39,751 bases of DNA. Origin: an uncultured Acidobacteriota bacterium. Its GTDB lineage: Bacteria > Acidobacteriota > UBA6911 > CAINFC01. Under the pieces are notes generated by a model. That model saw only the letters and a program-made list of their open reading frames with translations, was not told the origin of the DNA and did no database searches. The stretch covers positions 1 through 39,751 of the forward strand of contig CAINFC010000287.1 in assembly GCA_903847975.1 (NCBI GenBank). Direction: 5' to 3'. This document shows positions 1 to 39,751 of this stretch, piece after piece (position 1 is the first letter of the stretch; every line of letters starts with the position of its first letter). The position numbers and the translations under genes are program-made.

Positions 1-1
1 A

Positions 2-253
2 CCTTCGATTGTATTCAATCGCTGCGGTTTCCTTAAAAAGGTGCACCAGCCGAGGAGGGCCCACATCCTTGGCGGTGCGATAAAAGGCGGGGTGGCAGTG
101 GTGGTAGAGGGGGCACAAAAACAAAATGGTGAAGTGGTTAGCGAAAAGAAAGAAAAGTTGTGCCTCGAAAAGAATTTGGACCCTCGGTGAAGACCTAAAA
201 CTACCACAGATACGAATTGCTATGGTCGCTAAAAATACTCGCTTGTTTAAGGA
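2..253 (-). other. Left-edge segment with a coding-like minus-strand frame
   Basis: On the minus strand one frame is free of stops from about 253 to the window edge. Its last 45 codons (about 2-136) mostly end in G or C and read as plausible protein, for example CHPAFYRTAKDVGPP. A TTG around 130 could be the start. I do not recognise the product. The plus strand also has a frame open from 2 to about 196, so the coding strand is not certain. The caspase homology of the next gene begins abruptly at 251, so this segment was probably joined to it by an insertion or deletion. Confidence 0.25.
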
Positions 254-811
254 CTAGACGAGGTGCTTTGCCCGCACGATTACTCGGCTTGGTGGGATCA
301 TCCACTTTCGGACGATGTTTTACGGGCGGCCTTTGCCCGAAAGCCGAGCGGGGTGTTCCTGACCGTAATCCTGGATCTGTGCCACAGCGGCAGTGGAACC
401 CGGGAAGTTAACCCTCCCGGCGAGTTCGCGGCAAACCGTGGAAGGTATGTCGCCCCACCGGAATTGAACCGATACCATGGGGACACACCGGTGCCGATCA
501 ACCGGCTGGGGGTGAAGCAGGAACGGGGATACGGGCAAACGTCCGACTCCATGAACCACATCCTTCTGGCGGCGTGTCGGAACGACCAAACCGCAGCGGA
601 TGCCTCGTTTGGCGGACGACCGAACGGCGCCTGGACCTACGCCATACTCCGGGCACTGAAGACCCTAAAGAACCCTTCGGCGCAGGACATTTACCGCTGT
701 GCATCCCTGTTTTTGCGCAACGACAGGTTTGAACAGGTTCCGGTCATCGAGGGACCCAAAGCACTCAAAGAGCGACTGTTCATGGGAGGGCTACCCTGTG
801 CGAGTCATTGA
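251..811 (+). pseudogene. 5'-truncated caspase-like (metacaspase, peptidase C14) fragment
   Basis: Metacaspase-like similarity starts at codon 251 with GLDEVLCPHDYSAW, the segment that normally follows the catalytic His of bacterial metacaspases. It continues through the catalytic Cys motif ILDLCHSGSGTR (Cys at residue 40 counting from GTG 263), a downstream ILLAACRNDQTAAD strand and a GAWTYAILRAL helix. The upstream half with the SGHG histidine is absent: all three frames carry stops at 248-256. The piece can be translated from GTG 263 (182 residues), but without its His half of the dyad it should be proteolytically dead. It overlaps the amidase start by 14 bases, so the two were once translationally coupled. 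The caspase identity is clear from the motifs. Whether the remnant is still expressed is unknown. Confidence 0.75.
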
Positions 812-1292
812 TAGATTGGTTAGGAATTACTCAGAACGGCCAAGCGGCGTGGAGATCGATTGTATCGTGATCCATTACACCGGGAACGGCACGGTGCCCG
901 GAGCGATCAGCTGGTGGGACAACCCGTCGAGCAAGGCCTCCGCGCATTTTTTAATCGATTGCGACGGCACCACCTATCGCACCGTTCCTGAAAAGATGCG
1001 GGCCTGGCATGCCGGAGAGAGCTGCTTTCAGGGGGTCGAGGACGTGAACGACTTCTCCATCGGGATTGAACTTCACTCGACCGGAGCGGAATTCCCGAAT
1101 CGGCAGATCGAGGCCCTTTCGGAACTTACTGTTGATCTGATGCACCGGTTTCCGGGGATACGTATGGATCGAATCGTCGGACATTCTGAAGTCGCGGTGC
1201 CAAAAGGCAGAAAATTGGACCCCGGACCTCTGTTTCCCTGGGCCGGGTACCGGGCAAAGGTCCGGGCAAAACTGGGAGCCCTGGGGCTGTGA
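798..1292 (+). CDS. N-acetylmuramoyl-L-alanine amidase (Amidase_2/PGRP fold)
   Basis: The 164-residue single-domain protein should cleave the amide bond between N-acetylmuramic acid and the peptide stem of peptidoglycan. Visible Zn ligands of the AmpD/T7-lysozyme-like family are H26 (IVIHYTG), H129 (IVGHSEVA) and D141 (KLDPGPLFPW), with K139 at the usual catalytic position. The fold segments SAHFLIDCDGTTY and AWHAGES also match. No signal peptide is seen, as in phage endolysins that need a holin. GTG 798 was chosen because GGGAGGG lies just upstream at 784-790; it overlaps the caspase remnant. The next gene overlaps its stop (GTGA at 1289). It sits with a coiled-coil membrane protein and a holin-sized protein, which suggests a lysis cassette. 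Confidence 0.85.
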   Translation: MRVIDRLVRNYSERPSGVEIDCIVIHYTGNGTVPGAISWWDNPSSKASAHFLIDCDGTTYRTVPEKMRAWHAGESCFQGVEDVNDFSIGIELHSTGAEFPNRQIEALSELTVDLMHRFPGIRMDRIVGHSEVAVPKGRKLDPGPLFPWAGYRAKVRAKLGALGL

Positions 1293-2011
1293 TCGATGGC
1301 ATTAGGAAAATCCTCGAGTGCGCTGTGTGGGTCTTTCTGCTGGCTGTATTGGCGCAAGGATACCTGCTTTTTTCGGAGGCGAGAGAAACACTCCGGATGG
1401 CCAAGGAACATGCTTTGCTGCTTTCCCACGAATCGACCGCAGCCCTGGGAGCCTGGCGGGAATACTCGAACTCCCTGAAAGCTCAACTGGAAGACAAAGA
1501 AGTCCAGCGAAGCATCGGGCTGTTCCTGCGAAGTGGCGATGACTTGGGACGCACGATCAAAAAAGCGAACGTCACCTTGGACGTTTTACAGAATGCGATA
1601 CGAGATACATCCGATCATTTCAACGGCCGACTGGTTCCCACTGTTTTGGTGGCTCTTGATCGAGCGTCCGGTGATCTCCGTAAAACGTTGGATAACACGG
1701 ACCGGGTATTGGAATCCACAGCGGACGCGGTAAATCAGCTTTCCATGCAGGGAAATTCATTAACCCGGGAGGTTAATGAAAACCTGTCGGTATCAAAGCG
1801 GGCCATTGAAGCGCTGGAAGCCAGAGCCAACTCGCCTGAGGTAGATGCGACCATGTACCACGTGGCCAAGGCAGCCGAGTCCAGTGCCGCGACCGCCCGG
1901 CGGGTGGAGAAGCTGACCCGGCCTCTGGCCTGGATCGGAAGTGGGGTAAGGAGAATCGGAGCGGGGGTCAAACACATTTTCGGAAGGAGAAAAAATGCAA
2001 AAAGCCTATAA
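1289..2011 (+). CDS. N-terminally membrane-anchored coiled-coil protein
   Basis: A 240-residue protein starting at GTG 1289, overlapping the amidase stop. Residues about 8-28 (ILECAVWVFLLAVLAQGYLL) form one hydrophobic segment with few charges before it. The rest is strongly helical, with heptad-like Leu/Ile/Val and many Glu/Lys/Arg, and a Gly/Arg-rich basic tail (GSGVRRIGAGVKHIFGRRK). I recognise no named family. By position between an endolysin-like amidase and a holin-like protein it could play an accessory lysis role, comparable to an i-spanin, but the tail is much longer than usual spanins. The downstream gene's RBS and start lie inside its 3' end. Confidence 0.6.
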   Translation: MIDGIRKILECAVWVFLLAVLAQGYLLFSEARETLRMAKEHALLLSHESTAALGAWREYSNSLKAQLEDKEVQRSIGLFLRSGDDLGRTIKKANVTLDVLQNAIRDTSDHFNGRLVPTVLVALDRASGDLRKTLDNTDRVLESTADAVNQLSMQGNSLTREVNENLSVSKRAIEALEARANSPEVDATMYHVAKAAESSAATARRVEKLTRPLAWIGSGVRRIGAGVKHIFGRRKNAKSL

Positions 2012-2186
2012 AGACGCTTTAGGATGGCTCGCGGCACGGCTTAAGGAGCCGTCCACTTGGCACGGACTCAACGTGTTATTGACGGCGGGAGGAGTAGCGC
2101 TGTCGCCGGACAAGATCCAGGCCCTGGTGGTAATCGGATCGATGATATCCGGGATGATCCTGGTCCTTACCAAAGAGCAAATATGA
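1995..2186 (+). CDS. Small membrane protein, probable phage-type holin
   Basis: A 63-residue protein with AAGGAG at about 1983-1988 and ATG 1995; it overlaps the 3' end of the coiled-coil gene. The segment KEPSTWHGLNVLL, followed by a Gly-containing helix, a short SPDKIQ turn and a second hydrophobic helix (ALVVIGSMISGMILVL), is the pattern of many short phage and prophage holins. Two membrane helices can be drawn at about 23-35 and 43-60. A holin would let the upstream amidase reach the peptidoglycan. Family assignment rests on pattern memory and context only. Confidence 0.6.
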   Translation: MQKAYKDALGWLAARLKEPSTWHGLNVLLTAGGVALSPDKIQALVVIGSMISGMILVLTKEQI

Positions 2187-2247
2187 CGAACGCAATGGAA
2201 CCTAAACGACATTCATTTTTAACGGACGACCAAAGGAGATTATTACC

Positions 2248-2694
2248 ATGAAGATTCAATCGAAACAACGAAATGCCCTAATTGGTGCGCAGATCGACAA
2301 AGAAATCTTGAAAACGGCGGCAACAACCTACCTGAATGCTTCCGCTGTTTACGCGGCACTGAAACAACTAGCCACCTTTTCTATGGGTAACCTCGGTGAC
2401 TTTTGGCGCAATATCGTCTCCTTGGTTCTGGCGGTTATTTCCTCCGTTGAGTTGGCCCGCGTGGAGCTGGTCAAGGGTCAACCGGAGGGAACCAAAATCA
2501 GCGGAGCCCTTGCCGCGGAGGCGGCGATTTCCATTCTGGACGAGGCAATCACTTTCACCGGAATTGCCGGGAAACTCCTCGAAGTGATCGATGCCCCAAT
2601 CTTGAAACTACTCATCAACATCGTCCTGGGAAACCGTCATGGAGTCAACTGGGTCGATGAAGCCTGGGAAATCCTCGGCCTGAAGCCCATTTAA
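2248..2694 (+). CDS. Hypothetical helical protein of the lysis-like cluster
   Basis: A 148-residue protein with a strong RBS (AAAGGAG at about 2233-2239) before ATG 2248. It is predicted to be almost all helical, with moderately hydrophobic stretches around FWRNIVSLVLAVISSVELA and ILKLLINIVLG that could be amphipathic or membrane-interacting helices. No motif was recognised. It lies 61 bases after the holin-like gene and in the same direction, so it may be the last gene of that operon. No terminator hairpin is obvious after it. Confidence 0.6.
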   Translation: MKIQSKQRNALIGAQIDKEILKTAATTYLNASAVYAALKQLATFSMGNLGDFWRNIVSLVLAVISSVELARVELVKGQPEGTKISGALAAEAAISILDEAITFTGIAGKLLEVIDAPILKLLINIVLGNRHGVNWVDEAWEILGLKPI

Positions 2695-2787
2695 CCAAGG
2701 AACAACTCTGATGGTGGAGAAAAGAATCGGAGGATAAGATGTGAGTTTTTCTATACTTTCACCACCGAGGAACAGGCCGGGGTGCCT

Positions 2788-3019
2788 CATAGACCACAAT
2801 CAAGAGGGTCAAGGACACCCAGGCACCGGATGTGAATAATCGCCAACCGGTTCCAGGCGGCTTTGCGCTTGAGCCGTTTATCGCTGTTAGCCTGCTGACG
2901 GACCATATTGGGGTAAAACAACTTTTCCTCCCCTGGATCACGAGTAAAAATTGTCACCACCAAGGAGGAAACGGCTTCACCACCGCGGAAGCTTCCGTAC
3001 TGGCTGATATCCGCTAGCT
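2788..3019 (-). other. Open minus-strand frame of unknown origin in a gene-poor stretch
   Basis: Between the lysis-like cluster and the next recognisable remnant (2695-3017) there is no convincing gene. One minus-strand frame is open for about 77 codons and includes protein-like segments such as DPGEEKLFYPNMVRQQ and KRKAAWNRLA. It has no ATG and no RBS; an internal GTG could serve. Near-identical short strings (ttcaccaccg at about 2758 and about 2975) occur on the plus strand. I read this as debris from earlier insertions and cannot name the source. Confidence 0.2.
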
Positions 3020-3311
3020 AAGTACCGACGATCCGACGCTGCATCTCTTTTTGCCCAGAGTTCATGGCGATGAACAACCGCTGACTGCCCTGCAATCCTA
3101 TTCGCTGGCCAACTGGACAGCGCAGACGGATGCCCTGCCGGCTCAATTCGATAAAGCCCTGGCTGCAGCCATCATTGAAGCCGAGCCCAAAGCTCGACCC
3201 ATCAAACTATCCGCGGCTACCATTCACAACCGCGAGGAACTCGGCGACTGGTTGAACAAATCCCTAGAAGCAATCGAAAAAGCCCTTCGGGAAGGCCCGG
3301 TAATTCTTTGA
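3018..3311 (+). pseudogene. C-terminal remnant resembling a BREX BrxC-type large ATPase
   Basis: The frame is open from just after the TAG at 3015. It reads DDPTLHLFLPRVHGDEQ near its start and ends with EAIEKALREGPVIL. The order 'xPTxHLFxP', a helical segment, then 'L..aL.eGPV.l' at the very end is how I remember the C-terminus of BREX-type BrxC/DUF-type ATPases. No start with an RBS and no N-terminal domains are present, so this is a tail left by a deletion. The identity is a weak similarity judgement; it could belong to another large ATPase family. Confidence 0.35.
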
Positions 3312-3422
3312 CGGGAAGGACCAAAACGGAAAGGATATCGATTTTGCTTGATTTGGGAATCAGGACAGGGTTGTCTGCATTAGTCCTTTCGAAATTGCAT
3401 AATATGTGATAAATTATCCTTT

Positions 3423-4772
3423 ATGCAAGGACAAATAGAGCAAATCATCCGCGAGAAAATTCTGACCGCTGTTGAAACGCCGCCCCCGGCTTTGACCCGT
3501 AGGGAAGTGCCACTGCCGTCGATTCGCGGGAAAGCTCTGGCGGTGATCGGTATGCGCCGGTCGGGGAAGACCACCTTTTTGTATCAGTGCAGGGCCGATC
3601 TTCTCTCCGCCGGACGTACCCCAGGTCATCTGCTTTATTTCAACTTTGAGGATGAGAGACTGGGGGAAATGGAGGCCCGCCAGCTCAGCCTCATCCCGGA
3701 GATCCAGGCTCGCCTCTTCCCCGACCCGGCCGATGAGGCGCTAACCCTCTTCCTGGATGAGATTCAGCGAGTCCCCGGTTGGGAGGCCTTTGTTCGTCGG
3801 TTGCTCGATACCCCCGGAAATGAAATCATGATCTCCGGTTCTTCCGCCAAGCTCCTCAGCCGGGAAATCGCTACTTCCATGCGCGGCCGTGCCTGGGAAA
3901 TTGCCGTTCATCCCTTCAGTTTTAGCGAGTTTTTACGTCATCACCACGAGGAGCCGCCAGCCGATCCCGATCGGCTCAGTTCCCGCCAGGCCTCCCGACT
4001 TGACCATCATTTCGCTCGCTACCTGGCAATGGGCGGCTTCCCCGAGGCGCAAAACCTGCAGGCGATGGAACGTCGGCAGCTTCTGCAGGGATATGTAGAC
4101 GTTCTTCTTTTGCGGGATGTCATCGAGCGTCACTCGATGGTCAATGTTACCGCCCTTCGCTGGATGGTTCGCCGGCTGCTCAGCAGCCCCGCGGGACTTT
4201 TTTCCATCGCCGGTTTCGCCGCCGACCTCAAGTCGCAGGGCATTGCCGTCGGCCGTGATACCCTCCATGAAATGCTGGGCCACCTGCAGGATGCCTTTCT
4301 GCTGCACGCCATCCCGGTGGCCGGCGACTCCGAAAAGCGTCGTCAGGTGAACCCGCGCAAGGTCTACCCGGCCGATCCGGGGCTGATTCCGGTTTTCGAT
4401 CGCTCCGGCCGGTCGAATATCGGTCATGCGCTGGAAACCGCGGTATTCGTCGAACTGCAGCGCCGGCAAGCGGAAATTGCCTATGTAAAAAGCCCCGGCG
4501 GGTACGAGGTCGATTTTCTAGCCCGTTACCCCAACGGAGGGGAAGAGCTTATCCAGGTCTCGGCCTCTCTGGAAGAATCCGAAACTCTTTCACGGGAAAT
4601 CCGAGCGCTGGAGGATGCGGCAAGGCAATATCCGCGAGCCAGTCAACTCCTTCTCACCCTGGAGTTCCGGGTGCCCTTTCCTTCCGTCCCCCGATCCATC
4701 CGGATTCAGCCCGCCTGGCAATGGATGCTCAGCCGGGGAAAAGATCGGAGAAAAGAGAAGGAATATCGATAG
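3423..4772 (+). CDS. AAA ATPase with DUF4143-type C-terminal domain
   Basis: A 449-residue protein of the common AAA_14/DUF4143 ATP-binding family. It has Walker A GMRRSGKTT at 43-51, Walker B LTLFLDEIQ at about 107-115, a sensor-like ISGSSAKLLS, then the family signature RGRAWEIAVHPFSFSEFL. The C-terminus (about 340-410) has a PD-(D/E)XK-like arrangement: E/AVFVEL, YEVDFLARY, ELIQVSAS. The last motif has Q-V-S where nuclease relatives have E/D-x-K, so cleavage activity is doubtful. Cellular substrates of this family are not established. It is a single gene with no clear RBS before ATG 3423 and an AT-rich upstream region. It is a typical cargo gene of accessory regions and probably unrelated to the defence operon. 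Confidence 0.85.
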   Translation: MQGQIEQIIREKILTAVETPPPALTRREVPLPSIRGKALAVIGMRRSGKTTFLYQCRADLLSAGRTPGHLLYFNFEDERLGEMEARQLSLIPEIQARLFPDPADEALTLFLDEIQRVPGWEAFVRRLLDTPGNEIMISGSSAKLLSREIATSMRGRAWEIAVHPFSFSEFLRHHHEEPPADPDRLSSRQASRLDHHFARYLAMGGFPEAQNLQAMERRQLLQGYVDVLLLRDVIERHSMVNVTALRWMVRRLLSSPAGLFSIAGFAADLKSQGIAVGRDTLHEMLGHLQDAFLLHAIPVAGDSEKRRQVNPRKVYPADPGLIPVFDRSGRSNIGHALETAVFVELQRRQAEIAYVKSPGGYEVDFLARYPNGGEELIQVSASLEESETLSREIRALEDAARQYPRASQLLLTLEFRVPFPSVPRSIRIQPAWQWMLSRGKDRRKEKEYR

Positions 4773-4810
4773 GGAGGATATTCAGGAGGAACAAGAGAGG
4801 TCCTTTCATT

Positions 4811-4840
4811 TTTAACAATAAAAAGGAATGAACCTATAAT
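4811..4840 (+). promoter_or_regulatory. Putative promoter of the RHH antitoxin gene
   Basis: TTTAAC at 4811-4816 and a perfect TATAAT at 4835-4840 are separated by 18 bases. The start codon of the antitoxin follows 38 bases later. Confidence 0.45.
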
Positions 4841-4862
4841 TCTGTCCACCCATGTTTAACTA

Positions 4863-4878
4863 GTAATACCGTAATACC
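4863..4878 (+). repeat. Tandem 8-bp repeat, possible antitoxin operator
   Basis: GTAATACC occurs twice head-to-tail (4863-4870 and 4871-4878), directly abutting the ATG at 4879 and downstream of the putative promoter. Ribbon-helix-helix repressors commonly bind tandem short boxes in their own leader. It also occupies the position where a Shine-Dalgarno would be, and no Shine-Dalgarno is present. Confidence 0.4.
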
Positions 4879-5139
4879 ATGACAACTCTAACGTTTAAAG
4901 TCAGCGACGAAGAGGCCCGGCTGATCCGCTTCCTGGCCCGGCAGGAGAAGGTGACGCTCTCCGAATACCTGCGCCGCCGTGCTGCCGGTCGCGCCGATCC
5001 GAAGGAGGCCACCGTCCCGCGCCGCATACGCTGCCCGCGAACCGGCGCCCTGATTTTCGCCCCTCTGGAGAACCAGAAGCCCCTGAGCACCCAAGCCGTC
5101 AGACCGCACATAAACTCTGCCGGTTTATTTTTGCTTTGA
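4879..5139 (+). pseudogene. Truncated ribbon-helix-helix antitoxin
   Basis: The first 75 residues are a typical small RHH antitoxin. The strand TTLTFKVSDEEARLI is followed by two helices (FLARQEK, LSEYLRRRAAG), then the C-terminal toxin-binding segment RRIRCPRTGALIFAPLE. Family members usually go on with a short acidic tail and are followed by a PIN-type toxin. Here the expected sequence stops after STQAVR (about 5103), and the last dozen residues (PHINSAGLFLL) come from foreign DNA. No toxin gene follows. The break coincides with a transposase scrap, so the toxin was probably lost by rearrangement. DNA binding may survive. Confidence 0.65.
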
Positions 5140-5200
5140 TCCGCACCCGAAAGTTGGCCCCATCCACATACAGAAACTTGTATTTCCGTCCTGCCAATCC
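5099..5200 (-). mobile_element. Transposase scrap, IS256/Mutator-like
   Basis: On the minus strand one frame reads GLAGRKYKFLYVDGANFRVR before stopping at 5099. The pattern 'rrY.fLYvDG..frVR' is the segment around the first catalytic Asp of IS256-family (Mutator) transposases. Only about 30 codons remain. The frame starts within a few bases of the kinase stop codon (5203) and ends where the antitoxin homology breaks off. It therefore marks a rearrangement boundary on the 3' side of the defence operon. It is too short for certainty. Confidence 0.45.
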
Positions 5201-5202
5201 AT

Positions 5203-8200
5203 TTATTGCGAATTATACAGGTTCGCGAAGAGGGTATTGGGGGGGCCAAGCAGTTTGTCAATCGCAAGGCAGCCCTCTTTAATACTCTGTCCAATATGAT
5301 CCAGCTTGATACTCTCCGGCTTGGAATCCACTCCCAGGCATTTTGCAGCGTCGCTGATTTTTCTTTTCTTTTCGAGTGGATGCCCGTGGCCGTTACGAAA
5401 ATGGCCGGCAACCTCTGCCCATCGATTGCTCATGCATTTGAAGAACGAGTCCTTGGCCGCAATTTGATCCCCTTTCAAAAGGTAGGTCGACCACCATTGG
5501 CCACTTGCCGTTCTTCCTTCATCCAGCTCTTTTTTCAGTCCGGATTTCTGCTCAATCAACAGGCCGATTGCATTTTCCATCAGGAAGGAGAGCCACATTA
5601 ATTTATCTGTCTTGGACAGGCAACCACCATACGCCGCGAGAACAAACGATTCGATATGCGCCCCGATGGGTTCCAGGATGGCAGGCATGTTACCCACTCG
5701 CCGGGCTATCCAGTCTTTTTGGGCGAATCTGGATTCCTTGTTCGCTAATTTTTCAAACTCGGCTGCCAATTGTCGGCCCGTAGGCCTCGCAGCGGGATCG
5801 TCGCTCGTCATTTTTCGTAAAAGCAACTTCAGTCCGGGAATCAAGTCTTTCCCGGTCTCCGTCGGCTCCAGACCTTTTTGCAGGGTGGTACCCAAGGACC
5901 AGACATCCCCCGCCGAGGTCCATTCGCGTCCGCTGGCCACTTCCGGAGGCACAAAACCCTGGGTTCCCAAATGACTGGTTTGGGGGCTCGGGGATAAATG
6001 GCGAGCCAGCCCGAAGTCAATCAATACCGGCTTCATCTCCCCTAATTCGCTGGGAGGTGAAACGATTACATTAGCCGGTTTGATATCTCGGTGAACCACC
6101 TTCTGTTTTTCTAAAAATGCCAGTACGCGGGATAGTGCCAGACCGATCGCAAGGATGGAAAACGGAGAAAAGGACGATTCCTTCATTGGCGTCCCTTCCA
6201 CCCAGTCATAAATGACAGCCCCAAGGTTCGGGTCCGATCTTACGAATCCTGCCTTTCGTAAAAGCGGAAAATACTGGCTTTCCTCTTTGCCGGCCGCTTC
6301 GTTCTTTAGTTCCTGCAGCAGCTGCGCCTCCCGCACAAACCGTTCTCTGGACGGTGCATCCGGGATTTGGACCAGCCGGACCGCTGAGAGTCTTCCATCC
6401 ACCACCCTATTGTGGATCGCTGCTGTTCCCCCAACGGCCATTGGCTTTTCATGCAGAATTTCCGCCGGCAGATATATTTCCTCAACGCCTAAAGTAAGGA
6501 TCAAACCGGTTTCTTCCTTGCTCAATTCCTGATACGATTTGGCATGCAGCATTTTTTCAAAGACTTCCCAGAGGAAATTTCCGCTACGATCGACCACTTG
6601 CTCGTCGCGCAGGCTATCAATTTCCCTCCGGAGGCGATCCTCCAGAATGCAGGCAGCGGGATTCCATTCCCTTAGCAACCGAGCCACTTCTTTTCGCCGC
6701 TCATCGAGGGTGTTCGCTTTTTGGTTGGCACGCGCCAGTGCCAAGGCTACGATATAGCAGGTTCTAGGCTTCCAGAAATTGATATCATCGCTTTCGTTTA
6801 AAATGTCCCGGACATACTGCCAAATGTCGTGATGCTCGCCTTCTTTCCCAAAGTCTGAAAGGAGGGTGTCAATTTCCGCGTCTACATCTTTCTCGAATAA
6901 CCATGTCTTTCCAACCTCCCGAAGGGTGCTTTGCAGCTTCTCGATAATCTGATTCAAAATAAGGAGATTGCAGGATACATTGGCCAGCCGTTCCCTTGCA
7001 TCGCTGGTGCTTTGCAGACCGCTCTGGCCCTTTGTTTCCCTCAGCAGGGATAGAATCTGCCACTCATCGATGCTGTTTGCGGAACAACTGGATAGCGCCG
7101 CACGAAGGTTGGCGCCCATCAGGCGGGGAAGATTGGCAGTTCCACAAAGTAGAATATGAAGGCCGGCATTTTTGGCGTTGGTTACCCCCCAGGCTTCCAG
7201 GCGGCTTTTTAGTTCATTCCCGATGGCTATGCCACGGGTCCCGCGAAAAAGGGCTTGGGCTTCGTCAATCAAGATGAAAAGCCGTTTGATTCCCCGGCTT
7301 TTTGCTGAACTGCGAACATTTTCGAAAGCGGCATGCGTAGGCAGACCACAGGTGTCATCCAGCCTGCCGTCAACGACCCAATCCCGGTCCGTTCGCATTT
7401 CGTCGAAAACAGAACCCCAGAATTCATTACTTTCCGGATGCAGGAGTGCGTTAAAGGGGCCGAACAGTTTCACTTCCGGATCCTGTTCCAAAGTGGCGCT
7501 AAGTGTCTTCAACAGACTTGTTTTGCCGAACCTCCTAGGGGCGTAGAGGAGGATGGATTTGTCGCTTTTCAGCAGGTCGCACACGTCGGCGTATTTCACT
7601 TCGATTCCCAAGGGACGGTCTTTGACCCGCTCCGGATCGACCGCATCCGGCAGCAGAGCCCGTAAAGTTGGCATACCCTCGCTGATGTTTTCCCAGTTGA
7701 CGATGTTGGTTTTCCGTTGCTCGCCGGGTAGGGTGACGATCAGAGCAAGCGACAGTCGCTTTCCGAAGCAGATTTCCCGTGGCAAAAAGAGCTTTATGGA
7801 AAGATCGTGCTTAGCCTCCTGTGCCTGGAGTTCAATCCGATTCGGATCGATATAACTTTCTCGGACCGCAGAAACATTCAGTGAAACTGCATCCAATTGG
7901 ATGGTCACGATGGTGCCGGCCTTCCCGGGGGGCAGGGTCAGCCTCACCGGACAGTGAACCGTCCCGATATTTTCTTCCATTCTCTTCCAGACCAAACGTG
8001 CTGCCTGCGGCACCATTTGTTCCGACTTAATAGTCCGACTTGAAATGGGGTGTTCCAGCCGAAGCAAACTGTGGGTTGAAGGATCTGGTTGGGGCTCGGA
8101 AGGAGCAGGGACCCGACTGAAATCGGATATTTCCTCGAAAAAGCACTGCGCTGGAACTCCTTCCGATCCGGTTAAGTGACAACGCAGAATCCTTTTCACT

Positions 8201-8601
8201 TCATTCCATTCCGGACTGCGGCTTCCTAGGAGTTCCTGCACAAAGGTTGCCTCTTGGCGGGCGGCTTTTTCATCCAGGCCAAGGAGGCTGGCTACCCATA
8301 TATGAATACGGGTCGAGGGTTCCAGCGGAAGAGTCAGGAGTTCCTTCAATATTCGCAAGGCTTCGTCCTCCTTGCGGCGAAACACCTTGTCCTCGAAAAA
8401 CCTGGGATTCAACTGGTTGACGATATGAACCGCACTGGCGCTTGCAAGGGTGGCTATCGGCAACAGGCCAAAAGCCTGAAAGATTCGTTTGGCCTGTTCC
8501 CCATGTGCCGGAGTAACCTTACGGTCTTTTTTGGGTCTGGCCAATCTCCGCGTTGCCGTGTCCAGCGATCGGAGTAAATTTCTTCCCTGGCCTTGGAACA
8601 C
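5203..8601 (-). CDS. ATPase-Ser/Thr protein kinase fusion, last gene of the defence operon
   Basis: A 1132-residue, three-part protein starting at GTG 8601 behind AAAAGGAG. Residues 1-335 are an unrecognised N-terminal region. Residues about 336-620 form a P-loop ATPase with Walker A APRRFGKTS (354-362), Walker B LFILIDEAQ (441-449) and sensor LLCGTAN (484-490). Residues about 711-955 are a Hanks-type kinase. They include a Gly-loop-like VGGTAAIH (723-730), helix C Glu 758, HRDIKPANV (837-845, catalytic D839), DFG (862-864) and VPPE (884-887). The VAIK lysine position reads AVRLV with Arg742 instead of Lys, so catalysis may be altered. The C-terminal 175 residues are helical and unassigned. 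It follows the second ATPase gene by 98 bases. Inferred role: sensor or effector kinase of the B'-C' extension, possibly phosphorylating host or island proteins on infection. Confidence 0.8.
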   Translation of the reverse strand: MFQGQGRNLLRSLDTATRRLARPKKDRKVTPAHGEQAKRIFQAFGLLPIATLASASAVHIVNQLNPRFFEDKVFRRKEDEALRILKELLTLPLEPSTRIHIWVASLLGLDEKAARQEATFVQELLGSRSPEWNEVKRILRCHLTGSEGVPAQCFFEEISDFSRVPAPSEPQPDPSTHSLLRLEHPISSRTIKSEQMVPQAARLVWKRMEENIGTVHCPVRLTLPPGKAGTIVTIQLDAVSLNVSAVRESYIDPNRIELQAQEAKHDLSIKLFLPREICFGKRLSLALIVTLPGEQRKTNIVNWENISEGMPTLRALLPDAVDPERVKDRPLGIEVKYADVCDLLKSDKSILLYAPRRFGKTSLLKTLSATLEQDPEVKLFGPFNALLHPESNEFWGSVFDEMRTDRDWVVDGRLDDTCGLPTHAAFENVRSSAKSRGIKRLFILIDEAQALFRGTRGIAIGNELKSRLEAWGVTNAKNAGLHILLCGTANLPRLMGANLRAALSSCSANSIDEWQILSLLRETKGQSGLQSTSDARERLANVSCNLLILNQIIEKLQSTLREVGKTWLFEKDVDAEIDTLLSDFGKEGEHHDIWQYVRDILNESDDINFWKPRTCYIVALALARANQKANTLDERRKEVARLLREWNPAACILEDRLRREIDSLRDEQVVDRSGNFLWEVFEKMLHAKSYQELSKEETGLILTLGVEEIYLPAEILHEKPMAVGGTAAIHNRVVDGRLSAVRLVQIPDAPSRERFVREAQLLQELKNEAAGKEESQYFPLLRKAGFVRSDPNLGAVIYDWVEGTPMKESSFSPFSILAIGLALSRVLAFLEKQKVVHRDIKPANVIVSPPSELGEMKPVLIDFGLARHLSPSPQTSHLGTQGFVPPEVASGREWTSAGDVWSLGTTLQKGLEPTETGKDLIPGLKLLLRKMTSDDPAARPTGRQLAAEFEKLANKESRFAQKDWIARRVGNMPAILEPIGAHIESFVLAAYGGCLSKTDKLMWLSFLMENAIGLLIEQKSGLKKELDEGRTASGQWWSTYLLKGDQIAAKDSFFKCMSNRWAEVAGHFRNGHGHPLEKKRKISDAAKCLGVDSKPESIKLDHIGQSIKEGCLAIDKLLGPPNTLFANLYNSQ

Positions 8602-8699
8602 GTCTTAACTCCTTTTGTCCGACAAGATACCTGGAATGGAAAAGAAAGGAATTACATTCCCATCATTTGGTCTTATTGCTTTCTTTACAAAAAATACTT

Positions 8700-11600
8700 T
8701 CATGTTTCAGCTACCATGTTAAGAAATTTCTTTCGCAAAGACGGCGATAACTCCTTGAATTTTTCAATTAGCCAGTCGATCTTGATTTCCTCAAGTCGGT
8801 TTCTTACCCGATCGGTTGCTTCATCCAGTTTTTTACGATGATCTTCGATCAATATAGGAGGTGGGCACATCAGTTTGTCATGCAACCGTGTCGCCTCACC
8901 TACGTCCATGGAATCGATGCGAACGGAATCCTGAGCGACAGCTAGAATCCACTTTTCACTTCTCGCTTTTCGCCGGTTTGAAACGAGCTGAGCGAGAGTT
9001 TTCATCGTCTTAGACACCGGCCAGGGGATCTCCCGATCCCGCAAATTAGCAGTAATTTGTTGCTCGACTTCCAAGCATGCTTTTTCATACTCATTCCAGG
9101 AAAGATTTTCATTGGATATCATTTCATAACCGAATTGATAGCGTTTTAAGGCGTGATGCTTCTGCTGGAAATCTGCCAGATCCTCTGGAAGGTTTTCATA
9201 AGCGCTGGTTAACTGGCTAATTCCTCTCATGATATTTACGATATCTTCTTCCGTTTGAATCTCCATCTGCCATAAAACCGTAGCCCTGGCTCTTATATTC
9301 GATTCTGCCACTTTCAATTGGACAATAAATTCCTCCAGTCGAGTATAAACCGATGGTAATTCCGGAAGATCTACACGTTGTCCCATCTCCCGCATCTTTT
9401 GAAGGAGATAACCTCCTACTTTTGTGAGCCCTTGGATCTCAGCAATACGAACAAGCTTCGGGTAATCACTATTAATTTTCATCCATGACTGCACTTCTCG
9501 CAGTAACTGTACTCCTTCGGCAAACAACTCGGATTTCCGAATTACTTTTTGAGTATGGTCTTCTGTCTTCTGAGCTTGTTCCAACAAATTGATTTTCTTC
9601 AGATTGTTTGAAACCTGATTCAGCATTTTATGTTTGAAATAGGCGGTTGCCGTTTGCGAATCATTTTTAGGTCGTTGCCCTGTAATCCATTGTGGAAAGT
9701 ACATGACAATTGCTTGCCTTGCTTTTTCGAAATGAGATTGGAAATGTTTAATTTGCGCGTCTGTCCAAAGCGGCTTTTCCCCTGTCATCTTATCTCTGAC
9801 TTCTTTCAAGTCTCCAGTACCCGATGCCAAAAATGAAACATCTTGCTTCTCCATCCCACGATCGATCTTCTCTAGTGCTTCTTGGATGGATTTTTGCACT
9901 CCAGAAAGAAGTTTAAGGGAAGACAAGGATTGTTCGCGGAGATGCAATTCCCGGTAGGTAAGAGTAGGGGGGATAGATATTCGTTTTTGAAGTTCTTCAG
10001 CTCGCAAAAGACAGTTCTGGCGACCCAGGTGTGTCTCTGTTTGTTCCCATTCATCCAGCAAGTTCTCCCATTCCGAGGAGGTTTCGCCCACATCAGTTAA
10101 AAATACTTTTGTCAAAACGGAAAGATCCAGAAACTTCCCACGAAAGATTTCTTGTTGAATCCATAGCGAAACAGCTATAGGAGATCCTTTACCTTCTACT
10201 ATCAGATCCTCATAACGCGGAGCTATGAATGTACCGAGGATTAAGCCAGCAGATGCCAGATTGGCGCCATAAGGTGGTTGGCAAATTTCAGCGACCATTT
10301 CCCCGATCGAAATTCTGCGTTTCTTATCTGCTATTGCGTCATCCCAACCTTCGGTAATGCGGCGAAGCGCAGTGTGACTCGGCCTTCTGGATACATCCCC
10401 GTTCTTATTGAAGATTCCCCATGAATCTTTCAGAACTGTTATGGCGCGATTTTTTGTCTTGGTAGGTTTGGCAAGCACACTGTTATAATCGAGCTTTCCA
10501 TGAAGTAATTCACTGGTCAGCTCACAGCAACAATCGGCTGCATTTCCTTTTGCTGTGCCAAAACCGTCAAATGGAAAAGGAATTGGTTGGGTATAGACCG
10601 AAGAAAATAGTTCCTTACCTATGGTCGCCAATCTTCCAGCACCATTCGGTTGCTTAAGACTTACACATATTCTTCTCTGCTTCAACAGAGCTTCCGTTCG
10701 CTCATATATTCCCTGCTTTAGTTTCTCCTTGTGCGCGCCCACGAGATTCCCAAATCGCACTTTGTCTTCTGGGCTCAGCTGTTCTTCCAAAATGTCATAT
10801 TCCGCCAGGGATTGCCCCAGAAGGCCTTTTTCATCGCATAAAAGCACAACCAGGATAGGGATCGTCTCGCGATTGTGTTCTTTCCCAGAGGATCGTATTT
10901 TATGAGTTGCATCCGCAAGCACGGCTTCCGGGTTGCGGCTTTGTTCAACATAGGTATAGATAATGGTACCTCGCGGTTCATCAACTGCAACCGATTTTGA
11001 CCAACGCTCTGCCGCAATTTTTATATTCTGGGCTAAATAATCTAGATTGGTGGTTACTGCCAGGTACTTCCATTCTCTGGTTAATATCCGGTTTTCTTCG
11101 GCAAAATCGCATTCCAGATCGCCTAATAACTCGCACCATATTCCTGCTTTGACTGCAAATAGACGGGCCATCCCAGCCTCATCATACTTTTCAGAAACTT
11201 TATGTCGTAAAAATGCTAGGAACTGAGTACGCGGGACTGCATCTCCTAAAATGTCATAGGCTTTGAATGCCTGGTCCCATTCCAGAACATTGTATTCATG
11301 CTGCAAGAGCCGAATTGCACCTTGGACGTCCTCCAAAGACAGCCCGGCCAATTCTCCCAGGGCATCCGCTGCATCTTTCTGGTCTGTGACCTGAAGGCCC
11401 AGCTTGGAAGCCAAAACCACTGCGCACAAAACCTTCTTTAGTTCTGTGGACAGTTTTGCCCCATGTCTGGCCGTTACCGAGGAGAAGGAATGCGTAATCG
11501 AACCTTGCTGTCCGGCTTCCTCCGATAAAAGTAGTTCCTGTAGGAGGGCTTCGGACCAAAGATCGACCGGGGCAAGAACGAAATTTCCTGAATCCGGGAC

Positions 11601-12977
11601 GGGCGTCTTTGCGTAACGATCCAAGACTTCCGCAAGCAGGGCTAGAGCGGATCGCTCCTGAAGATGTTTACCGGCTGCAGCGAGATAAAAGAGAAACCAC
11701 ATAGAATAGGGCGAAAGCGGCCAGCATCCTTTGCGGATCATAGTATGAAAAGGTCCAGGCTCGCTCCATAGTCGATGGTTTTTCGATTGAGGAAACCACC
11801 TGGAAAGCCGTGACAAAATGACCCGGGAATGTGCCCGTGCTGTCTCCTTCTCAAACCATCGGTCTAATGTGTCGCTATCCCGTTTTTCCAGTAAGTTGGC
11901 TATCAGGGTTTCTAAATTAATGGATAAGTACACGCGGATGGCAGCCTGATAGCGGGTAACATACCTCAGGATTTCATTGCGAAATTCAGGGGCGACTCGC
12001 TGCACATAGGCATTCAGCTCAAACTGGATGAATCCAACAAAGCAGGCATGGCTGGAATGAGCTTGGATGGCCTCGAACAAATCCTGAAGAACCCCACCAC
12101 CGGCAATTTGGCTCCGAATGGTAGCAAACTCGGTATATTTTCCAAATTCATCAAATAGGATCAGCAGGCTCCGATAAGGCTTCTTCTCGCCGCAATATTC
12201 CTTTATGGCGAGTTCAATTACTTCCCGCACCGATTCTCCTGCCAAAGCACGAATTGGCATTCCGTGATCCGCAAAATAATTATGCACCCGGGCATAAGTC
12301 ATCTCATCCTGCTGTTCTAGAGCCTGGATCAGTTCCTGCATACTGCTGGCATCGCAAAAGGAGAGAAGTTCCTTTATGACCGCATGATTGGACATACGGA
12401 TTAGGCCAGCGGCTTGCCCAAACCTTGGACGCAAATCTTCCAACGGCTTGGAATCATAGCCATCGCAACGCAGAACGCGAACGATCTGCCTGGTGATTTC
12501 GGCGGTAAGATCGAAACTCTGCACTCCATTAAGGGCAACGACTAGACAAGGCTTACCGCTTTCCTGCAAATAAGCACGGACCTCGGCTCCGATATTGTTA
12601 TCCGCCGCTTCTAAGGCAGAAAGGATTTGGTTGGCAGACTCCCCTTGCGGGCTTTGCAGCAGGGAGGCCAGCGTCAATCCCAGATGTGATTTTCCGGTTC
12701 CGTAACCGGCGATTGCCAGAGTAAAGGGTGCATCTTCCCTCCCATAACAGCGTCGAACAACTGCTCGGGTGAAATTGGCCGTGTCGATCAATCGGTGCCC
12801 GTGAGAGGACCCGACATCTTCCTGTTGCACTCCGTGGTATTGGGGGCCATGAAACACGAAGGCAGCACTGGCTGTTTTACTTTTAGCGATGTCCGTACTA
12901 AACCACTGGATGTTCACTGCCCCATTAAACAAACGGTCGCCACGGAATTGGACCACGTTGCACAAGTGAAGAGACAT
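8700..12977 (-). CDS. Second giant P-loop ATPase of the PT operon (SspC-like, C')
   Basis: A 1425-residue protein. Walker A is GYGTGKSH (91-98) and Walker B is LLILFDEFGK (271-280), followed by YTEFA. The SspC-like ATPase at 25391-28813 has Walker A GPYGVGKS and Walker B LLLLIDELGK followed by IFEYA, at comparable distances from the N-terminus. The shared DE-x-GK-x-x-E-x-A signature suggests the two are distant paralogues. The rest is long and helical, with coiled-coil-like stretches in the last 400 residues. RBS AAAGGA lies before ATG 12977. It starts 10 bases after the second DUF4007-like gene, repeating the DUF4007-ATPase order seen at the head of the operon. Inferred role: motor or scaffold partner of the upstream DUF4007-like protein. 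Biochemical function is unknown. Confidence 0.75.
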   Translation of the reverse strand: MSLHLCNVVQFRGDRLFNGAVNIQWFSTDIAKSKTASAAFVFHGPQYHGVQQEDVGSSHGHRLIDTANFTRAVVRRCYGREDAPFTLAIAGYGTGKSHLGLTLASLLQSPQGESANQILSALEAADNNIGAEVRAYLQESGKPCLVVALNGVQSFDLTAEITRQIVRVLRCDGYDSKPLEDLRPRFGQAAGLIRMSNHAVIKELLSFCDASSMQELIQALEQQDEMTYARVHNYFADHGMPIRALAGESVREVIELAIKEYCGEKKPYRSLLILFDEFGKYTEFATIRSQIAGGGVLQDLFEAIQAHSSHACFVGFIQFELNAYVQRVAPEFRNEILRYVTRYQAAIRVYLSINLETLIANLLEKRDSDTLDRWFEKETARAHSRVILSRLSRWFPQSKNHRLWSEPGPFHTMIRKGCWPLSPYSMWFLFYLAAAGKHLQERSALALLAEVLDRYAKTPVPDSGNFVLAPVDLWSEALLQELLLSEEAGQQGSITHSFSSVTARHGAKLSTELKKVLCAVVLASKLGLQVTDQKDAADALGELAGLSLEDVQGAIRLLQHEYNVLEWDQAFKAYDILGDAVPRTQFLAFLRHKVSEKYDEAGMARLFAVKAGIWCELLGDLECDFAEENRILTREWKYLAVTTNLDYLAQNIKIAAERWSKSVAVDEPRGTIIYTYVEQSRNPEAVLADATHKIRSSGKEHNRETIPILVVLLCDEKGLLGQSLAEYDILEEQLSPEDKVRFGNLVGAHKEKLKQGIYERTEALLKQRRICVSLKQPNGAGRLATIGKELFSSVYTQPIPFPFDGFGTAKGNAADCCCELTSELLHGKLDYNSVLAKPTKTKNRAITVLKDSWGIFNKNGDVSRRPSHTALRRITEGWDDAIADKKRRISIGEMVAEICQPPYGANLASAGLILGTFIAPRYEDLIVEGKGSPIAVSLWIQQEIFRGKFLDLSVLTKVFLTDVGETSSEWENLLDEWEQTETHLGRQNCLLRAEELQKRISIPPTLTYRELHLREQSLSSLKLLSGVQKSIQEALEKIDRGMEKQDVSFLASGTGDLKEVRDKMTGEKPLWTDAQIKHFQSHFEKARQAIVMYFPQWITGQRPKNDSQTATAYFKHKMLNQVSNNLKKINLLEQAQKTEDHTQKVIRKSELFAEGVQLLREVQSWMKINSDYPKLVRIAEIQGLTKVGGYLLQKMREMGQRVDLPELPSVYTRLEEFIVQLKVAESNIRARATVLWQMEIQTEEDIVNIMRGISQLTSAYENLPEDLADFQQKHHALKRYQFGYEMISNENLSWNEYEKACLEVEQQITANLRDREIPWPVSKTMKTLAQLVSNRRKARSEKWILAVAQDSVRIDSMDVGEATRLHDKLMCPPPILIEDHRKKLDEATDRVRNRLEEIKIDWLIEKFKELSPSLRKKFLNMVAET

Positions 12978-12987
12978 GATATTCCTT

Positions 12988-13836
12988 TCAAACCAGATCG
13001 TTATAAATGGTCATCCAGGCCTTTTCCAGGGGAGCTATCGGTCGTAAAAGCCAAGGTTCCATGTGTCGGTCTATTTCCAGCAATCCCTTCCGCTCAATGA
13101 GCTGCAGGACACGCTGTTGCAGGAAATCGTCCCAAGCGGGAATCAGCCGCCAACCGGCAGCCGCATCCAGTTCCTCAGTAGACACTTGGTTCTGCATTGG
13201 AAAATGATCTGTCATTAGCTGAATCATCCAGGCGCCGTACGCGAAGCCCATCTCCTCCAGAACAGGAGCCGGCTTCCTATGAATGATCCCCTTTGATTCG
13301 CTTAGGGCACCACATTTGCTGAAGGCGGCATCCTCCTGATAAGAGCCAACCAGGGGACCGATCAATCCGCTCTTATCTACACCATAGGTCATTCCGAGAT
13401 ACTCTTCTAGCGAGTTTCGGGAAAAGCACAACCCCAGGCCCACCGCTCCGACAAAAAAAGTGTGATACCAGACATCCGCTCCTGAAAGAGGGGAACAGAG
13501 GTTCAGGTGTGCGAGCCATTGGCTAATTCCTGTCTTAAGAAATGGGTCTTCCAACAGGACAATCCTTCCGAAAGGTGTCAAATCTATCTTTTGGGATGAA
13601 AGTCGACCAGAACCACTCAGGATAATTAAACCCATTCCACGGCAGTAATCCAAAATGGCTGGAACCTTCCCGCTAGAGGAACCTGTCGGTATACCCGTTG
13701 CGGCAGAGATTGCCTGATGGTCTCCGTATTTCCCGGAGGCTGCATAGCGCAGCATGGCGTGAATATATTGTCGCTCTGGTTTAAATGTCTTGTGAAAATT
13801 CCTGGGAAGACGATTGCTGTGCTTTGCTTCAGGCAT
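12988..13836 (-). CDS. Divergent DUF4007-like protein (second SspB-type protein, B')
   Basis: A protein of 282 residues from ATG 13836 (285 from GTG 13845; an AGAGGA lies just before the GTG). It follows the general plan of the DUF4007 protein that heads the operon. NFHKTF near residue 16 stands for FSGHQTF. SSSGKVPAILDYC (about 53-65) stands for GVGKNMVESIRYWC. DLTPFGRIVL and a Trp/Leu-rich SQWLAHLNLC helix follow, corresponding to KITPVAEKLL and LWLLHWLL. Identity is low, so homology is an inference from motif order. SspB is reported to nick DNA; whether this copy can do so is unknown. Its start overlaps the SspH stop (TGA at 13829), and the C' ATPase follows 10 bases later. Confidence 0.65.
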   Translation of the reverse strand: MPEAKHSNRLPRNFHKTFKPERQYIHAMLRYAASGKYGDHQAISAATGIPTGSSSGKVPAILDYCRGMGLIILSGSGRLSSQKIDLTPFGRIVLLEDPFLKTGISQWLAHLNLCSPLSGADVWYHTFFVGAVGLGLCFSRNSLEEYLGMTYGVDKSGLIGPLVGSYQEDAAFSKCGALSESKGIIHRKPAPVLEEMGFAYGAWMIQLMTDHFPMQNQVSTEELDAAAGWRLIPAWDDFLQQRVLQLIERKGLLEIDRHMEPWLLRPIAPLEKAWMTIYNDLV

Positions 13837-16800
13837 GGAAACCACGATCCTCTAACGAAGAAATCCTTATTCTTTGGGCTTGAAAAACTAGTTTGCCGGT
13901 CCATTCATTCAGGCTGCGCCCCAGAGACCAGCACTCCCCTATCTGCAGGGATGCTAAACGGTTGGCCCATTCCTGTTGGCTTACGCTGCTGATCGCATTA
14001 AACAGCAGCTGAGCGTGTTCGCGCATTTCGTTTTCCGTCGGCTTGAAGAATAGCTTATGTTCCGCCTGAAAGAGTCGGCTGACCCGGGCGTCGCTGACTC
14101 CTCCTACTCCCTTGACAGTTTGTGTTGCGGTGATCAACGCCAGACCATGTTTTCGACCTTCGGTCAGATACTTGGCAACCGGGGCATCCGGCCCAAGATC
14201 CAAGTTTTGTACTTCATCCAGAACGATGACACGAGGAGTCATCTTATTCCCATGGCTGCAAACGAAGGAATAAAGATCCCAGAGCACAAACTCGATCATT
14301 GCCCTAGCGGAGTGCTTATCCACTTTAAAAAACTGGAATACCTGACAGCGGCAAACAGGATCTGTGAATATGGGTTCCCAACCGATGCCTTGCTGATCCT
14401 GGGCGAAGGGATTCCCCAGGACGAAAGGCTTCAGTTTGCTAATGGTCGATTTCACCGTGGTTTGTGAACGATTGGGATCTCCAATGAATCCTTGCAGGAT
14501 AGTGAGCATTTGATCGAGTGTGAACTTATCCCCGGAGGCCTGCACCCCCTGGCTGATGGCGTCAATCAAAACCGGGAATTGCTGATTTCCCAGTTCATAT
14601 ACGCTCCTGAATATCGAGGCCACCCTTTTAGCAATGGTGAGGCAGGTATCTCGAAAGACCATGCCTTCTTCAACACTCTCCTGTGCTTTAAAAGGGCTGA
14701 TGGGCAGAGGCTGCTGCTGGATATAATGCTGTTTTGGCTTCAAGCAGGCTACTGTTCCCTTTTCCATTTTGCTGGGTAAAAAACCGTCGGTGTAATCGAT
14801 GATCAGTGAATTTTGACCCAACCGCCCCATTTCGCTAAGCAGGCACTGGATGGCATAGGTTTTCCCCATTCCGGATGTGCCGAAAACCAGCATATGGCGG
14901 TTGGCCAGTCCGGAATGTCCGAATTCCCAGTAAACCGGTTTGGCGCCATGGGCTGTTATCCCAAGTAATATGCGTTGTGGCATTTCCGTTACCGTAACCG
15001 AGCTTTGGTCCAGATCGGTCATCGTGCTGGTGCTTGTAGCTACACCGCTTCCTGATTCTGAATCTTGCTGGGACATCGATGAGGAAGAGTCCTGCGAGCT
15101 AATGCTTACAATTTCTCCACTCCCTTCTCCTGGCTCTTTAAATGGTCCGAGCGAGGGAGTATTCTCATAATCGTCATCCTCCAAATAGTCGTCTTGTTTG
15201 GCTTCTTCTTCATCCTCTTCCTCTTTATCCTCCGGATCGTACCAATCGAGCGCATCCTCATCCTCATCGATTGCTGTGGACTGTTCGATGTCCACCAGAA
15301 AGTCACCGACATTTTTGTTGCTAGGAACGACTTGGGCCGCCCATTCTGCCCACGCCTGCGATCCATTGCCATTCTCCATGGCTAGCTTACGGACATATTC
15401 ACTGCCGATTGTATAGAAATTCACATTGATATCGTTCAACCCGGCTGAATTCCATGATCCAATTCGAACGATCTGATCGGATTGATCTTCACTCCAAAAA
15501 GCAAAGACGGAGGCTTGCCATTCAACGGAATAATCCCCTTCCGCCAGTCGTTCCAATGCGGAAAGCACTTTGGACTGCTTTTGCTGAGCTACCGCTGCTT
15601 TACTGGCAATCAGACGATGCAGTTGCAGCCACCAATAACGCTGGTCGGGGCGTTCCTGCTCGGAAGTCTTTTCCTGATGGGGGCAAAAAGCCTGGGTTAA
15701 GACCATAAGCCCATTGTGGATTTGATCCCTGGCGCTGACAAGATGCTTCTCATCTTGGTGGGCAACTTTGCATTCGATCAGGTGCAGCCTCAGCTGGATT
15801 CGGTTTTCTTTGTTCAGCCATGCCACCAACCACAGCAAATCGGGCCGTCTCTCGTTTTTCGCTAGATCGAACCAATGTCGATAAGCATCGAGGGATACGA
15901 GGTGATCGCAAAGAACATCCCCTTTCTCCCGAAGCATCATTCGGGTCAGGCAATAGGCCATGAAATCATGGATATAACAGCCAACACCGGTAGCACGAAC
16001 CAGGGAAAGGCCGGATAGCTCATGCGCAGCCCGCAATACTCCCTTGGCGATCACCTTGCATTGGTCCTCGCTCCACCCGCAACCTCCATATAATTCATGG
16101 ATGGATGCGGATAGCCTCACGTGAATATCAGCTAGTGAGAATTGTTCCGTAGAAATCGTATAGTTGGCTTCTCCATGGGATCCTACTCCCGAGCCGAAAC
16201 CGATAATTTCCCGCTCTTGATCTTTGCTTCCCGAAGGAATCCGCAGCAGCCGCTCATCCATGTTTGGGTCGATGCAAACCACCCATTCGGCTTTCTTATG
16301 CAGGGCGGCGACCACACCTTGCCATGGGGAAAAATCTCCCACTCCCTGAACGATAAACTGCTTCCCGGGCTGTACTCCCTGGTTTTTAAGGCGATGCATG
16401 ACTTGGGAGTGTAAAGTACACAGAGAAAACTGACGATTGCTGATCACCCGGTATCGCTTGTAGCTATCCGTTGGGTGAAGGACCGAACAGCATGCTTTTT
16501 CCAGTATGGGAAACTTTAAACTGCGAGTGGTAATATCGAAGGGCTCAACTTCCGTGAATTTGTTGCCTCCTTTTCCGGCACCGATGAAATCGTAGAAGAT
16601 GGCAATATCCGCTTCAAAACAATCCTGGATCATTCTTTGAAAAAGGTCGGTCTTCCGCGGTTCGACTACCCGGTGAGCTACGGAAAAGCGGCAGTAGCGA
16701 TACACCTGAAATTTCTTTTCCGTCTCGGCCTCTTCCCATCGCTCCTGCCACTGTCCGATCCAGCGAGCAACGTCGACATCATCTCCGGAATTCGTGAACA

Positions 16801-19321
16801 CGGTCACGCTCACCGCATAAGGCTTACGGTTTTCCGGTCTTAGGATAAAGTACCGCTTGTCCTTAGGATCGGCCAGTTTATTCACAAACTGATGTACGGC
16901 AGCAATCACCGGCTGGATATCCTGATTGCGGAAAACAGCCAGGTTTATGCCGTCCCTGGCATGGGGGTGAAGCCGAAAATAGTCGGTCATCAGGCGGAAA
17001 AGCAGCTTTGATTCCCGGCTCTCCCGGAACATTTCTGTGTCGGTTACTTCTTCTTCGCTGCTCTCCTCATAGCGAACCAGAAGTCGCGTGGAAAGAGTCG
17101 TCTCCCTCTCTTCCGGCATCCCGATTCGATGGATCAATTCTGAACCGCGAACATTTGTGTCCAGGTTTTGATCCTCGTTGTACAACAAGCCCACCAACGG
17201 AGAATGAATGGCAGCCATGCTCATCGTACCGGCCCAAATGGACTCACTGAAGCCTTTGTTGCGATCCGCGCGCTCGAGCTCCAAAGACAAGGCGCTTTCG
17301 AAACTTCGAAAAAGAAAGATGACCTGAGCTTCCAGCATCTCCAATACAGCCGGATGAAGAATGGTAGCGATTGCGGATTGCTCGTAGGTCTCGCATCCCC
17401 AGACGGAGCAGTCCTTACCTTTTCGTCGTTGTACAACCAGAAAGAGTCGCAAAAGCATACCAGCCATTTGGGTATCGGTGCCATTCGGATCCTCTAGGAA
17501 ATACCGGTAGCAATCCGCGTAGGCCTGCCTTAACTCCTTCCAGGAATCTCCGAATAATGCAGCGTGCAACCCCTGAGTTTGCGCCAGTGTTAAATATTTG
17601 GCGTATTTGTCCGCTAATTTTTTCAAGACCGGAAGCAGGGGATCCTTGGAAGCAAGCCATTCCGGTTGCAACAGATTGGTCCATTTATGTTCATCCGGCC
17701 GAGCTTCCCGGATGCAGTGCATCATGACCCGACGTGTCTCTTCTTCGTCGGTCACATAAAGCAACTCCTCATAGTACGGCAAATGAAAGACCGGCAGTTT
17801 CCGATGGAAATCCTCGCTGCGCATGGCCTCGTTGGCCCATTGAATTAAAGATTCCGCAAGGCGATAGGAATGTATTTCCGGTAGGCGCCATCCGAATCGC
17901 CGGCGGAAAGTTTTCTCGGAATCACTCAAGGAGAGCTCAACCGAAAATTCGAGGAGGGGTTCTGCGGTCTTAGCATAGCTTGTCTGCTTCGGTTCAGCGA
18001 GGCTGGCGCTAATGACTATGTCTTCTCCTTCCGAGTTGGAAAGCGAGATTTGTTTCTGCAGCAGGTCGTCTACCCCGCCGATAAGACGGTTCAGATAACC
18101 TTTGGCCAGCTCGTTTTTATCCAGGATAATATCCGCTCCTTCGTCGGAGTCGGACCCTTCATAGTCGTGCTTGAATTTATCGGAGATGATTTTGACTCCC
18201 CGAACATTGCTCTCAAAAAATCTTTTATCCCGCCAAAGATCTCGCCATGTCATCCAGATGGCATGCAGCGCCATTTCGATAGGGCCGCCGGATAATTTCC
18301 GCAGGGGATCCTTAGGTTTTGGCTCCTGTTTTTTTCGAAATTTGAGAATTTTGTCGACAATAGCGACAAAGTCGCATTGCATCAACCGCTCCCGATCGGA
18401 TATTTCCTCCCGCTCGATATAGTTTCGCAGACCATTCAGCAGAGATTCCGTATCCGCATAAGTCCCAAGCAACTCCGGTGTATCGATCGCTATGTCTAAC
18501 TCTTCGCCGTCGCTGACTGCTTTCTGAAGCTGGCCAATGGTTCGGAGAGCCTTATCGCGATGGGTGGCATCCAGAAACATCGCATAAGAGAAAAAGGCTT
18601 GGGCCTTTTCAATATACGGCGATAGTGTCGTTCTTTTCTTGCCAATCGCGAAGCTGCTGAAATGAGGAAGATAAAAGATCTTCATCTGGTCGAGCAGGTG
18701 GCGCGCCACATCCCGCCAGGATCCACAGGAACTTAAATCCAACTCCCGGAGCCATTTATCGATTCCCAGAAGATCGGTGCACCCCTGGTCGAGGAGCGGC
18801 TTAAGCAACCGGTCAAACTCTTTCAACTCCGAAGAGTCCAATCCCTCCATTCCGATTGATTTCATTTTTTTTGCAATCCAGGCTTGGAAGGAGCCTTTCA
18901 TGCTTTCCCTCCAAATGTTCTCCGGACTACAGAAATGAAAGTCAGCCAGGCTGCCGGCATCCGTCACCCGATCGCCGCCGCACAAAACCACCAAATTGAT
19001 CTTCCCTGGCTTAGGAGGAAGGTTTCTATAAAAAGTTGGGTTACGTTCTTCCTTGTCGTCATCCAGCCACATCTGCTGTTTGGCTGTCTTTATTCCGGCA
19101 GGCGTCCAATTGCTGCAGGTCATTCCGGCAATTTTGAAAAGCAGGTGGAGATCCGGCGCTCCCAGGCATCGGCTGGTGAAGGTCGAAGCCAGATCAATCG
19201 TGGCCGATTCAATTAAGGTAGGTACAACCGCCAACAGCCGTCGCTCTGGAGAACGCTCTTTGCGAAGACGGGAAATTTTCCGTTCGATATAGTCCCACGC
19301 CGATTCGCTGAAATAGCTCAT
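13829..19321 (-). CDS. sspH: DptH/SspH-like PT-dependent restriction protein with nuclease-like and HerA-like ATPase domains
   Basis: A very large protein (1830 residues) occupying the DptH/SspH position after F and G. The C-terminus is a HerA/FtsK-type ATPase with Walker A GTSGMGKT (1481-1488), Walker B RVIVLDEVQ (about 1692-1700) and ALITATQ. Before it lies a linker that is very acidic (about 1350-1386) and then Ser-rich (about 1398-1430). Before that is a PD-(D/E)XK-like arrangement: D1161 in RRPDLLW, E1183-x-K1185 in LIECKVA, and Q1200 in a following helix. This would be the DNA-cutting centre. The first 1100 residues are unassigned. The start overlaps the SspG stop (ATGA at 19318-19321). 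Known of the family: DndFGH and SspFGH restrict DNA lacking PT, and SspFGH nicks DNA. The residue-level nuclease assignment is mine. Confidence 0.8.
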   Translation of the reverse strand: MSYFSESAWDYIERKISRLRKERSPERRLLAVVPTLIESATIDLASTFTSRCLGAPDLHLLFKIAGMTCSNWTPAGIKTAKQQMWLDDDKEERNPTFYRNLPPKPGKINLVVLCGGDRVTDAGSLADFHFCSPENIWRESMKGSFQAWIAKKMKSIGMEGLDSSELKEFDRLLKPLLDQGCTDLLGIDKWLRELDLSSCGSWRDVARHLLDQMKIFYLPHFSSFAIGKKRTTLSPYIEKAQAFFSYAMFLDATHRDKALRTIGQLQKAVSDGEELDIAIDTPELLGTYADTESLLNGLRNYIEREEISDRERLMQCDFVAIVDKILKFRKKQEPKPKDPLRKLSGGPIEMALHAIWMTWRDLWRDKRFFESNVRGVKIISDKFKHDYEGSDSDEGADIILDKNELAKGYLNRLIGGVDDLLQKQISLSNSEGEDIVISASLAEPKQTSYAKTAEPLLEFSVELSLSDSEKTFRRRFGWRLPEIHSYRLAESLIQWANEAMRSEDFHRKLPVFHLPYYEELLYVTDEEETRRVMMHCIREARPDEHKWTNLLQPEWLASKDPLLPVLKKLADKYAKYLTLAQTQGLHAALFGDSWKELRQAYADCYRYFLEDPNGTDTQMAGMLLRLFLVVQRRKGKDCSVWGCETYEQSAIATILHPAVLEMLEAQVIFLFRSFESALSLELERADRNKGFSESIWAGTMSMAAIHSPLVGLLYNEDQNLDTNVRGSELIHRIGMPEERETTLSTRLLVRYEESSEEEVTDTEMFRESRESKLLFRLMTDYFRLHPHARDGINLAVFRNQDIQPVIAAVHQFVNKLADPKDKRYFILRPENRKPYAVSVTVFTNSGDDVDVARWIGQWQERWEEAETEKKFQVYRYCRFSVAHRVVEPRKTDLFQRMIQDCFEADIAIFYDFIGAGKGGNKFTEVEPFDITTRSLKFPILEKACCSVLHPTDSYKRYRVISNRQFSLCTLHSQVMHRLKNQGVQPGKQFIVQGVGDFSPWQGVVAALHKKAEWVVCIDPNMDERLLRIPSGSKDQEREIIGFGSGVGSHGEANYTISTEQFSLADIHVRLSASIHELYGGCGWSEDQCKVIAKGVLRAAHELSGLSLVRATGVGCYIHDFMAYCLTRMMLREKGDVLCDHLVSLDAYRHWFDLAKNERRPDLLWLVAWLNKENRIQLRLHLIECKVAHQDEKHLVSARDQIHNGLMVLTQAFCPHQEKTSEQERPDQRYWWLQLHRLIASKAAVAQQKQSKVLSALERLAEGDYSVEWQASVFAFWSEDQSDQIVRIGSWNSAGLNDINVNFYTIGSEYVRKLAMENGNGSQAWAEWAAQVVPSNKNVGDFLVDIEQSTAIDEDEDALDWYDPEDKEEEDEEEAKQDDYLEDDDYENTPSLGPFKEPGEGSGEIVSISSQDSSSSMSQQDSESGSGVATSTSTMTDLDQSSVTVTEMPQRILLGITAHGAKPVYWEFGHSGLANRHMLVFGTSGMGKTYAIQCLLSEMGRLGQNSLIIDYTDGFLPSKMEKGTVACLKPKQHYIQQQPLPISPFKAQESVEEGMVFRDTCLTIAKRVASIFRSVYELGNQQFPVLIDAISQGVQASGDKFTLDQMLTILQGFIGDPNRSQTTVKSTISKLKPFVLGNPFAQDQQGIGWEPIFTDPVCRCQVFQFFKVDKHSARAMIEFVLWDLYSFVCSHGNKMTPRVIVLDEVQNLDLGPDAPVAKYLTEGRKHGLALITATQTVKGVGGVSDARVSRLFQAEHKLFFKPTENEMREHAQLLFNAISSVSQQEWANRLASLQIGECWSLGRSLNEWTGKLVFQAQRIRISSLEDRGFHA

Positions 19322-21021
19322 GATCGTTTCTCCCTCTTAGATCCAGGATTGTGCACCAGGGCACATGCATCCGATAGCTGGATCAGCAATCCCGACGCAT
19401 CGAGCATTTCCAGGAGCCAGGCATCCCGGCCGTTTCCACTACTGCCTTCCTTCTTCCCCTCCGCCCAGGCACTTGCCCGACTGAATCCATCGTTATCGAA
19501 CACCAGACCATAGCGGGCTTCGACAAGCTGCTTGAACCGGTCATAGGTCAATCGCCCATCCGCTGGAACGGTTGTTACCACTAACAGACGCAGTAGCAGT
19601 TCATTTAGAGTAAAGCGGGCACCTGAGCCTCGCCACGGAACGATTAATCCGATCTTTTTTGCCATGCTCAAAAAAAGTTTGGAACCATATCGGCTGTCAG
19701 CCTCTTTCAGGATTTTTTCCTTTTCTTTGGCGTCTTTGTGCTGGACGAGTCCAAGATAATCTTTTGCGTCTTGGATCTGGTCGCACCGAAGGGCACGGTA
19801 GATCATCTTTTCCGCCATTTTTACGGTATGTCTCGAGAGCCTTTTCGCCCCGGAGTCGTTCTCTTCCGGCGCGGTAACGGCAAACCGGTAGCCGGGCCAG
19901 GCAATCTGGTGTTCTAAAGGCGAGACACGAACACTTTGCAAGGAGAGACTTCGCAGCAATTGCATTGCGCAGGCCAGCTCCATAAGACGAAGCCGTTCGA
20001 TTACATCTAGCTCGGCAAGGCAAATGCGGCGCAGTTCCGTGGCAAATAGATATCCTTCCTGCCAACTGGCAATCGGACAATATCCAGCACTGACATAGCG
20101 CAAGTCGTTATCTTTCCCATCGGTACATTCAACCGTCTTATTATCATCGAGAGCATCAATGAATTCTGCAATTGCAGTGAGTGTAGGTGGGCAAACCTCC
20201 AAAAGTTGATCTAGGTGTTGCTGCAGTTCATCATGTAAATACAAAGGATGGGTTTCTTCATCCAGCAATCCGACACCCGTTTTTTCATTCCACTCAAGAA
20301 CAGACATGAGTGTTTGTTTTAATGCATTGCAAACTTGCAAGTAGAGGACTTCTCCGCCGCGGCCTAGAAACCTATGTTTATTCATTGTCAATAATATGTT
20401 TCGGTTTCCAAGCATTTCTTCCCAATCGCTTGGTGGCGTTTTACGAGCTGCTGTCTCATTCCATATTGTTTCTCCCGCTAAGAGACCTTTACAGATTGGT
20501 AGAAAACTTTGTGCGCACCACGTTCTTCCAAACCCGGCACCCTGGAAACCTAAAAATAAATTTTCCAGGGTGCGAATAACGTCGCTTTCTCTACCGTTTT
20601 CGGCTAACTTAATCGCCTCATGTAGTTTTTGTACAAGAATTTTATATTGCTCTCGATGCACAACATGGCGTGAATCTAGACGTGAAGCCCCCATAAAGGC
20701 GAAAAGCTTCAGATTGAGACGTGCTTTGGGAGAATAGTAAAGTTTGCAGTTTCGTTTCCAATTGTAAAGTGTACCTATTGGCGGGAGTGGGGCAGAAAAA
20801 GAAGGCTGATTGCTATCTCTGGCTTTTCCATCTAGAACATTACTATTATCTATTTCACCATTTTCACTATCTTCAATCCTTTTTGCGGAAGTTGCGATAA
20901 GTAAAAATTCGATTAAAAGTTCTATTGCCGACTGATCAGCGAAAAACCGTTTTCCAAATAAACGGATCGCAGGATTAATTTCTTGTTCAGACGGTGAAGG
21001 GAACATCTCATCATAAAACAT
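19318..21021 (-). CDS. sspG: DptG/SspG-like PT-dependent restriction protein
   Basis: A 567-residue protein between the F- and H-type genes, the fixed order of DndFGH/SspFGH modules. I see no catalytic motif. The chain is largely helical, with a C-terminal winged-helix-like part (PADGRLTYDRFKQLVEARYG onward) resembling what occurs in DptG. The start is unambiguous: GGAGGTGAGCG directly precedes ATG 21021, embedded in the last codons of SspF (overlap 11 bases), so F and G are translationally coupled. The stop overlaps the SspH start. It is probably a structural subunit bridging F and H. Assignment depends mainly on position and size. Confidence 0.75.
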   Translation of the reverse strand: MFYDEMFPSPSEQEINPAIRLFGKRFFADQSAIELLIEFLLIATSAKRIEDSENGEIDNSNVLDGKARDSNQPSFSAPLPPIGTLYNWKRNCKLYYSPKARLNLKLFAFMGASRLDSRHVVHREQYKILVQKLHEAIKLAENGRESDVIRTLENLFLGFQGAGFGRTWCAQSFLPICKGLLAGETIWNETAARKTPPSDWEEMLGNRNILLTMNKHRFLGRGGEVLYLQVCNALKQTLMSVLEWNEKTGVGLLDEETHPLYLHDELQQHLDQLLEVCPPTLTAIAEFIDALDDNKTVECTDGKDNDLRYVSAGYCPIASWQEGYLFATELRRICLAELDVIERLRLMELACAMQLLRSLSLQSVRVSPLEHQIAWPGYRFAVTAPEENDSGAKRLSRHTVKMAEKMIYRALRCDQIQDAKDYLGLVQHKDAKEKEKILKEADSRYGSKLFLSMAKKIGLIVPWRGSGARFTLNELLLRLLVVTTVPADGRLTYDRFKQLVEARYGLVFDNDGFSRASAWAEGKKEGSSGNGRDAWLLEMLDASGLLIQLSDACALVHNPGSKREKRS

Positions 21022-23341
21022 CGCTCACCTCCAAAACCCCCTTTTGAACCAGATACTGTTGTCGACGAAAGGTGTGATCTGTCCGCAATCGCACCAGCAT
21101 AATGCGTTCACTGCTTTCCCTTGCCAGACGAAGAATTTGCGATTTGAAGATTTCCAGCCGCTCGACATAAGCTGCCTGAATGATTTCGCCTACTTCTCCA
21201 AAGTGCCTCATTACTACGTAGTCGAGAAAGGGTAGGGTAAGAACTAGATATATATTGGCGATTCGCCCCAGCCCTTTCAGTTGGAGATCCGTGCGCTTGA
21301 CTCCAATCATATTAACTTTGGTCGCAAGACACATCTCGATTTCGCTGTTCCAGTCAACCTGGGCCATCACAACTTGGGCGCTCTGCCGAATTTCACCCTT
21401 CCCACGGCTGAGCGTAATATACAGCCGACGATCCTGGCCTTTGGCTCCTTCCGGCAGGCGCACACCGGTAAAATGCTCTTGCAACACATGATAAATGCGT
21501 TGTTCCAGGCTGTTTTTTTCCGTCATTTCAAGTTGTGAGTTCTCTGTCTGCCACTCTTTCCAGCGCCAGAGCATGGGCGAATTGAGGAACTGATGGAGAT
21601 AGGAACGCTGATCAGGCTGGAAATCATAGAGAAAAAAGAGCATCCTGCGAACTTGTTCCCGGGCTTGGTCTGGGTTTAATCCTGGGAAACTGTTGTTTCC
21701 TGGGCCGGAGCCATGTTTAAGGAGAAGGTGAAATTCCTGTTCACAATCTTCAATTCCGATCCGAAAGTAATGATCCTTCACCTTCAGCCAAAGTCTTCTT
21801 TCCCAGGTTGGGCAGGGACGCTCCCCAAATCTCTGTTTTTTAATTTCGCGGATGGCTCGCATCTGCTGGGCGGGATCGTGCTCCTTCATCCCGTTATCGC
21901 CAAAAAAACGGTTGAAGAACATATATTCGACCTGAAGCGGGGAAAAGTTTTTCTCTCGCATTTCAAGCAAGTCGGACTCTTCCAAGCCAGAGGTCAGAAT
22001 ATAAGCTAAATGCTCTGTGATCTGTCGAAGCGTCAATCTTGAGCCGTATTCATACATCCGGCGATAAGCAAGAAAAATTCTTTCGAAGATAATCGACTGG
22101 TATTTTTGGATCAAATGAACATTTAAATAAATGGGGCAGTTGAAATGGCAGCCGGCGTTAGCGCATACTTCCCATTGGTCAGAATCGATCATTCGTTCAA
22201 AAATCTGCTCTGCCAGATGGAGATTATCAATACGGGCCAAATTCACAACCAAAAAGCGGGTCTGTCCAAGAACAAGATCTGCGGTTCCCTCTTCCTCGCT
22301 GATAGCACGGAGAACATCTTTTTCGATATTTACATCCAGCTTTGCGAATGCTCGGCATTCTTTTCGAAATAGATCCAGCAGCGCACCTGTATTCGAGATG
22401 ATCAGGAACCGGCGGGCTCCCTGAATAATTTCCTGCACCAGTTTTGAATCATCCTTTTGATTTCTTTCACTCAAGTCCTTCAGTAAGGAAATCTGAATGT
22501 TGGCTAAATCTATGTCCTCGCGTGGGTCTAATTGATTTGAGAGAGGCTGGTCGTCTGGGATGCCTTTGAGTCGTTTATAAACATTCAATGCAATGGTCGA
22601 CTTCCCATCGCCCGCGTGCCCCGTGAGGATTATCTGCCTTCCATTTTTATCCTGCAATTCTTTAAGGATCAATTCGGTTAAGGGGTGGGGAACATGAACT
22701 AATGGAAAAAATGAATTACACGCCTGAAACTCAGCGAGTGCATTCTCGTTACTTCCATTAAGCCTTTGCAGAGAGTTGAGATATGAAACAAACGGATTTT
22801 TTATTGTACTAAGGTCTGTGGGTAAAAGCAGGCGATTCAGTTTCCCATCTCGATTCCTATTAATGCTCGACAATGTATTCCCCATCTCTTTATTTGTCTT
22901 TCTCTCAGACAGACATTTTAGAATTACTTCTTCTACTCTTGTGCGAGATTCTACATTCATTAGAAGTCCATAGAAATCTATATGCAATATTGCATAGTCT
23001 ACAATTTTCGTTAACATTGTAGGACCTGCAATGGTATGTATCTTTTTTAAATCTAAATCCAGCCCTGCATGTGCAATCAGTGTCCAAAAAGAAGTTGTTT
23101 TTAGGTAATAGAATGGGTTGTAAGGTCTATTTCTGTCATTGTCTGATCCATAAATCTTTATTAGTTTTGTGAATTCATTTTGTAAAAGGTTGTTGTAGTA
23201 TATTTGATTATTAGTAATATATTTCTGCTTGATTAAATTGATGATGGCTAATATCAGAATGTGCTTGTGAGGTTTGTACCCACTGAGGGTTTTACCTAGG
23301 CTTTCAAGCTCAGCAAAGAGGTCTATTATCTTTGTGCTCAT
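21011..23341 (-). CDS. sspF: DptF/SspF-like ATPase with N-terminal sulfur-binding-domain-like region
   Basis: 776 residues from ATG 23341 (GTG 23359 gives 782; neither has a good RBS). Walker A GHAGDGKST lies at 241-249, and the downstream region matches the DptF/SspF ATPase role in PT-dependent restriction. About 9-146 is an extra domain with the layout of the DNA sulfur-binding domain (SBD) of ScoMcrA-type PT-dependent HNH endonucleases. It contains YKPHKHILILAII (normally HKPLLLLA), then NPFYYLKTTSFW (normally PFxxLxxDGFW), then DFYGLLMN..SRTRVEEVIL. No HNH follows; the SBD-like piece is joined straight to the ATPase. The part encoding residues 1-150 is markedly more AT-rich than the rest of the gene, suggesting a separate origin. 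Known: SBDs bind PT-modified DNA. Inferred: this protein reads PT marks for the restriction complex. Confidence 0.8.
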   Translation of the reverse strand: MSTKIIDLFAELESLGKTLSGYKPHKHILILAIINLIKQKYITNNQIYYNNLLQNEFTKLIKIYGSDNDRNRPYNPFYYLKTTSFWTLIAHAGLDLDLKKIHTIAGPTMLTKIVDYAILHIDFYGLLMNVESRTRVEEVILKCLSERKTNKEMGNTLSSINRNRDGKLNRLLLPTDLSTIKNPFVSYLNSLQRLNGSNENALAEFQACNSFFPLVHVPHPLTELILKELQDKNGRQIILTGHAGDGKSTIALNVYKRLKGIPDDQPLSNQLDPREDIDLANIQISLLKDLSERNQKDDSKLVQEIIQGARRFLIISNTGALLDLFRKECRAFAKLDVNIEKDVLRAISEEEGTADLVLGQTRFLVVNLARIDNLHLAEQIFERMIDSDQWEVCANAGCHFNCPIYLNVHLIQKYQSIIFERIFLAYRRMYEYGSRLTLRQITEHLAYILTSGLEESDLLEMREKNFSPLQVEYMFFNRFFGDNGMKEHDPAQQMRAIREIKKQRFGERPCPTWERRLWLKVKDHYFRIGIEDCEQEFHLLLKHGSGPGNNSFPGLNPDQAREQVRRMLFFLYDFQPDQRSYLHQFLNSPMLWRWKEWQTENSQLEMTEKNSLEQRIYHVLQEHFTGVRLPEGAKGQDRRLYITLSRGKGEIRQSAQVVMAQVDWNSEIEMCLATKVNMIGVKRTDLQLKGLGRIANIYLVLTLPFLDYVVMRHFGEVGEIIQAAYVERLEIFKSQILRLARESSERIMLVRLRTDHTFRRQQYLVQKGVLEVSDVL
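22904..23317 (-). other. SBD-like (phosphorothioate-reader) domain segment of SspF
   Basis: This is the domain described under the SspF-like gene, listed separately because it changes how the system may work. Diagnostic points are the HKHILILA helix, NPFYYL with the following FW pair, and the terminal SRTRVEEVILKCL helix. It lies inside an AT-rich patch that ends near 22750. Confidence 0.6.
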
Positions 23342-23386
23342 TAAAATGGGACCATTCACTTATGTTCTTTAAATAACTTTGATTTA

Positions 23387-24529
23387 TTATTGGATTTGTT
23401 TAATTGCAGATTCGAGATGTGAGAGAGCAATATTTACGTCATCCTCAGTATTGTAACGACCCAAAGAAATTCTTATTGCACAACGGGCAAGGTCCGAAGG
23501 GATATTCAAGGCAAGCAAGACATGTGATGGCAATAATGTTCCGGAATTACAGGCAGACCCAATACTCATGCAAAGCAGAGGGGCTCGAGCAAGCAATAAA
23601 TCGGCTGGAATGCCAGGAAAAATTATATTTGAAGTACCTGGCAGCCTATCGGCCAAACGGCAAATGATTTGTGCGTTGGGGAAAATCCTGGCAATTCTTT
23701 CCTCAATTTTTGCTCTTAGCTTCCCAATTTTTGCCATATCGGGAACAGTAAATTCTTTACACAGTTTACACGCAGCACCTAACCCAACTACGCCTGGCAC
23801 ATTCAATGTGCCAGGACGCAAATAATCCTCTTGTCCGCCCCCATACATTAAGGGAGCAGAAAGAAATTTTTTTAGACTTTCACGAACCACCAAAAAGCCA
23901 ATACCTTTTGGGCCATATGCCTTATGTGAACTAAACGATAGAAGATCTGCACGAAATTCATTAACGGAAACTGGGATTTTCCCCAATGCTTGTGCGGCGT
24001 CACAATGAAAAAGTGCTCCACATGAATGTGCTACATCTGCAATATCACCTACTGGTTGAATGACGCCAGTTTCATTGTTCGCGGCTTGAACAGACAGGAG
24101 CAAAGTATCCTCATCAACTTCGGCTTTTAATTTATTTAAATTGATTTGTCCCCCGTTTTCAACTGGAACTCGACATATCGTATAGCCTTTCGACTGTAAT
24201 GCTGCGCATGGGCCTAAAACGGACTTATGTTCGACAGTAGAAGTCACTATCTTGCGCTTTTTTAATACAGATTGGGCTACTCCTAAAATTGAAAGATTGT
24301 TAGATTCTGTCGCCCCACTCGTAAAAATAACCTCTGTTGGGCTACAACATACACAATCAGCAATTAATTCACGTGCTAGCGCAATGGACTTGCCTGCAGT
24401 TCTACCGTAGTAATGTGGACTAGCCGGATTTCCGAACTTCTCTCTAAAAAAAGGTACTATAGCTTCTACGACTTCAGGGGCACACTGTGTCGTCGAATTA
24501 TTATCCAAATAAATAAATCTTGAGTTCAT
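23387..24529 (-). CDS. sspA: Cysteine desulfurase (SspA/DndA/IscS-like)
   Basis: A 380-residue PLP enzyme that takes sulfur from L-cysteine as a persulfide and passes it to the SspD-type protein for PT synthesis. Visible class-V aminotransferase features are YLDNNSTT at the N-terminus, H101 (STVEHKS), D177 (FHCDAAQ) and the PLP lysine K203 in SSHKAYGPKG. The catalytic Cys327 lies in IGSACNSG. I chose ATG 24529 because family members begin just before YLDNN; an upstream ATG at 24577 would add 16 residues and overlap the SspD gene's end by 26 bases. It is AT-rich compared with its large neighbours. Its placement between D and F inside the operon means modification and restriction genes are co-transcribed. 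Confidence 0.92.
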   Translation of the reverse strand: MNSRFIYLDNNSTTQCAPEVVEAIVPFFREKFGNPASPHYYGRTAGKSIALARELIADCVCCSPTEVIFTSGATESNNLSILGVAQSVLKKRKIVTSTVEHKSVLGPCAALQSKGYTICRVPVENGGQINLNKLKAEVDEDTLLLSVQAANNETGVIQPVGDIADVAHSCGALFHCDAAQALGKIPVSVNEFRADLLSFSSHKAYGPKGIGFLVVRESLKKFLSAPLMYGGGQEDYLRPGTLNVPGVVGLGAACKLCKEFTVPDMAKIGKLRAKIEERIARIFPNAQIICRLADRLPGTSNIIFPGIPADLLLARAPLLCMSIGSACNSGTLLPSHVLLALNIPSDLARCAIRISLGRYNTEDDVNIALSHLESAIKQIQ

Positions 24530-24551
24530 GTGATATAGGAAAGCACACACT

Positions 24552-25388
24552 TCACAAGTGGCATATAATGCAACCATTGTTTTCGTCGCTAAACTGCCTC
24601 TCGAAAGTTGAAAGAAGTGAAGCGTTTTTAAAATTCGGCGTTTCAGCTAATTTTCTCTTTGTATAATCTTCTTTTATTTTTTCCATTCGTTTCGGTTGAG
24701 ACAATTCACTAAGACTTTCACCTTGAACCCAAGTGTATTTTTCGCCAGTTAAAGCATCCTCTCTTTCATAATCCATTGCCTCTTTAAACAAGCCTGGATG
24801 TTTTTCTAAAAGACCTACCCATTCTCTTCTCTGTTGATAAAAGCAAAAAAAACAGCCAGACCGAGAACGCCAGGAATAATAAGCAGGTAGCCCCAGATTG
24901 CTATCCTCAAGAATGCGCATTACACCATCTAAGCCTATACCATTTTCAACGAACGGAAACTTGGCGTAAATATTTGGTTTTGTTGAAATGTAGCCTTTAC
25001 GATTAGGTTCATCTGCTCGAATTCCAATGTACATTATCACTTGATCATTTTTTATATATTCTTCAAATGGTTTAATCTTCAAGTTTTCAGTACACCAACG
25101 AACCTGAGGGGAAGGAAGAAAATTGCCTCTATTCCTAAGAAGGTCATCGAATCCTATTTTTGGAACTATGCGTATGATCGGTTTACCCAAATGAACTTCA
25201 ATCTTATTGAGGTAGTCATAAGTTTCTTGAAGCTCCTTTTGGGTATCACAAAACACGTACTCTAAATTGGGGATCCGGTCGCGCAAGTACAACGCCAGGG
25301 CTGTACTATCCTTGCCGCCGGAAAGAGAGAGAATATGCCGAAAGGAGGGATCGTTTTCGTTTGCGTGTGTGTTGGGGGGGGCGCTCAT
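24552..25388 (-). CDS. sspD: DndC/SspD-like ATP pyrophosphatase (PT sulfur transfer)
   Basis: A 278-residue PAPS-reductase-superfamily protein expected to activate the DNA backbone with ATP and insert sulfur. The PP-loop SLSGGKDST spans 21-29. Cysteines that could hold an Fe-S cluster are C99 (VRWCTENLK), C179 and C182 (SGCFFCFYQ), with a second pair C273/C276 at the C-terminus (GCIICHL). CTENLKIKPFEEYI and IGIRADEP are typical of DndC-like proteins. ATG 25388 lies 2 bases after the SspC stop. The gene is shorter than classic DndC (about 500 residues) and fits SspD. It is AT-rich like sspA. Confidence 0.92.
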   Translation of the reverse strand: MSAPPNTHANENDPSFRHILSLSGGKDSTALALYLRDRIPNLEYVFCDTQKELQETYDYLNKIEVHLGKPIIRIVPKIGFDDLLRNRGNFLPSPQVRWCTENLKIKPFEEYIKNDQVIMYIGIRADEPNRKGYISTKPNIYAKFPFVENGIGLDGVMRILEDSNLGLPAYYSWRSRSGCFFCFYQQRREWVGLLEKHPGLFKEAMDYEREDALTGEKYTWVQGESLSELSQPKRMEKIKEDYTKRKLAETPNFKNASLLSTFERQFSDENNGCIICHL

Positions 25389-25390
25389 GA

Positions 25391-28300
25391 TTAATCTTTA
25401 GACTCTTCCGTTAATTCTTCGGCAAGCAGTAGGAGAGCCGCTTGCATAATAATTGGGTTTTGTCCTGTGGGAAAATCTTGTAGCTTTTGCTTGAGTTTCC
25501 CAACCAGGTTATGAGCTTGTTCCTGTTCCTGAAGAGTGAGCCTTGCCGTGTGGGCTAGCAACCTGTTCTTCGGATCCGCTCTGAACTCGGTGCGTTGAAT
25601 CGATTCTCCCAGGGTCAGGGCCAGACGGGGGAAACGTTCCACATCTGTATCCTGCCAGTTAGCCGTAGGCCGGCTAGCTACCATGGCCAGGACAGAAAGG
25701 ACGCCTTCCTGATTTCTTTCTGCCTGGATCACGCGCCGTAGGAAGGAAAGCATCGCTGGATCGCTCTCCCGTGGCTCAAGTCGGGTGGCAATTTCCCGCA
25801 AACGCTGCCAACCATTTTCATCTGTGTCCAGCCCACAGGCATGCAGTAGCTGGTTTTTCGCATTACCATAAGTAATAAGGGCTACATCAGCCCATTCCTT
25901 TAGTCCTTCGTTCAGCGTAGAGAAGAATATCGGAATCATCTCGGTTTCCGTCCCGCTGCCAAAGAATGGTTTGTACCCCAAACCCGTCGGCAGATCGGAG
26001 AAAAGGAATTGATCGGGGGCTTTGGCTTTGGTGAATGCTTCACGCAGGCGAATGGTTTTCTCGGAAAGACGTTGCGTATTCCAAGCAAATTCAGGCAAAC
26101 CCTTGACCATACGAAAAAGCGCCCGGACTACGGGTACTATTGCAGGCTGTGTTCCCAGTCCTTTAGCGAGTCTTTCGACGATAGCCTTTTTGATTCCATC
26201 CAGGCGGCAACCTCCTACAGCATAGAGTTCGGGGCGGCGCATAAGCACCTCGAAATCGGCGATGCCCGGTTCAGGGAGGAAGGTGCCTTCCCGATAGAGA
26301 GTCGTCTCTTCGGCATTGGCGGCCATGAAAGCACAGAGCAGTATGGGCTGCATCCCCTCCAGCACTCCATAAGGCGGAGCCGCGAGCTTTCCAAACAGTT
26401 GACTGACCGGCAGGGGCGTGCCTGCCGATGCAAAGATCTCTTGACGCAGGAAATCCCAAACCGGGTATATATTGGGACCGCTTTCCGCTGGGGGGTCACT
26501 AAAACCCCAGTGTTCCGGAGCAACCTGACGGTGAATTCCGGTATTCTTCAGGACGGATTCATAAATGCTTCGTTCCGGAGGGTAACCGTTGAAACCCAGA
26601 TTCCTCTGCTCGGAGCGGGTGAGCATGGCTTCCATCAGGTTACGCCGAGCCGCAGCGGCGGCAGAGGAAAGCGCTCGTCGGACCACCAATTCATTGCGTA
26701 CCCTGGGAGTAAGAACGTAAATCTGATCGCAGATACGGGAGAGCAGCTGAGAGACGTCAACACGACTTTTAACCGCCTGACGTTCTCCCTTCCAAAACCA
26801 CAAACACTCACTCCCCTCCGGTTCCTCACGGGGGTCCAACAACGTCTCCACCATGTTTCGCAGGTTGTTTTCCCACTCTGAGAGTCGCAGCGAGATTTCT
26901 CGCCGGGCAACACGATCTCCCTGAAGCTCCGGAGTGTTGTCCCATGCCCAGCGCAGGGCAGCCAGTTCTTCTACTCCCGTTTGAATTTCCCCCATTTGCT
27001 GTGGAAGGGCAAACAGGAGTTCTGGGCGATCTGGTGGGGTTGCTTTGGCTGCATTAAGAAAATCCTGGAGCATAGCCGATGAGGAAGAGAGACAAATCAC
27101 CACGATCCCGGCTGCGCCGGTCATTGGAACCAAGCCTTTGAGAATCGTCTCCGGATCTTCCACGTAGTTGAGCTGGAAGTACCTCCAGGAGCCGGTCTGA
27201 AAGCTGTGGCGCCGGGCCGTCATAGGACGGGCAGGCAGGTACCTTTGCAGGTGGTCGGCCAGGGAAATGGATCCTCGGAGCTGACGCTTTCCTTCTGCAA
27301 TCCGTTCCTCGATGTCCACATCGCTTCCTTCCCAGATACGATAGGTCTGGTTAAATCGTCGGTGGGTAACGATGGACTGCTCCTCCAGAAAGCGAATGGC
27401 AAGCAGAAGTTCCTCCGAAAACCGTGCGGTATCGTAAAGCGAAAGGGAGATCATGGAAAGCGTCGGCGATAAGGGGCTAAAGTCACCCAGGGATCCCAGA
27501 ACGCCGATGGTTTTAATCAGGTCGACATGCGCAGCATGCAGATTATCCTGGCGATCCAGTACATCGGCCGCTTCCATCCAACGTTTGGCTTGCGGCTGTC
27601 GAAACAATCCGCTTCCGAAATTGAGCGTGAAATAATCGAAAATCCGGTTTAGGCGGAGAAATACGGTTTCCTGGGTCTCCCAGGGTTGGCTGTGAAGAAA
27701 ATCCTGAAAACCACCCGGCTCCAGACTGCCCAAATAGGAAAAGAGAGAGCGCTCGTTTTGAGCAAAGCGACGAAAAAGAAAGGGTAGGGCGGCCAGAGTC
27801 GCGGGATGAAGTGGGTAAGACCGTTCGCAGAGCTCCTGCCATTCTTCCGGCTGAATTCCTGCCGGGCAGAACCCGTTTTCAGCACAACACCCGGCAATAT
27901 TTCTGATTTTGGCTCGAAGCCCTGCAGGAAGGGGCTCCGCTCGGAAGATCGCCGCGGCAACCATTCGCATTACTTGTTCCGGCGGTTCCAGGAAAGCAAT
28001 ATCCTCAAAACGGCCATGAATCTTGGCCCATTCCTTGCGCGTCAGGTTGTCCAGGTGCAGACCATATTCTTCGAACGACTGGTGCAGGAATCCGATCAGA
28101 AGAAAGGGAACGTTGCCGCTTCGGGAGGACTGCTCTGCCAGTTCCTGAAGTACAAAAAGGTCGGACTTTTGGGGCATACGAGCGGCATATTCGAAGATTT
28201 TTCCGAGCTCATCGATCAGCAGGAGCAAACCCTGAAATCCGTTTTCGATGGCGGCGGATGCGAGGTGGCGGATCGAGCGGACTATACGCCGGGCATCGAT

Positions 28301-28813
28301 GGATTTTCCCTGTCGGGAGTCTTGAAGGGCTGCCTCACATTCGCCGGATAGACTTATTGCTGCCGATCCTTCTAATGCGCGGGCGGATGGAAGGATGCCT
28401 TCGACCAAACATAAGGCGGCCGGAGCTCGTCGGGCCGTAATGGCCACGGGAAGAAAGCCTTTGCCGATGACTTTTTCAGCGGTTGCCGCCGCTAAGGGGG
28501 AATCTGACTTGGCGAGTACCTGTAAAGCATCCTCCCTTCCGGGGAGAGTGGGACAGAGCAGCTTGCTCAAAAAGACGGCAAAGGCGGACTTCCCCACACC
28601 ATACGGGCCAGTGATAGACCAGGCACGTGAGAGGGAGTGCTCGGCGAGGCTCTCAAAAATCCTTCGTAAAACATGCCGGGCTGTGGGAGTGAGAATGTAT
28701 TCTCTGTTCTGATCGGCGCTCTGATAATCCCTTTCCAGGTGTATAGAACGTAGAAATCTTTGCCGGACTTCCGTGAAATCGGAAAAATGGCGTGTCGCGC
28801 TGGCTATTGGCAA
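25391..28813 (-). CDS. sspC: SspC-like P-loop ATPase of the PT modification complex
   Basis: A 1140-residue protein with Walker A GPYGVGKS (69-76) and Walker B LLLLIDELGK (196-205), followed by helical domains without other motifs I can name. In SspABCD systems SspC is the large ATPase that works with the SspB nickase and SspD to place PT on one strand. Start: TTG 28813 behind GAGGTGA, overlapping the last 10 bases of sspB; no better start exists upstream. It resembles BREX-type ATPases in general layout but has no BREX partners here. A long frame on the opposite strand (26009-26881) is a compositional shadow. Assignment is firm from neighbours, size and P-loop. Confidence 0.85.
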   Translation of the reverse strand: MPIASATRHFSDFTEVRQRFLRSIHLERDYQSADQNREYILTPTARHVLRRIFESLAEHSLSRAWSITGPYGVGKSAFAVFLSKLLCPTLPGREDALQVLAKSDSPLAAATAEKVIGKGFLPVAITARRAPAALCLVEGILPSARALEGSAAISLSGECEAALQDSRQGKSIDARRIVRSIRHLASAAIENGFQGLLLLIDELGKIFEYAARMPQKSDLFVLQELAEQSSRSGNVPFLLIGFLHQSFEEYGLHLDNLTRKEWAKIHGRFEDIAFLEPPEQVMRMVAAAIFRAEPLPAGLRAKIRNIAGCCAENGFCPAGIQPEEWQELCERSYPLHPATLAALPFLFRRFAQNERSLFSYLGSLEPGGFQDFLHSQPWETQETVFLRLNRIFDYFTLNFGSGLFRQPQAKRWMEAADVLDRQDNLHAAHVDLIKTIGVLGSLGDFSPLSPTLSMISLSLYDTARFSEELLLAIRFLEEQSIVTHRRFNQTYRIWEGSDVDIEERIAEGKRQLRGSISLADHLQRYLPARPMTARRHSFQTGSWRYFQLNYVEDPETILKGLVPMTGAAGIVVICLSSSSAMLQDFLNAAKATPPDRPELLFALPQQMGEIQTGVEELAALRWAWDNTPELQGDRVARREISLRLSEWENNLRNMVETLLDPREEPEGSECLWFWKGERQAVKSRVDVSQLLSRICDQIYVLTPRVRNELVVRRALSSAAAAARRNLMEAMLTRSEQRNLGFNGYPPERSIYESVLKNTGIHRQVAPEHWGFSDPPAESGPNIYPVWDFLRQEIFASAGTPLPVSQLFGKLAAPPYGVLEGMQPILLCAFMAANAEETTLYREGTFLPEPGIADFEVLMRRPELYAVGGCRLDGIKKAIVERLAKGLGTQPAIVPVVRALFRMVKGLPEFAWNTQRLSEKTIRLREAFTKAKAPDQFLFSDLPTGLGYKPFFGSGTETEMIPIFFSTLNEGLKEWADVALITYGNAKNQLLHACGLDTDENGWQRLREIATRLEPRESDPAMLSFLRRVIQAERNQEGVLSVLAMVASRPTANWQDTDVERFPRLALTLGESIQRTEFRADPKNRLLAHTARLTLQEQEQAHNLVGKLKQKLQDFPTGQNPIIMQAALLLLAEELTEESKD

Positions 28814-29760
28814 GAATCACCTCGATAATAGCATTGAAGCATGCTGTTTCCATCCACCGCCTCTCGACGATAGATTTGTTTTAAACCTGCGGTTTCATCA
28901 AGGATTATCTTCCCATGGGTGATTTTTTCCATCTCCTCCAAATGCACAATCAAGGTATTTTCATCCAGCTTAAAGGCTTGCCCGGGGCTGCCTATCCCGT
29001 AAAGACATTCCTGTACGCTCATTGTATTTCTGCCTGGGTGAGCCAGGTCAAAATAGTCCAAGAGAGCATAGCCAAGAACCTGGCTGGGCAAGGTAGGTTT
29101 ATGGCCCACGCAAAATCGGAAGAAATCCTTATCAGGAGAAGACTGTAATAAGCCAAGCTCCTGAAAAGGACAATCAAAGCCTTCCTCCGAAATGGTTGTT
29201 TTCCTTTTCATAGGAGAAGGCAGGTAGGCTCGAAGGAAACAGTCGACATCTCTTAACAGGACGGATGCCTTTACCGCCACGGAATGCCTCTCTGCAAAGG
29301 AAGCGACAAAACCGAGCAGCTCCTGTTTGGTGAAATCGGGTTTGTGAAACCAGGAAAAGGCAATTTGGCTCGTAGTGCAACTCTTGGGGTTGGCTATAAG
29401 GAGCCAATGGAGTAGCCATAAGGAGGCATCATCCTCCAGATAGGGATCCCACCCGTTATCTCCAAGAAGTTTCTCTGCAACTGGCGTGATCTTAAGAACG
29501 GTACCGGATGGCTTTTTCCCGAGGCCACTTTCGTCGACCAATCGGGTCACGGTACACCAATAGCGGATGCTCTCCACCATATTTTTCCCTACGCCAAGGA
29601 TAACCGGGGCATCCTCCCGAAGGAAAAGATCATGAGATTCGGTCAATCCGCGGACGCCTTTCTCTAACCATCCATAGCGAAAGGTGAAGGTTTGGTGGCC
29701 TGAAAAACGGAACCGGATTTTCGTATTTGTGGTTTTTTTTCTGGTGCGACGTGCTTCCAA
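28804..29760 (-). CDS. sspB: DUF4007 protein, SspB-like, first gene of the PT operon
   Basis: A 318-residue DUF4007-family protein. The signature RFSGHQTFTFRYGWLEKG (18-35), GVGKNMVESIRYW (56-68), KITPVAEKLLG and LWLLHWLLIANP are all present in order. In single-strand PT systems SspB is a DNA nickase that prepares the site for sulfur insertion. TTG 29760 is the most upstream start, with weak AGGCAGGC before it; a run of eight A's encodes the basic N-terminus (RRTRKKT). It overlaps sspC. An inverted repeat upstream (29820-29846) may control the whole operon. Confidence 0.85.
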   Translation of the reverse strand: MEARRTRKKTTNTKIRFRFSGHQTFTFRYGWLEKGVRGLTESHDLFLREDAPVILGVGKNMVESIRYWCTVTRLVDESGLGKKPSGTVLKITPVAEKLLGDNGWDPYLEDDASLWLLHWLLIANPKSCTTSQIAFSWFHKPDFTKQELLGFVASFAERHSVAVKASVLLRDVDCFLRAYLPSPMKRKTTISEEGFDCPFQELGLLQSSPDKDFFRFCVGHKPTLPSQVLGYALLDYFDLAHPGRNTMSVQECLYGIGSPGQAFKLDENTLIVHLEEMEKITHGKIILDETAGLKQIYRREAVDGNSMLQCYYRGDSCQ

Positions 29761-29914
29761 ATGCCTGCCTCAAAATAGTTTTTTGCCTGCCTGTTTCTGA
29801 CCCAATTGCAAAACATCCGGGGTTGCTTGTCATAAAATAGCAACCCTACTACTTCTTTTTTGAAATTTTAGGATAAATCGATGGATATGGACATGGACAA
29901 ATGTGGACATTCCA
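29761..29914 (-). promoter_or_regulatory. Leader region of the PT operon with a perfect inverted repeat
   Basis: Within this leader an 8-bp perfect inverted repeat, GGGTTGCT (29820-29827) and AGCAACCC (29839-29846), is separated by 11 AT-rich bases, a spacing suited to a dimeric repressor. On the minus strand it is not followed by a T run, so it is more likely an operator than a terminator for the gene upstream. No convincing sigma-70 promoter pair was found for the operon; transcription may start here or further upstream near the WYL regulator. Confidence 0.4.
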
Positions 29915-30399
29915 TCATTTTTCCGACCTTCGCCAGACCTTTCGGCTGGTATGGCGGCGATAGGCCTGTTCTTTGGCCATTTTGGAGCAATTGTTATAGT
30001 TTCTTTCTTTCATGGCTGAATGGAGTTCCCTCAGGTAGTAAAGTCCCGACTCTTTGTAGCGACTGCCGGGCAAGGATGCCAGAGCCGCTTCCAGCCGATT
30101 GACGGCCTGGTGGGCCTCCGCGACCTGAACGGCATCCATAGGCCGGGCAGCATCTCTTTTATCCTTGGCTATCGTAAGTAAAGAGGCCTTTTCCCTTGCC
30201 TCTTCTGAGGGCAATCGGGGAAAAATCCTGAAGGTAATTCTCCGCTTCTTCCGAGCTGAAACATATTCCAAGGATCCCATGCGGGTGTGACATCCAAGGT
30301 CACTCCGAAAAGATTATTTTTCGACGGATGACCCTCGGACCGGTAGCCGGACAAATCGAAGAGCCGGAATAAAGCCCCCTTTGGCCTATTCACGGGCAA
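29915..30399 (-). pseudogene. Small gene(s) of unknown function, probably frame-disrupted
   Basis: Between sspB and the WYL regulator, protein-like sequence moves between frames. From 30399 one frame reads RLFDLSGYRSEG and GVTLDVTPAWDPWNMF. Around 30215 another frame gives SSEEAENYLQDFSP. From about 30190 to 29915 a third gives VNRLEAALASLPGSRY and GLYYLRELHSAM. The simplest single prediction is a 121-residue basic protein, 29915-30280, from an ATG without an RBS. The alternative is one gene of about 160 residues broken by two frameshifts. I recognise no family. It follows the regulator by 7 bases, so the two were probably co-transcribed. Confidence 0.35.
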
Positions 30400-30406
30400 A
30401 TTTTAA

Positions 30407-31387
30407 TTACGGGTTTTCCAGAATCCGGCGGGCTTCCTGGCGCAATTTTTCCCGGAGCGATTCCGGACGGACTACCTGCACTTCGGAAGCAAAATGGAGA
30501 ATCCATCCCAATAATTCCGGAGTATCGCTGACGTGAAGCGTCATGCGCAGACGCCCATCCTTCCGAAGGACAGATCGCTGGCTGGGATGCCAGATCTGGT
30601 CTTTAGCCCAGGATGCTGCCGAGGGAGAAAAAAGGAGTTCTACATCGATCGGTTTGCCGCGCATCGCCAGAAAGGCATCTTGAATGTAGGCATTGAAATC
30701 GAAGTCCGGCAAGGGTTGAAAAGAATTGCTGGAGATGGCCAGCGAACGAATTCGATCGACGGCAAACATGCGAACATCCTTTCTCTCATGGCAGTAACCC
30801 ACCAGATAAAGGGCTCCAGCCGCATACCAAAGTCGGTATGGGTCCAAGCTCCTTTCCTGAGTCCTATTCTGGGAGGCCGAAAAGTAGCGCATCTGCAATG
30901 TGTGCTGCCGAACGATGGCGCGGGTGATCTGTTCGATCGTTCGATGATGCCGAAGATATACCTTGTGGGGGCCGGGACGAATCGGGAAATTCTCCTGCAG
31001 GTGCTCGACGTAACTCAATCCTTCAGCGGGGAAGGCGGCAGCGACTTTATAGAAGGCGGAATCAAGGGAATCCTTCATGTACGTTCCTTCCAGGGGTTTC
31101 AACAGATTTCGGCTGAAGAACAGGGCCAGGACTTCGGTGGTTGAGAAGGTCAGGGTCGGAAGGTTTCGGAAACCTTCCAGTAATTTCCAGTACGCTTCGC
31201 CGTCGATGCGATCCTGCACCAGAGGAAAGCGAGTTTGCAGGGCTTCCAAGTCCCTGCGAATCGTCCGGGGATGACAGGCGTAATCCTCCGGCAATGAAGC
31301 AGCCAGCTGAGAAAGCGTCATTCCTTTGGCATTTTCCAATCTCTGTAGCAGCATCCATTGGCGGGTAACCTGATCGTTTCGCGACAT
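30407..31387 (-). CDS. WYL-domain transcriptional regulator
   Basis: A 326-residue regulator. The N-terminal winged helix (about 5-60; LSQLAASL, HPRTIRRDLEAL) is of the DeoR type. A WYL domain follows at about 150-220 (RYFSAS, LDPYRLWYAAGALYLVGY, FAVDRIRSL), then a WCX-like C-terminus (about 235-326). WYL regulators of this build, such as BrxR and CapW, are common beside defence systems and repress them until a nucleic-acid or nucleotide ligand appears. ATG 31387 has AAGGA upstream. It lies at the head of the same strand as the PT operon. The divergent region upstream holds a 9-bp perfect inverted repeat that could be its own operator. Confidence 0.88.
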   Translation of the reverse strand: MSRNDQVTRQWMLLQRLENAKGMTLSQLAASLPEDYACHPRTIRRDLEALQTRFPLVQDRIDGEAYWKLLEGFRNLPTLTFSTTEVLALFFSRNLLKPLEGTYMKDSLDSAFYKVAAAFPAEGLSYVEHLQENFPIRPGPHKVYLRHHRTIEQITRAIVRQHTLQMRYFSASQNRTQERSLDPYRLWYAAGALYLVGYCHERKDVRMFAVDRIRSLAISSNSFQPLPDFDFNAYIQDAFLAMRGKPIDVELLFSPSAASWAKDQIWHPSQRSVLRKDGRLRMTLHVSDTPELLGWILHFASEVQVVRPESLREKLRQEARRILENP

Positions 31388-31478
31388 AAACCAAGTCCTT
31401 CAAGAAAAACAGATGGGAATGAAAAGGTAGTTGTAAAGGTAAATGATTGGAATAGCAAGATCAAAATGCGTGACCGTC

Positions 31479-31520
31479 ATGGCTTGATCTTATCGGTATT
31501 GTCGAACCGGGTCAAGCCAT
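31479..31520. promoter_or_regulatory. Perfect 9-bp inverted repeat, probable WYL operator
   Basis: ATGGCTTGA (31479-31487) and TCAAGCCAT (31512-31520) form a perfect inverted repeat with 33 bases centre to centre, about three helical turns. It lies between the divergently transcribed WYL regulator and the phosphatase, and its right arm abuts the phosphatase promoter. The minus-strand copy contains TTGACC, which could be a -35 element for the regulator. Autoregulation is inferred. Confidence 0.5.
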
Positions 31521-31538
31521 AAAGAGAAGCGCTATAAT
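31511..31538 (+). promoter_or_regulatory. Putative promoter of the phosphatase gene
   Basis: A perfect TATAAT at 31533-31538, with a weak -35 (GTCAAG, 31511-31516) 16 bases upstream inside the inverted repeat. A repressor on the repeat would block it. Confidence 0.4.
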
Positions 31539-31588
31539 GTTTTCAATCGGAAAACGGGAGAGGATCCCATTTCAAAAAGGAGAGTCCG

Positions 31589-32158
31589 GTGGATTGTACA
31601 GGATTTCGAACCAGCGACAGCGATCCTATCAAAGTCGACTGGCTGCAGGGTTTGGAAAATCTGCTTTTGCCTGGAAATGGGAAAATCGGACTGACTTTTG
31701 CTCCAGGGAAAAAAGGTCCATCCTATTATGGTGCCGACTGGTACCGGGATTTAGACCAGGACTTGGAGCGGCTCCGTTGCGAGTTTCACACCTCTTTGCT
31801 GGTCACCCTGATAGAAAAATGGGAAATGGACCGTTATCAAATCTCCAACCTGTTGGAAAGGGCTATTGACTTTGATATACAGACAGTCCACGAACCAGTG
31901 GTCGACCTGAATCCACCCACCATGGAGCAAGCCGAACGAGTGACCTGCCTGGCCGTTGAAACCGCCCGAAAAGGGGAAAATGTGGTCCTTCACTGCCTGG
32001 GAGGGCGCGGCCGCGCCGGTACGATGGGTGCCTGCTGCTACCTTGCTCTTGGATTCGATCCCAATCAGGCCCTGAAGATGGTGCGCGCTTCCCGGGAGGG
32101 TGCCGTGGAAACCCGTTCCCAGGAGGCATTTCTTCGCAAGTTCCACGATCCCCTTTAG
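31589..32158 (+). CDS. Protein-tyrosine / dual-specificity phosphatase-like protein
   Basis: A 189-residue cysteine phosphatase. The P-loop HCLGGRGR (135-142) gives HCX5R with nucleophile C136 and R142. D106 in VVDLNPP is placed as the general acid. A helix with TMEQAERV precedes the loop, as in the CDKN3/KAP-like and PTP-related bacterial families. GTG 31589 is supported by AAGGAGA at 31578-31584. It is transcribed away from the WYL regulator from a shared control region. Substrate is unknown. Because the defence operon ends in a protein kinase, this enzyme could reverse its phosphorylation, but nothing in the sequence proves the link. Confidence 0.82.
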   Translation: MDCTGFRTSDSDPIKVDWLQGLENLLLPGNGKIGLTFAPGKKGPSYYGADWYRDLDQDLERLRCEFHTSLLVTLIEKWEMDRYQISNLLERAIDFDIQTVHEPVVDLNPPTMEQAERVTCLAVETARKGENVVLHCLGGRGRAGTMGACCYLALGFDPNQALKMVRASREGAVETRSQEAFLRKFHDPL

Positions 32159-32168
32159 CGGGGATTTT
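32148..32168 (+). terminator. Short hairpin at the end of the phosphatase gene
   Basis: ATCCCC (32148-32153) and GGGGAT (32160-32165) form a 6-bp stem with a 6-base loop followed by TTT, overlapping the phosphatase stop codon. It lies between convergent genes. The U-tract is short, so termination may be weak. Confidence 0.4.
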
Positions 32169-32187
32169 GAACTCTCCGGCTGAAAAT

Positions 32188-33285
32188 TTACCTTGTCTTA
32201 TAGAGCTGCAAGGCATGCTCGTATTCGCGCGAAAAATCGATGCCGGAGTCTAGGGAAGGGTCTACCATTTTGAGACCCACGTACATATAGGCTACAAGCT
32301 GCAGTCCTGTAAATTCTCCCGGAAGGCTTTTCAGTTTGTATTTTTTGGATGGGTTGTTAATATCAAAGCCGGATCGACCCAGCATGGCAATTTCAAAAGC
32401 GATCGTTTTCGTCTTTTCGCTGCCCAATTCCTTATAACGCTCCATGGCGGCAATGCAGTACATCACTACGTCCATTCGCACGCCGCCGCCTTTTTCTCTC
32501 ATTATTTCGTGAGAAATCGCCGTGAGTTCACTTCGGCATAATTCAGCGAGTTCAGAGTAAGGCGCGACATCGATCGCTTTGTGCAGCACGGATGATGCTT
32601 CTGCAAGATTTCCTGTCAACCGGAGACAAAGGCCGTACCCATATTGGGCTCCCTGATCATTGGGCAGCAAGAAGGCTGCCTTCTTAAGAAGATTCAACGC
32701 TTTCGGCGGATCCTTCTTTGCGATTAAACCGCCAAGGTTTCGGATGGTATAGATGTTTTCCGGATCTATGGAATGGCTCTTTTGCAGAGCAAAAAGAGCA
32801 TCCTCGTCCTGCTCTTTTCTCTGATAAGCAACTCCTAAGGCATTCCACGCGTTGGCGTGATCCGGTTCCAAATTGGTCGTTTTGACTAAAATTGGAATTG
32901 CTTTGTCCAGATGCCCCAGATCGCTGAGAAGCATTCCGTAATTGCAAAGTACTACAATATTTTCCGGGAAAGCTTCCGCTAAAACCGAAAAAACCACTTG
33001 CCCCATCTTATAGGCTCCCGCCTTGAGAATATCGACCGCCCAACCGATTAAAGCCTTTTCAGAGTTTGGGGTTCGTGGTTTCCATTCGACATTGACATGG
33101 TCTCCCTGAAAATCGACATGGATTTCGGCCAAATCAAAGCCCAATGATTTTTCAAAGTAATTGCGGATAGATTCTGCCGCCGGAGATGTACCGGCCTGCA
33201 GCAAAGAGGGCTCAACAGGAAGGAGGCTCGGGTCGAGTTCAGAGAGATGAAAGCGAAAGATAATTCTATCAGGACTTGCAGTCAT
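32188..33285 (-). CDS. TPR-repeat protein
   Basis: A 365-residue protein whose middle (about 100-270) is made of tetratricopeptide repeats. NYGMLLSDLGHLDKAIPIL, AWNALGVAYQRKEQDEDA and YGYGLCLRLTGNLAEAS show the usual W/L-G-Y-A-P spacing. It probably binds another protein. ATG 33285 was chosen over an upstream GTG because AGGAG precedes it and it forms an ATGA overlap with the stop of the upstream gene, a clear sign of coupling. No enzyme domain was found. Its likely partner is the upstream unknown protein. Confidence 0.75.
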   Translation of the reverse strand: MTASPDRIIFRFHLSELDPSLLPVEPSLLQAGTSPAAESIRNYFEKSLGFDLAEIHVDFQGDHVNVEWKPRTPNSEKALIGWAVDILKAGAYKMGQVVFSVLAEAFPENIVVLCNYGMLLSDLGHLDKAIPILVKTTNLEPDHANAWNALGVAYQRKEQDEDALFALQKSHSIDPENIYTIRNLGGLIAKKDPPKALNLLKKAAFLLPNDQGAQYGYGLCLRLTGNLAEASSVLHKAIDVAPYSELAELCRSELTAISHEIMREKGGGVRMDVVMYCIAAMERYKELGSEKTKTIAFEIAMLGRSGFDINNPSKKYKLKSLPGEFTGLQLVAYMYVGLKMVDPSLDSGIDFSREYEHALQLYKTR

Positions 33286-34037
33286 CGGTTGCTCCTGTAC
33301 CGCCATGTATACCATCCGTTAAGGTTCAGATAACCAGCCCATGAATCGACCGTCTCCTGGTAACGTGTAACCGATTTCGGGTCAATGGTTTTATATGCTC
33401 CCAGAAGTTCCTTCCCTTTTGCGCAAAACCCGGCAGCTTGATAAGATAGAGTTATAGACGCATCCCCTGATACCTCTGCCCAATGATAGGAATAAGCGGC
33501 ATTCATAGCGACGCATCGCTCAAAAATTTCCTGAGGGGTTGTGCTCTGAATCTTTTTATCCAGGACGGAAGTCATTTCTCGGAGCTCGTTTTGAATCGAT
33601 TCGTTTTGTTGTCGATGCAAACTTGGGCATCGGTCCCGGCATATCTCCACAGCCATCATTTGGATCGGAATCGAATTGAGCTGCTGCAAAAGGCCGCTAA
33701 TTAGCATACTGGAGAATTTTTGCGCTGCCGGAGCAGGAATATTTTCCATTTTTCCGGAAATGTTTCGAATCTGATTGTTTACTATCTGCGGATCCGGTGA
33801 AAAGTCAGGAATCCGGGTGATGTCCTTCCATTTTATGAGAATCATCGAGCATTGCATAGCCAGAAGATAATCGCCCCATTGGGCATACTTGGGATTTATG
33901 AAAACAGCATGCACCGGCCTTTCCGGAGTTGCAGAGACAAAGGAAGCGTGGGTGGAAATCTCCTTGGTGGTCACAGAAACGGTATAGCCAGTTGCCTGTT
34001 CGACTGAGTTTAACAGTTCCTGGAGTTCAAGGTTCAT
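33282..34037 (-). CDS. Unknown protein coupled to the TPR gene
   Basis: A 251-residue protein with no recognised motif. Its N-terminal part (VHAVFINPKYAQWGDYLLAMQCSMILIKW) has the strand-helix layout of IrrE/ImmA-like (M78) metallopeptidases. Where those have HExxH, this has AMQCSM, so if related it has lost its metal site. The later part is helical with several Cys (EICRDRCPSLHRQQ). ATG 34037 has only a weak RBS. A good promoter lies about 75 bases upstream. The stop overlaps the TPR start. Function unknown. Confidence 0.6.
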   Translation of the reverse strand: MNLELQELLNSVEQATGYTVSVTTKEISTHASFVSATPERPVHAVFINPKYAQWGDYLLAMQCSMILIKWKDITRIPDFSPDPQIVNNQIRNISGKMENIPAPAAQKFSSMLISGLLQQLNSIPIQMMAVEICRDRCPSLHRQQNESIQNELREMTSVLDKKIQSTTPQEIFERCVAMNAAYSYHWAEVSGDASITLSYQAAGFCAKGKELLGAYKTIDPKSVTRYQETVDSWAGYLNLNGWYTWRYRSNR

Positions 34038-34112
34038 TGGCTATTACCTGCGATCTTTATGCCTGACGATTATGGGCGGTTTCTGGGCTGATGAGTAGTG
34101 CACCCGGATGGA

Positions 34113-34141
34113 TTCTTACAGATTTGCCGGAAACCTGTCAA
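34113..34141 (-). promoter_or_regulatory. Promoter of the unknown/TPR gene pair
   Basis: On the minus strand TTGACA (34136-34141) is followed after 17 bases by TAAGAA (34113-34118). The rest of the 34038-34181 gap shows nothing else. Confidence 0.5.
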
Positions 34142-34181
34142 TTTATTCAAACCCCTGCCAATGAAGAACAAACGACACGAA

Positions 34182-35108
34182 CTATTTCCTTAGAGACTTG
34201 ATTTTGCGCCGGACCAATTCGGTTACTACCCCTTGAACCTTGACGATCTCAATCGGGTACGTTTTTTCTTTGTGGTCCTTTAGGTTAAAGGGGGTAAGGG
34301 TGATGAGGTCATCCTTTCGGTGGTAAACCTTCAACGTATACCCCATATCCACCCCTTCCACGATCCAAACCGCAACAACATCGCCGTTCCGAGGTTCCAA
34401 ATCGGAATCCAGGAGGATTAAATCGCCTTGCTGGAAATTCGGCTCCATGCTGTTTCCGTCCACCTCCAGGCAAAACTCGGTATCCTTGACCTTGCTGTGC
34501 ATGATGGTGCACCACAGGCTTTCGTTCTCTGTCCACTGCGGGTCGGAATTGGCGGCGATTTTGGAGTAGAAGCGGACCCGGGACCACATGGGAGGCTGGG
34601 GCGAATCGATGTTATGGTCAATAGGTACCGAGGTCCTGTATTCGTGGATCGCCTCGGAAACGGTTAGGTTGTCGACCGGGTTTTGCTCCCCTTCCGACTT
34701 CACGGGATAAGACACCAGGGCAGGTGTCGCAACCGCCTCGGCTCCCGCGGCCAATTGTGAAAATAACAATGAGGCTTTTGCGGTGTTTTCCACGACGCTT
34801 TCCACGATACGCAAAAGCTCGGCGGGCGCGTCCTTCAGCCCAGTGATGGCGTTTTTGAGTCGGGTGATATTTTCCGGCTCCGGATTTTCCACAATTTCGA
34901 AGTCGACATTGAGATCCTTCCATTGAATTCCAAGCGCACGGCAAATTTTTTCAATATTTTCCGTTGATAAATCTGCTTTTCCATTTAACACCATTGATAT
35001 CATCGATTGTCCCAGGCCGATCAGACCGCTGATTTGTATCTGGTTCATGCCGTGCAAATCCATGTAATCCTTGATCTTGATGGCCACGGCTTTCGATAGA
35101 CTATTCAT
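34182..35108 (-). CDS. Phage-type repressor, HTH plus S24 (LexA/CI-like) domain
   Basis: 308 residues from ATG 35108, chosen because GGAGG lies 7 bases before it; the longer reading frame upstream would run through the promoter region. The N-terminal HTH (about 8-60; NQIQISGLIGLGQSMISMVLN) binds operators, and a linker of about 100 residues follows. The S24 domain has Ser220 (VDGNSMEPNF) and Lys260 (YTLKVYHR), the catalytic dyad. The usual Ala-Gly cleavage pair about 34 residues before the Ser is replaced by IAAN (184-187), so self-cleavage under SOS may be lost or altered. It faces a Cro-like gene across a shared promoter region, the classic lysogeny switch, and probably controls the integration module. 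Confidence 0.88.
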   Translation of the reverse strand: MNSLSKAVAIKIKDYMDLHGMNQIQISGLIGLGQSMISMVLNGKADLSTENIEKICRALGIQWKDLNVDFEIVENPEPENITRLKNAITGLKDAPAELLRIVESVVENTAKASLLFSQLAAGAEAVATPALVSYPVKSEGEQNPVDNLTVSEAIHEYRTSVPIDHNIDSPQPPMWSRVRFYSKIAANSDPQWTENESLWCTIMHSKVKDTEFCLEVDGNSMEPNFQQGDLILLDSDLEPRNGDVVAVWIVEGVDMGYTLKVYHRKDDLITLTPFNLKDHKEKTYPIEIVKVQGVVTELVRRKIKSLRK

Positions 35109-35211
35109 TTTCAATCCTCCGTTTATCAAATAATATAATATTATACCACACATTATAAATAATAAATAATATTTTATTGACAAAAAGCAACTCTGTTGAT
35201 ATTATAGGCCA
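35109..35211 (+). promoter_or_regulatory. Divergent switch region with near-consensus promoter for the Cro-like gene
   Basis: A very AT-rich region between repressor and Cro-like gene. On the plus strand TTGACA (35177-35182), 17 bases, then TATTAT (35200-35205); the ATG is at 35212, so transcription should start on or next to the start codon. On the minus strand two TATAAT-like boxes precede the repressor. Short AT palindromes (for example around 35126-35145) could be operators. Confidence 0.6.
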
Positions 35212-35421
35212 ATGAAATACAACAGCATTAAATCCTACATGAAAGATAAGTCTTTGACGGAAGTTCAGCTGGCAAGAAAATTCGGGATCTGCCAGTCCTT
35301 TATGAATATGATCAAAAACGGAAAAGCTCGGCCGAACCCGGATCTGGCCCGAAAAATTTCCGGAATTACCGGGGTTCCGTTACTTGCCATTCTTTATCCG
35401 CGAAAGAAATTCCGCGCATAG
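35212..35421 (+). CDS. Cro-like HTH protein
   Basis: A 69-residue single helix-turn-helix protein. LTEVQLARKFGICQSFMNMIKNGKA holds the two HTH helices of the XRE family, followed by PNPDLARKISGITGV. It is transcribed divergently from the S24 repressor and is probably its antagonist. There is no Shine-Dalgarno and the promoter's -10 ends 6 bases before the ATG, so the mRNA is probably leaderless. The coding assignment is supported by the intact HTH pattern. Confidence 0.8.
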   Translation: MKYNSIKSYMKDKSLTEVQLARKFGICQSFMNMIKNGKARPNPDLARKISGITGVPLLAILYPRKKFRA

Positions 35422-35481
35422 GTATGGAACCGCTGCTCCCGGAAAAAATTTCCAAGGGTTTTCCCAATAAAGGAGAACGAA

Positions 35482-35763
35482 ATGCGAATCGTCGCCAGGG
35501 AAAAGGCAATCAAAATAATCCAGAATCATGCGGCTTGGTCCGGGGGATGCGATTTCCCAAAAGGGAGTTTGCTGGCTGGCAACGCAACCAGGCTGGCGTC
35601 CCAAATCGCTCTCTGCGATCTATCATGGACCAAACGTGAAAAAATTCGGTCCATCGCTTCCTGCATCCAGCAATGGGCGGAAGATTCCCGCCCGCTGGCT
35701 ATCGATCTTTCGGACCGGATGGTGGCGGAAAGCCTTCTGAACAACATCATCGAAAATGCGTAA
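35482..35763 (+). CDS. Small hypothetical protein of the phage module
   Basis: A 93-residue protein with a strong AAAGGAGA before ATG 35482. It is predicted to be helical, with no motif I recognise. It follows the Cro-like gene by 60 bases in the same direction and precedes the next promoter. Probably an early accessory gene of the element. Confidence 0.6.
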   Translation: MRIVAREKAIKIIQNHAAWSGGCDFPKGSLLAGNATRLASQIALCDLSWTKREKIRSIASCIQQWAEDSRPLAIDLSDRMVAESLLNNIIENA

Positions 35764-35831
35764 CCATTTCGATCTTTTCCGGTTATGGCCCAAAATATCC
35801 TCAAATATTTTCGTAATAAATTGCTTTTCGA

Positions 35832-35860
35832 TTGACTTCTATAAAACAAATCGCTATGAT
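35832..35860 (+). promoter_or_regulatory. Strong promoter for the recombination/integration genes
   Basis: TTGACT (35832-35837), a 17-base spacer and TATGAT (35855-35860), in an AT-rich gap without genes. It points to the recombination-type genes and ultimately excisionase and integrase. Confidence 0.6.
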
Positions 35861-35923
35861 AGTAAAATAGTATAAATAATCATTTGGCAACACTTAGCGG
35901 TTTGAAAGGAAAAAAGAAAAGTC

Positions 35924-36043
35924 ATGAAAGCAGGTGCAAGGCAAGGACGGAAACCGGAGGTCGGGTACCCGATTCGGCCGGACATAAAAAAAGCCTCGGT
36001 GGCACCCGAGGCCTTCAATAACACTTTAGAAAAAGCTCAATGA
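35924..36043 (+). CDS. Possible 39-residue leader peptide
   Basis: ATG 35924 follows GAAAGGAAAAAAG, and the frame runs 39 codons to a TGA at 36041-36043. It is basic at the start (MKAGARQGRKPEVG). It contains the hairpin at 35986-36012. It could be a leader peptide or simply the open 5' leader of the next gene; there is no homology support. Confidence 0.3.
   Translation: MKAGARQGRKPEVGYPIRPDIKKASVAPEAFNNTLEKAQ
35986..36012 (-). terminator. Intrinsic terminator-like hairpin, oriented for the minus strand
   Basis: GCCTCGG (35993-35999) and CCGAGGC (36006-36012) form a 7-bp GC-rich stem with a 6-base loop. On the minus strand the stem is followed by seven T's. No minus-strand gene is seen to its right, so it would stop antisense transcription entering the repressor side. 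On the plus strand the hairpin sits in the leader of the recombination operon and could affect read-through. Confidence 0.5.
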
Positions 36044-36057
36044 AAGGATATCACGCC

Positions 36058-36939
36058 ATGAGTGAAAGTCAAGCATTGGTTACGGCAAACGATGCCCCTT
36101 TGACCGTGGCCCAGGTTCGGGCGCAGATCAACCTCATCCAGGAAGTGATGAGAACGACCATGCAGGACGGGCAGCATTTCGGCAAAGTTCCCGGCTGCGG
36201 GGACAAGCCAACTCTCCTTAAACCAGGAGCCGAGAAGATTTTGGCTACTTTCCGGATCGCGGTCGATCCGCAGTGCGAGGATTTGTCCTTTACCGACTGT
36301 ATCCGGTACCGGGTTACGGCACGGGCGATCTCCTGCACCGGGACTTTCCTCGGAGCTGGCGTTGGAGAATGTTCCAGCGACGAGGAAAAATACAAGTGGC
36401 GCTCGGCGGTCTGCCATGCCGAATTCGAGGCAACCCCGGAGGACCGGAGAAGGATAAAGTACCTTCGCAATAATGGCACCATCAATCAGATCCGCACCAA
36501 TCCGGCCGACATCGCCAATACGGTCCTGAAGATGGCCAAAAAGAGAGCCCTGGTCGACATGACTCTCACGGTGACCGCCGCCTCCGATATCTTCACGCAG
36601 GATATCGAGGATCTTCCGGCCGAGATCCTCAACCAAAACGGGCAGTCGGATCAACCTCGCCCGCAAGCCTCTCGCCCGCCCATTGCCCCTCCGCAAAGGA
36701 AGAGCGAGGCAGCTCCTTCGGCCCCGGCCGGGAACGGGAACCTCATCAGCGAGGCGCAAGCCAAGAGAATGTTTGCCATTTCCAAGGGCTGCGGCTGGGA
36801 AAACGAAGACGTCCGCAAGCTCATCAACGGTTTTGGATTCGAGCACACCCGGGATATCACCCGGGACAAATACGAGGCAATTATTAACTCCCTTCAGGAG
36901 GTACCCGTGAACGATGAACTGGAGGCCGTAAATGAATGA
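36058..36939 (+). CDS. Phage recombination-associated protein
   Basis: 293 residues from ATG 36058, preferred to ATG 36040 because AAAGGA (36043-36048) is well spaced. The motif HFGKVPGCGDKPTLLKPGAEK (split 'H.GKxPG..KPtLlKpGAE') and the segment GVGECSSDEEKYKWR identify a widespread phage and element family of unknown biochemistry. Members usually lie beside a RecB-like nuclease and are thought to take part in recombination. A Pro/Ala-rich linker leads to a small C-terminal domain (ISEAQAKRMFAIS..) also found in phage annealing proteins. Its stop overlaps the nuclease gene's start. Confidence 0.7.
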   Translation: MSESQALVTANDAPLTVAQVRAQINLIQEVMRTTMQDGQHFGKVPGCGDKPTLLKPGAEKILATFRIAVDPQCEDLSFTDCIRYRVTARAISCTGTFLGAGVGECSSDEEKYKWRSAVCHAEFEATPEDRRRIKYLRNNGTINQIRTNPADIANTVLKMAKKRALVDMTLTVTAASDIFTQDIEDLPAEILNQNGQSDQPRPQASRPPIAPPQRKSEAAPSAPAGNGNLISEAQAKRMFAISKGCGWENEDVRKLINGFGFEHTRDITRDKYEAIINSLQEVPVNDELEAVNE

Positions 36940-37545
36940 CCTGGTCCGAAAAGGCCACCCGGAGATCGAGTTTCAGGCCGAAGACCATACCTACAGGCAC
37001 CTGCCTTCGTTGCGTCAGGTGCCGTCGGTGACCACGATCCTCAAGGTCATGGGAACCTACAGGGATATTGACCCGGAAACCCTGAGCTACGCGGCGATGC
37101 GGGGTACGCACGTGCACCAGGCGTGCGAGCTGTACGATATGGACGATTTGGACATCGAACGGTTGGACCCGCCATCGCCGGTTATGTCAACGGTTGGATC
37201 GAGTTCCGGAAGCGAACCGGCTTTCTGATTGAGGAAACCGAACAAGTGGTTTTCCATCCAACACTTTGGTATGCAGGAACCCTGGACCGGATTGGCCGGT
37301 TCCCGGACGGCAACACCGTCCTCCTGGATATCAAAACATCTGCCAAGATCGAAGACATAACCGGCATGCAACTCGCGGCCTATGCCGGCTGCCTAACGAC
37401 TATCCCCAAAATGAAGCTATGCGTCCAGCTGACAAGAGACGGGCGCTACAACGTGAAAGAGTTCAGCGAATACCATTGGTGGCGCAGATTCCGGGCCTGC
37501 CTGGATTTCTGGAACCTGAAGAAAGAAATGGGGTACGAAATATGA
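36932..37545 (+). pseudogene. Frameshifted PD-(D/E)XK (RecB/Cas4-like) phage nuclease
   Basis: ATG 36932 behind GGAGG begins a nuclease frame: PSVTTILKVMG, then RGTHVHQACELYDMDDLD. It runs to about 37170, where the frame is lost. Homology resumes one frame over from 37171 with AIAGYVNGWIEF, YAGTLDRIGRF, LLDIKTSA and MQLAAYAG. These carry the catalytic D, D-x-K and Q of the family. The junction reads GACCC-GCC where GACCCCGCC is expected, so one C is missing from a C-run. The rest is intact, so this could be a sequencing error or a very recent mutation. Unshifted, the protein would be about 204 residues. The next gene overlaps the stop (ATGA). Confidence 0.75.
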
Positions 37546-38204
37546 TCAGCGGGAATTTAGCATTGGTGGACAAAGAGTCGATGGAAGCCCGAGAAACGCT
37601 GGCCATCGCCAAGACCCTGGTGATAACCACCGACAACGACTACAACCGGGCGGGTGAGCTTCTGCGGGGGATCAAGACGATCTCCCGGCAGATTGAAGAA
37701 CACTACGACCCGCACATCAAAAGGGCCTACGAGCAGCACAAGGCCTTGGTCTCCGACAAAAAAGCCAACCTCAAACCGTTGGAAGAAGCCGAAGCCATCC
37801 TCAAGCCCAAAATGGCCGACTACCATGAGGAACAGGAACGGATCCGCCAGGAAGAGCAGCGCCGCCTGGCCGAGGAAGCCCGCAAAGCGGAAGAGATTCG
37901 GTGTCTGGAAGAAGCCGCACTCCTTGAACAGCAGGGTGAAGTGGCGTTTGCCGATCATCTGATAAAGGAAGTGTTGACGGCCCCGGCACCGCTCATCACT
38001 CTCCCCAAATCCGCTAAGGCGGACGGGATTTCCATCAAGTCGGTGTGGAGTTATGAGGTGGTGAATGAGGCCCTGATTCCGCGGGAATACCTCAGCATCG
38101 ATCACTCCAAAATCGGCAAGATTGTCACCGCGATGAAAGCTCAAACCAGAATCCCGGGAATTAAGGTAATCGAACAAAAGCAGGTATCGGCAAGGAGGTG
38201 GTAG
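37542..38204 (+). CDS. Phage-type coiled-coil protein of unknown function
   Basis: 220 residues from ATG 37542, overlapping the nuclease stop as ATGA. Residues about 20-135 are a charged coiled coil (IKTISRQIEEHYDPHIKRA; QERIRQEEQRRLAEEARKAE). The C-terminal part (WSYEVVNEALIPREYLSID, IGKIVTAMK, IPGIKVIEQK) is a conserved domain that I have seen in phage and element proteins without assigned activity. Position in the recombination block suggests a DNA-transaction role. Confidence 0.7.
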   Translation: MISGNLALVDKESMEARETLAIAKTLVITTDNDYNRAGELLRGIKTISRQIEEHYDPHIKRAYEQHKALVSDKKANLKPLEEAEAILKPKMADYHEEQERIRQEEQRRLAEEARKAEEIRCLEEAALLEQQGEVAFADHLIKEVLTAPAPLITLPKSAKADGISIKSVWSYEVVNEALIPREYLSIDHSKIGKIVTAMKAQTRIPGIKVIEQKQVSARRW

Positions 38205-38432
38205 ATGTGGATCACTATCCCACAATTATCTAAACTTTCCGGCCTTTCAGAAAAGCGTATCCGCCGGTACATCACGAACGGGATGCGGTACTACCAGGAT
38301 AATCCGGGTGGCCTGATAACTGTCCGGATGAGTGACCTTGAAGACTATCGGAAGCGGTTTGTACGCTGTGCTGAACGCGAAATGCCTGACGCAATTCGAA
38401 TTCTATCGACCATGAGGGAGATCAGATCATGA
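38205..38432 (+). CDS. Excisionase-like small HTH protein
   Basis: A 75-residue protein starting directly after the previous stop, with AAGGAGG at 38192-38198. It has a MerR/Xis-type winged HTH (IPQLSKLSGLSEKRIRRYITNG), a wing with ITVRMSDLEDY and a helical tail. Lying directly before the integrase with an ATGA overlap, it is the likely recombination directionality factor. Confidence 0.7.
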   Translation: MWITIPQLSKLSGLSEKRIRRYITNGMRYYQDNPGGLITVRMSDLEDYRKRFVRCAEREMPDAIRILSTMREIRS

Positions 38433-39628
38433 CAGCAAAACTACATTACGATAATAAAGGCTGGCGCGTAGTTATCAACTGGAAAGGCCGCCGAAAGGAG
38501 AAACGATTCGGAAACCGTAGAAATTCTGAAAAGTTAGCCCAACAGTTTGCCGAACAAGTAAACCACCTGATTAATGTAGGCGATCCTTGGATGCTCACCT
38601 CGGCGATTGACGAGAAGAAGGAAGAACCGAAAAAGAAGGAAATCACCGTCGAGGAATATGCAAAGCAGTGGCTTGCAGACATCGAACCGAACCTGAAGCC
38701 AGCCACGCACCTGTCATACAGTCAATCGACAGAAAAACACATTATCCCCGAGATCGGATCCGTAGCTTTAGTTGATATAGATTATAAGTTGCTGAAGACA
38801 TTCATCACCAAGAAGATTGCTGAGGGCTATAGCAAAAATTCAACCAGGATCATGATTGCCACCCTGTCCTCATTGCTCTCAGAGGCTTCCAGAGACGGGC
38901 TGATCCGATCCAATCCAACCCACAGTGTAGGAAGATTACTGGCTGGCGTACGCATGGTAAAAGATGAAGTCGACCCTTTTACAATGGAGGAATTTGAAAA
39001 GTTGGAGCTGGCCGCATTGCAGCGGCGGGAAGTATACCGTGACCTGATCGCTTTCCTGTTCCGAACCGGAGCACGGATCGGCGAAGCACTCGTCGTTCAG
39101 TTCGGTGACATCAATTGGGAAAGCGAAGAAGTACGTATACAGAGGGCGATATCCTGCAACCCAAGGCTGAAAGGAAAAGTCGGACTCACAAAATCTGAGT
39201 ATGGCATGAGGGACATTGACCTTTCTCCGGAGGCATTAGATATGCTCCAAAGGCGAAAGCGCGAGTACCTGGAACAAACCCTGAAGGATCCCAACCTAAA
39301 TCCCAAAGGTCTAATTTTCGCCAACAACGTCGGAAAGAGACTTGACTACGCAAGGTTCTGTAGTTTTTTTTCGAACCTGCAACTGTCCGCCGGTTTGCGC
39401 CATAGAACCATCCATGACCTTAGGCACAGTTTCGGCTCGATCCTACTTTCCTCGGGTGCCCCGATCGGATATGTGGCCAAACAAATGGGCCACGCAAAGG
39501 CTACGACAACTCTACGGTATTACTCGAAGTGGATGCCGAAGGAAGGTGAGTCTTATACGTCAATTTTGGACCGAAAAACGTGGCAAAATCGTGGCACTGA
39601 CAAGAAAAGGCAAAAAAATGAAAAGTAA
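38429..39628 (+). CDS. int: Tyrosine recombinase (site-specific integrase)
   Basis: A 399-residue integrase. An AP2-like arm-binding N-terminus (1-60) is followed by a SAM-like core-binding domain (about 72-165) and a catalytic domain with R216 (FRTGARIGEA), K255 (LTKSEYG), H329-x-x-R332 (IHDLRHSFG), H355 (QMGHAKATT) and the nucleophile Y364. All catalytic residues are present, so it should be active. It overlaps the excisionase-like gene and ends 24 bases before the 3' end of the tRNA gene. That arrangement is typical of islands that recombine into tRNA 3' ends. Confidence 0.95.
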   Translation: MTAKLHYDNKGWRVVINWKGRRKEKRFGNRRNSEKLAQQFAEQVNHLINVGDPWMLTSAIDEKKEEPKKKEITVEEYAKQWLADIEPNLKPATHLSYSQSTEKHIIPEIGSVALVDIDYKLLKTFITKKIAEGYSKNSTRIMIATLSSLLSEASRDGLIRSNPTHSVGRLLAGVRMVKDEVDPFTMEEFEKLELAALQRREVYRDLIAFLFRTGARIGEALVVQFGDINWESEEVRIQRAISCNPRLKGKVGLTKSEYGMRDIDLSPEALDMLQRRKREYLEQTLKDPNLNPKGLIFANNVGKRLDYARFCSFFSNLQLSAGLRHRTIHDLRHSFGSILLSSGAPIGYVAKQMGHAKATTTLRYYSKWMPKEGESYTSILDRKTWQNRGTDKKRQKNEK

Positions 39629-39652
39629 TTTACCGCAAGTTGTTGATTTATA

Positions 39653-39727
<75 letters not shown>

Positions 39728-39751
39728 TGCGGAGGCGGGACAATTATAGCA

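What the first reader, a model, noticed from the sequence alone, without database searches (positions are those of the whole stretch)
5203..13845. B'-C'-kinase extension: a second DUF4007-like/ATPase pair plus a kinase on a PT defence operon
Downstream of a complete SspBCD-A-FGH set, in the same strand and overlapping, come a second DUF4007-like protein, a second giant ATPase sharing the DE-x-GK-x-x-E-x-A Walker B signature with SspC, and an ATPase-kinase fusion. The order repeats the SspB-SspC head of the operon but without sulfur-transfer genes. I know SspFGH and SspE as partners of SspABCD, but I do not know this trio as a described component. It may be a second effector arm that senses nicked or PT-depleted DNA through B'-C' and signals by phosphorylation.
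Basis: partly seen in the sequence, partly recalled or inferred. Interest (0 to 1): 0.93.

Follow-up and report, generated by a model that had tools for sequence, protein, structure and literature searches.

The report
Second DNA-scanning pair in sulfur defence
This bacterial anti-virus operon marks its own DNA with sulfur and carries a second, separate version of its DNA-scanning machine; related operons in distant bacteria keep that second machine beside the DNA-cutting genes, which suggests one machine for marking and another for attacking, while the extra kinase gene is a local add-on.

Summary
After sspB-C-D-A-F-G-H, on the same strand, lie B' (12988-13845), C' (8700-12977) and an ATPase-kinase, K (5203-8601). 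B' is a remote SspB/DUF4007 relative and C' a remote SspC/BrxC-like ATPase (profile-profile E 1.9e-11 and 4e-31). The pair, not the trio, is the unit. Strong C' matches occur in 22 genomes (one a remnant). H-B'-C' is contiguous in 19 of 19 testable loci, with sspD on the same stretch in 15 of 15. K is whole only in the window (1 of 30 genomes); kinase domains sit inside SspF in 5 of 15 systems. Thirteen canonical SspFGH plasmid loci show no B'C' within the stretches fetched, and their SspG is a separate clade. Distant cousins of the pair precede PglZ-like and BrxL genes in BREX type 4-like loci. In two Pseudanabaena plasmids with 84-94% identical flanks, a B''-C''-PglZ-like-BrxL cassette and an F-G-H-kinase cassette replace each other, so the pair travels with the restriction side. 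Best reading: a restriction-dedicated DNA-scanning engine, separate from the writer's SspB-SspC. Function is untested. I found no description of it in the held literature searched.

The parts
28804..29760 (-). sspB (DUF4007; writer target recognition/nickase), 318 aa
   Evidence: DUF4007 1.9e-79; SspB 1.7e-89; SspB crystal 6juf E 4.4e-42
25391..28813 (-). sspC (BrxC-like ATPase of the writer), 1140 aa
   Evidence: PADLOC SspC 1074.6 bits; Walker A TGPYGVGKS, Walker B LLLLIDELGK
24552..25388 (-). sspD (PAPS-reductase-like sulfur transfer)
   Evidence: SspD 2e-109
23387..24577 (-). sspA (cysteine desulfurase)
   Evidence: SspA 5.9e-132
21011..23359 (-). sspF, 782 aa, with an N-terminal extension weakly resembling the PT-DNA (sulfur) binding domain, about residues 29-100 (23060-23275), and a P-loop at residue 247
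   Evidence: SspF 5.1e-30 over residues 188-493; NF045808 PT-DNA-binding restriction endonuclease 2.9e-6, 26.6 bits, far below its cut-off of 180; P-loop
19318..21021 (-). sspG (divergent clade)
   Evidence: SspG 2.9e-19; tree
13829..19321 (-). sspH: PD-...-ECK nuclease-like motif (residue 1160) and HerA/FtsK ATPase (Walker A at 1481), 1830 aa
   Evidence: DndH 5.4e-47, SspH 8.5e-22; both motifs in 15 of 15 SspH of B'C' systems
12988..13845 (-). B': second, divergent SspB/DUF4007-like winged-helix protein, 285 aa
   Evidence: profile-profile with SspB prob 97.3, E 1.9e-11; SspB crystals 6lb9 and 6juf are the only Foldseek rows with probability 1.00, on a low-confidence model
8700..12977 (-). 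C': second SspC/BrxC-like ATPase, 1425 aa; Walker A residues 90-97 (AGYGTGKS), Walker B from about residue 272 (LILFDEFGK)
   Evidence: profile-profile with SspC prob 99.9, E 4e-31 over 798 columns; motifs
8605..8703 (-). 32-codon ORF filling the C'-K gap; its ATG overlaps the C' stop, and it ends just before K's GTG
   Evidence: not evidence of a gene
5203..8601 (-). K: AAA ATPase (346-494) plus Ser/Thr-kinase-like domain (about 745-965); accessory, not conserved
   Evidence: AAA_22 1.7e-8, Pkinase 1.8e-19; mad6 6.8e-27; whole in 1 of 30 genomes

Best explanation
The operon is a PT restriction-modification system with two DNA-scanning engines of the same ancestry. SspB-SspC, with SspD and SspA, write the phosphorothioate. 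B'-C' belong to the restriction side: C' is a BrxC/SspC-type AAA+ ATPase that loads on or scans DNA, and B' is its winged-helix DNA-reading partner, probably no longer a nickase. They would find target sites and hand unmodified DNA to SspFGH. The SBD-like N-terminus of SspF would read PT; SspH would cut (PD-ECK motif) and pump DNA (HerA motor). K is an accessory effector or regulator, interchangeable with other downstream genes and with kinase domains built into SspF. Shown here: homology, gene order, conservation, the separate clade, absence from the canonical SspFGH loci checked, and the cassette swap. Inferred: DNA scanning, PT discrimination, loss of nicking by B', and the role of K.
For: H-B'-C' contiguous in 19 of 19 testable loci; sspD on the same stretch in 15 of 15. 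B'~SspB and C'~SspC by profile comparison. Walker B in 13 of 13 C'; Walker A AGYGTGKS in 4 of 4 aligned C' that cover it. Canonical SspFGH loci show one SspC and at most one SspB each and no B'C' in the 25-31 kb fetched (0 of 13), and their SspG is a separate clade at 100/100. Cousins of the pair sit before PglZ-like and BrxL genes in G647, Thermomicrobium and Pseudanabaena galeata. Pseudanabaena L082 and L108 share flanks at 83.5% and 93.9% nucleotide identity, while B''-C''-PglZ-like-BrxL and F-G-H-DUF262-kinase replace each other between them. C' and C'' join at 100/100 apart from all 26 SspC. Residues invariant in 12 SspB (R28, K34, E109, D171, G260, F263) are not the consensus in 18 B', while H22, F25, D105, W115, H118 and Y179 are kept. 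In type I BREX, BrxC binds dsDNA with ATP, and BrxA binds BrxC and inhibits its DNA binding (PMC13326643, abstract and passages).
Against: V. anguillarum SspFGH damages unmodified DNA and blocks phage without B'C' (PMC8092258, parts 1-2 read), so FGH as such does not need the pair. No biochemistry exists. In type I BREX one BrxC serves both modification and restriction, so B'C' could serve the writer too, or read a different site. AlphaFold models were poor (mean pLDDT 59.6 and 51.1), and by E-value the top Foldseek row for B' is an unrelated acyltransferase (8e4y). The SBD call is weak: 2.9e-6 in the window, 4 of 5 further SspF tested (one at 0.0067), none in G101; SspF of G235 and G1564 begins differently. 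The cousins are distant; the Pseudanabaena C'' shows no Walker A by pattern, the three PglZ-like proteins of Thermomicrobium, Pseudanabaena and Annamia score below the Pfam cut-off, and an SBD-like protein is seen in 1 of 3 loci. The C/C' split is flagged as long branches meeting. The 15 systems in the SspG tree were found through C', so association is partly by selection.
Confidence: 0.52

Rival explanations
1. B'-C' is a second writer head: it recruits the shared SspD/SspA sulfur-transfer enzymes to a second sequence motif, or to the opposite strand, giving two PT specificities in one cell.
For: B' and C' are homologues of the writer's target-recognition and ATPase subunits, and SspD is present on the same stretch in 15 of 15 testable loci.
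Against: The Pseudanabaena swap moves the cousin pair with PglZ-like and BrxL genes, not with the BCD writer. Several SspB-invariant residues are not kept in B'. No second SspD is seen on those stretches, and the pair follows SspH in 19 of 19 loci.
Confidence: 0.16
2. The pair is a regulator or safety lock: B'-C' binds SspFGH and holds it off until invading DNA is met (as BrxA binds BrxC and reduces its DNA binding), so its loss makes FGH toxic.
For: BrxA inhibits BrxC DNA binding in type I BREX; unrestrained SspFGH is toxic to PT-lacking cells.
Against: Conserved ATPase motifs suggest an active motor or switch; the 13 canonical SspFGH loci checked have no such pair nearby.
Confidence: 0.2
3. 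One reading: B'-C'-K is a three-gene signalling arm that senses nicked or PT-depleted DNA and acts by phosphorylation through K.
For: Kinases recur in PT systems: in SspF of this clade, in the Pseudanabaena FGH cassette and in DndF (PMC10853773, passages).
Against: K is whole in 1 of 30 genomes; the gene after C' differs between the loci examined; K's beta-3 lysine appears to be arginine.
Confidence: 0.08

Closest known systems
SspABCD-SspFGH (PMC8092258, parts 1-2 and passages read)
   Same: Writer BCD(A) with F-G-H restriction genes next to it
   Different: The 13 canonical loci checked show no B'C'; their SspG is a separate clade. Window SspF (782 aa) has an extra SBD-like N-terminus compared with Aminobacter and Falsirhodobacter SspF (614 and 603 aa), judged by length and match position. 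SspH is closest to DndH in its C-terminal part
BREX type 4 (PMC12839542, section 34)
   Same: PT writer with SspB/C/D homologues; three BREX4-like loci carry a distant cousin of B'-C'
   Different: The window has FGH and no PglZ or BrxL. The paper names DUF4007 and BrxC as components and mentions no second pair in the passages read
HerA/FtsK capture and BRC systems (PMC10853773 passages; PMC12839542 section 36)
   Same: ORC/Cdc6-type ATPase, triple-winged-helix protein and HerA motor occur together
   Different: BRC as described has PglZ and DUF6079 and lists no PT writer; the five C' scanned have no meaningful Pfam match
MADS (Mad6 kinase), PglW and DndF kinases
   Same: K and the NERD-kinase-kinase module inside SspF match Mad6 and PglW
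   Different: No MADS operon here; only single domains are shared

Membership tests
SspB / DUF4007 family (B') | Pfam DUF4007 above the gathering score | tested here: not met
   21.3 bits against a cut-off of 27
SspB / DUF4007 family (B') | Remote homology by profile and fold | tested here: met
   prob 97.3, E 1.9e-11; 6lb9 and 6juf Foldseek probability 1.00, TM about 0.41, on a low-confidence model; an unrelated chain ranks first by E-value; SspB is not among the 50 VIA-align rows shown
SspB / DUF4007 family (B') | Residues invariant in SspB | tested here: not met
   R28, K34, E109, D171, G260, F263 are not the consensus in 18 B'; others such as H22, D105, W115, H118 are kept (alignment of remote families)
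SspB / DUF4007 family (B') | DNA-nicking activity needed for PT | not testable with these tools
   no biochemistry; the active-site residues are not known to me from any call
SspC / BrxC ATPase (C') | N-terminal AAA+ with Walker A and B, long region alignable to SspC | tested here: met
   AGYGTGKS and LFDEFGK; 798 columns aligned to SspC
SspC / BrxC ATPase (C') | Falls among SspC sequences in a tree | tested here: not met
   C' plus C'' on one side of a 100/100 branch, 26 SspC on the other
SspFGH system | F, G and H next to sspBCD | tested here: met
SspFGH system | SspG within the canonical clade | tested here: not met
BREX type 4 | PglZ and BrxL | tested here: not met
   none among the ten operon proteins in Pfam; seen only in the cousin loci
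MADS | mad1-8 gene set | tested here: not met
   among the ten operon proteins only K matches mad6 and the HerA part of SspH matches mad8

The most novel reading that the evidence does not exclude
A class of phosphorothioate defence in which writing and restriction have separate, anciently diverged copies of the same DNA-scanning engine (winged-helix reader plus BrxC-type ATPase). The restriction-side engine is a portable module that works with different nuclease arms (SspFGH or PglZ-BrxL). Such systems would split genetically the two jobs that one BrxC does in type I BREX.
Probability: 0.43. Interest if true: 0.76.

Novelty: new variant of a known kind. Interest (0 to 1): 0.6.

Why it matters
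How these systems keep modification and restriction apart while sharing an ATPase is open; PMC13326643 (abstract) proposes competing BrxC assemblies. Operons with one pair for each job would let the two be tested by simple gene removal. The pair also bears on the 2,211 of 2,678 sspBCD loci reported without SspFGH or SspE partners (PMC8092258, passage), because three BREX4-like PT loci seen here carry the same kind of pair.

Tried and rejected
Structure of C': a 960-residue model from five sequences was too poor to use (mean pLDDT 51.1) and no fold search was run on it. The B' model was weak (59.6); the 50 VIA-align rows shown are mostly MarR/PadR-type winged helices over residues about 22-105, and SspB is not among them. 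By sequence profile, B' and C' have no relevant match in the PDB, and the window SspC found none. No meaningful Pfam match for five C' at E up to 0.1. No relative of C' among the phage records or of C' or SspG in the viral contigs (pattern-limited). On plasmids C' has three distant hits and B' none. In the window's own phylum only the window itself matches (1 of 347; 1 of 100 relatives). Reciprocal test, SspG of this clade searched in 20 and 39 genomes: three hits, all known C' carriers and two of them search centres, so it is weak. Weak C' hits not followed up: G121, G175, G476, G706, G713, G813, G1485. Not counted as testable: G929 (a remnant of C'), G975 and G1643 (contigs cut). A DNA-level search for canonical SspH in E. 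coli genomes found none. A search for MADS papers gave nothing usable. The BREX type 4 gut paper is not held.
Full report
What is there. The window carries, on the minus strand, sspB-C-D-A-F-G-H followed by B' (12988-13845), C' (8700-12977) and K (5203-8601). Junctions range from a 26-nt overlap to a 27-nt gap down to C', then a 98-bp gap before K. That gap holds a 32-codon ORF whose ATG overlaps the C' stop, and K's GTG has an AAAGGAG sequence in front of it, so K may still be translated from the same message.

B' and C' are real but remote relatives of SspB and SspC. Single-sequence hits are weak. Comparing family profiles gives probability 97.3 and E 1.9e-11 for B' against SspB (221 columns), and 99.9 and 4e-31 for C' against SspC (798 columns, 15% identity). 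A low-confidence model of B' still finds the two SspB crystal structures with Foldseek probability 1.00, although an unrelated chain ranks first by E-value. Walker B is found in 13 of 13 C' and Walker A AGYGTGKS in the 4 of 5 aligned C' that cover it. B' keeps several SspB-invariant positions but not R28, K34, E109, D171, G260 and F263; whether these belong to the nickase site I could not test.

The pair, not the trio, is conserved. One scan of genome contigs gave four loci: a Desulfobulbaceae, a Clostridiales, an Anaerolineaceae and a Kiritimatiellae assembly. Profile searches of samples from their phyla gave strong C' matches in 5 of 395, 8 of 348, 1 of 350 and 7 of 337 genomes (each count includes the search centre), and 1 of 347 in the window's own phylum, the window itself: 22 genomes. 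In 19 of the 22 the sequence upstream of C' is held, and in all 19 B' and then SspH lie directly upstream on the same strand (B' of G852 is shortened). The other three are two cut contigs (G975, G1643) and a remnant (G929). SspD is on the same stretch in 15 of 15 loci whose contig reaches that far, in G1564 by a weak match (2e-8). Of the four cut loci, G100 and G102 showed no SspD anywhere in assemblies of 2.9 and 1.6 Mb; G1502 and G1672 were not tested. Order is B-C-D-(A)-F-G-H-B'-C' where all are visible, except G1564, which has F-G-H-B'-C' first and then D, B, C, A. The gene after C' changes in the loci examined: methyltransferase in L001 and G399, an SMC-like ATPase in L004, alanyl-tRNA synthetase in G1499, K in the window. 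A full-length K match was reported only for the window among 30 genomes; the other matches are kinase domains.

Kinases still belong to the theme. In 5 of 15 SspF proteins of these systems K's kinase region matches inside SspF, and a sixth (G1564) has a kinase-like HCDIKPDN motif. G399 and G1499 SspF carry NERD and two kinase stretches, and G399 matches Mad6 at 3e-101. This parallels DndF, for which NERD and tandem inactive/active kinases were described (PMC10853773, passages). In K, HRD and DFG are present but the beta-3 lysine appears to be arginine.

The pair goes with a distinct SspFGH clade. Thirteen plasmid loci with canonical SspFGH (13 of the 33 records, chosen by hand for variety) were scanned over the 25-31 kb fetched with B' and C' profiles: none has a second pair. 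In a tree of SspG, the 15 systems with B'C' and the 13 without are two sides of one branch (100/100). The 15 were found through C', so this shows that the clades differ, not that every member of the clade has the pair. SspF of the B'C' clade has an N-terminal extension weakly resembling the PT-DNA-binding domain: NF045808 at 2.9e-6 in the window and hits in 4 of 5 further SspF given, one of them only 0.0067, all far below the curated cut-off. SspH has PD-...-ECK and a HerA Walker A in 15 of 15.

The pair goes with the restriction side. Distant cousins of B'C' lie before PglZ-like and BrxL genes, each time with an SspB-C-D writer, in G647 (from the phylum of the Anaerolineaceae assembly), Thermomicrobium roseum and Pseudanabaena galeata. 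An Annamia plasmid has a C'' split over separate ORFs with B'', PglZ-like and BrxL. Against close equivalence, the Pseudanabaena C'' shows no Walker A by pattern. In the ATPase tree the three cousins join C' (100/100) apart from all 26 SspC (the tool warns that long branches meet). Two Pseudanabaena plasmids give a natural experiment: L082 3628-10640 and 21109-23889 match L108 6166-13095 (83.5%) and 24596-27383 (93.9%), while the stretch between is B''-142aa-C''-PglZ-like-BrxL in one and F-G-H-DUF262-kinase in the other. The writer stays and the restriction cassette differs; the second pair moves with the cassette.

Mechanism. By analogy with BrxC, which binds double-stranded DNA in an ATP-dependent way and makes alternative assemblies with BrxA and BrxB-PglZ (PMC13326643, abstract and passages), I propose that C' with B' scans DNA for the restriction complex, that the SBD-like part of SspF reads PT, and that SspH cuts and translocates. 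All of this is inference. SspFGH of V. anguillarum works without the pair, so B'C' is a specialisation of this clade. The rivals are a second writer head and a regulatory lock.

Novelty. I found no paper among those held that describes a second SspB-SspC pair. Seen: PMC8092258 parts 1-2 of 5 and passages; PMC12839542 abstract, sections 16, 34, 36 and passages; PMC10853773 abstract and passages; PMC13326643 abstract and passages. The BREX type 4 gut study is not held, and subscription papers and supplements were not searched. I file it as a new variant of a known kind.

Noticed in passing
window 8605-8703 (-): A 32-codon ORF exactly bridges C' and K: its ATG overlaps the C' stop and it ends just before K's GTG. 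It may couple translation or be chance.
   Followed up: partly
window 30407-31387 (-): WYL-WCX regulator upstream of sspB, the type of protein (BrxR) known to regulate BREX (title PMC9122589 in the listing).
   Followed up: no
window 34182-35183 (-): Phage-repressor-like protein (HTH plus peptidase S24) further upstream; a tRNA-Thr lies at 39653-39727.
   Followed up: no
L041 7089-11717; L068 7272-11780: SspF proteins with SBD-like N-terminus, NERD nuclease, two kinase stretches and P-loop in one chain; that of G399 is strongly Mad6/PglW-like.
   Followed up: partly
L082 10641-21108 versus L108 13096-24595: Exchange of a BREX-like restriction cassette for an SspFGH cassette between closely similar Pseudanabaena PT plasmid backgrounds.
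   Followed up: yes
L059 4160-5341 and 5999-7180 (G852): B'C' system with C' in three pieces separated by two 393-aa ORFs on the other strand, possibly insertion elements.
   Followed up: no

Follow-up and report, generated by a model that had tools for sequence, protein, structure and literature searches.

The SspF-like protein encoded in a 39,751-nucleotide stretch of DNA from an uncultured Acidobacteriota bacterium (contig CAINFC010000287.1; the whole stretch is hereafter called the window) begins with a domain that, judged by homology, predicted fold, and pocket conservation, is a genuine sulfur-binding domain (SBD). Such domains have been described from type IV HNH enzymes. We consider it probable (roughly 0.7) that the SBD of SspF reads host phosphorothioate (PT) through a pocket comprising H25, K26, and P76 and restrains SspFGH on self DNA, and that it represents an exchangeable reader cassette across relatives.

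The SspF-like ORF occupies positions 21011–23359 of the minus strand, with an ATG at 23341 and a product of 776 aa. It belongs to a complete sspBCDA-FGH set arranged in the order sspB-C-D-A-F-G-H on that strand: the DUF4007 protein SspB (28804–29760; PADLOC SspB, 1.7e-89; Pfam DUF4007, 1.9e-79), SspC (25391–28813; PADLOC SspC, 1074.6 bits), the PAPS-reductase-like SspD (24552–25388; PADLOC SspD, 2e-109), the cysteine desulfurase SspA (23387–24532; PADLOC SspA, 5.1e-132), SspG (19318–21021; PADLOC SspG, 2.9e-19), and an SspH/DndH-like HerA/FtsK ATPase (13829–19321; PADLOC DndH, 5.4e-47, and SspH, 8.5e-22). SspF is thus accompanied by SspG, SspH, and the PT writers SspA–D, and the order is the same in related loci. 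SBD-SspF loci include SspG, and also SspD, SspC, SspB, and SspH where the contig reaches.

The PADLOC SspF models align with the window protein from residue 182 onward only (best E = 5e-30), and residues 1–181 are therefore an extension of SspF. The core (residues 182–776; 21014–22798, minus strand) contains the Walker A motif TGHAGDGKS (residues 240–248; 22598–22624), in which T240–K247 are invariant in our alignment; the core profile and the P-loop together identify the protein as SspF. Between the extension and the core, residues 151–181 (22799–22891) had low pLDDT in the full-length model (<50 for residues 150–164), and this stretch of about 30 residues is predicted to be a flexible linker that tethers the SBD to the P-loop core. 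A Pfam scan found no HNH domain and no nuclease or kinase insert in the window protein, and no Pfam model matched its N-terminal extension. A fusion to a P-loop ATPase instead of an HNH nuclease, as the original prediction had it, is thus borne out.

Sequence comparison placed the SBD, which we assign to type A, at residues 1–150 (22892–23341, minus strand). NCBIfam NF045808 (“phosphorothioated DNA-binding restriction endonuclease”) matched residues 23 to ~93–94 (E = 2.7e-7); at 26.6 bits against a cut-off of 180, covering residues 23–94 and with no HNH, this match does not place the protein in the full-length type IV endonuclease class. The sole PDB match of the extension by phmmer was 8h0l, SBDHga1, the SBD of Hga (E = 3e-14). 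A profile built from 25 SBD sequences (the window, 22 other SspF loci, and two SBD-HNH enzymes) matched 8h0l at 2.5e-42 and the ScoMcrA SBD weakly (0.054), but with H116/R117 and Y164/P165 in register. These matches to known SBDs are far beyond chance and agree with the SBD-like region that had been proposed at 22904–23341, which corresponds to residues 1–146; the region was correctly located and its end was set slightly short, as the domain stops near residue 150. The motif order described for the first 145 residues is also present, with PHKHILILA at residues 24–32, NPFYYLKTTSFW at residues 75–86, and a terminal ESRTRVEEVIL.

The predicted structure led to the same assignment. An AlphaFold2 model computed from an alignment of the 23 SspF-fused SBDs, with both SBD-HNH rows left out, reached a pLDDT of 92.1 and a pTM of 0.86. 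The known SBDs were its top matches, as had been anticipated: Foldseek ranked 8h0l first (1.5e-10), followed by the SBDs of SprMcrA (from 7e-4) and ScoMcrA, and VIA-align gave Z values of 21.5 for Hga, 12.7 for SprMcrA, and 12.2 for ScoMcrA. A confidently modelled domain thus resembles three solved SBD families. Winged helices of ORC/Cdc6 came next in VIA-align, with a Z of 9.5.

In ScoMcrA, H116, R117, and P165 line the sulfur cavity (PMC6224610), and R117K is tolerated. Their counterparts in the window SBD, in register, are H25, K26, and P76, the first two at 23264–23269 and the third within N75-P76-F77-Y78-Y79 (23105–23119, minus strand; ScoMcrA Y164-P165-F166-W167-A168). These three residues are invariant in the 23 SspF-fused SBDs, as are P24, L31, F57, and L80, and the remainder of these domains diverges to 16–39% identity with the window domain. 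The Y164 and A168 equivalents are N75 and Y79, both at positions that vary among known SBDs; N75, in place of the ScoMcrA tyrosine, may count against the reader model. A predicted base-reading loop, H102–T108 (23018–23038, minus strand), lies at the position of ScoMcrA S187RGRR191 in the alignment to 5zmo. The loop at this base-contact position differs consistently among three SBD types, reading about [ST][IV][GAS][GS][PA] in type A, R[FLA]T..R in type B, and most often TSVGH in type C.

To place the fusion among its relatives, we scanned one genome per species, which yielded 194 SspF relatives, and analyzed the best 80; as these were chosen as the best matches, the 80 loci are not a random sample. 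A fused SBD was found in 30 of these best 80 of 194 loci, comprising type A or B on 23 SspF ORFs (some ending at a contig edge) and type C on seven further proteins, mostly from Chromatiaceae. The remaining SspFs among the best 80 of 194 had no SBD detectable by the SBD models used, and many begin at the position equivalent to residue ~182. We accordingly rejected the idea that the SBD is a general DptF/SspF domain: the PADLOC SspF match starts where the extension ends, and many SspFs are SBD-less, so the N-terminal region is not an unrelated domain kept in all of these proteins, an outcome that the original prediction had named as fatal to it. An assembly artefact is an unlikely source of the fusion, since it recurs across many independent records, among them the complete Desulfopila sp. 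IMCC35008 genome (locus L032) and, as type C, several isolates.

Other arrangements were also found. In locus L044, a type C SBD is encoded as its own ORF directly 5′ of an sspF that has none; in L018, a degenerate type B SBD (6560–7100; stops present and the middle missing) lies just ahead of an SBD-less sspF ORF, reflecting either natural loss or an assembly error. SspF proteins of ~1500 aa carry the SBD in six loci (L020, L025, L026, L029, L031, and L032). In all three of those scanned, a NERD domain and two kinase domains lie between the SBD and the core, and the SBD, NERD nuclease, two kinases, and SspF core form one polypeptide (L020, 4247–8821; L025, 4157–8776; L032, 4166–8758). No second SBD was found in the source genome (estimated 99% complete) with NF045808 and the SspF-SBD profile. 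Searches of viral contigs found no relatives of the whole SspF, and no phage record was found that carries the window-type SBD.

The phylogeny of the SBD was compared with those of its partners. Each of the three types was recovered as a single supported clade in the tree of SBDs; type C grouped with one SBD-HNH set, to which the L106 E. coli plasmid enzyme belongs, and types A and B with another. The SspG tree requires nine changes between the A and B labels, and well-supported branches force at least six of these; the SspF-core tree requires eight, with at least five forced. The trees have 18–45 rows and metagenome bins supply many of the loci, so the precise count of swaps is uncertain. When labels were shuffled 500 times on the SspG tree, 500 of 500 shuffles were as clustered as the observed labels for type B and 24 of 500 for type A. 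Two loci illustrate an exchange: L012, with a type A SBD, and L013, with type B, share mostly 80–95% DNA identity over the core and sspG, but identity is ~37–49% over the SBD and the sequence 5′ of it, and the break is sharp and falls where the core begins. In all 22 genes compared, GC3 was lower in the SBD codons than in those of the core (mean difference −0.19; Wilcoxon p = 5e-7). The domain evolves fast, with a mean within-type identity of ~0.3, and its identity was uncorrelated with that of the SspF core (rho 0.13) or of SspB/C/D (about −0.1); for comparison, rho was 0.94 for core and SspG and 0.95 for SspB and SspC. Exchange of A and B SBDs among SspF systems is thus well supported.

SBD type showed no association with the SspB tree (304–309 of 500 shuffles as clustered) or the SspC tree (421–432 of 500) and a weak association with the SspD tree (29–37 of 500). 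Because SBD type fails to track the writer trees, a matching of the reader to the motif of the writer was not supported. It is possible, at somewhat short of even odds, that the PT reader of SspFGH is a swappable cassette comparable to the target-recognition domains of type I restriction enzymes. SspF would then have acquired different SBD lineages repeatedly and traded them many times without regard to either the PT writer or the F-G-H core, and an arms race acting on the reader surface is a plausible driver.

As to function, we infer that the SspF SBD binds PT-DNA, that it reads sequence context, and that its effect is restraining and not stimulating. The SBD would take the Rp sulfur of a host phosphorothioate into the H25/K26/P76 pocket, and the PT-bound domain would signal “self” to the SspF-G-H translocase/nuclease; cutting would then be restrained or stalled on host DNA with PT, and on phage DNA without PT the SBD would stay empty and SspFGH would act. 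Restraint is the likeliest role because SspFGH damages the DNA of, and is toxic to, PT-less cells, which SspBCD relieves (PMC8092258), and because DndFGH is said to show lower ATPase, translocase, and nicking activity with PT-DNA (cited in PMC10853773). SspF lacks an SBD in many SspFGH systems, which speaks against the SBD-reader model as a general one; other PT readers must therefore exist, and the SBD is one way of reading PT but not an obligatory one. Winged helices of SspG/DndG have been suggested as PT discriminators (Rakesh et al., PMC10853773) and perhaps serve this purpose in SBD-less systems.

The same pocket could also work with the opposite sign, the PT-bound SBD stimulating the SspF NTPase and loading or arming the complex against nearby unmodified DNA, in the manner of SspE. 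Such activation has precedents in SspE and DndI, which are PT sensors with PT-stimulated NTPase activity, and the SBD is attached by a flexible linker to the NTPase subunit. The characterised SspFGH, however, acts and is toxic in cells that lack PT, which is the opposite sign, and activation appears unlikely, although that system may itself be SBD-less. The rapid divergence of the domain within types would also suit a winged helix of SBD-like type that no longer reads sulfur and now serves general DNA binding or protein contact, as winged helices are generic DNA binders and those of ORC/Cdc6 are the next fold match. With H25, K26, and P76 kept in 23 of 23 fused SBDs despite divergence elsewhere, and with PT writers encoded in SBD-SspF loci, we regard this loss of reading as quite improbable.

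The long SspFs in which NERD and two kinase domains separate SBD from core (L020, L025, and L032) raise a further alternative, in line with the co-effector view of Rakesh et al. 2024, in which the SBD brings SspF or the adjacent NERD/kinase domains to PT-DNA for suicide or type IV activity. The same domain order appears in a published architecture list (Rakesh et al. 2024), but the window SspF has no nuclease or kinase insert, and cutting of PT-DNA would strike the host genome marked by SspABCD; such a targeting role is very improbable. A restraining PT reader remains the preferred reading.

Further genes of the same run lie downstream of sspH on the minus strand. A 1425-aa protein (8700–12977) has weak similarity to SspC (PADLOC, 2e-12). 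Relatives of it occurred in all 17 searched genomes from SBD-bearing (A, B, and C) or SBD-decayed sspF loci and were strong in seven of ten genomes with SBD-less sspFGH; by coordinates, the gene lies immediately 3′ of sspH in L012, L013, and L032. It may be a conserved fourth partner of SspFGH. Between it and sspH, a 285-aa protein (12988–13845) gave a sub-threshold match to the SspB-like DUF4007 (E = 1.7e-4), and, on sequence grounds, the two proteins are possibly a second SspB/SspC pair. A 1132-aa protein with AAA_22 and protein-kinase domains (5203–8601) ends the run; the genomes of relatives gave just generic kinase-domain matches to it. A phage-type integrase is encoded at the edge of the window (38429–39628, plus strand), and the defence cluster may be part of an integrated element.

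The window SBD resembles those of Hga (8h0l), SprMcrA (7cc9, 7ccd, and 7ccj), and ScoMcrA (5zmo, 5zmm, and 5zmn) in fold, pocket residues, and length (~150 aa), and differs from them in its base-reading loop; the motif read by SBDHga was not found in the open-licence papers searched. The SprMcrA and ScoMcrA SBDs are borne by PT-DNA-cleaving type IV HNH endonucleases, whereas that of the window sits on an NTPase subunit whose complex is expected to spare PT-DNA. The SspABCD-SspFGH system of Vibrio anguillarum FF-93 (PMC8092258) has the same gene set, PT writers with F, G, and H, but, judged by its description, the paper makes no mention of an SBD, and the PADLOC SspF models are likewise without one. 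SspE and DndI (DUF262-DUF1524) are PT-sensing restriction proteins with NTPase activity, like the proposed SBD-SspF, but their PT sensing relies on a hydrophobic patch of the DUF262 domain at the N-terminus and not on an SBD. Rakesh, Aravind and Krishnan (2024, PMC10853773) list N-terminal wHTH, NERD, and kinase fusions of DndF as co-effectors, so that a winged helix occurs on the F subunit as in the window SspF, and their wHTH-NERD-kinase-kinase order is that of loci such as L020; separately, and only for HNH proteins, they identify the SBD as a wHTH. In the main text of that article we found no statement of a PT reader on F, of three SBD types, or of cassette exchange, and none of an SBD on SspF/DndF as a PT reader in the open-licence papers searched.

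These results suggest that a system expected to protect PT-DNA has reused a domain familiar from enzymes attacking it. A PT reader of known structural type on the F subunit would make the discrimination by DndFGH/SspFGH between self DNA, with its sparse PT, and phage DNA directly testable.
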